A DNA stretch of 48,200 nt from Bacteroidota bacterium. GTDB lineage: Bacteria > Bacteroidota > Bacteroidia > Bacteroidales > Lentimicrobiaceae. Below, in pieces: positions 1-48,200 of the stretch (positions within the stretch are counted from its first letter, which is position 1; each line of letters opens with the position of its first letter). The notes under the pieces were generated by a model. That model had not been told where the DNA came from. It saw only the letters and a list, made by a program, of their open reading frames with translations, and ran no database searches. The stretch lies in the NCBI GenBank assembly GCA_009773455.1, contig WSXU01000027.1, forward strand, positions 1 through 48,200, in the 5' to 3' direction. The translations under genes were made by a program, and so were the position numbers.

Positions 1-611
1 TTATTGTCCTGATATTGTTTCTTTTTACTTTGATATTCAGATCGGCCGGCAACTATCTTGTCAGGGAAGAACCCCTTTACAGGGCAGATGCGGCCATTCT
101 GCTGATGGGCAGCATCACCGACCGGGTGCTTCAGGCATCCGATCTCTATCAGGAGGGATATTTTGGTAGATTGATTCTGGTAGAAGAAAACATGGGTCCG
201 GTTGAGTCACTGGTGATCAGGGGAGCCCATCTGATCAGCAATACCGAACAATGCAGGCAGGCGGCGATAGATCTGGGCATTCCCGACTCCTGTATAACAG
301 TATTGCCGGGGAGGGCTGCCAGCACCCAGAAAGAAGCCATGATCGCCCGCGATTACCTGTCAGGCCATCCTGAGATTACCTCATTGCTCATCATCACTTC
401 TGCCGCACACACACGCCGGGCAGCGATGATTTTCAGGAAAGTACTGAAAGGTGACCGTAAAATTGAAATTCTCACCAGCCCGAGCATCTATTCGTCATTC
501 AGGGCTGAAAAATGGTGGCTTTTCCGCGAAAGCCGGCAGGATGTGGTTTATGAATATATCAAAATACTGAATTTTTTGCTCATAGATCAGTTTAAGATCC
601 CGACAGCCTGA
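1..611 (+). CDS. DUF218 (YdcF/SanA/ElyC-like) protein, 5' truncated by window
   Basis: The frame is open to the first base and begins with a hydrophobic stretch, so the real start and probably a membrane anchor lie outside the window; the TTG at 15 is only the first in-window start codon. The visible part has the DUF218 layout: an early 'ADAAILLMGS' strand, an 'ILVEEN' strand, a central 'STQKEAMIARDYL' segment and a later 'LLIITSAAHTRRA' segment, which is the conserved Ser/Thr-x-x-x-His/Arg part of the fold. Family members such as SanA and ElyC are inner-membrane proteins linked to envelope or lipid-carrier homeostasis, but the biochemical reaction is not settled. Its position just before a sugar-1-phosphate transferase fits an envelope polysaccharide role. 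The family call is firm; the role is inferred. Confidence 0.8.
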   Translation, partial: IVLILFLFTLIFRSAGNYLVREEPLYRADAAILLMGSITDRVLQASDLYQEGYFGRLILVEENMGPVESLVIRGAHLISNTEQCRQAAIDLGIPDSCITVLPGRAASTQKEAMIARDYLSGHPEITSLLIITSAAHTRRAAMIFRKVLKGDRKIEILTSPSIYSSFRAEKWWLFRESRQDVVYEYIKILNFLLIDQFKIPTA

Positions 612-751
612 ACGAAGCGACTTAAGCGACTAAAGCGACCAGGAAAATCGATGTGACTCCGTGATGGGATGTGAGTTTAATGAAATAAAGTGAGAATTAT
701 GAATCCGGACAATTGCAATTCAGGCTTTACTGATTCAACAATCAATATGAC

Positions 752-882
752 GTCCCTAAGGGACTTTACTATCGCTTATTTTTTACCTGCTACCAGGATT
801 GCGTCCCTCCGGGACTGTCCCGTCAGGGACAAAATGTTGGTAGTCAAAATGATTCGTGAACATTTCAAAGTCCCATAGGGAC
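752..882. repeat. Cluster of four GTCCC-n3/4-GGGAC palindromes
   Basis: Four short hairpins of the form GTCCC-loop-GGGAC lie at 752-764 (loop TAA), 803-815 (TCC), 817-830 (GTCA) and 870-882 (ATA). The arms are identical and the loops differ, as in REP-like families. They are the only clear content of the gap 612-1019, apart from a small array of GCGACTTA-like units at 614-639 that resembles the repeats around the second four-helix-bundle gene. The short reading frame across them is compositional and not a gene. Confidence 0.75.
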
Positions 883-1019
883 GGTATGGTATTCATCCGG
901 ACTGAAGAATAATCAACTGTTTTTCCCTTCCAGACCGTATCCTTTTCAAAGACAGGCAGGTCAGCTAAATGAAGTTAAAATATTATTCCACCATTTGTCA
1001 AATTAAGCATCAATAATCA

Positions 1020-1625
1020 ATGAATATAAAACGTCTATTCGACATCGCCGCTTCCATCTTCGGGCTGATCGTCACCGCTCCTGTTTTTCTGATCATCGCC
1101 GTTCTTATCAGGGTGAAAATGCCCGGACCGGTCTTTTTCAGGCAGAACAGGGTAGGGCGCCATGGCAAATTGTTTAAAATGGTGAAATTCCGTTCGATGA
1201 AGGTGAACCACGGGGGAAATACCATTTCGGTGAAAGGTGAAAGCCGCATTACACCCCTGGGGGCAAAACTGCGTAAATACAAGCTTGATGAGTTTCCCGA
1301 ATTCTGGAATATCCTGATTGGTGACATGAGCTTTGTCGGCCCCCGTCCCGATGTGCCAGGCTATGCCGATAAACTCGAAGGGGATGACCGCCTGTTGCTC
1401 ACCATACGACCAGGCCTCACCGGTGCCGCCAGCCTGAAATACTCCAACGAGGAAGAACTGCTGGCTTTACAGTCAGACCCCGTAAAGTACAACGATGAAG
1501 TCCTCTATCCCGACAAGGTCCGGATTGACATCAATTACATTAAGCACTGGTCGTTCTGGCTGGATATTAAGATCATTCTATATACATTGTTTGGGAAAAA
1601 GTTGAAGGAAACATACTTTAATTGA
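1020..1625 (+). CDS. Undecaprenyl-phosphate sugar-1-phosphate transferase (PglC/WcaJ C-terminal type)
   Basis: This is a 201-residue bacterial sugar transferase (PF02397) that transfers a sugar-1-phosphate from a UDP-sugar to undecaprenyl phosphate at the inner membrane, starting a repeat unit. It has the short PglC form: an N-terminal 'NIKRLFDIAAS' segment leading into one reentrant hydrophobic helix (about residues 12-30), then 'GPVFFRQNRVGRHGK', 'FKMVKFRSM', the conserved 'VGPRPDVPGY' and 'RPGLTGAASL'. It lacks the four N-terminal membrane helices of full WcaJ/WbaP. Its stop codon overlaps the beginning of a heptamer repeat array. The aminotransferase and dehydratase downstream suggest a UDP-4-amino-4,6-dideoxy sugar donor of the bacillosamine type; this is inferred. 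Confidence 0.92.
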   Translation: MNIKRLFDIAASIFGLIVTAPVFLIIAVLIRVKMPGPVFFRQNRVGRHGKLFKMVKFRSMKVNHGGNTISVKGESRITPLGAKLRKYKLDEFPEFWNILIGDMSFVGPRPDVPGYADKLEGDDRLLLTIRPGLTGAASLKYSNEEELLALQSDPVKYNDEVLYPDKVRIDINYIKHWSFWLDIKIILYTLFGKKLKETYFN

Positions 1626-1679
1626 GTAAGGAGTAGGGAGTAAGGAGTAAGGAGTAAGGAGCAAGGAATAGGGAGTTGT
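1624..1679. repeat. Heptanucleotide tandem repeat (GAGTAAG-type), left flank of first four-helix-bundle gene
   Basis: Eight consecutive 7-bp units are GAGTAAG, GAGTAGG, GAGTAAG three times, GAGCAAG, GAATAGG and GAGTTGT. The array begins inside the stop codon of the preceding gene. Its reverse complement closely matches the array at 2194-2228 on the other side of the four-helix-bundle gene. Confidence 0.85.
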
Positions 1680-1732
1680 GAGATTACTGCCAAAGACTGG
1701 TTTAAAATTTATCAGAGCATTGTTTTGGTTTT

Positions 1733-2107
1733 ATGGCAACTTATAGTGGATTCAGGGATTTGATAGTTTTTCAGAAATCATACAGACTTGCGATGGAGAT
1801 TTTTGAAATTTCCAAAACTTTCCCTAAAGAAGAAAAATACTCGCTTACCGATCAGATAAGGAGATCCTCAAGATCAATACCAACCAATATAGCTGAATCC
1901 TGGGCTAAAAGAATTTATGTAAAGATATTTGTTAATAAATTTGCTGATGCATTGGGAGAGGAGAATGAAACCGAGATTTGGTTAGACTTCTCCCGTGATT
2001 GCGGATATATTACCAATGAAAAACATGAATACTTCCTGAATGAATATGAAGAGGTTCGGAAAATGTTGATATCTATGATGAACAACCCGGAAAAATTCTG
2101 TAAATAA
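1733..2107 (+). CDS. Four-helix-bundle protein (23S rRNA intervening-sequence protein family), copy 1
   Basis: A 124-residue protein of the four helix bundle / S23 family (TIGR02436 type). It shows the hallmark 'FRDLIVFQKSYRLAMEIFEIS', 'FPKEEKYSLTDQIRRSSRSIPTNIAE' and a C-terminal 'E...EVRKMLISMMNN'-type helix. Relatives are encoded in intervening sequences of some 23S rRNA genes, and a related fold is the Avd accessory protein of diversity-generating retroelements; many copies sit alone in genomes with no known role. The ATG at 1733 gives the usual length. The composition (AT-rich, no polysaccharide function) contrasts with its neighbours. It is bracketed by inverted heptamer arrays, and a perfect 22-bp palindrome follows the stop. 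This copy is most similar to the one at 5563-5937. Confidence 0.88.
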   Translation: MATYSGFRDLIVFQKSYRLAMEIFEISKTFPKEEKYSLTDQIRRSSRSIPTNIAESWAKRIYVKIFVNKFADALGEENETEIWLDFSRDCGYITNEKHEYFLNEYEEVRKMLISMMNNPEKFCK

Positions 2108-2126
2108 TTAAATATCAAATTGATAT

Positions 2127-2148
2127 AATATTTCATTAATGAAATATT
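2127..2148. repeat. Perfect 22-bp palindrome after four-helix-bundle gene 1
   Basis: AATATTTCATT is followed directly by its reverse complement AATGAAATATT. The core TGAAATAT/ATATTTCA also forms the hairpin just before the second four-helix-bundle gene (5541-5558), so the two loci share more than the gene. Confidence 0.8.
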
Positions 2149-2193
2149 ACTCTATTCACACAGCAAACTACAATGTAAACCAACTTGCTTTTT

Positions 2194-2228
2194 CCATACT
2201 CCATACTCCATACTCCCTACTCCCTACT
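2194..2228. repeat. Heptanucleotide tandem repeat (CCATACT-type), right flank of first four-helix-bundle gene
   Basis: Five 7-bp units are CCATACT three times and CCCTACT twice. Read on the other strand this is AGTAGGG/AGTATGG, matching the AGTAAGG register of the left array at six or seven of seven bases per unit. A transcript spanning the gene could pair the two flanks into a long imperfect stem. Confidence 0.85.
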
Positions 2229-2269
2229 AAAGGGCATTGAAGAAAATACTGAAACACTAAACAATTCCA

Positions 2270-3412
2270 ATGAACACAACTAAAATCTGGCTATCGTCAC
2301 CGCACATGAGCGGGAACGAAATGAAATACATCAATGAAGCTTTCGAAAGAAACCTGGTGATGCCCCTGGGCCCCAACGTCACAGGCCTTGAAGAGGATAT
2401 CCGGAAGTTCACCGGGTCAAAGGGCTGTTCCTGTCTGTCATCCGGTACGGCAGCGCTTCACCTGGCACTGATCAACCTCGGTGTGGAGCAGGGCGACGAA
2501 GTGATTTGTTCTACCTTCACCTTTTCCGCTTCGGCCAATCCGATTGTTTACCAGAAAGCAACCCCGGTATTTGTCGATTCTGAAATCAATACCTGGAATA
2601 TGGATCCGGGATTGCTGCGCGAAGCCATTGATGACCGTATCAGACAGACGGGCAAAAAGCCCAAAGCCATAATACTGGTGCATCTTTACGGTATGCCTGC
2701 ACAACTGGATGAGATTATGCTGATTGCCGCTTCGTACGACATTCCTGTGATTGAAGATGCCGCTGAAGCTTTTGGTTCAACCTTTAAGGGAAAGCCATGC
2801 GGCACATTCGGTGAAATCGGCATCCTTTCATTCAACGGCAACAAGATCATCACCACTTCGGGTGGCGGTGCCCTTATTTCCGCCAATGAGGAATACTGTA
2901 AAAATGCAACCTTCCTGGCAACCCAGGCCAGGGATGCTGCGCCGCATTACCAGCATTCACACATCGGTTACAATTACCGGATGAGCAACATCAGTGCAGG
3001 CATCGGCCGCGGACAGATGGAAGTGCTTGAGCAGCGCATCGCCAAACGACGTGAGAATTTCCTGTTTTACAAAGAGAACCTTGAAAAAATCGAAGGTGTC
3101 GGTGTGCTGACAGAACCTTCGGCTGACTTCTTCTCGAACCACTGGCTTACCACCATACTTATCGACAGGGTGATTACAGGATGTGTTTCGCGCGAAACCC
3201 TCCGGGTGAAACTGGAAAACCATGACATTGAAACCCGCCCGTTGTGGAAGCCTATGCACCTGCAGCCGGTCTTCAGGAACTATCCTTCCTATACCAATGG
3301 TACGTCTGAATTCCTTTTCGAAAACGGGTTATGCCTGCCGTCGAGTTCAAACATCACCGACGAGGAGCGTCAGAAGGTAGTGGATGAGGTGACCAGGGCC
3401 GTGACGAAGTGA
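2270..3412 (+). CDS. DegT/DnrJ/EryC1/StrS-family PLP aminotransferase
   Basis: A 380-residue PLP-dependent sugar aminotransferase of the DegT/PglE type, which converts a nucleotide-linked keto sugar to an amino sugar. Seen are the N-terminal 'IWLSSPHMSGNEMKYINEAF', the 'SSGTAALHLAL' phosphate-binding segment (about 58-67), 'IEDAAEAFGS' (161-170) with the Asp that pairs with the PLP ring nitrogen, and 'SFNGNKIITTSGGG' (187-200) with Lys192 as the Schiff-base lysine. The C-terminal 'ETRPLWKPMHLQPVF' is typical of the family. The length is normal. With the downstream 4,6-dehydratase it makes a plausible UDP-4-amino-4,6-dideoxy-GlcNAc pathway; a PglD-type N-acetyltransferase is not visible here. 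Confidence 0.93.
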   Translation: MNTTKIWLSSPHMSGNEMKYINEAFERNLVMPLGPNVTGLEEDIRKFTGSKGCSCLSSGTAALHLALINLGVEQGDEVICSTFTFSASANPIVYQKATPVFVDSEINTWNMDPGLLREAIDDRIRQTGKKPKAIILVHLYGMPAQLDEIMLIAASYDIPVIEDAAEAFGSTFKGKPCGTFGEIGILSFNGNKIITTSGGGALISANEEYCKNATFLATQARDAAPHYQHSHIGYNYRMSNISAGIGRGQMEVLEQRIAKRRENFLFYKENLEKIEGVGVLTEPSADFFSNHWLTTILIDRVITGCVSRETLRVKLENHDIETRPLWKPMHLQPVFRNYPSYTNGTSEFLFENGLCLPSSSNITDEERQKVVDEVTRAVTK

Positions 3413-3882
3413 GCTCGCCCGCCGGAAGTGGGTAGGGAGTAAGGAGTAAGGAATAAGAAGCGGTGAGTAGTTAGTTTTGAAAATAGAGTCTGGTGGTCGA
3501 GCAGCTTGCCCCGCAGAAACGAAGTAGAGGCGGGGGAGTCGAGACCAACCGGTGTATTGAGTTATGAGTTATGAGTGGGAGTAAGGAGTTTTCGGTACTT
3601 CGCATTCTTTCGCTTAAGTGTCATGGTGAGCGGAGTCGAACCATCGCTTCTTATATGAACACGGATGACACGCTTGCCTGCCGTATGGCAGGGATTAAAC
3701 GGATAATCACAGATACTTTTCGCGTCCTTTCGCTCTTTCGCTCCCTCGCTTAAGTCGCTCCACTTGTGGTGAGCGTCTTGTGGTGAGCTTGTCGAACCAT
3801 GTCGAACCATGTCGAACCAAGTCGAACCATCGCTCTATCGCCGGATTGAACCCATGAACCCCCGACTTCACTAAATTAGGTT

Positions 3883-3902
3883 CTCCCCTTTTCAAAGGGG
3901 AG
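3883..3902. repeat. Hairpin CTCCCCTTT-TC-AAAGGGGAG
   Basis: Nine-base perfect arms surround a 2-base loop, followed by ATGTCCGGAGGACAGAGGGG. It has no run of T after the stem on either strand long enough to call a terminator. It looks like a dispersed intergenic repeat unit. Confidence 0.55.
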
Positions 3903-3973
3903 ATGTCCGGAGGACAGAGGGGTAAATTTTAACCGCGCAGCGATTGAACCTCTTAACAGCCCGAAGGGCATTA

Positions 3974-4015
3974 AACTTCTAACTTCTAACGCCGAACTTC
4001 CAACGCCAAACGCTT
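3974..4015. repeat. Heptanucleotide tandem repeat (AACTTCT/AACGCCN), array 1
   Basis: Six 7-bp units are AACTTCT twice, AACGCCG, AACTTCC, AACGCCA and AACGCTT. The unit sequence is unrelated to the GAGTAAG arrays, but the 7-bp period is the same. Confidence 0.75.
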
Positions 4016-4055
4016 AAGTCGCTTAAGTCGCCTTTTGAACGCCCGAAGGGCATTA

Positions 4056-4111
4056 AACTTCTAACTTCCAACGCCTAACGCCTAACGTCCAACACCCAAC
4101 GCCCAACGTCA
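4056..4111. repeat. Heptanucleotide tandem repeat (AACTTCT/AACGCCT), array 2
   Basis: Eight 7-bp units are AACTTCT, AACTTCC, AACGCCT twice, AACGTCC, AACACCC, AACGCCC and AACGTCA. It ends about 35 bp before the start codon of the dehydratase gene, so it lies in or beside that gene's leader. Confidence 0.75.
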
Positions 4112-4146
4112 AATAACATAAATCAAAATAACACAATCCAGTCCGT

Positions 4147-5355
4147 ATGATCGATATCAATCAATTTATCAGCGACCACATTACTTTCCGTCCTGAAAGT
4201 TTCTTTAAAAAAGATCTTGAGAAACACCATGGTCAATTGCTGAAAGCCATCAATGGCAAGGCTGTCCTCGTGATCGGGGGAGGGGGGACCATTGGTTCAT
4301 CCTACATCCGCGAACTCGTGAAGTTTGAGCCGCGTACCCTTGTAGTGGTGGATATCAGCGAAAACTATCTGACCGAACTTACACGCGACCTGCGCAGTGC
4401 ACATGGGGTGAAAGTCCCGGAAACATACATTACTTATCCGATCAACTTCGGAGACCCGGTGTTTGATAAAGTGCTCGATAAATACGGCCCGTTTGATATT
4501 GTAGCAAATTTTGCCGCACACAAACATGTGCGCAGTGAGAAGGACCAGCATTCGGTGACTGCCCTGCTCGAGAACAACATCATCAAAGCCGAAAGGCTGC
4601 TCAATAAGCTGTCGGCTATGCCACCGGAACATTTCTTCTGTGTTTCGACCGATAAGGCTGCCAATCCCGTTAACATCATGGGTGCCAGCAAGAAGATCAT
4701 GGAAGAGGTGATTATGTCCTACTCGAACCTGTTTCCCATTACAACGGCAAGGTTTGCCAATGTCGCTTTCTCAAACGGCAGTTTACTGGCCGGTTACCTC
4801 GAAAGGCTGATGAAAAACCAGCCGTTTTCGAGCCCTTCTGATATCCGCCGGTTTTTCGTCTCCCCGCAGGAGTCTGGACAGATCTGCCTGATGGCCTGTA
4901 TTCTTGGGCAGTCGGGCGATATTTTCTTTCCGAAACTGGAGGATGAGCAGATGATGAACTTTAAGGACATCACCATTGCATTCCTGAAAACCCTTGGTTA
5001 CGAAACCATGATCTGTGGCAGTGAGGAAGAGGCCCGTTATGAAGCAACCAGGCTGAGACCGGGATCTTCACATTACCCTGTTTACTTCTTTGTTTCAGAA
5101 ACCTCCGGTGAAAAGACCTTTGAAGAGTTCTATACAGAAGGTGAGGTTCTTGATTTGGAAACCTTCCATGCCCTTGGAGTCATCAAGAACGCGCCTAAAA
5201 AGCCGATGGCTGAAATCCGGCAAATGATCGCCGGTCTGCAGGCTGTCCTGAATAACCCTGCACTGACCAAAGCCGACATCGTAAAAGTAATGGGCGAATT
5301 CCTGCCAACATTCCACCACATCGAAACCGGGAAGAACCTGGATCAGAAGATGTAA
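4147..5355 (+). CDS. Soluble nucleotide-sugar 4,6-dehydratase (CapD/WbpM/PglF-like)
   Basis: A 402-residue extended short-chain dehydrogenase of the polysaccharide biosynthesis protein family. It has the NAD(P)-binding 'VLVIGGGGTIGSS' (about 40-52), 'DIVANFAAHKHV' (117-128) and the active-site segment 'STDKAANPVNIMGASKK' (167-183), with Asp169, Lys170, Met178 and Lys182. Met in place of the usual Tyr is the signature of the PglF/WbpM subgroup, which uses the Asp-Lys pair; the reaction is UDP-GlcNAc to the 4-keto-6-deoxy sugar. Unlike PglF and WbpM it has no N-terminal membrane domain, only a ~36-residue lead-in. The C-terminal part after about residue 290 is less typical. It supplies the keto sugar for the aminotransferase encoded upstream. 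Confidence 0.88.
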   Translation: MIDINQFISDHITFRPESFFKKDLEKHHGQLLKAINGKAVLVIGGGGTIGSSYIRELVKFEPRTLVVVDISENYLTELTRDLRSAHGVKVPETYITYPINFGDPVFDKVLDKYGPFDIVANFAAHKHVRSEKDQHSVTALLENNIIKAERLLNKLSAMPPEHFFCVSTDKAANPVNIMGASKKIMEEVIMSYSNLFPITTARFANVAFSNGSLLAGYLERLMKNQPFSSPSDIRRFFVSPQESGQICLMACILGQSGDIFFPKLEDEQMMNFKDITIAFLKTLGYETMICGSEEEARYEATRLRPGSSHYPVYFFVSETSGEKTFEEFYTEGEVLDLETFHALGVIKNAPKKPMAEIRQMIAGLQAVLNNPALTKADIVKVMGEFLPTFHHIETGKNLDQKM

Positions 5356-5511
5356 AAGTGGCGATGGAGCGACTTAAGCGAAGGAGCGAGAAAGGGCGTT
5401 GGAGCGACTTAAGCGATGGAGTGAAAACAAGCGATAAGGAAAAAAAAGCGAAGGAGCGACATGGGCGATGGAGAGACCCTGGCGATTGAGCGAAGGAGTG
5501 ACTTAAGCTAA
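5356..5511. repeat. Low-complexity GCGANGGA/GCGACTTA repeats, left flank of second four-helix-bundle gene
   Basis: About 150 bp of loosely periodic 8-9 bp units (GCGATGGA, GCGACTTA, AGCGAAGGA and variants) start directly after the stop of the dehydratase gene. It is strongly purine-biased on this strand, and its complement occurs on the far side of the gene at 5951-6005. Confidence 0.75.
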
Positions 5512-5540
5512 ATATGTCGAAGAATCTGAATATTAAAGAA

Positions 5541-5558
5541 TGAAATATCAATATTTCA
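5541..5558. repeat. Hairpin TGAAATAT-CA-ATATTTCA before four-helix-bundle gene 2
   Basis: Eight-base perfect arms, ending 4 bp before the ATG at 5563. The same TGAAATAT sequence recurs at 5935-5942 across the stop codon of this gene, and in the palindrome after copy 1 (2127-2148). Confidence 0.75.
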
Positions 5559-5562
5559 TGTT

Positions 5563-5937
5563 ATGGACAGAATCAGAACCCATAAGGATTTAAAAGTATT
5601 TCAGCTTTCTTTTAAAGCAGGAATGGAGGTTTTCAGCATCAGCAAGTTGTTTCCCAAAGAAGAAACATATTCTTTAACCTGGCAGATAAGACGTTCATCC
5701 AGATCTGTCTCAGGAAATATAGCTGAAGCGTTCCGGAAAAGGAAATATCCTAAGGCTTTTGTTGCAAAGTTGTCGGATGCGGAGGGTGAAGCAGCTGAAA
5801 CACAGGTTTGGCTTGACTATGCTTTAAGCTGTCAATACATTGATGAAGGTATCTATAATCCGATAAATGATAAATACGGTCACATCATCGGAATGCTTGT
5901 CAATATGAGCATCAAACCTGAAAACTGGTCATTTTGA
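5563..5937 (+). CDS. Four-helix-bundle protein (23S rRNA intervening-sequence protein family), copy 2
   Basis: A 124-residue homolog of the protein at 1733-2107, with the same length and motif order: 'HKDLKVFQLSFKAGMEVFSIS', 'FPKEETYSLTWQIRRSSRSVSGNIAE' and 'DAEGEAAETQVWLDYAL'. The two proteins are clearly related but diverged well beyond a recent duplication. It is an RNA-binding-like four-helix bundle; function is unknown outside rRNA intervening sequences. It interrupts the polysaccharide operon between the dehydratase and the second sugar transferase and is again bracketed by complementary repeats, so it looks like an independent inserted unit rather than a pathway gene. Confidence 0.88.
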   Translation: MDRIRTHKDLKVFQLSFKAGMEVFSISKLFPKEETYSLTWQIRRSSRSVSGNIAEAFRKRKYPKAFVAKLSDAEGEAAETQVWLDYALSCQYIDEGIYNPINDKYGHIIGMLVNMSIKPENWSF

Positions 5938-5950
5938 AATATCGGACCAT

Positions 5951-6005
5951 ACACTCACTCACTCACTCTATCGCTCCCTCGCTCCCTCGCTCTTTCACTC
6001 CCTCA
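5951..6005. repeat. Low-complexity CGCTCCCT repeats, right flank of second four-helix-bundle gene
   Basis: Octamer-like units (CACTCACT, CACTCTAT, CGCTCCCT twice, CGCTCTTT, CACTCCCT). The reverse complement reads GAGGGAGCGA and matches the GAAGGAGCGA units of the left flank. Confidence 0.75.
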
Positions 6006-6053
6006 ATAAATAACAGAGTATTAAAATTCAACTACTAATCAAAGTCCATTAAA

Positions 6054-6728
6054 ATGGGATACAATTCAATCAAACGGGCCGGGGATATCCTGTTTGCAAT
6101 GGTGGGGATCATGATCTTCCTGCCATTCTTTATTCCACTTGCCATTGCCCTGAAACTTACCGGTGAAGGGTACATCTTCTACCTCCAGGAGCGCAGGGGA
6201 TATAAAAACCGGATGTTTAAGATCTGGAAGTTCGCGACCATGCTCAAGGCCAGTCCGGGTTTGGGAACAGGAAGCATTACTGTGCGGAACGACTGGCGGC
6301 TGACGCCAATGGGTAAATACCTGAGGGGGTCCAAAGTAAATGAAATTCCACAGCTGATCAATATCCTCCTGGGAGAGATGTCGGTGGTGGGCCCCAGGCC
6401 CCTGATGGAGGCGGATTTTGTGAAGTTCTCGCCTGAAATTCAGGATCATTTCTATGATTGCAAGCCCGGGTTGACCGGCATAGCCTCCATCGTATTCAGG
6501 GATGAGGAAAAGCTGCATTCCGAGTCTGGGATGGATCCGCACGAATTTGACAGGTTACACCTGGCACCCTATAAGGGAGCGCTGGAACTCTGGTATCATG
6601 ATCATATGAGTCTGAGAACCGATTTCCTGATTATCCTGCTGACTGCCATCGTTATCGTTTTACCTGAGAATCAGCTGGCATTCCGGCTTTTTAAAGACCT
6701 GCCGGCCAGGCCGGATTTCTGGAAGTAG
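6054..6728 (+). CDS. Second sugar-1-phosphate transferase (PF02397)
   Basis: A 224-residue short-form bacterial sugar transferase with one N-terminal hydrophobic hairpin (about residues 12-32), 'YLQERRGYKNRMFKIWKFA', 'PRPLMEADF' following 'GEMSVVG', and 'KPGLTGIASIVFRDEE'. It would load a sugar-1-phosphate onto undecaprenyl phosphate. It differs enough from the protein at 1020-1625 to have a different donor. The next gene begins 17 bp after its stop, so the two are probably cotranscribed. With the WecA-like protein at 12760 the locus has three potential initiating transferases. Confidence 0.9.
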   Translation: MGYNSIKRAGDILFAMVGIMIFLPFFIPLAIALKLTGEGYIFYLQERRGYKNRMFKIWKFATMLKASPGLGTGSITVRNDWRLTPMGKYLRGSKVNEIPQLINILLGEMSVVGPRPLMEADFVKFSPEIQDHFYDCKPGLTGIASIVFRDEEKLHSESGMDPHEFDRLHLAPYKGALELWYHDHMSLRTDFLIILLTAIVIVLPENQLAFRLFKDLPARPDFWK

Positions 6729-6745
6729 CAAATGATTTCTATCCC

Positions 6746-7681
6746 ATGTCAGTAAACTGGAATCAGATTTATGCTGACCACGGTGAGCCTCTGTGGTACA
6801 GGGTTGACACAAAGGAAGGTATACGCTATCTTCTGATGGTTGATATGGAGGGTACCCTTGTATCCATGCCCTATTTCTCCTGGGCTTTGCTTTGCAGGGA
6901 AACCCCGGGTAATATCGCCACGAACATTTCATTCACACTGAGGGATGGGCATTTACAATGCAGTGATGATAAAGTGAAATGGAATGTCAGGATGTTGCGG
7001 CAGGTGTCAGATCATGTTGAAAGCCATAAAGTGGTTTCCTGGCTTCCGCTGAAAGAGAATGCCGCTTTGCAGATGGATTCCCTGCCTTCAAATGTGAGGC
7101 GTAAGATACGCAAGGCCGGAAAAAACGGCATCGGGATCAGGGTTGGAGGTGTGGAATTATCGGATGAGTTTTACCGGGTATATTCAAAAAATATGCACAA
7201 ACTCGGCGCCCCGGCGATGTCAGCCGCTTTTTATAAACGGGTTGCCGAAGCTTTCGGCAATGAAGGGAAGTTTGTTATTGCCACTTACAATGGCCGTAAC
7301 ATAGGGGCAGCTCTCTGGCTTCAGCACGGCGACAAGGCGGAAGCCTGCTGGTTTGCAACCCTCGAAGATTATAATTCACTCTATACCTCTTATTTGCTCT
7401 GGTGGGAGTGCATCAGGCTTTCATGCAGCGCCGGCTGCCATGTATTTTCATTCGGACGGAGTTCTGAGGGTAGCGGAACCCATCAGTATAAAAGCCAGTG
7501 GGGCACCCGCAACATCAGGCTGTACTGGAATTATTCGCACCTTCCAGGCAATGATGGTTTGAATTTGGGTGTGATTCGGATTAAATTTCCGGGGCGTGAT
7601 TTCCTTTCCGGGATCTGGAAAAATTTACCGGGATTTATAACAGCATGGCTCGGCCCAAAGGTGGCTGGAAAATTTTATTGA
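6746..7681 (+). CDS. FemAB/GNAT-like acyltransferase, exosortase-locus type
   Basis: A 311-residue protein with a duplicated GNAT-like (FemAB) architecture. The segment 'NVRRKIRKAGKNGIGIRVGG' (about 110-130) and 'YSKNMHKLGAPAMSAAFYKRV' (around 147-168), followed by 'VIATYNGRNIGAALWLQHGDKAEACWFA' split over the acyl-CoA fold and the closing 'FSFGRSS.GSGTHQYKSQWGT', are typical of the FemAB-like proteins that accompany exosortase/PEP-CTERM loci. Such enzymes are thought to acylate or aminoacylate a glycan or peptide, but the substrate is unknown. The exosortase gene is next downstream. Family call good; role inferred from context. Confidence 0.82.
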   Translation: MSVNWNQIYADHGEPLWYRVDTKEGIRYLLMVDMEGTLVSMPYFSWALLCRETPGNIATNISFTLRDGHLQCSDDKVKWNVRMLRQVSDHVESHKVVSWLPLKENAALQMDSLPSNVRRKIRKAGKNGIGIRVGGVELSDEFYRVYSKNMHKLGAPAMSAAFYKRVAEAFGNEGKFVIATYNGRNIGAALWLQHGDKAEACWFATLEDYNSLYTSYLLWWECIRLSCSAGCHVFSFGRSSEGSGTHQYKSQWGTRNIRLYWNYSHLPGNDGLNLGVIRIKFPGRDFLSGIWKNLPGFITAWLGPKVAGKFY

Positions 7682-7906
7682 ACTTTACATGAATGCTTTT
7701 TTGATGAACATAGCATTTCTCTGAATGTGTTCAGCAATTTACAGGTATTTGCTGATATTACTTTAAGTTACAGGTGCTGTTGAATTACAGAATAATCTAG
7801 AGGTAAAAGAATAATAATCAAGAATATAATGATAAATTGTGTTCGAAGTTAACTGCCTGAAACCGGAAATCAAACTTCCGATATATAATCATCCGGTTTT
7901 AATATT

Positions 7907-7943
7907 AATTTTTTTTTCAGACACAAAAAACTTTTTATATTTA
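7907..7943 (+). promoter_or_regulatory. Possible Bacteroidetes-type promoter before exosortase
   Basis: TATATTTA at 7936-7943 matches the -7 box TAnnTTTG at seven of eight positions, with a T-run about 19 bp upstream in place of TTTG. It lies 9 bp before the ATG at 7953 and downstream of the alternative GTG at 7839, which favours the later start. The match is weak. Confidence 0.35.
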
Positions 7944-7952
7944 CCCAAACTT

Positions 7953-8537
7953 ATGACCATGATCAGGACCTACTACCGAAAAGCTGAAGGGTTTATCATA
8001 AAGCATAGACTGCAGGCGCTGGTTGATGTTGCTTTGTTCGCTATTATTACAATTGGTTTTCATGAATTATGGTGGAGCTTTTCAGAATGGATTAAATCTT
8101 TCAATATGATCTCTGGTTCTGCAGATTGGCTTGCTGATCAGGTTTACGCTTCGGCTTTGTGGATCAACCAGAATGTCCTGAGATTATCCATTATTACGAG
8201 CGAACCCAATACCATGTGGTTCTCAAACAATGGCTATGTCGGGGTCAATGAAAGTTGTTCCGGCCTTAAACAGTTCTATCAGATAGCGGTGTTGTTCATA
8301 CTTTTCCCCGGACCATGGAAGCATAAGCTGTGGTATATTCCTTTCGGATTTATTGTAATGTACATAACCAATGTTTTAAGAATTGTAATTTTATCGCTGG
8401 TCGTCCTCTGGAAACCCCAGTACTGGGATTTTACCCACGACTGGATTCTCCGGCCCTTCTTTTATGTGGTGATTTTTATCCTCTGGGTAATCTGGGTTGA
8501 GAAATTCCGGAGAGCAAAGAAAGTAAGGAAGGCCTGA
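7953..8537 (+). CDS. Exosortase/archaeosortase-family transpeptidase
   Basis: From the ATG at 7953 this is a 194-residue multi-pass membrane protein with the three exosortase landmarks: Cys102 in 'NESCSGLKQ', Arg143 in 'NVLRIVIL' and His162 in 'FTHDW'. Family members cleave C-terminal sorting signals such as PEP-CTERM and couple the protein to a membrane or glycan. The frame stays open to a GTG at 7839, but the extra 38 residues look unlike the family and precede a possible promoter, so 7953 is preferred. It sits between a FemAB-like gene and an XrtA-locus-type deacetylase, the usual companions. No protein with a recognisable PEP-CTERM-like tail is encoded in this window, so substrates must be elsewhere. 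The subfamily was not assigned. Confidence 0.88.
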   Translation: MTMIRTYYRKAEGFIIKHRLQALVDVALFAIITIGFHELWWSFSEWIKSFNMISGSADWLADQVYASALWINQNVLRLSIITSEPNTMWFSNNGYVGVNESCSGLKQFYQIAVLFILFPGPWKHKLWYIPFGFIVMYITNVLRIVILSLVVLWKPQYWDFTHDWILRPFFYVVIFILWVIWVEKFRRAKKVRKA

Positions 8538-8865
8538 GCTCAGTTTTAAACAGTATTACCCCCATCATGCAATTTACATCTGTCTGAATATTGATTGATG
8601 TAATTGCCTTTGATATCATCGGAATGAGATGATGGACGGCCAAATCCGGCAGGCAGGATCAGGGTGTGACAATTTGATTTTTCGTTTTATTCGTTCCGGG
8701 GTAGTTCTAAGATGACTTTTTTGCAATTAAGATATTACTGTATAATGATTCAGTCACCAGAAGTGAAGCCGATCAGCTTCAACAGGTCCTGGCACTAAAA
8801 ATATCCATATTACATTTTGGTTTGCTAATGGCAAACCGCAACCACTGATCAAACCAACTCCCCAC
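8538..8865. other. Gap without a gene
   Basis: About 330 bp between the exosortase and deacetylase genes. No reading frame, strong hairpin or tandem repeat was seen. TACATTTTG near 8810 resembles a -7 box with one extra base, which might drive the deacetylase gene. Confidence 0.5.
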
Positions 8866-9714
8866 TTGAACATACTGACTTTCGACATAGAAGAATGGTT
8901 TCACCTGCTGGAGTTGCCGGCGACCAGCAAGCCGGAACTCTGGGGTAACTTTGAACACCGCCTGGAAGCCAACACCGACAGGTTGCTGATGCTGATGGAT
9001 GAGATGGGGGTGAAGGCAACCTGTTTTGTATTGGGCTGGGTGGCACAGGAATTTCCCCAGGTTGTGAAGAAACTGGCCGATGCCGGCCATGAACTGGGAA
9101 TTCACTCTTACGATCATTCCCTTGTTTTTATGCAGGCCCGACGCGCTTTTGCTGAGGACATCCGTAAATCGTGCGACCTGGTAAGCAGCATCTCGGGAAA
9201 GCCTGTCACCATGTTCAGGGCACCCGGATTCTCCATTGTTGAAAGTACCCTCTGGGCATTTGAAGAGCTGGTGGAGCAGGGCATCACAGCCGATTCATCG
9301 GTATTCCCGGCCAGCAGGGCACACGGTGGTTTCCCTTCCTTCCCGACCGATCAGCCCTGTATCATTGATGTCAGGGGTGTCAGACTGTACGAATTTCCAC
9401 TCAATACCAGTAAGTATCTGGGCACCAGAATGATCTTCTCAGGAGGCGGTTATTTCAGGCTGATGCCTTATCAGGTAATCAGAAACCTGAGCATCGGAAG
9501 TAAATATATCATGACCTACTTTCATCCCCGTGATTTTGATCCGGGTCAGAAGGTGCTTCCCGGAATGTCGCCTTACAGGATTTTCAAATCCTATTATGGA
9601 CTTGGCGGAAGTTATAACAAGCTCAAACATTGGCTCGATGAGTTTGAATTTATTGATATGAGTACGGCAATAAAAAGGATCAACTGGGATGAGGCCATTG
9701 TAATCAGGATTTAA
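8866..9714 (+). CDS. Polysaccharide deacetylase, XrtA/PEP-CTERM-locus type
   Basis: A 282-residue NodB-fold deacetylase. It opens with 'NILTFDIEEWFHLLE', the typical beginning of the exosortase-associated subfamily (first Asp of the metal site at residue 7). 'GVKATCFVLGW' and 'GHELGIHSYDHSL' follow, supplying the metal-binding His80 and His84, then 'MFRAPGFSI' and the C-terminal 'YFHPRDFDPGQ' of the DUF3473-like extension. It probably removes acetyl groups from a hexosamine polymer in the periplasm, although no signal peptide is visible. The start is a TTG at 8866; no in-frame ATG exists just upstream, and this start matches the family N-terminus. Confidence 0.88.
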   Translation: MNILTFDIEEWFHLLELPATSKPELWGNFEHRLEANTDRLLMLMDEMGVKATCFVLGWVAQEFPQVVKKLADAGHELGIHSYDHSLVFMQARRAFAEDIRKSCDLVSSISGKPVTMFRAPGFSIVESTLWAFEELVEQGITADSSVFPASRAHGGFPSFPTDQPCIIDVRGVRLYEFPLNTSKYLGTRMIFSGGGYFRLMPYQVIRNLSIGSKYIMTYFHPRDFDPGQKVLPGMSPYRIFKSYYGLGGSYNKLKHWLDEFEFIDMSTAIKRINWDEAIVIRI

Positions 9715-9772
9715 GTCAGGCAACTGCAACCCTGAATTTTTTTTTCACTGATACAAAAAGACGATAGATAAG

Positions 9773-10684
9773 ATGGAAACGTTTCTTATTTCCAGTGACT
9801 GGGCGCTAAAGCTCACATTGGATTTTCTGATGGCCATAGGATTGGCTTTTATTATCGTTCCTTCAATAAGGGCGGTTTCCAGGCGATGGTCACTGTATGA
9901 TTTCGATGTAAGCCAGGAAGTCACCCTCAGCCATATTCCCCGTCATGGAGGCATTGCTCTGGTCGTAGGATTTGGTATCACCATTGCTGTCTTTTCGGCA
10001 GAAAATACAATGCCTGGTGTTAAGTTTGTGCTGGCTGCACTTCTTCTTTTACTGGCAGCCGGTTTGCAGGACGACCTGCTTCACTTGTCCTGGTTTTTAA
10101 GAATTATGGTCGTGGTTGGTTCCGCAGCCATCATCACCGATGTGGCCGGCATGCCGTTATTTCGGACTGGTCTGGGTGTTGTTTTTGATTATCCGTTGTT
10201 TGATTTACTCGTTACCTATGGAATCTACATAAGTTGTGTGGTTTTAATGATTGCTTCATCTAGGATCCCAGGCATGGTATCCTTAGTATTAATTATTGTT
10301 TCTTTTGCTTTGACAGATATTTTTCTGAAATCTGGTTTTCCTGAACTATCAATCCTTCCGGTTTCCCTCGCCGGCGCTTCGGTTACACTCTTTATTTCTG
10401 CAATTGGTAACTATGTTTATGAAGGAAGGGCTACTGCTCTTGCCGGTGGATTCATGCTGGCGATGCTTTTAATTTATTCTAATAATATAAATCCGGAATT
10501 AATTATTGGGATTCCACCAGTAGTTGTCATTTTTCTTACATTAATTCTTATTCCTTTTCTGATTATAGTCAGACGATTGAAGTGGGAGAACAACATATTT
10601 CTCGTTTTCGGAAAACAACGGAAGCTTATTCATTTTCAATTAATATTTCTGATTATAATACTATTTACACTGATTTTGTTCTAG
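9773..10684 (+). CDS. Degenerate WecA/MraY-like membrane protein
   Basis: A 303-residue protein with about ten hydrophobic helices that follows the layout of the glycosyltransferase 4 (WecA/TagO) family. It keeps 'SHIPRHGGIALVVGFG' (53-68) and 'GLQDDLLHLS' (97-106), equivalent to the family's 'PRxGGxA' and 'GxxDDxxxLS'. Where the family has NAFNLIDGIDGLA it has 'MIASSRIPGMVS' (159-170), and where the family has FMGDTGS it has 'YEGRATA' (216-222). The HxHH loop is absent. It therefore lacks key Mg2+ and undecaprenyl-phosphate binding residues and is unlikely to be a normal phosphoglycosyl transferase. The frame is intact, so it may have a new role, perhaps as a lipid-carrier-binding partner. 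A canonical homolog is at 12760-13884. Confidence 0.7.
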   Translation: METFLISSDWALKLTLDFLMAIGLAFIIVPSIRAVSRRWSLYDFDVSQEVTLSHIPRHGGIALVVGFGITIAVFSAENTMPGVKFVLAALLLLLAAGLQDDLLHLSWFLRIMVVVGSAAIITDVAGMPLFRTGLGVVFDYPLFDLLVTYGIYISCVVLMIASSRIPGMVSLVLIIVSFALTDIFLKSGFPELSILPVSLAGASVTLFISAIGNYVYEGRATALAGGFMLAMLLIYSNNINPELIIGIPPVVVIFLTLILIPFLIIVRRLKWENNIFLVFGKQRKLIHFQLIFLIIILFTLILF

Positions 10685-10760
10685 TTTCATAGATCACAGT
10701 CCATTTGTAAACTGATTCCCGTCTAAAAATTTCAGCAGTTGAATATCATTTTCCGTGTCA

Positions 10761-12431
10761 ATGAAACCTAAATTAAAAGTTGGCATCCTGGTCGATTCGT
10801 ACTTTGTCCCATATTGGGAATATACAATCCTTGAGAATATTCAGAATTCTCATTATGCAGAAATCAGCCTGATAGTATACAATGCAATTGACAGAAAGTC
10901 ATTAAAGTACAGATTGAATCGGATCTGGAGAAACAGAAAGAGATTGATATTTGTATTGTACAAAAAGCTTGATGATTATTTTTTTAAGCCATATTGTAAT
11001 CCGGATGCTTTTACAAAAAGGGATATCCGACCCCTTTTGCTTAAATCAGACATCCTGAATATAATCCCTGTTCAGACAAAATTTTGTGATTATTTTGATG
11101 AAACCACATTAAAAAAAATTCAGAGTTATTCGATTGATGTATTTCTGAGAATGGGATTCCGTATCATTAGGGGAGAGGCTTTAAATTCAGCCAGGTATGG
11201 GATTTGGTCTTATCAGCATTCTGATAGTTCCGTTGCAAGAGGACGTCCTGCCGGATATTGGGAGGTTTTTAAAAATATTCCGGTAACAGGCTCAGTGTTG
11301 CAGATACTAGCCGATGGATTGGATGATGGTCAGATTCTATATCGTTCATTTGCATCCACATACAAAGTTTCTCCGAGAATAAGCCGAAATCATTATTTTT
11401 TAAAATCCTCATACTTTGTTAGCAAAAAACTGAAAGAGCTATATGATACCGGTGGGGAGGCTTTTTTCTCTAGGGTAAAAAGAGAGAATATAGCACCAAA
11501 ATTTTTTTCCGGAAAGCTTTCCAAATCGCCCGGCAATCTGATAAGCATTTATTATGCGACACGCCAGTTTTATAGAGCGGTCAGATATTTATATCTGATA
11601 TCATTTACACGGGAGCAGTGGTTTATAAAGTATTCTTTCTCTGTGGATAAGGTATCAACCTCGCTTCGGAAATTCAGGTCGCTAACTCCACCAAGGGATC
11701 GATTTTGGGCTGATCCTCACCTTCAATACAGGGATGGAACCTACTTTATTTTTATTGAAGAGTATATTTACTCAAAGGGATCGGGCCATATTTCTGTGAT
11801 AGAAATGGATGAAAGGGGGAGTTACAGTAAGCCGGTTCAGGTCTTATCACGTCCGTACCATTTGTCCTTTCCCTTTGTTTTTAATCACGAAGGAGTTTAT
11901 TATATGATTCCGGAGTCGCATCACAACCGTACCATTGAGCTGTATCGGAGTACTTCATTTCCTCATGAATGGGAATTTGTAATGAACCTGATGGAGAATG
12001 TTTATGCCATTGATACAACCCTCCTGTTCTATAACAATAAGTGGTGGATGTTTACCACCATCATTGAGGATATTCATTTCAAAGCCTGGGATGAGCTTTT
12101 TATTTTTCATTCAGAGGAGCTTTTCAGCCGCGTTTGGTGGCCCCACAGTGCAAATCCGGTAGTTTCGGATGTTTCCAGGGCAAGGCAGGCCGGCAGGATT
12201 TTTAATTATGACGGGGTTATTTACCGGCCTTCACAGAATTGTTCGGGACGATATGGCTTTGGACTGAAATTAAGCAGGATTGAGGTGTTAAATGAAGCTG
12301 AATACAGGGAATCAGAAGTTACATCCATTGAACCAAAATGGGATAATAAAGTCAAAGGGATTCATTCCTTCGCATTTGAGAAGGATCTTACAGTCGTGGA
12401 TTCTCTGAAAAGAATAAAAAAGATGCCTTGA
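10761..12431 (+). CDS. Formyltransferase-like domain fused to glycan-associated beta-propeller (GIPC-transferase N-terminal-like)
   Basis: A 556-residue cytosolic protein from the ATG at 10761 (a GTG lies two codons earlier). Residues around 70-220 resemble methionyl-tRNA/sugar formyltransferases: 'DVFLRMGFRIIRGEAL', 'GIWSYQHSDSSVARGRPAGY' and 'LADGLDDGQIL' correspond to the family's NxHxSLLPxxRG and DxGxIL motifs. The catalytic Asn of NxH is replaced by Tyr, while the His and the Asp of DDG remain. Residues from about 290 on, with 'FWADPHLQYRDGTYFIFIEE', 'HLSFPFVFNHEGVYYMIPES' and 'AIDTTLLFYNNKWWMFTT', look like the five-bladed propeller found at the N-terminus of plant glucosamine inositolphosphorylceramide transferases. 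It probably modifies or recognises a sugar nucleotide in polysaccharide synthesis. Exact reaction unknown. Confidence 0.72.
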   Translation: MKPKLKVGILVDSYFVPYWEYTILENIQNSHYAEISLIVYNAIDRKSLKYRLNRIWRNRKRLIFVLYKKLDDYFFKPYCNPDAFTKRDIRPLLLKSDILNIIPVQTKFCDYFDETTLKKIQSYSIDVFLRMGFRIIRGEALNSARYGIWSYQHSDSSVARGRPAGYWEVFKNIPVTGSVLQILADGLDDGQILYRSFASTYKVSPRISRNHYFLKSSYFVSKKLKELYDTGGEAFFSRVKRENIAPKFFSGKLSKSPGNLISIYYATRQFYRAVRYLYLISFTREQWFIKYSFSVDKVSTSLRKFRSLTPPRDRFWADPHLQYRDGTYFIFIEEYIYSKGSGHISVIEMDERGSYSKPVQVLSRPYHLSFPFVFNHEGVYYMIPESHHNRTIELYRSTSFPHEWEFVMNLMENVYAIDTTLLFYNNKWWMFTTIIEDIHFKAWDELFIFHSEELFSRVWWPHSANPVVSDVSRARQAGRIFNYDGVIYRPSQNCSGRYGFGLKLSRIEVLNEAEYRESEVTSIEPKWDNKVKGIHSFAFEKDLTVVDSLKRIKKMP

Positions 12432-12759
12432 TAAATGAAGGTTTGTAAAACCAATAATACTGTATAGTTTTCAATGTATTTATCTTTAAGTGGTTTGATA
12501 ATGATATGTGTTGTTTTATACTATTATTTTCTGCTTAGATTAGTAATCCGATGAGATTAAGAGCCCGGATAACTTATATATTTAGTAAAGTTCATATATT
12601 TGTAAACGGGAACAATTCAAATTCTTTTACTCGCAGGTTACTTTTCAAGGCTATCAGAAATCAATTTCCTGATTTTAATCTATTTTGAATATTCGCATCA
12701 TATTACTTATTACTTCGTCAAACGGAAACCAACAGATTATTTGTTTTAATTAATTTGCT
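12432..12759. other. AT-rich gap with one possible -7 promoter box
   Basis: About 330 AT-rich bases without a gene. TATATTTG at 12595-12602 is an exact TAnnTTTG box but has no good TTTG at the usual distance, and it would give a leader of about 150 nt before the WecA-like gene. UpxY-type antiterminators act on such leaders, so the stretch may be regulatory. Nothing else stands out. Confidence 0.35.
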
Positions 12760-13884
12760 ATGCCGACATTAATCACGGATATATTGAATTCAGACTGGAG
12801 ATTGTTGCTTACATTTTTTACATCTCTCCTGATAGCCTGGTATTCCATTCCTGTCATTGTTAATGCTGCCCGTACCAAGAATCTTTTTGATGAGCCCAAC
12901 CACCGGACTTCACATAATGGCAGTGTCCCGACGCTTGGGGGCATCGCTATTTTCGCCGGTTTCTCTATTCCGGTGATGCTGTTCACCCATACCAATGATT
13001 TTCTGATCAGGCCTTACCTGATGGCTGGCGCCATGATCATTTTCTTTATCGGGGTGAAAGACGACGTTCTTGATCTATCCCCCTGGAAAAAATTATATGG
13101 GCAGCTGATGGCTGCGCTGATCATTATCATGTTCGGTGACCTGCGGTTTACCAACATGCATGGGTTCATGAATGTATTTGAACTGAATTATTATGTCAGC
13201 GTGGTTCTGACGCTGTTCGCAATCATTGTAATTATAAATGCCTTTAACCTCATCGATGGCATTGATGGCCTGGCAGCAGGCATGGCCATTGTTGCCTCTG
13301 TTTTCTTTGGCCTTTGGTTTTATGAAGTCGGACAGATGGAGCTGGCGCTGATGGCCTGCAGCCTTGTGGGCACCCTGATCGCATTCATGCGATATAACTT
13401 CTTTTTTTCCGAGTATAAGATCTTTATGGGTGATACAGGTTCACTCCTGCTGGGCTTTATTGTTGCAACCTTTACCATACAGTTTAATGAACTAAATATT
13501 ACCAATAACGCTACTTTTCTGATCGACGCTGCCCCCGCTGTTTCGTTCTCCATTCTTTTTGTTCCCCTCTTCGATCTGATCCGTGTTTTTACCTTCAGAA
13601 TTTACCGCAGACGTTCACCCTTTAAACCCGATCGCCGTCACATGCATCATCTGTTGCTGGACCTGGGCTTCAGTCACTCAAAGGCAACCTTTACCCTGAT
13701 GACCGTGAATATTTTTGTGGTGGAGATTGCCTGGTATTTCCAATACCTGGGAACCATGAAAGTGATGGCGATGTTGTTGTTTATAGGAACAGTGCTTACG
13801 GCAATTCCGTATTTGATACTTATGAAGCGAAAACGGTTACATCAGGCAGGTACTGCCGGCCGGATAGAATCATTAAAACCATGA
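12760..13884 (+). CDS. WecA/TagO-like undecaprenyl-phosphate GlcNAc-1-phosphate transferase
   Basis: A 374-residue polytopic enzyme with all glycosyltransferase-4 motifs: 'TLGGIAIFAGF' (58-68), 'GVKDDVLDLSP' (98-108) with the DD pair, 'NAFNLIDGIDGLAAG' (160-174), 'FMGDTGSLLLGF' (around 223-234) and 'PDRRHMHHLLLDLG' (around 290). It moves GlcNAc-1-phosphate (or a related HexNAc-1-phosphate) from UDP to undecaprenyl phosphate at the inner face of the membrane, starting O-antigen, capsule or exopolysaccharide units. Its last four bases (ATGA) overlap the start of the outer-membrane barrel gene, so the two are translationally coupled. Confidence 0.93.
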   Translation: MPTLITDILNSDWRLLLTFFTSLLIAWYSIPVIVNAARTKNLFDEPNHRTSHNGSVPTLGGIAIFAGFSIPVMLFTHTNDFLIRPYLMAGAMIIFFIGVKDDVLDLSPWKKLYGQLMAALIIIMFGDLRFTNMHGFMNVFELNYYVSVVLTLFAIIVIINAFNLIDGIDGLAAGMAIVASVFFGLWFYEVGQMELALMACSLVGTLIAFMRYNFFFSEYKIFMGDTGSLLLGFIVATFTIQFNELNITNNATFLIDAAPAVSFSILFVPLFDLIRVFTFRIYRRRSPFKPDRRHMHHLLLDLGFSHSKATFTLMTVNIFVVEIAWYFQYLGTMKVMAMLLFIGTVLTAIPYLILMKRKRLHQAGTAGRIESLKP

Positions 13885-15491
13885 CCACGATGATTTATAC
13901 GAAAAACTGGCAGTATTATACTGCCATTTTTATTTTCTGCCTTTCTGTAAGCCCATCTGCTGCACAGCAGGTGAGCCAGCCTTTACAGCAGGATTTCAGG
14001 ATTTCCCTGGAGCAGCATTACCTTTCTACAGGTAAGTCGTGGCATCCGGTTTGGCCGATGATGCTGAGCGCGGATGAAGATACAATTCAATACCGGGATC
14101 TCAGACCCTTCAGGGGAAAGTTTGCAAAGACCCGGGTAGGACGCAAACTGTTTACCGAATCACTGATCAGGGTCAATCAGCCGGATTTCAGACTGATAAT
14201 TGATCCTTTGGTAAATTTTGAAGCCGGCCGGCAGACCGATGCCGCCAGGAATACCTGGGTAAACACCCGTGGTGTCAGGGCTGATGGAAGCATAGGCCGC
14301 GATTTCTCCTTCCATACGGCTTTTTATGAAAGCCAGGCAGTATTTTCAACATGGACTGATAGTGCTGCCAGAGTGCTGCGACTGGTGCCGGGTCAGGCTA
14401 TGTATAAAGGCTTTAAGGGAACAGGTTTTGATTACGCCTTTTCCGAAGGTCATATTAATTATACTCCCTCCAAATATTTCACCTTCAGGCTGGGTCACGG
14501 TCGTAATTTCTTTGGCGATGGTTACCGTTCGCTGCTTTTATCGGATGTGGCATTCAACTACCCGTATTTGCTTATTACAACAAAAGTCTGGAAACTGCAG
14601 TATGTCAACCTGTATGCCCAGATGATGGACCTTAATGTGCCGAAAGCAGCCTGGGATCCGTGGCATAAGAAATACACCACAATGCACTATCTGACCATGA
14701 ACGTGACCCCATGGCTAAACCTGGGTATTTTTGAAGCCATCGTCTGGAACTCGGGCGATTCAACCGGCAATCGTGGATTCGACATTAATTACCTGAACCC
14801 GGTGATTTTCTACAGGCCGGTGGAGTTTTCCATGGGATCGCCCGACAATGCCCTGCTTGGAGGGAGTTTAAGAATAACACTCAGGAAAAAGGCATTATTG
14901 TACGCACAGTTGATGCTCGACGAATTTAAACTTGACCATGTGCTCAAGGGTGACGGCTGGTGGGCCAACAAACACGGATTCCAGGTAGGAATCAAGGTAT
15001 TTGACCCTTTCAATGTGAAGAATCTGTTTCTCCAGGCCGAGTATAACCATGTCAGGCCATATACCTATGCCCACAATGAGTCCGTGCAGAATTACGGACA
15101 TTACAACCAGCCGCTGGCCCATCCTCTTGGGGCTAATTTCCGCGAAGCCGACGTTATTGTTTCATACAGGGTAAACCGATGGCTTCTCAATTATAAAATG
15201 GTCTACAGTGTCCATGGCGTTGATACGGCAGGACTCAACTTCGGCGGAGATATTTATAAGCCTTACCTCACCTATGTTACCGAATTTGGCAACAAAATAG
15301 GACAGGGGCTGAAATCGACACTGATGGTAAATGACCTCAGGATTGGCTGGCTGGTGAACCCGGCAACCAACCTGCAACTGAATGCCGGCATTACGCTGAG
15401 AAGCGAAATTTCAGGCGACCGTGATTACTCAGGCGTGCTTCTCTGGTTTGGCCTCCGCTCCTCTCTCTTTAACCTCTGTTATGACTGGTAA
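13881..15491 (+). CDS. Outer-membrane beta-barrel protein, RemB/Wzi-like
   Basis: A 536-residue secreted protein with a signal peptide (basic start, hydrophobic 'YYTAIFIFCLSVS', cleavage near 'SAAQQ'). The body is rich in alternating aromatic strands. Family-like segments are 'PGQAMYKGFKGTGFDYAFSE', 'YTPSKYFTFRLGHGRNFFGD', 'GYRSLLLSDVAFNYPYLLIT' and 'LNPVIFYRPVEFSMGSPDNA', matching the RemB gliding-motility/capsule-assembly (Wzi-like) barrels of Bacteroidetes. It probably holds or exports polysaccharide at the outer membrane. It starts in the ATGA overlap with the WecA-like gene. This coupling ties initiation of a glycan to its surface handling. Family call good, role inferred. Confidence 0.82.
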   Translation: MTTMIYTKNWQYYTAIFIFCLSVSPSAAQQVSQPLQQDFRISLEQHYLSTGKSWHPVWPMMLSADEDTIQYRDLRPFRGKFAKTRVGRKLFTESLIRVNQPDFRLIIDPLVNFEAGRQTDAARNTWVNTRGVRADGSIGRDFSFHTAFYESQAVFSTWTDSAARVLRLVPGQAMYKGFKGTGFDYAFSEGHINYTPSKYFTFRLGHGRNFFGDGYRSLLLSDVAFNYPYLLITTKVWKLQYVNLYAQMMDLNVPKAAWDPWHKKYTTMHYLTMNVTPWLNLGIFEAIVWNSGDSTGNRGFDINYLNPVIFYRPVEFSMGSPDNALLGGSLRITLRKKALLYAQLMLDEFKLDHVLKGDGWWANKHGFQVGIKVFDPFNVKNLFLQAEYNHVRPYTYAHNESVQNYGHYNQPLAHPLGANFREADVIVSYRVNRWLLNYKMVYSVHGVDTAGLNFGGDIYKPYLTYVTEFGNKIGQGLKSTLMVNDLRIGWLVNPATNLQLNAGITLRSEISGDRDYSGVLLWFGLRSSLFNLCYDW

Positions 15492-15692
15492 GGATAGGTC
15501 TGACGACATACTTTAAAGAAAATTGTTAAAAAAACAGGATAGTTATTCCGATTTTTATCCTCATGAAACCCAACACTGTCAAAGAGTACAGATCTTCGTT
15601 ATGTGTTGATGAATTTCATTTGTCATTCAATATTTGTAAATAGGTTCAGGATATTGAAAACCTTGATACCTTTATCCGACAATTGTATAATC

Positions 15693-16706
15693 ATGAAATT
15701 TAACCTGAAACAAATTCTGCAGCTGTTCTTATTCATGCTGCTTGTTATTCTTTGCTTTCAGGCCATACTTCTGCTTTTCCCGCCCGAAAGCTACGGTTTG
15801 TTCAGCCCTGAAAGGCTGTTGGGTGGTTTTGTGATCTGCAATATCATGCTGTATCATAACCTAGTCTATAACCGTTACTTCAAAACCCTGAAAAACTATT
15901 TACGTTATTTTATCATTCTTTCCATATCGATCCTTGCCGGATGGAGTGCTCTTTTCCTGCTTTCCGGCCCGGGACCTGCCTTTCAGGGTCATGTGATGAG
16001 CCTGCTTCCTTCACTTGCCGTTGTGATCTTTTTTTTAGTTTCAGGGTTGCTCATGAATGAATTGTATTTTCTTGTGACCATGCATAGTAATTACCTCGAA
16101 AATCAGGTGATTATGAAACAACTGGAGCTCGATCACCTCAAGAATCAGCTGAACCCCCATTTCCTGTTCAACAGTCTGAACAACGTAGCTGCAACAATGC
16201 AGGTTGATACCGAACTGGCTTTAAATTATATTTATACATTATCTTCACTTTTACGTTATCAGGTTGAAAGTTCTGATAAAGAATCCGTAACTTTAGCGGA
16301 AGAAAACTTCTTTATCGAAAGTTTTCTCGGAATTGAGGAAGTTCGTCTGGGCGACCGGTGTGAGCTGAGTTTCGATTCTGAAATTTCAAATTCGGGAGAA
16401 AAGATTCCCCCGATGCTGTTGCAACCTTTTGTTGAAAGAGCCATCAAACAAAGTAATTGCCTCAGTAGTAAGGCTGTTATTAAAATTCATTTGCAGGAAA
16501 AGGATAGGGAGCTGTTTTTATTCACAAAAGGTACCATTCCTTACAATGCACCCAATGTCCAGTCAGGTGGCATCGGGATCGAGAATGCGGTGAGAAGACT
16601 CGAAATGTTTTATCCTTCTTCGCACCGGATTATTAATCAGCAGATCAATGGTTTTTTCGAAACCAGTCTGTTTATTGACCTGAAAAGTTTTAAACGAATT
16701 TCCTGA
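15693..16706 (+). CDS. LytS/YehU-type sensor histidine kinase with altered N box
   Basis: From the ATG at 15693 this is a 337-residue kinase; the frame is open to 15603, but the extra 30 residues do not resemble the family, and an AATATTTG box at 15629-15636 could be a promoter. Four membrane helices (about 8-30, 43-58, 70-91, 103-122) lead into a cytoplasmic His_kinase domain with 'NQLNPHFLFNSLNN' (His156). The ATP-binding N box, usually LVENAIKHG, here reads 'FVERAIKQS' (246-254): the Mg2+-ligand Asn is replaced by Arg249. The later 'GGIGIENAVRRL' (292-303) is kept. Catalytic activity is therefore doubtful. The LytTR response regulator gene follows by 6 bp. Confidence 0.87.
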   Translation: MKFNLKQILQLFLFMLLVILCFQAILLLFPPESYGLFSPERLLGGFVICNIMLYHNLVYNRYFKTLKNYLRYFIILSISILAGWSALFLLSGPGPAFQGHVMSLLPSLAVVIFFLVSGLLMNELYFLVTMHSNYLENQVIMKQLELDHLKNQLNPHFLFNSLNNVAATMQVDTELALNYIYTLSSLLRYQVESSDKESVTLAEENFFIESFLGIEEVRLGDRCELSFDSEISNSGEKIPPMLLQPFVERAIKQSNCLSSKAVIKIHLQEKDRELFLFTKGTIPYNAPNVQSGGIGIENAVRRLEMFYPSSHRIINQQINGFFETSLFIDLKSFKRIS

Positions 16707-16712
16707 TTGAAT

Positions 16713-17459
16713 ATGAATGAAACAAGCGAATTTCAGAACCGTCGATTGCGTTGTCTGGTTGTGGACGATGAGCAGCCTGCACAATGGGTTCTGAGTAATT
16801 TCATCAATCAGACAGCATCCCTTGAACTTATTGCCTGTGCCTATGATGGACTTGAGGCAGTGAAGGTGATGAAGGGGAATGAAATAGATCTTCTTTTTCT
16901 TGATATAAACCTTCCCGGGATGGGTGGTCTTGAAATGTTGAATATACTGGAGAAGCAACCCATGATCATTTTTACCACGGCTTTTTCTTCGTATGCAATC
17001 AATAGCTTTGATTATAATGTTGTTGACTACCTTGTAAAGCCCATCAGCCGCGAATTGTTCGATCGTGCCGTAAAAAGGGCTTTCGACAGGGTCAAGCCGG
17101 GTGAAGAGGTTCAGGAAGATGAGGCACAGGATAAGGCACGGATTATTGAAGTGAACACCGGAGGCGATTTTGAGTATGTGGAAGCCGGTAAAATCATGTA
17201 TATCCAGAGCTATGGAAATTATGTCAAGGTTTTTACAACCACCCGTATGATCCTGGGTACCTCAACCACCCATAAAATGTTCAGTACCCTGCCGAAATCC
17301 TTGTTTCTGAGGGTCCATAAATCCTATATTGTAAACAAGGATTTTATCGGATCTTACAATAATTCAGGCATCATGGTTGATAAGGAAAAACTTCCGATCG
17401 GCATTTCCTACCGTCAATCGGTCATCAGCCGTCTTGAAATGCTGAAAACAATAAAATAG
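16713..17459 (+). CDS. LytTR-family response regulator
   Basis: A 248-residue regulator from the ATG at 16713 (a TTG lies two codons earlier). The receiver domain shows the acidic pair Asp18/Asp19 in 'LVVDDEQP', the phospho-acceptor Asp64 in 'LLFLDINLPGM', 'IIFTTAFSSYA' and Lys109 in 'YLVKPI'. The C-terminal LytTR DNA-binding domain (about 147-245) shows 'YIQSYGNYVKVFT' and 'FLRVHKSYIVN'. It pairs with the kinase encoded just upstream. Its position at the end of the exopolysaccharide locus suggests it controls that locus, but no LytTR direct repeats were identified. Confidence 0.93.
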   Translation: MNETSEFQNRRLRCLVVDDEQPAQWVLSNFINQTASLELIACAYDGLEAVKVMKGNEIDLLFLDINLPGMGGLEMLNILEKQPMIIFTTAFSSYAINSFDYNVVDYLVKPISRELFDRAVKRAFDRVKPGEEVQEDEAQDKARIIEVNTGGDFEYVEAGKIMYIQSYGNYVKVFTTTRMILGTSTTHKMFSTLPKSLFLRVHKSYIVNKDFIGSYNNSGIMVDKEKLPIGISYRQSVISRLEMLKTIK

Positions 17460-17548
17460 TTTTCCGCTCTGAAATGCCCGGAACCAGCCTGTGATTTCAT
17501 GCCATCTGATGTTAAACCCTGATCTGGTCTGGTGAATTGCGTTCTGCA

Positions 17549-17767
17549 AAGGTCGCGGTGCGCCGCACCTTAATATCTTCCTATGCTTGTTTGCTAGAAA
17601 TGTTACGATGCTCTGCACCTTTTTTTCTTCCGATTTGCTTTGGATATCTCATCTGCATTCGGCTGAATAATTATGCACATGTACTTTCAGGCAGGTGCAT
17701 AGCACTGCGACATTTGTAACCTGCTATGGTTCGCCAGAAATTTAAAGGTGCATAGCGCCGCGACATT
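17549..17767. repeat. Four REP-like 22-bp elements in inverted pairs
   Basis: Two copies on the + strand (17693-17714 and 17746-17767) read AGGTGCATAGCRCYGCGACA followed by TT. Two copies in reverse orientation (17549-17570 and 17599-17620) read as the complement, ending TGCACCT or CGCACCT. Each element is itself nearly palindromic around GTGC...GCGAC. Paired, oppositely oriented short palindromes are the usual form of REP elements moved by RAYT-type TnpA-like proteins, but no such gene is in the window. Confidence 0.75.
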
Positions 17768-18092
17768 AAACAAACCAATCAAATCCATTGGAATTGAGAT
17801 GGACCAATAAATGCATGGCTGATGAGATTTAATCAATTCATTCCCGCTGAAACGGAATCTAAATGCCTGGTATCAAACAGATAAACACTCTTAATCCTTG
17901 TTCATTCTGACACTTCGGCTGCATCTGACTGCATGGCAATCAGACCCTTTCCGATCAGCTCCCTTATAAAGAAAACGTGCTGTAAAAAGTTCTGATGCCC
18001 GCCCTGGCTTTCATGGCTGGAATAGGTGAAAGATATTTTATAAAGCGTCATCCCTGATATATAAGCTTACAAAGTATCATTAATTCACTATA

Positions 18093-18121
18093 TTTGCAAA
18101 GCAGTTATAGTAATAACTTTG
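18093..18121 (+). promoter_or_regulatory. Bacteroidetes-type promoter of upp
   Basis: TTTG at 18093-18096, a 17-bp spacer and an exact TAnnTTTG box (TAACTTTG, 18114-18121), 25 bp before the ATG. The upstream TTTG is also part of a second exact box, TATATTTG at 18089-18096. Confidence 0.65.
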
Positions 18122-18146
18122 TTATTCAGGAATTAAGCACTTTGTC

Positions 18147-18797
18147 ATGGTAAGAAATCTGGGTGCACAGGCTTCGGTTTTCAATCAGTTTATCTCCGAG
18201 CTTCGTGATGCAGCTATTCAGCAGGATAGCCTACGTTTCCGTTTTAATATGGAGCGCCTGGGCGCCATTTTTGCTTATGAAATCAGCCGCCAGCTTGAAT
18301 ATGAGGTCAAAGAGGTTGTTACTCCCCTGGGTGTTGCTGAAGTCCCGGTACTAAAGGATTATCCTGTTCTTGCCACCATTCTGAGGGCTGGTCTCCCTGT
18401 GCACAGGGGAATGATGAATGTTTTTGACAAATCGGAAAACGCCTTTGTTTCAGCCTACCGTAAACACAGTAAAGACGGCCGTTTCGATATCCAGGTGGAA
18501 TATGTCTCATGCCCCGATCTTACCGACCGGATCATCATACTTTCCGATCCCATGCTCGCAACCGGCGCCTCACTTGTACTAAGCTATAAAGCTCTTCTCG
18601 CAAAGGGAAAGCCAAAACATACGCATATTGTCACTCTGATCGCAAGCACCCAGGGTGTTGAATATGTCAAGAGGAATCTGCCGGCCGATGACGTTACCCT
18701 GTGGGTTGGCGCCATCGACGACGAACTTACAGCGCAGGCCTATATCGTTCCGGGACTTGGAGATGCCGGTGACCTTGCCTTCGGAAATAAAATCTGA
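18147..18797 (+). CDS. upp: Uracil phosphoribosyltransferase
   Basis: A 216-residue enzyme that makes UMP from uracil and PRPP (pyrimidine salvage). It contains 'LRAGLPVHRGMMNVF' (about 75-89), the PRPP-binding 'ILSDPMLATGASL' (around 131-143) and the uracil-binding C-terminus 'PGLGDAGDLAFGNK' near residues 202-215. Length and motifs are normal for the family. It has its own promoter upstream and a Rho-independent terminator just downstream, so it is a single-gene unit between the polysaccharide locus and the following genes. UMP is the precursor of the UDP sugars used by that locus, but the proximity need not mean co-regulation. Confidence 0.95.
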   Translation: MVRNLGAQASVFNQFISELRDAAIQQDSLRFRFNMERLGAIFAYEISRQLEYEVKEVVTPLGVAEVPVLKDYPVLATILRAGLPVHRGMMNVFDKSENAFVSAYRKHSKDGRFDIQVEYVSCPDLTDRIIILSDPMLATGASLVLSYKALLAKGKPKHTHIVTLIASTQGVEYVKRNLPADDVTLWVGAIDDELTAQAYIVPGLGDAGDLAFGNKI

Positions 18798-18824
18798 AAC
18801 CTGGTAATCAGGAAATCTATTACG

Positions 18825-18855
18825 AAAGGGCTGCCGGAAGGTTGCCCTTTTTTTT
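18825..18855 (+). terminator. Rho-independent terminator after upp
   Basis: AAGGGC and GCCCTT arms (18826-18831 and 18844-18849), extended by a partly paired TGCC/GGTT, are followed by a run of T to 18855. It lies 28 bp after the upp stop codon. Confidence 0.8.
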
Positions 18856-19073
18856 GTGGTGATTTTCGCAACACCATGACATGGAATAACATATTGGATA
18901 ATTTGTGATTCTCAATGCAAGCTCTCTGATGGTAATCATGATTTTATGGCCCTTTCTGGCATGAATCATATGCAGATCAGGCGGGCAGGCTATCTGATGC
19001 GCGCCTTTAAGTATACTCAATGCAATACCATGATAACAATTCCGTTTAACCCAAAAACGATCTGAAAAAATCG

Positions 19074-19081
19074 TAAGTTTG
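19074..19081 (+). promoter_or_regulatory. Possible -7 box before permease gene
   Basis: TAAGTTTG is an exact TAnnTTTG box 14 bp before the ATG at 19096. No clear TTTG lies at the usual distance, so the call rests on the -7 box alone. Confidence 0.45.
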
Positions 19082-19095
19082 TAAAAAATAAGCCC

Positions 19096-20337
19096 ATGAC
19101 CACACTGGTTAAGGAAAATATTAAAATTTCCCTCGATTCCATCCGAAGCCACCTGCTCAGGAGTATTCTTACTGTGATGATCATTGCCTTCGGGATTATG
19201 GCACTGGTAGGGATTCTTACTTCAATCGATGCCATTAAATACTATCTGACCGAGAACTTTACGATGATGGGGGCAAATACATTTACCATCAGGAACCGCA
19301 GTATGAGGGTTCAGATGGGCAACCACAATTCCCTGCCCAGGAATTATAGGACAATTACCTGGGACGAAGCCATGGATTTCAAGGAGAGTTATACTTTTCC
19401 TGCTTTTACCTCTGTATTTACTTTCGCAACGCATACTGCAACATTGAAATATGGTTCTGAAAAAACCAACCCGAATGTCCCCGTCGTTGGTTCGGACGAA
19501 AATTATGTCATCACTTCAGGTAATGAAATTGAATCCGGAAGAAATATCTCCATTGCTGAAGTTTATTCAAGTTCGCATGTTGCCATACTGGGTGCCGACC
19601 TGGTGAAAAAGCTGTTTGCCCCGGGTGTGGATCCGGTCGACAGGATTGTGAGCATCGGCCCGGGTAAGTACAGGGTGATTGGCGTGCTGAAGGCAAAGGG
19701 ATCCAGCATGGGTTTCAATCCCGATAACATCTGCATACTGCCGATCACCAATGTAAAACAGGCATTCTCGCGTCCCGGTATGTCATTTTCGATCAACGTG
19801 ATGGCCGCAGACCCTACAAAACTTGATGCAGCCATCGGTGAAGCTACCGGAATGTTCCGGATCATCCGCAAAGTAAGGGTGGGGGATGAGGATAGTTTTG
19901 ACCTGGCCAAGAGTGATAACCTCTCTGAAATGCTGTTCGATAACCTGAAGTATCTCAGGTATGCAGCCACCATCATCGGGGTGATTACCCTGATCGGTGC
20001 GGCCATCGGACTGATGAATATTATGTTGGTTTCTGTAACCGAACGAACACGTGAAATCGGCGTCAGGATGGCCCTGGGGGCTAACCGCCGTACCATCCGC
20101 AACCAGTTCCTTACAGAGGCAATCGTTATAGGGCAGATCGGCGGAATGGTGGGCATAATTCTCGGCATCGCCATAGGTAACCTGCTGTCGTTTATCATAG
20201 GATCAGGCTTCATCATACCCTGGGCATGGATAATATTGGGTGTTGTTTTGTGTTTTGGTGTAGCGGTGCTTTCAGGCATTATTCCCGCTACCAGGGCTGC
20301 CCGCCTCGATCCGGTTGAATCTTTGCGTTACGAATAA
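19096..20337 (+). CDS. MacB/FtsX-like ABC transporter permease
   Basis: A 413-residue permease of the MacB type: one N-terminal helix (about 23-45), a large periplasmic MacB_PCD-like domain (about 50-280), and three C-terminal helices (about 292-315, 340-365, 375-400). The conserved coupling segment '[20 protein letters not shown]' lies at about 315-334, and '[17 protein letters not shown]' closes the protein. Such permeases use mechanotransmission with an ATPase partner to move lipoproteins, peptides or toxins across the envelope. No ATPase or membrane fusion protein gene lies next to it, so its partner is encoded elsewhere. The next gene starts 17 bp downstream and may be cotranscribed. Confidence 0.92.
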
Positions 20338-20354
20338 TTCCTGATTTCATTTCT

Positions 20355-21692
20355 ATGGAACCTGACCTCCTGGTTTATTGTCAGAAAAGCACACCAAGGA
20401 TCCGGTATATCCTTGATCTGATGCTGGATGACGTCCTGGGTCTTGATTTTACTGCGACTGACAGTATTCCTGAGTACGAATCCTTTGAAGGACCCCGGTT
20501 ATGTTATCACAGCCAACCCATTGTTGCCGGTAAGGAATTGCTCATCATGCCCTGCGGTTTGCTCACTGAGAAAGGGATCAACAGTCATCAGCTGAGCTTT
20601 TTTGATTTTGATGACTCCCGTGCTTTTTTTCCGGTATACAGCAAATTATCACCCATCCCGTTTGATCTTTTTGCCGCTTCTTTCTATATGGTTAGCCGCT
20701 ACGAAGAGTATCTGCCATATATGCGCGACGAACATGGCCGTTTCTCTGCAAGCTATGGAATCGCTATGCAGCAGGGCTTCCTGCAGCAACCGGTAGTCAA
20801 CCGGTGGGCGCTTCTGCTGAAAAAGCATTTGCTTGATTTCTTTCCTTCTCTGCAATTCAAACAAAGAGAATTCAGTTTTCTTCCGACCATTGATATTGAT
20901 TCTGCCTGGGCATACCAGAACAAAGGCCTGATCAGGACGCTGGGCGGCTATCTGAAGGATCTCGGAAAACTGGACCTCCCGGAAATGAAGAAGAGAACCA
21001 GGGTATTGTTAAGGATGGAAAAGGATCCTTTTGACACGTATGACCGGATGCTTGAAATTCACAGCAGGTACGGCCTGAAACCTTACTTTTTTGTGCTTTT
21101 TGCTGATTATGGCCTCAACGATAAGAATGTCCCAGTCAACAACAGCAGATTTCAGACCCTTGTGAAATCGCTGGCCGACTATGGCAGGGTTGGCATTCAT
21201 CCATCCTATGCATCCAACAGCAACCCGGAATTGCTTTCGCGGGAGATCGTAAGACTTTCACAGGTACTGAGGGCTGAAATTACCGCCAGCCGGCAGCATT
21301 TTCTCAAGTTGTCGATGCCCGAAACCTATCGTAACCTTGTCAATCTCGATATCTCCGATGATTTTACCATGGGATTTGCCGGACAGCCCGGGTTCAGGGC
21401 CGGAATCTGCACCCCGTTTAAATGGTATGATCTGGAAGCCGAGACAGTCACTGAATTGACCCTGCATCCCTTTACGCTGATGGAAGGCACCCTGCGCGAC
21501 TATCTCAGCCTGGACACCGACGGTGCCATACGCCAGATCAGGGCGCTGGTTGATCAGGTGAAGGCTGTGAACGGCAATTTCATCAGCCTTTGGCACAACG
21601 AAAGCTTCTCGGATGAAAAAAGATGGATCGGCTGGGTAAAGGTTTACGAACAGATGCTGGAGTATATTTATTCCGGAGAATCCAGCGAATAG
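20355..21692 (+). CDS. DUF7033-like polysaccharide deacetylase-fold protein
   Basis: A 445-residue protein with an N-terminal domain (about 1-165) that ends in the typical 'PFDLFAASFYMVSRYEEYLP', then a NodB-like barrel. The first metal motif is 'FLPTIDIDSAWAYQNKG' (around 177-193), and later there are 'LKPYFFVLFADYG' and 'VGIHPSYASN' with the metal-binding His. 'HPFTLMEGTLRDYL' and 'FISLWHNESFSD' near the end complete the fold. Family members are common in Bacteroidetes and are probably glycan deacetylases, with unknown substrate. No signal peptide is seen, so a cytoplasmic role or export by another route is open. It does not match the exosortase-type deacetylase at 8866 closely. Confidence 0.82.
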   Translation: MEPDLLVYCQKSTPRIRYILDLMLDDVLGLDFTATDSIPEYESFEGPRLCYHSQPIVAGKELLIMPCGLLTEKGINSHQLSFFDFDDSRAFFPVYSKLSPIPFDLFAASFYMVSRYEEYLPYMRDEHGRFSASYGIAMQQGFLQQPVVNRWALLLKKHLLDFFPSLQFKQREFSFLPTIDIDSAWAYQNKGLIRTLGGYLKDLGKLDLPEMKKRTRVLLRMEKDPFDTYDRMLEIHSRYGLKPYFFVLFADYGLNDKNVPVNNSRFQTLVKSLADYGRVGIHPSYASNSNPELLSREIVRLSQVLRAEITASRQHFLKLSMPETYRNLVNLDISDDFTMGFAGQPGFRAGICTPFKWYDLEAETVTELTLHPFTLMEGTLRDYLSLDTDGAIRQIRALVDQVKAVNGNFISLWHNESFSDEKRWIGWVKVYEQMLEYIYSGESSE

Positions 21693-21750
21693 GATCTGAC
21701 CGCATTCATTTTCATTTTACTTTTGATTTTCCTGATTCAATGAAGCTGCT

Positions 21751-21781
21751 TTTGCGGCTGTCCTTGCAATGGTTATCTTTG
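21751..21781 (+). promoter_or_regulatory. Bacteroidetes-type promoter deciding the UpxY start
   Basis: TTTG at 21751-21754, a 19-bp spacer and an exact TATCTTTG box at 21774-21781. It lies between two in-frame upstream start codons (21623, 21740) and the ATG at 21800, which fixes 21800 as the likely start and leaves a very short leader. Confidence 0.7.
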
Positions 21782-21799
21782 CGCCTGAAAAAATTGCAA

Positions 21800-22333
21800 A
21801 TGACAGAAGCTGCCAGGCCCACATCTTTGGTTGATTCCCCCGAAAACAGATGGTATGCCTGTTTTGTTAAACCCCGCGCCGAAAAGGCCGTTGCAGCCAG
21901 AATGACAGGCGCCGGTGTTGAATGCTATCTTCCTCTGCAAAGGATACGCCGCCGCTGGAGCGACCGCATCAAATGGGTAGATGAGCCTCTCATCAGGTCA
22001 TACGTTTTTGTAAAGGTGAATAACAAGAGCTTCCGCAAGGTTCTCTTTATTGAAGGATTTCTTCGTTTCATTACATTCGAAAGCAGGGCGGTTCCTATTC
22101 CGGACTGGCAGATCGAAGCCCTGAAATTGATTCTGGAAAAAGGTGTGGATCTGGAGGTGACAGCAGGGAGCTTTGAAGCTGGCCAGCAGGTTGAAGTAAT
22201 TGCCGGACCCCTCATCGGTCTGAAAGGGGAACTCGTTGAAGCAAGAGGAAATAAGCGTATGCTGCTTCGTCTCGATCAGATCAACCATGGAATTCTGGTG
22301 ACGATCGATTCAACCCTGCTGGCACGGATCTGA
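21800..22333 (+). CDS. UpxY-family transcription antiterminator (NusG paralog)
   Basis: From the ATG at 21800 this is a 177-residue NusG-like protein. The N-terminal NGN domain begins 'RWYACFVKPRAEKAVAARM' and continues with 'VECYLPLQRIRRRWSDR', 'PLIRSYVFVKV' and 'FLRFITFESRAVPIPDWQI'. The C-terminal KOW domain has 'GQQVEVIAGPLIGLKGELVE'. In Bacteroides such UpxY proteins bind RNA polymerase at the leader of their own capsule operon and prevent early termination. Here the gene lies downstream of the polysaccharide genes, not at the head of an operon, and has its own promoter. It may act in trans on the polysaccharide locus or on the eCIS operon. Family call strong; target inferred. Confidence 0.88.
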   Translation: MTEAARPTSLVDSPENRWYACFVKPRAEKAVAARMTGAGVECYLPLQRIRRRWSDRIKWVDEPLIRSYVFVKVNNKSFRKVLFIEGFLRFITFESRAVPIPDWQIEALKLILEKGVDLEVTAGSFEAGQQVEVIAGPLIGLKGELVEARGNKRMLLRLDQINHGILVTIDSTLLARI

Positions 22334-22503
22334 GGTAATCCCCAGTATATGATTTTAAAGGCCATCACCCAGGGTTGGCCTGGCTGCCTGATTTTCCATT
22401 ATTCATGTTATTGACGTTGTTTGAACAATGCCATTCTGAAACTGCTTATGGGGTAATTGATGAACCGGAATTGTTAACTACTTGTTAATTCGTCTGTTGG
22501 TTG

Positions 22504-22531
22504 TTTGTTCTCTTGTTTTTTATTACCTTTG
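22504..22531 (+). promoter_or_regulatory. Bacteroidetes-type promoter of the two-helix membrane protein gene
   Basis: TTTG at 22504-22507, a 16-bp spacer and an exact TACCTTTG box at 22524-22531, 21 bp before the ATG at 22553. Confidence 0.6.
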
Positions 22532-22552
22532 GGTAAATGAAAACCGGCAGTG

Positions 22553-23347
22553 ATGAAAAATTCAGAAGTCTTTGCAATTCTGACCAAAGCGGTCAACGAT
22601 GAATCGTTCAGAAACAACCTGAAAACTGATTTTTATAAAGCCATGGAAGGTGAGGGGGTCACCGGTGCCGATGAAGTCAATCTTCTTCAGGTGATCCTCA
22701 GCAGGGTAATCGCCTACGATGAATTGCTGGCCCAGAACGGAGCCCTTCAGCAAAACCTTGCCACGTTTCAGTTTTCACCGCTGGCTTCTGAGGCTTACCG
22801 TCAGAAAATGGAATTTTTCATGACCGATCAGCTCGAAACTACAAGGCTGACCTCCAACAGCTTCAAGAGTGGCCTTGTGGATTCGCTGGTGCAGATCAAA
22901 CAAGGATTTAAATCAGCCATGATCATGTATACAGTGGCTTTTTATGCAGGCATCGGAATGATCCTGGCAGCGTTTGTTTTTGCCTGGTTCAGGGGTGAAT
23001 CGTTGTTGCCGGTTGTATTTGCGGGTTTGGGTGTTGCCGACCTCATCGCCTACTTTATCACCAAACCTCCCCTCGATCTGCAGAAAAGCAGGGCCAATCT
23101 CGCACAGTTGCAGACGGCATATTATAACTGGTTTATCGACCTGTTTAACTGGAATTCGGTAGCCAGCGGCGGGGATGCCATGATCGGCCAGTATAAAAAG
23201 GTATCGGAGATGACCCTCAGGAACACCGAAAGAACGATGAAAATGATAGAAGATTATTGTGAAATCGCGTCCACCGGAAAAGAAAAGACGGGTATCAAAA
23301 AAGATGATCCTGCAAAAGTAATTACTGAACCCCTGCCGGGTAGCTGA
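22553..23347 (+). CDS. Two-helix membrane protein with NHLP-like N-terminus, function unknown
   Basis: A 264-residue protein (ATG at 22553; a GTG lies one codon before). Residues 1-50 ('VFAILTKAVNDESFRNNLKT') resemble the helical leader-like domain of nitrile-hydratase/NHLP peptides: a short helix, Asp-x-x-Phe and an acidic second helix. A helical stretch (50-120) follows, then two membrane helices (about 125-147 and 151-167) and 'KPPLDLQKSRANLAQLQTAY' leading to a helical cytoplasmic tail and a charged C-terminus. The paired helices followed by a K-P-P-x-x-L-Q-x-S pattern recall two-helix membrane modules found in conflict-system proteins, but this is recollection without a search. It converges with the eCIS ATPase gene, 75 bp away, and has its own promoter. 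Confidence 0.55.
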   Translation: MKNSEVFAILTKAVNDESFRNNLKTDFYKAMEGEGVTGADEVNLLQVILSRVIAYDELLAQNGALQQNLATFQFSPLASEAYRQKMEFFMTDQLETTRLTSNSFKSGLVDSLVQIKQGFKSAMIMYTVAFYAGIGMILAAFVFAWFRGESLLPVVFAGLGVADLIAYFITKPPLDLQKSRANLAQLQTAYYNWFIDLFNWNSVASGGDAMIGQYKKVSEMTLRNTERTMKMIEDYCEIASTGKEKTGIKKDDPAKVITEPLPGS

Positions 23348-23422
23348 TCCTGTTTTTATAAGATTCCCGTTACGTTTCAGTCAGCCATATTTAACATTGC
23401 CTGCCGGTGAATCCGGATCAGG

Positions 23423-24769
23423 TTATACCACTTTCCCTTCCTTTATAAATTCCCTTTTAATGGCAGCTTCAAGATTTTCTTCTGAAAGCGTTTTCCTGCC
23501 AGAAGAAAGCATTTCAAGTGCACAGTAGTGAGCAACATTTACAATGCCTGCCCCACTGAGTTCGTAGCGTGAAGCTATTTTCTGCCAGTCGGGGTTTCCT
23601 CCGTTCACCATATTTTCAGGGAAGGACTTCATCCAGATGGCAGCCCTCTCGGTTACTCCGGGCATGGGGAAGTGGATAACCGCCTGAAAACGCCTGACAA
23701 ACGCATCGTCAATGTTTCCGCGCTGATTGGTGGCAAGAATCACCAGACCGTTGAACGATTCTATTCGTTGCAGCAGGTAGGCTACTTCCTGGTTGGCATA
23801 TTTGTCGTGTGCATCGCGGATATCCGTTCTTTTCCCGAAAAGGGCATCGGCTTCATCAAAGAAGAGAATCCAGTTCTTGTCACCGGCCTTGTCGAAAAGC
23901 CGCGACAGATTTTTCTCCGTTTCCCCGATGTATTTCGAGATCACCCTCGACAAATCAATACGGAATACATCCCTGCCCGTCTGTTTCCCAAGCAGCGTTG
24001 CAGTCAGGGTTTTCCCTGTGCCTGGTGGACCATAAAACAAGACCCTGTATCCTGGTTTCACCCTCTTTTTCATAGCGGGATCTTTCATCAGGGTCTCATT
24101 GTGAAGTATCCATCCCTCTATTTCTCCGATCTGCTTCCTGGTAGATGGATGTAAAACAAGGTCGTTCCATTCCATTTCCGTTTCTATATTTTCGGCCGGG
24201 AAACCGGAACTGAAGCGGGGTTTACTGATGGTACCCAAAGTGATTGATTCAACAATTTCGGGGTCAAGGGTAAGCTTTCCGCTCATGGCCGGCTCACCTT
24301 CATGCACCTGGTCAAGCCATAGAATATGCTTCTTTGAAAACCAGTGGTCAGAACCAAGAATATGCTGAACCTGGAGCCTTTTTATCAGATCATTTCCCGC
24401 GAGTAGAAAAAGAACTGTTTCTCCGGTCGGAAGGATTCCCCTGTGGTTACTTGCTTTCACGCCTCCGAATTCAGGAAAGTCACCGCCTTCGGGGAATGAT
24501 TCCGCTACGATCCTGTTGAAGAAATCAGGTTGAAGATGCGGGGCCAGAGCCAGGAGCAATGTCATATACTCCCTGAAATCAGGCTTGTACTTTTCGATAA
24601 AGGCCGCAAAAGGAGATCCATCGTTTTTCAGCCTGAACGACACCTTTTCAGCAGCCTGACCCGCTGACCGCGGATGCGACAACCGCCGCTTCACCATATC
24701 CTGAAGCTGCAATAAAGCCTTGTATAATATTTCTCCGCTCATTCCTGTCCGGTTTGTTTCAGTACCCAT
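23423..24769 (-). CDS. eCIS AAA+ ATPase (Afp15-like)
   Basis: A 448-residue ATPase with an N-terminal region (1-235) and a single AAA+ module. Walker A is 'GPPGTGKT' (247-254), Walker B 'ILFFDEAD' (301-308), sensor-1 Asn348 in 'ILATNQRGNID', and arginine fingers Arg359/Arg360. In eCIS loci such ATPases (Afp15/PVC15) are needed for proper particle assembly, probably in tail termination, cargo loading or remodelling. It is the last gene of the operon in this window. It is separated from the DUF4157 gene by 112 bp that contain a heptamer array. The ATP site is complete. Confidence 0.92.
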   Translation of the reverse strand: MGTETNRTGMSGEILYKALLQLQDMVKRRLSHPRSAGQAAEKVSFRLKNDGSPFAAFIEKYKPDFREYMTLLLALAPHLQPDFFNRIVAESFPEGGDFPEFGGVKASNHRGILPTGETVLFLLAGNDLIKRLQVQHILGSDHWFSKKHILWLDQVHEGEPAMSGKLTLDPEIVESITLGTISKPRFSSGFPAENIETEMEWNDLVLHPSTRKQIGEIEGWILHNETLMKDPAMKKRVKPGYRVLFYGPPGTGKTLTATLLGKQTGRDVFRIDLSRVISKYIGETEKNLSRLFDKAGDKNWILFFDEADALFGKRTDIRDAHDKYANQEVAYLLQRIESFNGLVILATNQRGNIDDAFVRRFQAVIHFPMPGVTERAAIWMKSFPENMVNGGNPDWQKIASRYELSGAGIVNVAHYCALEMLSSGRKTLSEENLEAAIKREFIKEGKVV

Positions 24770-24830
24770 CGATCTTAAATATTACAAAAATCCATCCTTC
24801 ACATTGATTTTTATTCCTTAACTATTTACT

Positions 24831-24879
24831 GTTAACTGTTAATTGTTAGTTGTTAACTGTTAGTTGTTAGTTGTTAACT
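24831..24879. repeat. Heptanucleotide tandem repeat (GTTARYT)
   Basis: Seven exact-period 7-bp units are GTTAACT, GTTAATT, GTTAGTT, GTTAACT, GTTAGTT, GTTAGTT and GTTAACT. It ends two bases from the stop codon of the DUF4157 gene (stop at 24882-24884) and lies in the leader of the ATPase gene. Confidence 0.9.
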
Positions 24880-24881
24880 GA

Positions 24882-27281
24882 TCAGGGTGTTCTTTCTGCC
24901 GATTCTCCGCCTTTTGAAACCGTGGAAGTGCCATCTGTCCCTTCAATCGTAAAAGATTGCGTCACATCGGTGAATTTCTTGCCATCTCCTGATTCTGTCC
25001 TGACTTTGAAACGGTTTGGTATTATCCAGTCGTATCCACCACGGCTCCAGGGGGCCGGATAGTTCCACATGGCTGCGGTATCGGTTGCTGAATCCACATT
25101 GTCGTGGTTGATGGGATAGAAGGTATCACCCGAATCATGATGATAATCACCACCATGGGTGGCGAAGTAACCCCTGACGCCGGTAGCCGGACCTGACACT
25201 TCCCTGGCATCGGCATTGCCGAATGAAACGGTCTTGGGATGATAATGGAATTTCAGTTTCATGCCGACACCCTGACGGCCCCGCCTGAACGTCATCTCTT
25301 CCTTCTTCCGGGCGGTAATGGCATTGGGTTCAAGCACATTCATCACCACATCGCGGGTGTATTTTCCTGATTTCAGGCTGACCTTCAGGGTGGCTGCCCG
25401 GTCGGGTGCTGTCCACACAAATCGGGTTCCGGTAGCCTGGGCAAGCGGGATTCCGCCGGTTGCTTTCCATTCACCTGTCTTGCTTCCGGTAAATGTTACG
25501 CGTTCACCCACACCCACTTTTTTTCTCGATTTGCCTGAACCATCAGGTGCGGCAAAGGTGGTTTCAATGTCGATGTCCGGGGCGTTGATCCACCAGTCCC
25601 AGAATTCAGCGATGGTTAATGCAAACCGTTTCACCAGGCCAATCAGCCAGTTCCATGCTGAAACGATACCCCGGCCGACGGCAACGGCGATAGCGAGCAG
25701 CCAATGATAAGCAGAAACAATCATTTTCCCAGCCCTGGCTGCCATACTCATCAGCCAGGTGAAAGCAGCGGTTACACCCCTGCCAATGCGCAACGAAGCA
25801 GCATAGAGCCAGTTCCATGCCCTGATAATGGTCATCATGATCAGCGATGCAGCCATCTGTATCCATTGCCAGGCCATAGCTATAACCATTCCGATCATGG
25901 CAGCCACCGATTGGATCCAGATCCATGTGGCCAGGATGAACATGCTTATTCTTGCTGCCACAAGCTGAATCCAGATCCAGGCGGTGGTGATGGTCATCCT
26001 AAGGAAGCCGGCCGCCATTTGTATCCATTGCCATGCGCTGGTAATCATCATGGTAAGCCTTGCTGCCACCGCTTCAATCCAGGTCCATGCTGTAGTGAGC
26101 ACCATGCCAACCATGGAAGCCAGCCGTCGTATCCATTGCCAGGCGAGCGATCCGCTGAGCCCAAGCCTGGCTGCGGCAGATTCTATCCAGGCCCAGGCTG
26201 AAACGATGCCCGTGCCGATTTCCCCGGCCACCGACCTGATCCAGCCCCAGGCTGCCGATAATCCCATTCCGATCCTGTTTGCTATGTTTTGTATCCAGCC
26301 CCAGGCAGTATCAAGGCCTGTGCCCAGCGTTGAGGCCAGCTCCTGGATCCAGTTCCTGGAGGACTGAAGACCCTGGCCAATCCTTGACGCCAGGTTGCTT
26401 ACCCATGACCAGGCCGCTGCAATGCCTGCCCTGATCCGGGATGCAATCCCCTGAATCCAGCTTGTTGCTGCTGCTATACCGGCTCCGATGGCAGCCCCGA
26501 TCCGACGGAAAAAGCCGGTTGTCGCATCCGGAGCCAGGCCAGATCCTTCTGCATTGGTATCCATGGTATTTCGCTGAATCAGCTGGCTGCCGCTTTCACC
26601 GGTTTGCTGTAATATCCTGCTTTCTGATACCGGAACGGCTGGCGCTACTCCCTGATTGCTTAACCCGGGCGAAGAACCCTGCTGAACCACATGGGTCAGT
26701 TCATGGGCGAGTAGTTGTTTGCCCTGCTTTGTGTCGGGATTGTATTGCCCCGAACCGAAAAAGATGTGGTTCTTATGGGTAAATGCCCTGGCATTCAGTT
26801 GGCGGCTCAGTTGCGATGACTGATCATCGTTGTGAATCCTGACATTGCTGAAATCATTGCCGAACCTGGGTTCCATAAAATCCCTGACCGGGCGTGGAAG
26901 AGGCATCCCCCCTCCGGTTTTACTCCTGATGGCCGTTTGTGTACTTTCGTCCGGATTCTGGTTTCCGGCTTCTTTTTCAGGTAGCGAATTGTCCTCCCTG
27001 CGTTGTACCTTCTCTTCAACCTGACTTTCAATCTTTTTTCCTTCGTCCACCGACCGGGCACCCCCAGACATCCGCATCACCCGCTCTGCCACACTGTCGG
27101 CTTCACGCTCAAATTTGTCGCCGGGCTTGTTTACAGCAAGTTTGGTCTGAATAATGGTTTGTGTTCCCTGCCTGACAGGTGCAAAAAAATCACCACCACC
27201 GGCCTTTGCAAAAAAAGACGAGCCCGACTTCTGTGATACTGAAGTTGTTGAAGTGGTTGATTTTTCAGCAGTCGATTTCAT
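24882..27281 (-). CDS. eCIS-associated DUF4157 protein with 17 Trp-anchored helical repeats
   Basis: A 799-residue protein. Residues 1-125 are polar and low-complexity, with 'KPGDKFEREADSVAERVM' (52-69) typical of eCIS DUF4157 proteins. The DUF4157 core (about 126-201) has 'PLPRPVRDFMEPRFG' and ends in 'LLAHELTHVVQQ', with a complete zinc-type HExxH at 193-197. Residues 258-563 are 17 consecutive 18-residue units, each ending in Trp (275, 293, 311, then every 18 to 563), mostly of the form I-x-x-h-A-x-R-h-G-x-G-h-x-x-A-W-x-W; the middle units are very hydrophobic. An Ig-like beta domain follows (about 570-652), and then an unrecognised C-terminal domain (656-799) with 'PINHDNVD' and 'WSRGGYDWIIPNRFKV'. 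DUF4157 proteins are frequent eCIS cargo or cargo adaptors. The gene lies between the tape-measure and ATPase genes. Confidence 0.85.
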   Translation of the reverse strand: MKSTAEKSTTSTTSVSQKSGSSFFAKAGGGDFFAPVRQGTQTIIQTKLAVNKPGDKFEREADSVAERVMRMSGGARSVDEGKKIESQVEEKVQRREDNSLPEKEAGNQNPDESTQTAIRSKTGGGMPLPRPVRDFMEPRFGNDFSNVRIHNDDQSSQLSRQLNARAFTHKNHIFFGSGQYNPDTKQGKQLLAHELTHVVQQGSSPGLSNQGVAPAVPVSESRILQQTGESGSQLIQRNTMDTNAEGSGLAPDATTGFFRRIGAAIGAGIAAATSWIQGIASRIRAGIAAAWSWVSNLASRIGQGLQSSRNWIQELASTLGTGLDTAWGWIQNIANRIGMGLSAAWGWIRSVAGEIGTGIVSAWAWIESAAARLGLSGSLAWQWIRRLASMVGMVLTTAWTWIEAVAARLTMMITSAWQWIQMAAGFLRMTITTAWIWIQLVAARISMFILATWIWIQSVAAMIGMVIAMAWQWIQMAASLIMMTIIRAWNWLYAASLRIGRGVTAAFTWLMSMAARAGKMIVSAYHWLLAIAVAVGRGIVSAWNWLIGLVKRFALTIAEFWDWWINAPDIDIETTFAAPDGSGKSRKKVGVGERVTFTGSKTGEWKATGGIPLAQATGTRFVWTAPDRAATLKVSLKSGKYTRDVVMNVLEPNAITARKKEEMTFRRGRQGVGMKLKFHYHPKTVSFGNADAREVSGPATGVRGYFATHGGDYHHDSGDTFYPINHDNVDSATDTAAMWNYPAPWSRGGYDWIIPNRFKVRTESGDGKKFTDVTQSFTIEGTDGTSTVSKGGESAERTP
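25593..26510 (-). repeat. Coding tandem repeat, 17 units of 54 bp
   Basis: This part of the DUF4157 gene encodes residues 258-563 as 17 uninterrupted 18-codon units with Trp at the last position of each unit. The unit boundaries never slip, but DNA identity between units is only moderate, so the array is old and kept by selection at the protein level. Confidence 0.85.
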
Positions 27282-27454
27282 TGTCTTTCCTTGTTCATGA
27301 TATATTGACCTGATATTTTTTCAAAAGCCAGAATGAATGTTCCCGAAACCAATTCCGCAATATCACGGAAACCCCTATGCCTCATCAGGCAATACACATC
27401 ACTTGTTATTAATTCTTAACTGGCAATTATTCATCCGTCATCAGACATTAGACA

Positions 27455-28831
27455 TTAGTAATTCCACTCCACCCTCAGCATCTCCCTCATCCATGGCAGT
27501 TTTATCATTGCGATCCCCCATGGCAGCTGATCAAGCAGGATATCCCAGGATCGGGATTCGACCTGCAATACCCAGCCATCTTCTTCACTCCGGCTCAGTT
27601 TTCCGGGTCTGTAAAGGAAAGATCCCCTGAGTCCGTCCGGGCTGGTGTCTCTGAGTGCTTCCCAGTGCCCGATCACGGCTTTGAGCAGGGTAATACCTTC
27701 GGCCGATTCCTGTTCATCAACCGGATTATCTGTCATAAGTGGTTTATTTACCGGTATTCCGCAAAGAATTTTAGGTAAGACCAGTTCGTATTCAGGTGTT
27801 TTATGGTTTCCTGAGACCAGATAGCCAAGCAGTTGCAGAGCCTTCTCAGGATTTAGCAGTTCTGCATCCTGCGAAACATGCAGGCTTTCGAAGAAACCCG
27901 GCAGGAAAGGATGCAACAGGATCAGTCCGGCATTACGGATATAAACAGGTTCGGTATCAGGTAAGATTTCTGGAATAGGTTTCACGAAATTCAGTATGTC
28001 CTGACCTGACTTTCTGTTTTCCTGTTTGGCTCCGGAATTCAGCAGCTTCTTCAGGGTGGGTGTTACACCCTGTATTTCAGGAAAAGTCCGGAGCAGATGT
28101 GACCTGAATCCATCCCCGGAAGGAGATTCTGCATAGGAAAAATAGGAAAATGCAGCCGCAAGGATACTCTTTGTAAATGCATCCCTTGCTGCAACAGAGA
28201 ATTGAAGCATTTCTCCCGAAGAGAGAATTTTTCCCGATAACTCCGACACCGATGGGGCGATCAGGTTGAGCAGTTCTGTCAGAAATGTCTCAGGAAACTG
28301 GTTGCCAAGTCTCACAAGGGCGCTCTTATCCGACAATGTCTGCTTGATTTTATTGATAAACTGATGGTTGTTGCTTCCTTTCATGATATCCCTGACAGCT
28401 TCAATCACCACTTCATTCAGTGGCTTTTTATCAGTTAGGCTGAAGTGCCAGGGCAGTTTTCCGGTTTCAAGGAAGTAAAGGAAAATGCCGGAAGTGTCTT
28501 CATCACTGTTTCGAATGACTACATGACCATCCGGATTCTGTTCTTTCGTCTGAATGCTGCTCATCTCCTTTAAAACCCTGGCCATTTCCCTGATTATCAC
28601 CCCGGTCAGCTCCTTATCCATATGGTCAATAGGGATGGAACCCGCATCAATGTCGAGCCGGTCAATTTTCAAAAGTTTACCGGCCGGAACTGATTGATCA
28701 AATACCTTTTCAAGGGCCGGGAACAATTTTTCGTACAACAGATCAGGAATCAGCCGCTGCATAAGCTGACCATCCGGCTCTGTACCGGAAAGTTCCAGAT
28801 AAAGGTGCTGCTGCCTGATATGGTGTGTCAT
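27455..28831 (-). CDS. Contractile injection system tape-measure-family protein (Afp14-like)
   Basis: A 458-residue protein that matches the family named CIS tape measure protein. Its N-terminus is 'RQQHLYLELSGTEPDG', with 'IDRLDIDAGSIP' near 57-68, a central helical part beginning 'FLYFLETGKLPWHF', the hallmark 'NAGLILLHPFLPGFFESL' (around 302-319), and the C-terminal 'RGSFLYRPGKL', 'GWVLQVESRSWDILLDQLPW' and 'IKLPWMREMLRVEW'. Afp14-type proteins are proposed to set tube length inside the particle. Its ATG overlaps the stop of the upstream 1617-residue gene by ATGA, so translation is coupled. The identification is strong; the ruler role in this short form is not proven. Confidence 0.88.
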   Translation of the reverse strand: MTHHIRQQHLYLELSGTEPDGQLMQRLIPDLLYEKLFPALEKVFDQSVPAGKLLKIDRLDIDAGSIPIDHMDKELTGVIIREMARVLKEMSSIQTKEQNPDGHVVIRNSDEDTSGIFLYFLETGKLPWHFSLTDKKPLNEVVIEAVRDIMKGSNNHQFINKIKQTLSDKSALVRLGNQFPETFLTELLNLIAPSVSELSGKILSSGEMLQFSVAARDAFTKSILAAAFSYFSYAESPSGDGFRSHLLRTFPEIQGVTPTLKKLLNSGAKQENRKSGQDILNFVKPIPEILPDTEPVYIRNAGLILLHPFLPGFFESLHVSQDAELLNPEKALQLLGYLVSGNHKTPEYELVLPKILCGIPVNKPLMTDNPVDEQESAEGITLLKAVIGHWEALRDTSPDGLRGSFLYRPGKLSRSEEDGWVLQVESRSWDILLDQLPWGIAMIKLPWMREMLRVEWNY

Positions 28832-31800
28832 CTGTTTAATTCCTTATCTGTAAAGGCAAAACAGCCCTGTGGTGAAATGACTGACAATCTGATATTTGCA
28901 TTCTTTTCAGCCACCCTGACCGAAACTTTTTCACCGGTGAAGAAAGGCTCTGATGCGGATGATCCGGTGATATCCCAAATCCAGGCCGTAATGTTGCCTG
29001 GTGTTGTGCTTTCAAGATTGATGATGTTCCTGAACAACTGAATAGTGAAGTCAGGCGAAAGGTTGTTCTCCTTGCAGAGTTTTTCAAAATCCCCGTCAGA
29101 ACATTGATTGCGCTGACCACAATCAAAGGCAGGAACAATTGATTGTTTGTTGTCCTGGCTATGATTGATGAATACAGCCCCATTAAACGGTGCACCACTC
29201 TCACTCACTTCATTCGAATATCTTGCTGAAAGTGTGAAGATGGGATTCGGTTTGCCGAATCTGTAAGAGAATTCGAGGTTGAAAGTGTCGCATATAAAGT
29301 GCTCGATCCTGAAGACCGAAAACGGATCGGTGGCCTGGGGATCGAAACTAATGTGAAGGCGGTTATTGCCTGCTGTCCCCAAAGCTTCAGTCAAAGCCTG
29401 ATTTATCGCTTCATTCAGATTTTTAATCACACCAGCCATGGCATTGTTGAAATTGCGGTTCAGCCTGGTTGTGGTCGTTTGTATAAGATCCGGGGCATTG
29501 GGCAGGTTGATGTTTTGCCCGTTAAACCTGAAGCTGACCTCCTTCAATGTCTGGTAAACTTCATAGGCTTCTGTTTTTGTCGGAGGTTGAAGCCACAAGC
29601 GGTAAGCGCACTCCATGGTTTCTCCTTCACAGGGAAGGTCGCAGGGCTCATCGCAGCTGTGTTGTATTTCAATTGACGCACTGCATTTGTTGTCATCCGA
29701 TACCTGTACAGTGATGGTTTCGCCGTTTGGGATAGCATCGGTGGAGAAATCGGTCCCGGTGATCACAACGCCTGAAGCAATATAGGGCGGTGTTCCCCCG
29801 CTGATCCTCAGACCTGCAAAGTAGTTTTTGTTTTCCTGATCACAGGCGAATTTTAAAATACTCACAGTCAGTACATCCGGTATAATGATGGATTGTGAAG
29901 TGGTTATCAGCAGAGCATCCCTAAGCACTAGCTGATGGGTGCCAACAGATAGGACCACAGGACCATTTAAGGGAATAAAGGGTCCGGTGCCTGTCTGGAT
30001 TTCGTAAGGTGAACTTCCTCCTGAAGGTATAATTTCAACCGCCGCGGCGCCATTGGCCGACGTACAGCCTTTGCTGACATCAAAAGTCAGTCCGGTACCA
30101 CAGGAGTGCCTTACTATTGTGCTTATGCTGCAATTCCGGCTGTCGGAAATAATTATTTCCACATCGGTATCGCCGGGCAAAGGATCACTGATAAACGTAT
30201 TTTGCTGTATTGATCCACGGTTGGATGTATAGGGAGCCTGTCCTCCGGTGATCCTAATGACTGTGATAAACTGATTGTTGGTTCCGACACAATCAAAATT
30301 AGGCTCGCCAAGTATGAGCCTGGTTGCAACTTCTATTTCCTGAGGTGATGTGGTAATTCCTGAAGCATCCCTCACTGTCAGGGTATGCTTGCCGGATGGC
30401 AGGAAAACCGGATCACCGACAGGTACAAACGGTTCGGTTCCGACCTGTACTTCATAGGGGGCAGTGCCACCCGAAGGGATGACTTCGACGGGTGCAAAGT
30501 CATCGGCATTGGCACAACCGATGCGGGTAGTGAAGGCGAGCTCCGGTCCGCAGGAATGATTGATCATGACTGAAGCTGAGCAATTGCGGCTGTCGGTAAT
30601 GATTACTTCAATGTCGGTATCCCCGGCAAGATCCTCACCAAAGAAGGTGTTTTCGTTGAGGATACGACCGATGTTGGAACTGTATGGTGGGGTTCCGCCG
30701 TTGATCCCAATGGCAACTACATAACGGTTGCTGTCACCGGTGCAGTCGAAATTGGGCTCACCCAGGGTAAGCCCTGCCGGAACGACAATCTTCTGTGGTG
30801 AGGAAGTCAATCCTTCGGCATCCTGAACAACCAGGGTGTATTCACCGGGGCTGAGTGTCATCTGATCTTCGATGGTTGAAAAATTACCATCGTTGATTTT
30901 TAATCGGTAAGGAGGCGTCCCTCCGGCTGGAGTCACGATTACACGGGTGTTTCCATTATCGCCGGTGCAACCGGTTTCCACGGTAAACGAAGGTGGCATC
31001 ACAGGTAAAACAAACTGTACAGGGGCGCAATCAGAATTGCACAGATAAGGCAGGTAAAAGTCAGCAATGACTTCTCCGGGGAAGAAATCAGGACGGTTTC
31101 CCTGATCATCACCGGTTGATTCATCGAGGATATCGAGCAGATAAAAACCGTCATCACTGATGAATTTTTCATAGGGCCTGAATCCTGTCAGGGCGACCCT
31201 GAGGGTAACAGGCAACTGTTTGGTTCTTATCAGAAAGTTCCCTGATACATCGGTTTTTGTTCCGGTGCTTGTGCCTTTCAGCATCACAGCAACTCCCGGC
31301 AGAGGTTCGTTTCTGCCCATCACTACCTGGCCACGGATAATAAAATTGCCAAAACGTGGAGGGGTATTGTGACCATCAGCCCTGCTTTCACCGTGATATA
31401 CAAGAATAAAAGTACCTCCCATCGGAACACCGGCTTTGTGCTGAATACCGGGATTGTTTCTCAGGTAATGACCCAGATAAAGTTTCTTTGTCATCTCTTT
31501 CAGCCGGTTTGCGTATTCTTTCAGCAATGCTTTGATAGAATCGCTGTAATGTCCGTAAACCAGGGCTTCAAGCCGGTCATCAAGGTCTTCCCAGCTCGTC
31601 ACCTTTTCGCCTTCCTGGTTGTTGTCAAACAGTTGCTCTCGTTTTATTTCGACTGCTTCAGCAACTTTAGTCAGGTGTTTTTCACGTTCAACCAGTGCAT
31701 CAGGTTCCAGATCCCCAAGGTCGGGCGAAAGGATTTCAGGGAAACGCGCAATGTAATACATCACATAGATCAGGATGATTTCCTTGAGCGGTTCACCTGT

Positions 31801-33681
31801 GCTCCCGATAAAATCGACAAGATTGAGGGTTGGGTTATCCGGACTGAAATAGGGTTTCAGGTGGAGGTTCGGCCAGATCAGTACTTCAAAATAGGCGCCA
31901 AGGGTAGTAGGCTTTACCCTGTATTCAGGATCATATTCGGCCAGCCACTGTACCTTTGGAGGTACAGGGTTCTGCAACAACCCTTTTGCCTGCGGAAAGA
32001 AAAGATCGTAGAAATATTTCAGGTTACCGGCCAGGAATCCGGTCAGTTCTCCGATACGACTGTCGTACATGGCTTCGAGATCGTTGAAATGGCAGGTTTG
32101 GTTTTCGCGGTTGGTCAGGGTTCTTTCATCATATTCACCCGTACGCAGGGCGATCACATCTACAGGAAGGCGGTACTGCCTCCTGATGGAAATAATCCGG
32201 CTCAAAGCTGCCTGGTAATTCATGCCCAGGTGACCTTCAATCCGCAGAAAATTATACGGTTCCAGGTCGTACCGCAGTGGCTTCACGACGAAATCGGGTG
32301 CTGCCGGTACATACTCGTCTGCCCTGTATCCCTGGTTCTGATTGGCCCTTCCCTGGCTGGTTCTGCCGTAATTCCATAACCTGTATAAATGCGGGGGGCC
32401 ATCCTGAAGGTAATAATACGGTATCGACTTGTCCGAGAGGCTTATATCGGCCAGTTTATCCGGTGTAATCCGGATCTGAAGAAATTGCTGTTTGTTTTCA
32501 TTCGATGGGGGAAGGGGGGGGGTACTGGTAAATCTGAGCGTCATTTCAACCAGCCGCATAAAGAGCTGTCTCACCTCTTTTATCTGTTCTTCACACTGAC
32601 TGTTCGCCGGTGATGGTATAAACCGGTTCCTGAATATTTCAGGGTTGTTGACTGAAGACGGGTTGAGCAGTCCGAGCATCAGGTGACGCGGGAACAGGTC
32701 TTCGGGCGGACAACAGGCACAGAGCAGACTGACGCCTTTCCATCTGAATTCATCATAGGCATTCAGCAGATCTTCAAAGAAACCATAGTAATACTGCATA
32801 AATTTCAGGTCGCTGACCGGAACCTGGGAATTGTCAAGAAATCCGAACCTACCGGCAAACCCTGCGAAAGGATCTGAAGGATAGTCAGCCAGCAGTAATG
32901 GCCTGAAAGCCTGGTAGGCTTCCTGAAGCGCTTTGCCTGTCCTGTCTGCTATACCATCGTTGGTAAAAACGTTGTGAAAACCCTGTAATACTTCAGGCGT
33001 GGTAACCGGCGCTGAATTGGGAACATCCCAGCGGGGTAGCCTGATGTCGGCCAGGTTGAGCCGGTTTGTGAGCGATTGTTCAAGATCTGTAAATGTAAAG
33101 TTACCCTGCAACGAATGGCCGGCCGCGATGATTTTCTCCATATCCGGGGTGCGGATAAGCAGGTGGCGGAGGGTAGCCGTAACTACTTCTCCTTTGTCGT
33201 TGCAATCGTTAGGACTACAATTGCGCAATCCGTCCATTTTCAGCTCAAGAAACAGAACCAGCACCTTGTCAGCCATGAATCCTGAAGGGCTGTCAAGGGA
33301 TGTGGTATTAGGCTCTCCAGCCGCGAACAACTCCCACAACGGATATTGTTTCTGAATTCCCGCATCATCATACTTAAAGCGTGGGTAAGCGATCTCATTC
33401 GGCAGGGTATATTCGCGGTATGAAACCAGCGAAACATCATCAGGTTCATTCAAAAGATAGCCGGCCGATCCTACACCTGTTCCCCTGGTAACGGAGATGG
33501 ATGTGATCCCTCCGTTGTTTTCAACCCTGAAATCAAGACCACAGACAATACCGATGCCTATCAGGTTGGCACGGGTGAGCCGCTCCTGTTCATCCAGATA
33601 GTCGAACACCTGGTTTAGGTGACTGTTGGTGAGAACCTGGTTGGCCTCAAAATGCGGGTATTTATCCTGGGTTGGTTTCAT
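28828..33681 (-). CDS. 1617-residue eCIS surface protein with SprB/Ig-like repeats, putative tail fibre
   Basis: A giant protein in the slot of Afp13 (tail fibre) in related operons. Residues 1-770 have no recognised domain; they start 'HFEANQVLTNSHLNQVFDYL' and look like an attachment part. Residues about 779-855 form a carboxypeptidase regulatory-like beta domain ('GVAVMLKGTSTGTKTDVSG'). Residues about 898-1342 are three ~149-residue repeats, each made of a SprB-like module with 'GGTPPY' or 'GGTAPY' and a second module with 'FDC', 'NCS' and 'HSCG'. The C-terminal ~270 residues are unassigned, ending in a PKD-like 'ISPQGCFAF' strand. The regular cysteines are unusual. No signal peptide is seen, as expected for a particle component assembled in the cytoplasm. 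Role as a target-binding fibre is inferred. Confidence 0.65.
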   Translation of the reverse strand: MKPTQDKYPHFEANQVLTNSHLNQVFDYLDEQERLTRANLIGIGIVCGLDFRVENNGGITSISVTRGTGVGSAGYLLNEPDDVSLVSYREYTLPNEIAYPRFKYDDAGIQKQYPLWELFAAGEPNTTSLDSPSGFMADKVLVLFLELKMDGLRNCSPNDCNDKGEVVTATLRHLLIRTPDMEKIIAAGHSLQGNFTFTDLEQSLTNRLNLADIRLPRWDVPNSAPVTTPEVLQGFHNVFTNDGIADRTGKALQEAYQAFRPLLLADYPSDPFAGFAGRFGFLDNSQVPVSDLKFMQYYYGFFEDLLNAYDEFRWKGVSLLCACCPPEDLFPRHLMLGLLNPSSVNNPEIFRNRFIPSPANSQCEEQIKEVRQLFMRLVEMTLRFTSTPPLPPSNENKQQFLQIRITPDKLADISLSDKSIPYYYLQDGPPHLYRLWNYGRTSQGRANQNQGYRADEYVPAAPDFVVKPLRYDLEPYNFLRIEGHLGMNYQAALSRIISIRRQYRLPVDVIALRTGEYDERTLTNRENQTCHFNDLEAMYDSRIGELTGFLAGNLKYFYDLFFPQAKGLLQNPVPPKVQWLAEYDPEYRVKPTTLGAYFEVLIWPNLHLKPYFSPDNPTLNLVDFIGSTGEPLKEIILIYVMYYIARFPEILSPDLGDLEPDALVEREKHLTKVAEAVEIKREQLFDNNQEGEKVTSWEDLDDRLEALVYGHYSDSIKALLKEYANRLKEMTKKLYLGHYLRNNPGIQHKAGVPMGGTFILVYHGESRADGHNTPPRFGNFIIRGQVVMGRNEPLPGVAVMLKGTSTGTKTDVSGNFLIRTKQLPVTLRVALTGFRPYEKFISDDGFYLLDILDESTGDDQGNRPDFFPGEVIADFYLPYLCNSDCAPVQFVLPVMPPSFTVETGCTGDNGNTRVIVTPAGGTPPYRLKINDGNFSTIEDQMTLSPGEYTLVVQDAEGLTSSPQKIVVPAGLTLGEPNFDCTGDSNRYVVAIGINGGTPPYSSNIGRILNENTFFGEDLAGDTDIEVIITDSRNCSASVMINHSCGPELAFTTRIGCANADDFAPVEVIPSGGTAPYEVQVGTEPFVPVGDPVFLPSGKHTLTVRDASGITTSPQEIEVATRLILGEPNFDCVGTNNQFITVIRITGGQAPYTSNRGSIQQNTFISDPLPGDTDVEIIISDSRNCSISTIVRHSCGTGLTFDVSKGCTSANGAAAVEIIPSGGSSPYEIQTGTGPFIPLNGPVVLSVGTHQLVLRDALLITTSQSIIIPDVLTVSILKFACDQENKNYFAGLRISGGTPPYIASGVVITGTDFSTDAIPNGETITVQVSDDNKCSASIEIQHSCDEPCDLPCEGETMECAYRLWLQPPTKTEAYEVYQTLKEVSFRFNGQNINLPNAPDLIQTTTTRLNRNFNNAMAGVIKNLNEAINQALTEALGTAGNNRLHISFDPQATDPFSVFRIEHFICDTFNLEFSYRFGKPNPIFTLSARYSNEVSESGAPFNGAVFINHSQDNKQSIVPAFDCGQRNQCSDGDFEKLCKENNLSPDFTIQLFRNIINLESTTPGNITAWIWDITGSSASEPFFTGEKVSVRVAEKNANIRLSVISPQGCFAFTDKELNR
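29655..30990 (-). repeat. Three coding repeats of about 149 codons (SprB/Ig-like pairs)
   Basis: The units start near residues 898, 1048 and 1198 of the 1617-residue protein. Each carries the same order of landmarks: a Cys in a 'GC' pair, GG-x-x-PY, a 'L...G.H/YTL.V.DA' strand, FDC or FAC, a second GG-x-x-PY, a D-x-x-x-CS-(A/I)S strand and HSC. Unit 3 is the most diverged. The copies differ enough that recent recombination is not obvious. Confidence 0.75.
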
Positions 33682-33721
33682 GGCGGATTCAGTTTAAAGT
33701 ATTTTTCTGTATGTTTTATGG

Positions 33722-36700
33722 CTATGCCTTCGGTGGTTTCTTCTTTTTTGATGACTTGCGTGATGCCTTTACCGGAACCGGCTTTTTGGCCCTGACGCGT
33801 GGTTCAGGAATCCTTGAAATCAAAGTATTTTTTACTTCCATGATGCTCCTTTTCATTGGATAATTACCAAGTGAAGTACTTCCCAGACGAACCGGATTCT
33901 GATCACTGCCATCAACGCAGTCGTGGAGGGTTGCACCCGGATAAACATTCCGTATTCCTGCCAGCTGGTTTACGAATACCTGCAGTGTGTATGAAGCTTT
34001 CCTGTAATAATTGTACCGTTCTGTCAGAAAATTGCGGATGGCTTCAGCAGTCCCGGGTTTAAACTGTCCCGTCTGACAAAGGTCAACCTGTGCTCCGGCG
34101 AATTCAGGCAAATCCGTTAAGGCTATTCCTGAAACGATCAGGCCGTTCATCCAGCTATGGAATGCTGCACCAAAGACAGAAAGGACACTTCCTGCACAAT
34201 GGCACAAATCTGTATCATTGCCTGTGGCTCCCTGCAGAAACCCTGCTTTCAGCATGGCTTCAACCCTTTCAGTGAGCATTTCTTCCGTCCGGTCAATGGC
34301 GGCGTTTTCCCTAAGCCAGTTGCACCAGGCCTCCTCGAGCCGTTCAAACTGCCAGCCGTTGATTGCAGTTTCAGTAAAATGGCCGACCAGCATAGCCCTG
34401 ATTTTATCAGTCAGTGAAGAATTGCCGGTCGAGGTGCAGGCCGTTTCCGGGACAATTGTGCTGAACAGGTTCGCCAGTTGTGCTTTCAGGGCATCGGGAT
34501 GTATGTATTCAAGTGTTTTGTCTTCATACCATTGGATGAAAGCTGCTGAGAACTGAAGATAGACAGCATTGGCACAGGCACAGGCTTCCGATTCTGATGG
34601 CCGGGTGCCATCTTCCCTAAACCCATCTTTCATGATCAGCCCGGTCAATTCTGAAATCACCTCATCGCACAGGTTTTGAATGAAGCCATCGTTTCCGGCC
34701 CAGCATATTTTACCAAGCAAATGGGAGGGTATCTCCTGACGGATGGTGCGGTCGGCAAACCGCCGTGCATCGGTATTGACACTGAAAGGACCGGTCCAGC
34801 CGGGCATTACAACCGTCAGCCTGAACGAGTATGGATCTTCATCCCCGCATGTTACACATGATCCGTCACTGCAGGCAGGATACAGCGCATCACCGGGGAA
34901 TCTGGGCCTCAGCAGCAGGTGTTCTACCACGATGGCCCGCTCATTGCTGCTCCAGTTGATAAATTCATCTTTCAATTCCACAGCAAGACCCGTGGAAACA
35001 ATTGTATCCGGAAAACTTCCCAACAGGTTTCCGTCTTTGTCGTTCAGCCTGAGTGTAAAACCATCACCCGATGCCTGGACTAACCAGGCATCGGGCCGAA
35101 TCATCTGTTTCACGATGGTTTTCCCGGCAATAACTTCAGCAGTTTTTTCATCAGGGGCATCTGCTGCGACCTCACCATTGAGCTGACTTCTTCCAAAAGA
35201 ATCCTTCAGTGTAAATCCAAACCTGCAGATGGTTCCGCTAAGGCTGATGAGGGTGAATTCAAATCTCAGATCGGGATATACGAGGAGCAGGCTGAAGCGT
35301 TTTTTCAGCCCGGAAATATTGGTTGGTGAACAGGGGTTGTTCATGTAATTAAACGCTTTTCCACGGCTGTGGCTTATTTCAGGATATGCCTTCAGAAAAG
35401 CGGTCTTGTCTTCTATCAGGTTTTCCATCGCTACAGGCTTGCCCTGAAGGTTGGTCAGCAAAAGGGCGTACTCACTGAATTGCTCACCAAAACGGGCCAT
35501 CAGATGGTCGAGGAAGCGGTTCCTGCGTTCATGAAACTCCGTGAGGGTCTCCGTCATTCCCTCCAATCCGGTGGTTGTAAGCCCGCTCACGATTTCATCA
35601 TAGCCACGGATCAGTTCTTCACTGAATTGCCTGACAAAATAGGTCTGCCTGGTAGCCGGATCAAGAGAAAACAGATCTCCGGTATGTGCTACCTGTGCAA
35701 AAGCATTGCCGAGCAGCTGTTCATAAACCAGCAGGTAAGCCTTCAGCTGTTTTGCCATGGCCCGGCGTGCTTCGCCTGCATGCGACGGCAATCCTTCGGT
35801 ACCAACGCCAAAAATCATCGGCAAGCTGTTTTGTACCGGGAAATACTCCTCAATATCAGTGAATGTTCCCGGAGACGGATACAAATCCCCTGCTGAATTT
35901 TTATACTTCGGACGTTCAGCCTCACCGCGCAACTGAGTGAGCGTATCCCTGGCTTCATCCATCCGGGGTGTAAAGGGCAGGCCGTTTTTGAAGAAAAGGA
36001 AACGGCTCAGGTTAAGATACAGCCTTGGCTGATGGTTTTCACTGATAAAAAGTAACCACTGCGCACTTGTTTTCGATCCGTCGAATACCGGATTTCCATT
36101 GACCCAGGCGGGATCAGCCGCACCTTTCACAATATTCCCTTCCGTATCATACTTCGACAGCAGCAGGTTGTTGATGGCCACCACCCCTTCGATTTCCATC
36201 AGCAGGTTGATGATATCGGAAGTCTTGATCATTGCCTTCAGCTGCGCGTTTTCAAGTTCATCCGTTGCTATGAATCCGTTGCCGAGCGCCGGACCGTTGA
36301 AAATATCTTCGCCCGCTCTGCCTTCATTCATCAGTTCCTGCAGTGAATAAAAAGGCACCGGCGGATTGAGGTATCGCTCAATCTCGAACCACACCCTGGC
36401 CTGAACAAGTTCAATATCGGCATCCGGAGTAACTTCTATGTCAGCGCATACAGCAACTTCCTCTATATCCACCACTTTTACCCGGCAATAATCTTCGTCC
36501 AGGTTGCGGTGGGCATGAAGCAGACCTTTCGACAGCGTGGTATATGCTTCGGCTTTAAGCATTTTGCTGCGGTATTGCTGTAATATGCCTGTTCCGGTTT
36601 CCTTTCTTGTCATGATTTCTTCCAGCCGGCTCACTGTACTTCCATTTTTGGCAGTAGTGTCACCAAGCAACCGGAGAGTGATGTCTTCAATGATTATTTT

Positions 36701-37567
36701 TTCTCCACCCGGAAGAAACTCCAGTTCCAGGTCAGCATAAAAGAGGTTCCGCCATTGCCGGTGCAGGTAGTTGTTTTTACCTTCCTCGTTCAGCAGGGGA
36801 TCCGAAATGACATTGTAGTCTTTTGTTGCTCCGAACTGCAGGAGATTGAGGTTGAATGAAGCTCCGTTTGCACCGTTGAAAGCATCGTTGTTATGAAGGA
36901 ATAATTCCCATTGGTTTTTGTTTAAAAACGACCAGTCAGGGAAACGCACTTCCATAATCACAGGATGTGGCTTTCCGTCTCCGTCATAGACCTGATAGGT
37001 AAATTCAACCTTGCGGTTATTCAGGTCGCCTGTTTCAGGGTCCTCTTCAAGTTCAAGAAGTACCTCGTACAGGCCACGTGGTGAAACCTTGACCGGCTGA
37101 ATGTCAGGGTTAGCCGGAGGGGCATACGCCAGCATCAACCTGTCTTCGTCGCACCAGGCGTAATAATGAACGTCACAGTCACATTCCCTGCAGATAAGCC
37201 ATGCATTTCTTACACCTTCCGCATCAATCAGTAACTTTCTGAAATCATTGGTAGTCCATGGATTGACAGTCAGAATTTCCCTGGCGGTGAAAAATGCCTG
37301 ATCGGGGTATGGATTTTTCTTATCTGCCGGCGGCTCTGCCTTTGTCAGGATGTTTCTGATGTCTTGACCGGTGCGGTAAGCAAGATCGGTAATGGCATAA
37401 CACAGCGCTTCCAGTATGGTAATTCCAGGGTCATGCGTATTGTAATCCGTCCATTGCCGGCTACCCATCTGCTCGATGTGGCCGATGCCTTCCCTGCGGA
37501 GCCGGTAATAGTCTGCTGCCGGCTTCAGAACTGGCTTTTTCGGTATACTGAGGGGTTTCTGGCTCAT
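33722..37567 (-). CDS. Large baseplate J-like protein (Afp12-like)
   Basis: A 1281-residue protein starting at the ATG at 37567, whose ATGA overlaps the stop of the preceding gene (a start five codons earlier is also open). It carries the eCIS baseplate signature 'DYNTHDPGITILEALCYAIT' (41-60). Two segments with clustered cysteines ('CSDGSCVTCGDED', near residue 900, and 'SEACACANAVY', near 1000) are notable. A basic C-terminus rich in Lys and Pro closes the protein. It should form part of the baseplate wedges around the spike, like Afp12/T4 gp6-gp7-type proteins. The identification rests on the N-terminal signature and the gene order. Confidence 0.82.
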   Translation of the reverse strand: MSQKPLSIPKKPVLKPAADYYRLRREGIGHIEQMGSRQWTDYNTHDPGITILEALCYAITDLAYRTGQDIRNILTKAEPPADKKNPYPDQAFFTAREILTVNPWTTNDFRKLLIDAEGVRNAWLICRECDCDVHYYAWCDEDRLMLAYAPPANPDIQPVKVSPRGLYEVLLELEEDPETGDLNNRKVEFTYQVYDGDGKPHPVIMEVRFPDWSFLNKNQWELFLHNNDAFNGANGASFNLNLLQFGATKDYNVISDPLLNEEGKNNYLHRQWRNLFYADLELEFLPGGEKIIIEDITLRLLGDTTAKNGSTVSRLEEIMTRKETGTGILQQYRSKMLKAEAYTTLSKGLLHAHRNLDEDYCRVKVVDIEEVAVCADIEVTPDADIELVQARVWFEIERYLNPPVPFYSLQELMNEGRAGEDIFNGPALGNGFIATDELENAQLKAMIKTSDIINLLMEIEGVVAINNLLLSKYDTEGNIVKGAADPAWVNGNPVFDGSKTSAQWLLFISENHQPRLYLNLSRFLFFKNGLPFTPRMDEARDTLTQLRGEAERPKYKNSAGDLYPSPGTFTDIEEYFPVQNSLPMIFGVGTEGLPSHAGEARRAMAKQLKAYLLVYEQLLGNAFAQVAHTGDLFSLDPATRQTYFVRQFSEELIRGYDEIVSGLTTTGLEGMTETLTEFHERRNRFLDHLMARFGEQFSEYALLLTNLQGKPVAMENLIEDKTAFLKAYPEISHSRGKAFNYMNNPCSPTNISGLKKRFSLLLVYPDLRFEFTLISLSGTICRFGFTLKDSFGRSQLNGEVAADAPDEKTAEVIAGKTIVKQMIRPDAWLVQASGDGFTLRLNDKDGNLLGSFPDTIVSTGLAVELKDEFINWSSNERAIVVEHLLLRPRFPGDALYPACSDGSCVTCGDEDPYSFRLTVVMPGWTGPFSVNTDARRFADRTIRQEIPSHLLGKICWAGNDGFIQNLCDEVISELTGLIMKDGFREDGTRPSESEACACANAVYLQFSAAFIQWYEDKTLEYIHPDALKAQLANLFSTIVPETACTSTGNSSLTDKIRAMLVGHFTETAINGWQFERLEEAWCNWLRENAAIDRTEEMLTERVEAMLKAGFLQGATGNDTDLCHCAGSVLSVFGAAFHSWMNGLIVSGIALTDLPEFAGAQVDLCQTGQFKPGTAEAIRNFLTERYNYYRKASYTLQVFVNQLAGIRNVYPGATLHDCVDGSDQNPVRLGSTSLGNYPMKRSIMEVKNTLISRIPEPRVRAKKPVPVKASRKSSKKKKPPKA

Positions 37568-40500
37568 GATTCGCAGTTGCATTGTTCAGCAGCGATCTCT
37601 TTCGCAGCCGGGTGAATAACTGTAATTCCGTGTCTGTTGGCAGGTGCTGAAACAAGTATGGAAACAGCACTGGAACCTTCAATTTCGTTCATATCGCTTG
37701 TGCCCTGGATGCCACCGATGGTATGGAACATTCCGAAATCGGTCACATAATCAACATAAGGCTGTTCCTCAACAAAATCAACCAGGACCGATTTATAAAT
37801 CTTGCCGCCGAACGAAGGGCTTTCGCCTCCCGGAAATGCCCAGGGAGAAAGGAAACGCGTGATGGCCTCCTTCAGGATATCGGTGTAGAAACCCTCATCA
37901 TACCCTTCATATAATTTTAGTCTGAAATTGACATTCACCTCCTCAAACCGGGGATTCCTTACATGCAGTCTGACAAAGCAGGATACACGTGTTTTCAGAA
38001 ATGCTGTGATCTCCTGAAGTGTCCCCAGGCTGGTATAAGGACGTAACGGATCACGCTGATTGTGGAATTGCTTGTTGGGAATCGTAACGATGGTGACATT
38101 CCCGGGAGCCAGTTCACGGTATATGCCGTCCCCGTTTTCGGTAGGTTCATACTGCGTGTGGTTAAGGCATTTTACCCTGTAAATTTCCGGGAAGGCTTCC
38201 AGCACCAGGTGCTCATAATCCCACAAAGTGATGGCCCGGTCCTTATGCCGCAACCGTTCACTTACTCTTGTATAGAATGATTCAGAATTTTCAGCAGCCT
38301 TGCCTCCGAAGGAATCAAACGGTTGCGAAATCTTTTTGATGTCTGAATCCGGTATTTCCTGTTTGGCGATGGTACCAGCCGCGACAACAGCTGCAGCAAA
38401 TCCCGGATCGTTTTCCCTGTCATTAAACGTTGCCAGCATGGCCTGGGCCGAAACCATCAGCAACCGGCAAACGGCATCGGTAACCCCTGAAACGGCAATC
38501 TTTATCCAAAACTGCCCGCCCGGCAGCAGGGTATTGGATTCTCCGGCGTCTGAGGGGATTGCCAGCGTCATGATTCCCGGTTTCAGCAGGCCTTCCGTCT
38601 GATCCGTTATTTCGTTATCCCTGAAGGCAACCCACTCGTTGTTGCTCAGGAAACTCAGGTGAAGATGCGGCGATGGTTTCAGGCTCAGTGGATTGGCTGT
38701 GCCATCAGCAACCTGGAACAACAGCGAAAGGTTCTGCGGAGGTTTCAGACCTGTGACACCGATGTAGAATTCCGCTTCACTTCGCTGCACCAGATTGTTG
38801 CGTTCAAAGTTGAACTGCGGCAACAGAAATGTCTTCAGGTCTGAACTCAGGAATGCATGCTCTTCGGCATGACCGAAGGGATACAGATGATAGTAGCGCG
38901 CGCTGCGGCCTGCAAATGATTCTTCAGAGGCGGTATTCAGCACAAGGGTCTGTACGGCGGTATAATCGAGCGAAAGAGAATTCATAAAGGGGCCCGTGGG
39001 AGGCGCACCCGGATCAGCAGCCCCGTCATCTTTGCGTACATATTTCAGTAAATCTGTCTGGTAAGCTTTCTGCCCGAAATCTGCATCCAGCCTAAGTTTT
39101 ACAAATCCCTGCCTCGATTCATTGGAATAGATCTCATCATCTCCTGCAAAGGGTGCATCCTTCACCACCAGGTGAAGATTCTGGGAAAGAACAATGGATG
39201 TAGATGTCACCGGAACAGCCGGATTTGCCGATGGCTTCCAAATGCCTGAATTCAGGAAATCAAAATTGATGTTCGGGATGTTGCTGCCATAAGGATCCGG
39301 ATTTTCGAGCCAGGAGGCTCTGAAGGTAAGCGATGTCAGGTTTTTCTGAAATACTTCAGCCGACCCGATGATCATGGAACTGCCTGTAACTGGCATAGCC
39401 CCGAAAGGCTGGAATGGTTTGGATGAATCAATGGCCCCGAAATCGTTTGAGACGGCCAGTGTTTTTAACCCGGTTACATTGACGGTAAGCTGAAGCTGAT
39501 GTACCTCAAGTTCATGGAAGTAGTTATAAATGAACTCATTATCGGGTCTGTGCCTGAGCTTTACCATCATCATGGGTAGTGTGGTATCGAAGTTGTATCC
39601 GTGTGTTTTTGACAGGTAAGGAACCACAGCAGCATCTGCACCACTGAGTTTTGCTGTAAGGCGCATTTGAGTGCCCGAAACCAGACCGAATCCCGTCGTT
39701 CCGATCTCTGTCCAGCCTTTTTCACCGGTTACCAGGCAAACAATATCATCTTTGTAATCAGCAGTATACGCGTTTGAATTTGCACCCAGGGTGAATAATA
39801 GGGTAATGAAACGTTCTCCGCCTGACAACAGCAGATAATGTGAAGCAATGGCAAAGCCTGTTTCAGCTTCAGGCATTTCAATGCCGGTGAGGATACCATT
39901 GGTATATACTTTATTGCTGAACGGATGCCATGACTTATCATCCTTCTCAATCTTTTTCCCTGATCCGTCAGCTGAATCAGAAAAAGGGGAGGCGTAATAT
40001 CTTCCATTGTTCAGCGTGGCTGCCGGGCCGGATCCTACAGGCTCATTTCCGTGCCGGTAAACCGATTTCAGTGCGGTCACTCTGGCCTGATTGGCCACAA
40101 GATCCGAGTTATTGGTAAAAAGTACCTCTTTGCCCAGGGCATCTTTACCTGCCGGGAATCCGTCACCACTTTTGAAATGATGAGAAACAGCCTGTTTTGC
40201 CAGTTCCGCGATCAGGTGAACTTTGGGTGGCGCGGCCGGCCTTTCATTCAGACGCAGAATATCCCGGTAATAAAAGTCAAGATGTCTTCCGGTGAGGGTA
40301 TTCATCTCTTCCCTGGCATGTTCGAAAAGACGGAGAAATCCAAGGAACAGGGCGTAATGCGGGTCGTGCCTGTCCCAGGAGGTAAAGCTCGTTTCCAGGG
40401 CCGACCGGGCTTCGGCAATGACCCTGGCATAAACTTTCAGGAACTGGTCCAGAACAGTGCTAAAGAAATTATGCGTCGAAATATGGTTGGTCAGCTCAAA

Positions 40501-41238
40501 AACAGTTCCCGCAGGATTGCCGTAGACCGTTGAATCAGGCATTACAGCTGCTGTATAGCTGTTCCAGTTTGCTGATCCGTCGGTTATCCAATCGGTTGAA
40601 AACCCAGACTCAACGTTGACTGCAAATCCTGAAGCCTCAATGCCCAGAATTTTCAATTCCCCTGGAGGGGTAGCCTGGCTTATTACGCCAAAGGCAATTC
40701 CGGATTGATACCATGAAATCATCTTTTGCAGGGCCGGAGCAAGCTGACTTTTTATCTGATTCAGAAGACTTGCCCTGAGTGTAAGCCATGCCGGCGGATC
40801 TTCATCTTCAGCAGGAAGACCTTCCTTCAGTACATCAAGTTGTTTTGCCAGTGTGCTTGTACAGCTGAAAAGATAGCTCAGATGACCGATCAGGGCAGTG
40901 TCGCGGGTTTCATTATCCAGATTGTTTAAAAAATCAAGACTGGATTTGATGGTGGATTTATATTCATCGATATTCTGAATGGCAGCCACCGCAAGCCTTA
41001 CTGAAATGTCGTAGCTGAAAAAGGCCGTCCAGTTTGTGGCCGAAGTATTGTCTTCATCAAAGAATTTAAGATATGCCGCAAATGCCCTTGCGAAAAGCAT
41101 CCCATGCGCAGGTGTCCGCTCATTCACCGGAGCATGGGATGGCTTCAGTGCCCGGGAAAGTCGTTCTTCCTGGTTGGTACCATCCCTCCTCAGCTTCAGG
41201 GGGTCGGTGTTCTGGTGACAGTTTTCCGGCAGTGGCAT
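37564..41238 (-). CDS. Large baseplate J-like protein (Afp11-like)
   Basis: A 1224-residue wedge protein. Its N-terminal ~950 residues are long and mostly unassigned ('LFARAFAAYLKFFDEDNTS' near the start). The C-terminal part has the conserved baseplate-J features 'RVSERLRHKDRAITLWDYEH' and 'EAFPEIYRVKCLNH' (around 990-1025), 'NVTIVTIPNK', and 'LSPWAFPGGESPSFGGKIYK', a typical gpJ ending. With the Afp12-like protein it should build the baseplate ring. The stop overlaps the start of the next gene, and the gp25-like gene ends 11 bp upstream of its start. Confidence 0.85.
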   Translation of the reverse strand: MPLPENCHQNTDPLKLRRDGTNQEERLSRALKPSHAPVNERTPAHGMLFARAFAAYLKFFDEDNTSATNWTAFFSYDISVRLAVAAIQNIDEYKSTIKSSLDFLNNLDNETRDTALIGHLSYLFSCTSTLAKQLDVLKEGLPAEDEDPPAWLTLRASLLNQIKSQLAPALQKMISWYQSGIAFGVISQATPPGELKILGIEASGFAVNVESGFSTDWITDGSANWNSYTAAVMPDSTVYGNPAGTVFELTNHISTHNFFSTVLDQFLKVYARVIAEARSALETSFTSWDRHDPHYALFLGFLRLFEHAREEMNTLTGRHLDFYYRDILRLNERPAAPPKVHLIAELAKQAVSHHFKSGDGFPAGKDALGKEVLFTNNSDLVANQARVTALKSVYRHGNEPVGSGPAATLNNGRYYASPFSDSADGSGKKIEKDDKSWHPFSNKVYTNGILTGIEMPEAETGFAIASHYLLLSGGERFITLLFTLGANSNAYTADYKDDIVCLVTGEKGWTEIGTTGFGLVSGTQMRLTAKLSGADAAVVPYLSKTHGYNFDTTLPMMMVKLRHRPDNEFIYNYFHELEVHQLQLTVNVTGLKTLAVSNDFGAIDSSKPFQPFGAMPVTGSSMIIGSAEVFQKNLTSLTFRASWLENPDPYGSNIPNINFDFLNSGIWKPSANPAVPVTSTSIVLSQNLHLVVKDAPFAGDDEIYSNESRQGFVKLRLDADFGQKAYQTDLLKYVRKDDGAADPGAPPTGPFMNSLSLDYTAVQTLVLNTASEESFAGRSARYYHLYPFGHAEEHAFLSSDLKTFLLPQFNFERNNLVQRSEAEFYIGVTGLKPPQNLSLLFQVADGTANPLSLKPSPHLHLSFLSNNEWVAFRDNEITDQTEGLLKPGIMTLAIPSDAGESNTLLPGGQFWIKIAVSGVTDAVCRLLMVSAQAMLATFNDRENDPGFAAAVVAAGTIAKQEIPDSDIKKISQPFDSFGGKAAENSESFYTRVSERLRHKDRAITLWDYEHLVLEAFPEIYRVKCLNHTQYEPTENGDGIYRELAPGNVTIVTIPNKQFHNQRDPLRPYTSLGTLQEITAFLKTRVSCFVRLHVRNPRFEEVNVNFRLKLYEGYDEGFYTDILKEAITRFLSPWAFPGGESPSFGGKIYKSVLVDFVEEQPYVDYVTDFGMFHTIGGIQGTSDMNEIEGSSAVSILVSAPANRHGITVIHPAAKEIAAEQCNCES

Positions 41239-41249
41239 GGTTCTTTGTT

Positions 41250-41690
41250 TCAGGCGATCAGGTTAACACTTGTACTAAGGTTGATGTCGGTACCTTCCAG
41301 CTTATAGAAAGGATAGACAAAATTGAACCGGGTGTTGGTGGTCCGGATCCGGTAAATCACTTCAATCAGAACCACCCCTTCAGAATCCCTGCTGTCATCG
41401 ATCCTTACTTTCTCAAGTTCAATCCTGGGTTCATGATACAGAATAGCCGATTCTATCTTATCTTCCATCAGGGTTTTAATGCGGGTATCCAGACTTTCGA
41501 ATACCAGTTCGTCGAGGTTACAGCCATATTGGGGCAACATCACCCGTTCGCCCCTCATCGTACCCAGCAACACTTCGAGGCTTGATGCTACGTCAGCTTC
41601 ATATTCCAGCATCTCCACACTACGGAGGCTGCGGTTGAACCTCGGTGGAAACGACCACCCCCGGCCAAGAAATGTCAGATTCTGTTCCAT
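41250..41690 (-). CDS. GPW/gp25-family baseplate protein (Afp9-like)
   Basis: A 146-residue protein of the gp25 (T6SS TssE-like) family. It has 'LGRGWSFPPRFN' at the N-terminus, 'VASSLEVLLGTMRGERVMLPQYGC' split between the conserved I/L-x-x-LL-x-T-x-x-GER and P-x-Y/F-G-x-x-L motifs, and 'IKTLMEDKIESAILYHEPRI' in the C-terminal half. gp25 starts sheath assembly from the baseplate. It is the first gene after the long repeat-filled gap, so it may need its own promoter; no good Bacteroidetes-type box was seen on this strand. Confidence 0.93.
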   Translation of the reverse strand: MEQNLTFLGRGWSFPPRFNRSLRSVEMLEYEADVASSLEVLLGTMRGERVMLPQYGCNLDELVFESLDTRIKTLMEDKIESAILYHEPRIELEKVRIDDSRDSEGVVLIEVIYRIRTTNTRFNFVYPFYKLEGTDINLSTSVNLIA

Positions 41691-41751
41691 AGTCCTTATC
41701 TTATATTTTTGTTATTACTTTATTCTTCCTTCCGGACTTCAGACATCAGGT

Positions 41752-41793
41752 ATTAGATATTAGACATTAGAAATTAGACATTAGAAATTAACT
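41752..41793. repeat. Heptanucleotide tandem repeat (ATTAGAC-type)
   Basis: Six 7-bp units are ATTAGAT, ATTAGAC, ATTAGAA, ATTAGAC, ATTAGAA and ATTAACT. A two-unit fragment of the same family (CATTAGACATTAGTA) lies near 27447, just after the tape-measure gene. Confidence 0.85.
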
Positions 41794-41918
41794 TTCTCCT
41801 TGTCTCCATTTCTCCAGCTCAACTTGTCAATCTCTTAAAATCCGCAATCCCACCGCCTTTGGCGGGGCAGGCGAAATCCGAAATCCGAAATCTAAAATCC
41901 GCAATCCCAGTGGCTTCA

Positions 41919-42556
41919 ATACGATTTGCACCCGATTGTTTTCGCTTATCCAGGATAAAAGGCAAATCACTCAGCCACCTTCCATCACGCATTCCACAAT
42001 CCCACCGCCTTTGGCGGGGCAAGCGCAATCCGCAATCCCACATCATTTAGCGGGTAGTCTGAATTTCTCCATATCCCCATTTCTCCATTTCGCCTTGTCA
42101 CGATCTATAAATCCGCAATCCGAAATCAACAATCCGAAATCCACAATCCCACCTCCTTTAGCGGATAGTATGAAATTTCTCCTTGTCTCCATTTCTCCAG
42201 TTGTCTCCATTTCTCCAGCTCACCTTGTCAATCTCTTTAAATCCGCAATCCGAAATCCGCAATCCGAAATCCGAAATCCCACCGCCTTTGGCGGGGCAGG
42301 CGAAATCCGCAATCCCACATCATTTAGCGGGTAGTCTGAATTTCTCCATATCCCCATTTCTCCATTTCGCCTTGTCATGATCTATAAATCCGCAATCCGA
42401 AATCAACAATCCGAAATCCACAATCCCACCTCCTTTAGCGGATAGTATGAAATTTCTCCTTGTCTCCATTTCTCCAGGATACGATTTGCACCCGATTGTT
42501 TTCGCTTATCCAGGATAAAAGACAAATCACTCAGCCACCTTCCATCACGCACTCCA
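41919..42556. repeat. 78-bp direct repeat, two copies 560 bp apart
   Basis: The copies at 41919-41996 and 42479-42556 are nearly identical, beginning ATACGATTTGCACCCGATTG. They bracket the 200-bp duplication described separately, so the patchwork grew by nested duplication. Confidence 0.8.
42001..42477. repeat. 200-bp direct repeat, two copies 277 bp apart
   Basis: The copies at 42001-42200 and 42278-42477 differ at only a handful of positions. Each runs from the CCGCCTTTGGCGG palindrome through a CATTTAGCGGGTAGTCTG segment and an AATCCGA heptamer array to a CTCCATTTCTCCAG tract. The high identity points to a recent duplication. Confidence 0.85.
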
Positions 42557-42599
42557 CACTCCGAAATCTGAAATCTGAAATCCGAAATTTTTAAAACTT

Positions 42600-42866
42600 T
42601 CATCCTATCAATACATTCGGCGAACCCGGCGGCAGAACCATTCCACCCGAAGCTGTGGCTGAAGTAACCCGTGCTGCAGGCAGTCCGTTAAAAAGCACCG
42701 TAATTGATCCCATGGCAATAACATCTGCCCCGCAACCATCGGTGATGCGGGCTGCCGGCAGGTTGTTGATCAGAATATCCGGTGAACACGGAGGTATAAC
42801 CGGAACAGGAACTCCCGAGGTTGCAGGACTTACGATCAGATCGGTCATTCTTGCTGCTGGCAACAT
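42600..42866 (-). CDS. PAAR-domain spike tip protein (Afp10-like)
   Basis: An 88-residue PAAR protein with three repeats of the signature: 'LPAARMTDL' (2-10), 'LPAARITDGCG' (36-46) and 'LPAARVTSA' (around 62-70), plus glycine-rich loops such as 'GMVLPPGSPNVLIG' at the end. PAAR proteins cap the VgrG spike with a zinc-stabilised cone and can carry effectors; this one has no extension. It follows the VgrG-like gene by 131 bp. It is the last gene before the repeat patchwork. Confidence 0.93.
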   Translation of the reverse strand: MLPAARMTDLIVSPATSGVPVPVIPPCSPDILINNLPAARITDGCGADVIAMGSITVLFNGLPAARVTSATASGGMVLPPGSPNVLIG

Positions 42867-42997
42867 ATTGATTGTTTAATGGTTTAGTACTTGTTTAAGC
42901 ATCTTTATTTAATCTGCCTCGTTGATTTTATTTTCCCGAAAGCTGGTTTATCAAAGACAATAGACCTGAGAAATTAGGTATTCCAGAGACTTCAAAC

Positions 42998-44764
42998 TCA
43001 GTTTATCTGCACTACTCCTCCCTGTATCACGGCTGTGGCACTCCCTTTCAATGTAGCATTGGCCCCCGAAAGTTCCACACTTCCTGTTCCTTCCGCCTTA
43101 AATGAGGCACTGGCCTTCATTCCCATATTGATGCCTTCGAGCTTTATATCTTTTACAGCTTTCAGTATCAGGTCTTTCGAACTTTCGATGGTGATACCGC
43201 TGCCGTTCATGGTGATTTTATTGCCATTCTGGTCTTCAAGTTCAATGCCTTTCGCATCTTCCGACAAGGTAATTTTGTTGCCTCCGGGTGTCTCCAGCAT
43301 GATTATTTTCTTCTCATCATCAAAGGAGAACCGCATTTTTTCACGGCTTGTATAGCCCTTCTGATGATTGGTGTCTTTTGCCTTTTCAGGTGCCGGCTTT
43401 GCACTGCTGTGGCACATACCCAGCACCACAGGGTTACGGGGATCATCGTTCAGAAATCCTACAATAACTTCATCGTCAACTTCAGGGCGAAAGTATGTGC
43501 CCCGCTGATTACCGGCGTCCAGGGTGGAAATTCTCGCCCAGATGCCCTCGTCGGAAGTGCTGATCACAGGCAACCTGATTTTTATCCTGTCCTCACCGGC
43601 AGGGTCGTTTTCAAGCTGGGTGACCTTGCCGATCTGCAACCCGCCGATGCCCGGCACAAGACCGGAAGCAGGCAATGGCCGAAGGTTAATGGTTTCAGCA
43701 AAAAGATCCGGACTGAGGCCCAATTGTACATCGGTTTCCCAGTTTCCGTCAGCCACGGTATGCCGTACGCCTGATATGTACATTTTGCCTTCAAACCTTT
43801 CGCCGATTCCTGACAGTTCGATGATCTTACCCGGCATCGCACCGGCAAAACCCTGGAATTTTGCCCTGCCCCTTGTTCTGGCCAAACGTTCCTTCATCAA
43901 TCGTCCGTCAGCCCACATCTGCAGTTCCGGCTGGCTGAGCACTCCCCCATGTATTAATTTGCGCACCCCGCCGCCGAAAGCTGCCGATAATTCATTTGCA
44001 GGAAGGTTGCCGTTTCCGGTTGTTTCAGGCTCATTGGCTTCCGCCTCAACAATAAGCTGATCAGCCGGATTCCAGCTTTCAGCACTGATGCTTTCACTCT
44101 GCAACCTGGCATCAATAACCGCATCCAGTTCAAGAAGTGTATTTCCAAAAGTTACATTAACGATGGCTTCACTTCCCGTAGCAGGTTTACCGACCTGAAC
44201 CTTCCCATCTTCAACCATCACCACCTGACCATTGGCTTCGGCCCTGCATAAAAGGAAATCCCAGTCACTGGAATCAAACTGAACAACCTCTTTCAGATCA
44301 GTGGTGGTAGCTTCAACCTCTTTCTGCAATCCGTTGCTGCCGATAAGCTGCTCCATGATGTCAGAGTCTTTCTGCTCAGCGAAATACTTGTTTTTTCTAC
44401 CCAGGGTCATTATGATTGCCTTGTCGCGACATTCAACGATCAGCATACTGCTGTTGCGCCGAACCCTGACGCTGTGGCTGATGATGACGCCTTTGAATAC
44501 AGTGTCATTCTGTGAACGGTAACCCAGCTGGATTTCAATTTCTTTCCCCGGAAGGAAGGTTTCGGTATTGCTGATCGCAAAGGTTGAGCTTGATGCTTCT
44601 CCATCACGCAGGAACAGGGTAGCTGAAGGGATACGGTTCAGCTCCCTGCTCACGGTCACCGAAAGGAGATGGTAAGCGCCCGGAATCTGTATGCCGCCAG
44701 TCAGAATAACAGCGGTGCATACATCAGGGGTAGCAGGGGTTGGTATGTTCGATTCGCTGGCCAC
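42998..44764 (-). CDS. VgrG-like central spike protein (Afp8-like)
   Basis: A 588-residue spike. Residues 1-350 form the gp27-like domains, with 'YHLLSVTVSRELNRIPSATL' (31-50) and 'QFDSSDWDFLLCRAEANG' (162-179). Residues 376-460 are the gp5-like OB fold: 'GLQIGKVTQLENDPAGEDRI', 'RGTYFRPEVDDEVIVGFLND' and 'PVVLGMCHS'. From about 485 to the end there is a triple beta-helix with short repeats such as 'GGNKITLS' and 'NGNKITMNGSGITIESS'. It forms the trimeric needle that the PAAR tip sharpens. The start lies 5 bp from the stop of the Afp7-like gene. No C-terminal effector extension. Confidence 0.94.
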   Translation of the reverse strand: MASESNIPTPATPDVCTAVILTGGIQIPGAYHLLSVTVSRELNRIPSATLFLRDGEASSSTFAISNTETFLPGKEIEIQLGYRSQNDTVFKGVIISHSVRVRRNSSMLIVECRDKAIIMTLGRKNKYFAEQKDSDIMEQLIGSNGLQKEVEATTTDLKEVVQFDSSDWDFLLCRAEANGQVVMVEDGKVQVGKPATGSEAIVNVTFGNTLLELDAVIDARLQSESISAESWNPADQLIVEAEANEPETTGNGNLPANELSAAFGGGVRKLIHGGVLSQPELQMWADGRLMKERLARTRGRAKFQGFAGAMPGKIIELSGIGERFEGKMYISGVRHTVADGNWETDVQLGLSPDLFAETINLRPLPASGLVPGIGGLQIGKVTQLENDPAGEDRIKIRLPVISTSDEGIWARISTLDAGNQRGTYFRPEVDDEVIVGFLNDDPRNPVVLGMCHSSAKPAPEKAKDTNHQKGYTSREKMRFSFDDEKKIIMLETPGGNKITLSEDAKGIELEDQNGNKITMNGSGITIESSKDLILKAVKDIKLEGINMGMKASASFKAEGTGSVELSGANATLKGSATAVIQGGVVQIN

Positions 44765-44769
44765 GTCGT

Positions 44770-45471
44770 TTACCTGGTTTTTTCAATGGGTGGAAAATAG
44801 ATGTCTGTTCCGGGTTTCAATGACCTGAAGCCGGAGAGTCCGTTTGCTGCAGCCACCTGCAGATAATACTTCGGATCACCATATATCCGGTAACACATCA
44901 ATGGAAGGGTATCACCAGCTTTTACCTTTCGAATATGGGTCAGGTCGGGTGAACTGTTGTTTTCTCTGGCGGCCCTGATCTGCTCTTCTATGCTGCTTTT
45001 AAACCTGACTGTGGCTACAGCCCTGATTGGTGTTCCGTCGGGTCTGAAAAGTTTGTAATTGATCGAAAGCTCGGTTACCCTGCCTTTGAATATGGAGTTT
45101 TCGCCCCATACCAGTTTGAAGTGACGTGGCTCATGGGAGTCTCCCTTGTAGTCAATCACAACTTTTTTGAAACGTTTCAGGTCATCGGCTATACTGGCCC
45201 TCGGCTTTCCGTCAATAATTCCGGTATTGTCGAAAAGAAATTCAAAAGTGATCTCTTCCGGTTCGGTGTACTCGTATTTGAGCTGCTGACCACTGGTGCC
45301 CTGACCCTGTGCACTGTCGGTAAATTTTAGTTTGTAACTGAGCGCATAGCCCTCAGGGTTGATGAGTGCTTCAAAAACATCATCAGCCTCCTTCAGACCG
45401 CCATTCTCGGCTTTTTCCGAATCGGAAAATGCCAGGATAAGCATCTTTTCGAGTTTTCCACTTTCAGCCAT
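44770..45471 (-). CDS. LysM-containing CIS tube-associated protein (Afp7-like)
   Basis: A 233-residue protein. Residues about 1-165 are the CIS tube protein domain ('MLILAFSD', 'VFEALINPEGYALSYKLKF', 'FKLVWGENSIFKGRVTELSI'), and residues about 178-228 are a LysM domain ('RKVKAGDTLPLMCYRIYGDP'). In Afp/PVC particles this protein joins the inner tube to the spike and baseplate, and the LysM serves as a structural module rather than for peptidoglycan binding. Its start codon shares one base with the stop of the DUF5908 gene (TGATG), so they are translationally coupled. Confidence 0.93.
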   Translation of the reverse strand: MAESGKLEKMLILAFSDSEKAENGGLKEADDVFEALINPEGYALSYKLKFTDSAQGQGTSGQQLKYEYTEPEEITFEFLFDNTGIIDGKPRASIADDLKRFKKVVIDYKGDSHEPRHFKLVWGENSIFKGRVTELSINYKLFRPDGTPIRAVATVRFKSSIEEQIRAARENNSSPDLTHIRKVKAGDTLPLMCYRIYGDPKYYLQVAAANGLSGFRSLKPGTDIYFPPIEKTR

Positions 45472-45659
45472 CAGCGTTCTTTTTTATTTTCCAGAATTTT
45501 CATGACCTGTTCTACACATTCAGCAATGAGTTCCTGCCTCTGCCTGCCTGTAAGCCGCTCCGGCTGTCCCGGCGACCCTCCCGGTGCCGGGGGTGTCTGC
45601 CCTGAAGCAGGCGGTGTTACATTAACACGGATGTGAAGCTCCTTTATCTCTATCGGCAT
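45471..45659 (-). CDS. DUF5908 family small eCIS protein
   Basis: A 62-residue protein of the DUF5908 type, found in eCIS loci between the tube genes and the Afp7-like gene. It starts 'MPIEIKELHIRVNV', has a Pro/Gly-rich linker (15-33), and ends in an amphipathic helix 'RQELIAECVEQVMKILENK'. The role is unknown; it may be an assembly factor or a small baseplate component. Its stop overlaps the next start by one base. Confidence 0.88.
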   Translation of the reverse strand: MPIEIKELHIRVNVTPPASGQTPPAPGGSPGQPERLTGRQRQELIAECVEQVMKILENKKER

Positions 45660-45746
45660 AATCCCGGGTATGTCTCTTCTTCCCCGTATTCAACGGAAAA
45701 CAGGAAAAGAATAATGGTTTGTTACTGTGTTCAGTTCTGTTCCGGT

Positions 45747-46193
45747 CTATTGGACCGTAAAATAACGATAGGTCAGTTCCAGCGTTTCTATCACAACAGC
45801 ATTCTCGGTTGAAATCAGGTCACTGATCATCCATTTTTTTGGTATCGCATGTGTCACCTTCCATGTCTTCAGAGGTTCACCTTTCTCATTCAGCAGGATA
45901 ACACTGATGTCGGAAGGTTCGAACTGACGATCGCGGAAAGCCCGGTTAAACCAGTTGATCAATTCCGAATCGGTGAGCATTCCCCGTTTCAGGATCAGGT
46001 CGCTGTACCTGGTTCTCACAGGCAGCTTGTGTTCGAAACGGTTCTCACCACCTTCCCTGAAACTTTCATAGTCGTACTCTACCGATAAGCCCGATACCGA
46101 CTGAAACCTGACATCACTCAGGTTACCGCTGATACCAAACTCAACTTTGTAGTAAAACCCCCAGGGCGGGTAATAATCTGCTGGTCTGGCCAT
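45747..46193 (-). CDS. CIS inner tube protein 2 (T4 gp19 family, Afp5-like)
   Basis: A 148-residue tail tube protein (Phage_T4_gp19 family). It has 'WGFYYKVEFG', 'FQSVSGLSVEYDYESFREGG', the conserved 'DLILKRGMLTDSELINWF' and a C-terminal 'VIETLELTYRYF' strand. It starts 3 bp after the stop of the other tube gene. In Afp/PVC, the second, less abundant tube protein forms the layer next to the spike; the order here suggests that role. The two tube proteins share the family but are clearly different. Confidence 0.9.
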   Translation of the reverse strand: MARPADYYPPWGFYYKVEFGISGNLSDVRFQSVSGLSVEYDYESFREGGENRFEHKLPVRTRYSDLILKRGMLTDSELINWFNRAFRDRQFEPSDISVILLNEKGEPLKTWKVTHAIPKKWMISDLISTENAVVIETLELTYRYFTVQ

Positions 46194-46196
46194 GGT

Positions 46197-46631
46197 TTAC
46201 CTTACAAGACTGAATCCTTCATGAGCAATTTCCATGCTTTCGATGGCAATCTCATTGGCGTCTGATTTCAGGTCAGGAGCTGTGATTTTAACCGGGAAGC
46301 AGTTTGAAGCTTTCCACACAGCCACCGGCTCATGCTTTTCGTTCATCAGCCTCACGACCATATCACGACGGGCACCGACACGCTCATTGGAGATTTCATC
46401 AATCCAGTTGTTGAAGTCGAAATCACCTTCGAACTTTCCCCTTTTCAGGGTGATGTTGCTGAATTTGCGCATACCCGGCATCTTGATTTTACTGAAATCC
46501 TTACTGTCGCTATGCCTGTATTCTATTACTTCGACCTGCTGGTCCATACCGGTGACTTCGGTAAAACTGATTTTTGCTCCACCCCAGTCAACCTGGTAAT
46601 GAAATCGGGGTAAAGGATATTGTTGTGCCAT
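46197..46631 (-). CDS. CIS inner tube protein 1 (T4 gp19 family, Afp1-like)
   Basis: A 144-residue tube protein with 'PRFHYQVDWGGAKISFTEVT', 'VEVIEYRHSDSKDF', 'NITLKRGKFEGDFDFNNWID' and 'IAIESMEIAHEGFSL'. It should stack in hexameric rings to make the hollow tube that carries cargo. It lies just after the sheath gene and before the second tube gene, in the usual Bacteroidetes eCIS order. Confidence 0.92.
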   Translation of the reverse strand: MAQQYPLPRFHYQVDWGGAKISFTEVTGMDQQVEVIEYRHSDSKDFSKIKMPGMRKFSNITLKRGKFEGDFDFNNWIDEISNERVGARRDMVVRLMNEKHEPVAVWKASNCFPVKITAPDLKSDANEIAIESMEIAHEGFSLVR

Positions 46632-46756
46632 AGATCTGTTTTTTTGTAATTTGGTTTCTAAGAAGTGTACCTCTTTTCTGAATGTTTGTTTTTGCAGGCA
46701 TCAGGTAGTTCCTGTCGTTCTGAATTCAGGTTTTATTCATCAAACCTGAAATTTGA

Positions 46757-48200
46757 TCAGGATTCAGCCATCTTATGTGAAAATCTGAGGATGATGAATT
46801 CTGCCGGTCTTACCGCTGCCATACCGATCTCAATGATCATACGCCCTTCAAGAATGTCAAGGGCTGTCATGGTTTTGCCAAGGCCAACAGCAACATAGAA
46901 GGCATGTTCGGGTTTGATTCCCTGAAGGGCCCCCTGCCGCCAGAGTGTAGTCAGGAAATTTTCTATCATCGCCTGTACCTTAACCCAGGTGTTGGCATCG
47001 TTGGGCTCGAAAACAAACTGCTCGGTCGCTTTCTTTACCGACTCTTCTACAAAATTGAAGAACCGTCGTACATTCACATAGCGCCATTCATTGTCATTTC
47101 CGGCAAGGGTGCGTGCTCCCCATACAAGGGTGCCCTTACCTGTGAATGAGCGGATGATGTTGATTGATTTCCCGGAATTGACATCCACGTTGTACTCAGC
47201 CTGTTGTTCGTGCGATATCTTGACTGCCGGACTGATCACGCTGCTGAGGCTGACATTGGCAGGTGCTTTCCAAACCCCGCGTTCGTTGTCGGTTTTAGCG
47301 TATATACCGGCGATGGCTCCTCCCGGAGGGAGCAGGTTAAGGGCTTCCGCTCCCTTGGTGGTCAGTTCCTTGAATTTGCCAAATGAAACCACCAGTGCAT
47401 TGTTGAGGCTTCTTTCAAATTCATCGGTGCTTTTTTCAACATGCCTGAAGATCGCGATGGCATTGCCACAGGCTACATAGGCAGCATTCCTGGCTACATC
47501 TGCACGCAGTTTATTCGTGGTTGCACCGGCATAATCGGCCGAAACATCGCCCAGGGCTACGTCGGCCAGCAGGGCCGCCCCGTCAGCATACCCAAGAAGA
47601 ACGGCTGAAGGGTTCCAGTTGGCACTGGCGGTATTGATGAGTGTAATGGCCGGTGCCTGTGCAATGAATAAATGGTTTGCTGCCAGTTTCTTCATCGAAC
47701 TCTTCAGCGATGGGTTTTCAAGGTATTTTGTAATCGCATCTTTAATCTTGAATTGAGTGTCAACCGGGTAAACTGTGGTATTGATATCCTGAACAGCCTT
47801 GAGAACGGCCAGGGTAAGATTGGTGAAACCCTGCAGGGCAACCCCCAGGTTGGCTGTTGATGTTGTGCCATCGGTGAGCCGGTAAGCATCCAGCGCAGCC
47901 TGTAAAGCATCGCTCAGGGTCTTCCCCGGAGCTCCGCTGATGGTAGTCTCGGAAACATCAAGTGCCGCACCGCCTGTTTCTGCAAGTACTACATCCGAAA
48001 GCAGTTTAAGAATGGCCGAATCGGTCGTCAGGCTTTCAAGCTGAACGGCTGCATTGGTGCCTTCACGCTTCAGAATCAGGTTTTTCCTGCGCAACTGCCT
48101 GGGCAGGTTGGCATTGATCCAGGGCCCATACGCAGCACCATACTTCAGATCATTGATACCAACCCCGTTTCTGAAGTCAGTAACCTTTGAATTGAACGCA
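46757..48200 (-). CDS. CIS contractile sheath protein, 5' truncated by window
   Basis: At least 480 residues are visible; the frame stays open to the last base, so the start lies outside the window (the TTG at 48094 is internal). The C-terminal part is diagnostic for sheath: 'GTLVWGARTLAGNDNEWRYV', 'RRFFNFVEESVKKATEQFVF', 'EPNDANTWVKV', 'WRQGALQG' and the closing 'MAAVRPAEFIILRFSHKM' strand that builds the handshake with neighbouring subunits. Preceding residues include 'APANVSLSSVI' and 'PPGGAIAGIYAKTDNERGVW', also sheath-like. It drives tube ejection by contraction. Other sheath paralogs may lie upstream. Confidence 0.94.
   Translation of the reverse strand, partial: AFNSKVTDFRNGVGINDLKYGAAYGPWINANLPRQLRRKNLILKREGTNAAVQLESLTTDSAILKLLSDVVLAETGGAALDVSETTISGAPGKTLSDALQAALDAYRLTDGTTSTANLGVALQGFTNLTLAVLKAVQDINTTVYPVDTQFKIKDAITKYLENPSLKSSMKKLAANHLFIAQAPAITLINTASANWNPSAVLLGYADGAALLADVALGDVSADYAGATTNKLRADVARNAAYVACGNAIAIFRHVEKSTDEFERSLNNALVVSFGKFKELTTKGAEALNLLPPGGAIAGIYAKTDNERGVWKAPANVSLSSVISPAVKISHEQQAEYNVDVNSGKSINIIRSFTGKGTLVWGARTLAGNDNEWRYVNVRRFFNFVEESVKKATEQFVFEPNDANTWVKVQAMIENFLTTLWRQGALQGIKPEHAFYVAVGLGKTMTALDILEGRMIIEIGMAAVRPAEFIILRFSHKMAES

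What the first reader, a model, noticed from the sequence alone, without database searches (positions are those of the whole stretch)
24882..27281. DUF4157 eCIS protein with a 17-unit, 18-residue Trp-anchored helical array
Residues 258-563 are 17 uninterrupted units of exactly 18 residues with Trp at the end of every unit. Eighteen residues make five full turns of an alpha helix, so all 17 Trp would fall on one face of a continuous helix about 46 nm long (306 residues x 0.15 nm). The middle units become strongly hydrophobic (Met, Ile, Thr). Phage tape-measure proteins are known to carry aromatic residues at fixed repeat spacing, and DUF4157 proteins are frequent eCIS cargo. This protein may therefore be a cargo threaded along the tube, a second ruler or lumen filler, or a membrane-inserting toxin. 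The HELTH motif and an unassigned C-terminal domain add a possible enzymatic part. I know of no described eCIS protein with this design.
Basis: partly seen in the sequence, partly recalled or inferred. Interest (0 to 1): 0.82.

Follow-up and report, generated by a model that had tools for sequence, protein, structure and literature searches.

The report
Phage-ruler-like cargo of bacterial injection machine
A bacterium's phage-tail-derived injection machine comes with a protein whose middle is a strikingly regular tryptophan-marked helix, like the ruler proteins inside phage tails; it is probably a cargo stored in the tube, a new variant of something already known.

Summary
Residues 258-563 of the ORF at 24882-27281(-) are 17 units of exactly 18 residues, Trp at position 18 in 17 of 17. 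Three orthologues, each in a genome with an eCIS tape measure gene, keep the 18-residue register without an indel, with 17, 21 and 25 units. Of 393 genomes of the order, 3 carry the array, all among the 25 with CIS_TMP. Hydrophobicity peaks at 100 degrees in 4 of 4 arrays, as for one amphipathic helix. The array resembles phage tape measure proteins (TMPs): a clear family match for one array of four and a weak one for the window's, viral TMPs with Trp every 18 residues, and four 18-residue repeats in the TP901-1 TMP (PMC5099701). A DUF4157 protein with an 11-residue array holds the same slot in L089. HELTH is part of DUF4157. Best reading: tube cargo with a TMP-like helical middle and a C-terminal payload. 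Unit number does not clearly track TMP length (r 0.73, p 0.27, n 4). TMP-like DUF4157 effectors (Tme) are published, so this is a new variant.

The parts
24882..27281 (-). ORF, 799 aa: DUF4157 + 17 x 18-residue array + Ig-like stretch and C-terminal domain
26673..26903 (-). eCIS_core (DUF4157, PF13699) domain, residues 127-203, including the HELTH motif
   Evidence: E 2.5e-33
25593..26510 (-). array of 17 units of 18 residues, residues 258-563
25809..26132 (-). most hydrophobic stretch of the array, units 8-13, residues 384-491
24885..25592 (-). C-terminal part, residues 564-799: Ig-like stretch (reading inferred) and a conserved domain with no named family; relative on the Opitutaceae TAV5 plasmid
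27455..28831 (-). CIS_TMP (PF19268), the locus's own tape measure protein, 458 aa
   Evidence: E 5.4e-109
23423..24769 (-). AAA ATPase directly downstream; candidate cargo loader
   Evidence: role inferred from Pvc15 (PMC11495950, abstract)
33722..41690 (-). gp25-like (41250-41690), Baseplate_J (37564-41238), 1286-aa ORF without a Pfam family (33722-37582)
42998..48094 (-). hub/spike, CIS_tube protein, two gp19-like tube proteins, sheath

Best explanation
A cargo protein of this eCIS. The N-terminal region with DUF4157 recruits it to the particle, with an eCIS AAA ATPase as loader (inferred from AlgoCIS and PVC). The 18-residue units form one long amphipathic alpha helix: 18 residues are five turns, so Ile/Leu/Val/Ala at positions 1, 4, 5, 8, 12 and 15 make one straight hydrophobic stripe edged by the two Trp columns at 16 and 18 (sequence and period shown; helix inferred). 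The helix lies along the tube lumen as a phage tape measure protein does (inferred). On contraction it is ejected with the C-terminal domain, and in the members with hydrophobic units these contact or cross the target membrane and help the C-terminal domain through (inferred, weakest step). Array length changes by whole units, which keeps the stripe in phase.
For: The whole protein finds only itself in the own genome at E <= 0.01. Four orthologues, 80 units, all of 18 residues; position 18 is W in 61, F in 17, other in 2 of 80, position 16 W in 66. Hydrophobicity peak at 100.0 degrees in 4 of 4 arrays, scanned 80-129.5 degrees. CIS_TMP lies directly upstream in the window, L054, G937 and, at the end of another contig that also holds the N-terminal piece, L055; AAA directly downstream in the window, L054 and L055. 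All 3 array genomes are among the 25 CIS_TMP-positive of 393 (hypergeometric 2.3e-4; two share a genus). TMP likeness: L054 array hits phrog_58 (8.2e-9) and phrog_5493 (3.3e-5), window array phrog_8927 (0.0012), both TMP families; 4 scrambled L054 arrays hit no TMP family. The 4 phage records (3 phages) matched by the L054 array are all TMP genes. Viral Trp-18 arrays L228 and L207 are TMPs. The same slot holds a DUF4157 protein with an 11-residue array in L089. Identity to L054/L055: DUF4157 0.75/0.65, array 0.40/0.36, C-terminal domain 0.64/0.59. AlgoCIS DUF4157 proteins fill the lumen (PMC8894135, passages).
Against: No experiment on this protein. In G937 the AAA gene (71% identical) is on another contig and unrelated genes follow the array gene. 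The window array has no tblastn match in 50,697 phage records at 1e-3; L055 and G937 arrays hit no PHROG at 0.1; a scrambled control hit an unrelated PHROG at 0.0033, so the window's 0.0012 is weak. TMP likeness may be convergent. AF2 models unusable (pLDDT 34.9, 33.3). Gly at 9 and 11 (39 and 38 of 80 units) and 12 prolines, 11 of them at positions 11-14, could break the helix. No strongly hydrophobic unit in L054, which argues against an obligatory membrane-spanning segment.
Confidence: 0.6

Rival explanations
1. Second ruler: the array, with or instead of CIS_TMP, sets tube length.
For: Array length differs by whole units (17, 17, 21, 25); the two shorter TMPs (458, about 487 aa) go with 17 units, the two longer (546, 523) with 21 and 25. 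In phage TP901-1, deletions in the repeat region shorten the tail in proportion (PMC5099701, passages).
Against: The locus has a separate CIS_TMP. r 0.73, p 0.27, n 4, opposite order within one genus. The same TP901-1 paper finds that a whole 11-residue repeat can be replaced by alanines without effect on infectivity and that the repeats alone do not set length. 22 of the 25 CIS_TMP-positive genomes show no array match.
Confidence: 0.1
2. Membrane-active effector: the hydrophobic Trp-edged array is itself the active part, permeabilising the target membrane; the C-terminal domain only helps folding or binding.
For: Hydrophobic units 8-13 with Trp belts; 7 D/E against 22 K/R in the window array; Gly at 9 and 11. 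A glycine zipper is needed to move T6SS effector Tde1 across target membranes (PMC10240207, passages; a GxxxG motif, not the G-x-G seen here).
Against: No unit of L054 and only 2 of 21 of L055 reach a sum of -5; the C-terminal domain is far better conserved than the array.
Confidence: 0.2
3. The array is not a rod but a folded solenoid or bundle, one short helix per 18-residue unit with a Gly-x-Gly turn, acting as spacer or scaffold.
For: Gly 9 and 11 in about half of 80 units; the 12 prolines lie at 11-14 and 17 only.
Against: Low-confidence AF2 model draws helices of 64-89 residues (249-337, 341-408, 416-479, 486-566); coherent 100-degree stripe; phage TMP parallels.
Confidence: 0.1

Closest known systems
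Tme, tape-measure-related effector of the Streptomyces davawensis CIS (PMC11126660)
   Same: DUF4157, TMP-like region with predicted transmembrane helices, C-terminal payload, CIS locus (passages)
   Different: Payload is an EndA-type nuclease; over 2200 residues; no regular 18-residue array in the passages seen. Sequences were not aligned here.
AlgoCIS Cgo1/Cgo2 (PMC8894135)
   Same: DUF4157 proteins of an eCIS, shown to fill the tube lumen (passages)
   Different: No repeat array in the passages seen; other C-terminal domains.
TP901-1 tape measure protein and other TMPs with aromatic repeats (PMC5099701, PMC3271669)
   Same: Trp/Phe-marked repeats of 11 and 18 residues and hydrophobic segments; TP901-1: 25 repeats of 11 and 4 of 18 (passages)
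   Different: Mostly 11-residue period; DUF4157 not mentioned in the passages seen; acts in tail length.
Sle1 of the Streptomyces lividans CIS (PMC13277306)
   Same: TMP-like coiled-coil cargo tied to a DUF4157 protein (passages)
   Different: DUF4157 is on a separate partner protein (Sle2).
DUF4157 proteins of L089, L032 and L039
   Same: DUF4157, helix-period array, C-terminal part; L089 in the same slot between CIS_TMP and AAA
   Different: 11-residue period; another C-terminal part with a second HExxH motif, read from the sequence; Pfam names only eCIS_core in L089.

Membership tests
DUF4157/eCIS_core cargo of eCIS | PF13699 domain above cut-off | tested here: met
   114.5 bits, cut-off 22
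DUF4157/eCIS_core cargo of eCIS | encoded in an eCIS locus | tested here: met
   CIS_TMP, baseplate, tube, sheath, AAA neighbours
DUF4157/eCIS_core cargo of eCIS | present in the tube lumen, lost on contraction | not testable with these tools
   needs purified particles
Phage/CIS tape measure protein | sequence membership in a TMP family | tested here: inconclusive
   no Pfam TMP match; full-length window protein no PHROG at 0.01; array alone 0.0012, L054 array 8.2e-9, other two none
Phage/CIS tape measure protein | length sets tail length | tested here: inconclusive
   four loci, r 0.73, p 0.27 against CIS_TMP length, a proxy only; the locus has its own CIS_TMP
Phage/CIS tape measure protein | aromatic residues at an 11- or 18-residue period (found in about 5% of TMPs, so typical, not required) | tested here: met
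   criterion from PMC3271669 and PMC5099701 (passages)
Tme-type effector | DUF4157 in the same protein as a TMP-like region | tested here: inconclusive
   DUF4157 met; TMP likeness by period met, by family match weak
Tme-type effector | C-terminal enzymatic toxin domain | tested here: inconclusive
   no family in Pfam, PHROGs, NCBIfam or PDB sequences

The most novel reading that the evidence does not exclude
eCIS cargoes of this kind are modular injected rods: a helix of variable whole-unit length, phase-locked at 18 or 11 residues and derived from or convergent on phage tape measures, fills the lumen and after firing inserts in the target membrane as a conduit for an unrelated C-terminal payload, so that array length and payload change independently of the particle's own ruler.
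Probability: 0.3. Interest if true: 0.72.

Novelty: new variant of a known kind. Interest (0 to 1): 0.55.

Why it matters
How eCIS cargo is packed in a narrow tube and crosses the target membrane is open. A cargo with a strict helix-phase array in natural lengths of 17, 21 and 25 units, beside a separate tape measure gene, lets ruler, filler and membrane roles be told apart. It would also extend the TMP-like effector idea, described in Streptomyces and other Actinobacteria, to Bacteroidales.

Tried and rejected
Ruler: tested on four loci, not supported. HELTH as an extra enzyme: rejected, it lies in DUF4157. Structure: two AF2 jobs, pLDDT 34.9 and 33.3, so no fold search was run. C-terminal function: no family or structure match, no match in phage records or, by pattern scan, in viral contigs; one plasmid record. 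PDB matches to small envelope protein M (E 0.53) and Pfam matches below cut-off (suprabasin; Baculo_PEP_C and FolB in orthologues) taken as composition. Single-sequence searches with the array (1 of 295 class genomes) and the C-terminal part (1 of 395 phylum genomes) found only the own genome. The full protein matched 57 of 296 phylum genomes, by the listed coordinates mostly through the DUF4157 part. One search was a looser first pass (41 ORFs), mostly simple repeats. L228 and L207 were chosen by their Trp spacing, so the profile match is partly built in.

Full report
Observation. The ORF at 24882-27281 on the minus strand encodes 799 aa. Residues 258-563 are 17 units of 18 residues without an insertion or deletion; Trp stands at position 18 in 17 of 17 and at position 16 in 13 of 17 units. 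Identity at lag 18 is 122 matches; the largest value at any lag from 2 to 59 in 2000 shuffles was 53. The DNA units differ widely (pairwise identity 0.30-0.69) and Tandem Repeats Finder lists no array there, so the period is kept at protein level.

Locus. The gene lies in an eCIS cluster on the minus strand: sheath, two tube proteins, a CIS_tube protein, hub/spike, gp25-like, Baseplate_J, two large ORFs, CIS_TMP (PF19268, E 5.4e-109), this gene and an AAA ATPase. The contig ends with the window at 48200. The eCIS_core/DUF4157 domain is at residues 127-203 (E 2.5e-33) and contains HELTH; PMC11297309 describes a HEXXH motif as part of DUF4157 (passages). A search of the own genome with the whole protein finds only this gene at E <= 0.01.

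Relatives. A pattern scan of 84,980 species genomes with an alignment of the C-terminal part and its plasmid relative confirmed 2 of 55 stretches: a Prolixibacteraceae MAG (L054) and an uncultured Bacteroidales MAG (L055). A profile search of 393 genomes of the order gave 3: the own one, G1000 (the L055 genome) and G937. Five genomes of the same genus lack the protein and CIS_TMP. The four orthologues have 17 (window), 17 (L054), 21 (L055) and 25 (G937) units, 80 in all, each of 18 residues. Position 18 is W in 61, F in 17 and other in 2 of 80; position 16 is W in 66. CIS_TMP is directly upstream in the window, L054 and G937; for L055 it lies on another contig of the same genome together with the N-terminal piece of the gene. 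AAA is directly downstream in the window, L054 and L055 but not in G937, where no AAA ORF follows and the 71% identical AAA gene is on another contig. A second search of 393 genomes of the order (the listed handles coincide with the first) found CIS_TMP in 25, and the 3 array genomes are among them (hypergeometric 2.3e-4; two of the three share a genus, so they are not independent).

Shape. On a helical wheel positions 1, 4, 5, 8, 12 and 15 form a hydrophobic face, with Trp 16 and Trp 18 towards its two edges and mostly polar residues opposite. The hydrophobic periodicity peaks at 100.0 degrees in 4 of 4 arrays over a scan of 80-129.5 degrees. An 18-residue period gives harmonics at 80, 100 and 120 degrees in any case; that 100 dominates is the informative point. 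The AF2 model has pLDDT 34.9; it draws long helices over the array but cannot be relied on. Gly at 9 (39 of 80) and 11 (38 of 80) and 12 prolines leave a kinked or folded form possible. Hydrophobic units (octanol sum -5 or lower) number 4 of 17, 0 of 17, 2 of 21 and 7 of 25 in window, L054, L055 and G937.

Likeness to tape measure proteins. The L054 array hits two TMP families of PHROGs (8.2e-9, 3.3e-5) and two of unknown function, the window array one TMP family (0.0012), the L055 and G937 arrays none at 0.1. Of four scrambled L054 controls none hits a TMP family, but one hits an unrelated family at 0.0033, so the window's own match is weak; the full-length window protein had none at 0.01. 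The L054 array matches 4 of 50,697 phage records (3 different phages), all in TMP genes, at E 4e-5 to 8e-5; the window array matches none at 1e-3. The TMPs of phiFL4A and PT1-1, and the viral TMP L064 found with the array profile, have Trp at 11 residues and its multiples. Profile comparison of the eCIS arrays with these two: probability 76.6, E 2.1e-5, partly built in because they were chosen by Trp spacing. PMC5099701 proposes 29 repeats in the TP901-1 TMP, 25 of 11 and 4 of 18 residues (passages); PMC3271669 reports 11 and 11-11-18 patterns (passages). Descent and convergence are not told apart.

A wider type. Of 65 motif-called DUF4157 ORFs in loci then in hand, a set I had partly chosen for long matches, 8 have at least 8 Trp in 120 residues: the window and its three orthologues (lag 18), and L032, L039, L033 and L049 (lag 11, strong in the first two). 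Of the 22 other CIS_TMP genomes of the order, whose neighbourhoods I fetched, L089 has CIS_TMP, a 652-aa DUF4157 protein with an 11-residue array, and AAA in that order; several other neighbourhoods are cut by contig ends, and most show no Trp array. So the slot can take helix-phase arrays of two periods with different C-terminal parts.

C-terminal part. Residues 564-652 and 653-799 are 0.65/0.61 and 0.64/0.59 identical to L054/L055, against 0.40/0.36 in the array and 0.75/0.65 in DUF4157. The only relative outside the group that my searches found is a protein of the Opitutaceae TAV5 plasmid (34%, E 2e-23), next to an ORF with a weak RHS match (E 0.0013). No family or structure names it. The Ig-like reading is mine, from strands in weak models. 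Payload or target binder is inference.

Ruler test. CIS_TMP lengths, from the first Met of each frame, are 458, about 487, 546 and 523 aa for 17, 17, 21 and 25 units; r 0.73, p 0.27. TMP length is only a proxy for tube length.

Verdict. Tube cargo with a TMP-like helical middle (0.6 overall; my estimates for the steps: cargo about 0.85, helix about 0.75, membrane step about 0.4). Published TMP-like CIS effectors (Tme, PMC11126660; Sle1, PMC13277306; passages) make it a variant of a known kind. Two literature searches (1 paper; 100: 31 papers, 12 listed, none read for this) showed no eCIS protein with such an array; the library holds open-licence papers only.

Noticed in passing
window 28828-33681 (-): 1617-aa ORF of the eCIS cluster with carboxypeptidase-regulatory-like domains and a sub-threshold SprB repeat match; possibly a fibre or adhesin part.
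   Followed up: no
window 1624-1676, 2193-2228, 24818-24880, 41741-41907, 42116-42426 and others: Many short, mostly intergenic tandem repeats with periods of 7, 14 or 21 bp and different unit sequences.
   Followed up: no
L053 (Opitutaceae TAV5 plasmid) 17534-20543: The C-terminal relative sits in a 420-aa frame beside an ORF with a weak RHS match; neither was annotated under that frame.
   Followed up: partly
CIS_TMP genes of the order: Open frames fall into a short group (about 426-624 aa) and a long group (about 1136-1565 aa) in which the two ends of the family are matched apart; a few frames are cut by contig ends.
   Followed up: no
L055 1-420 and the end of L056: About 33-residue tandem repeat ('PPEERSIQDILN...') before DUF4157, where the assembly breaks the gene.
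   Followed up: no
L065 (G937:C234) 1-4900: Small ORFs, not eCIS genes, follow the array gene, and the AAA gene is on another contig: this array gene has left, or never had, the AAA neighbour.
   Followed up: partly
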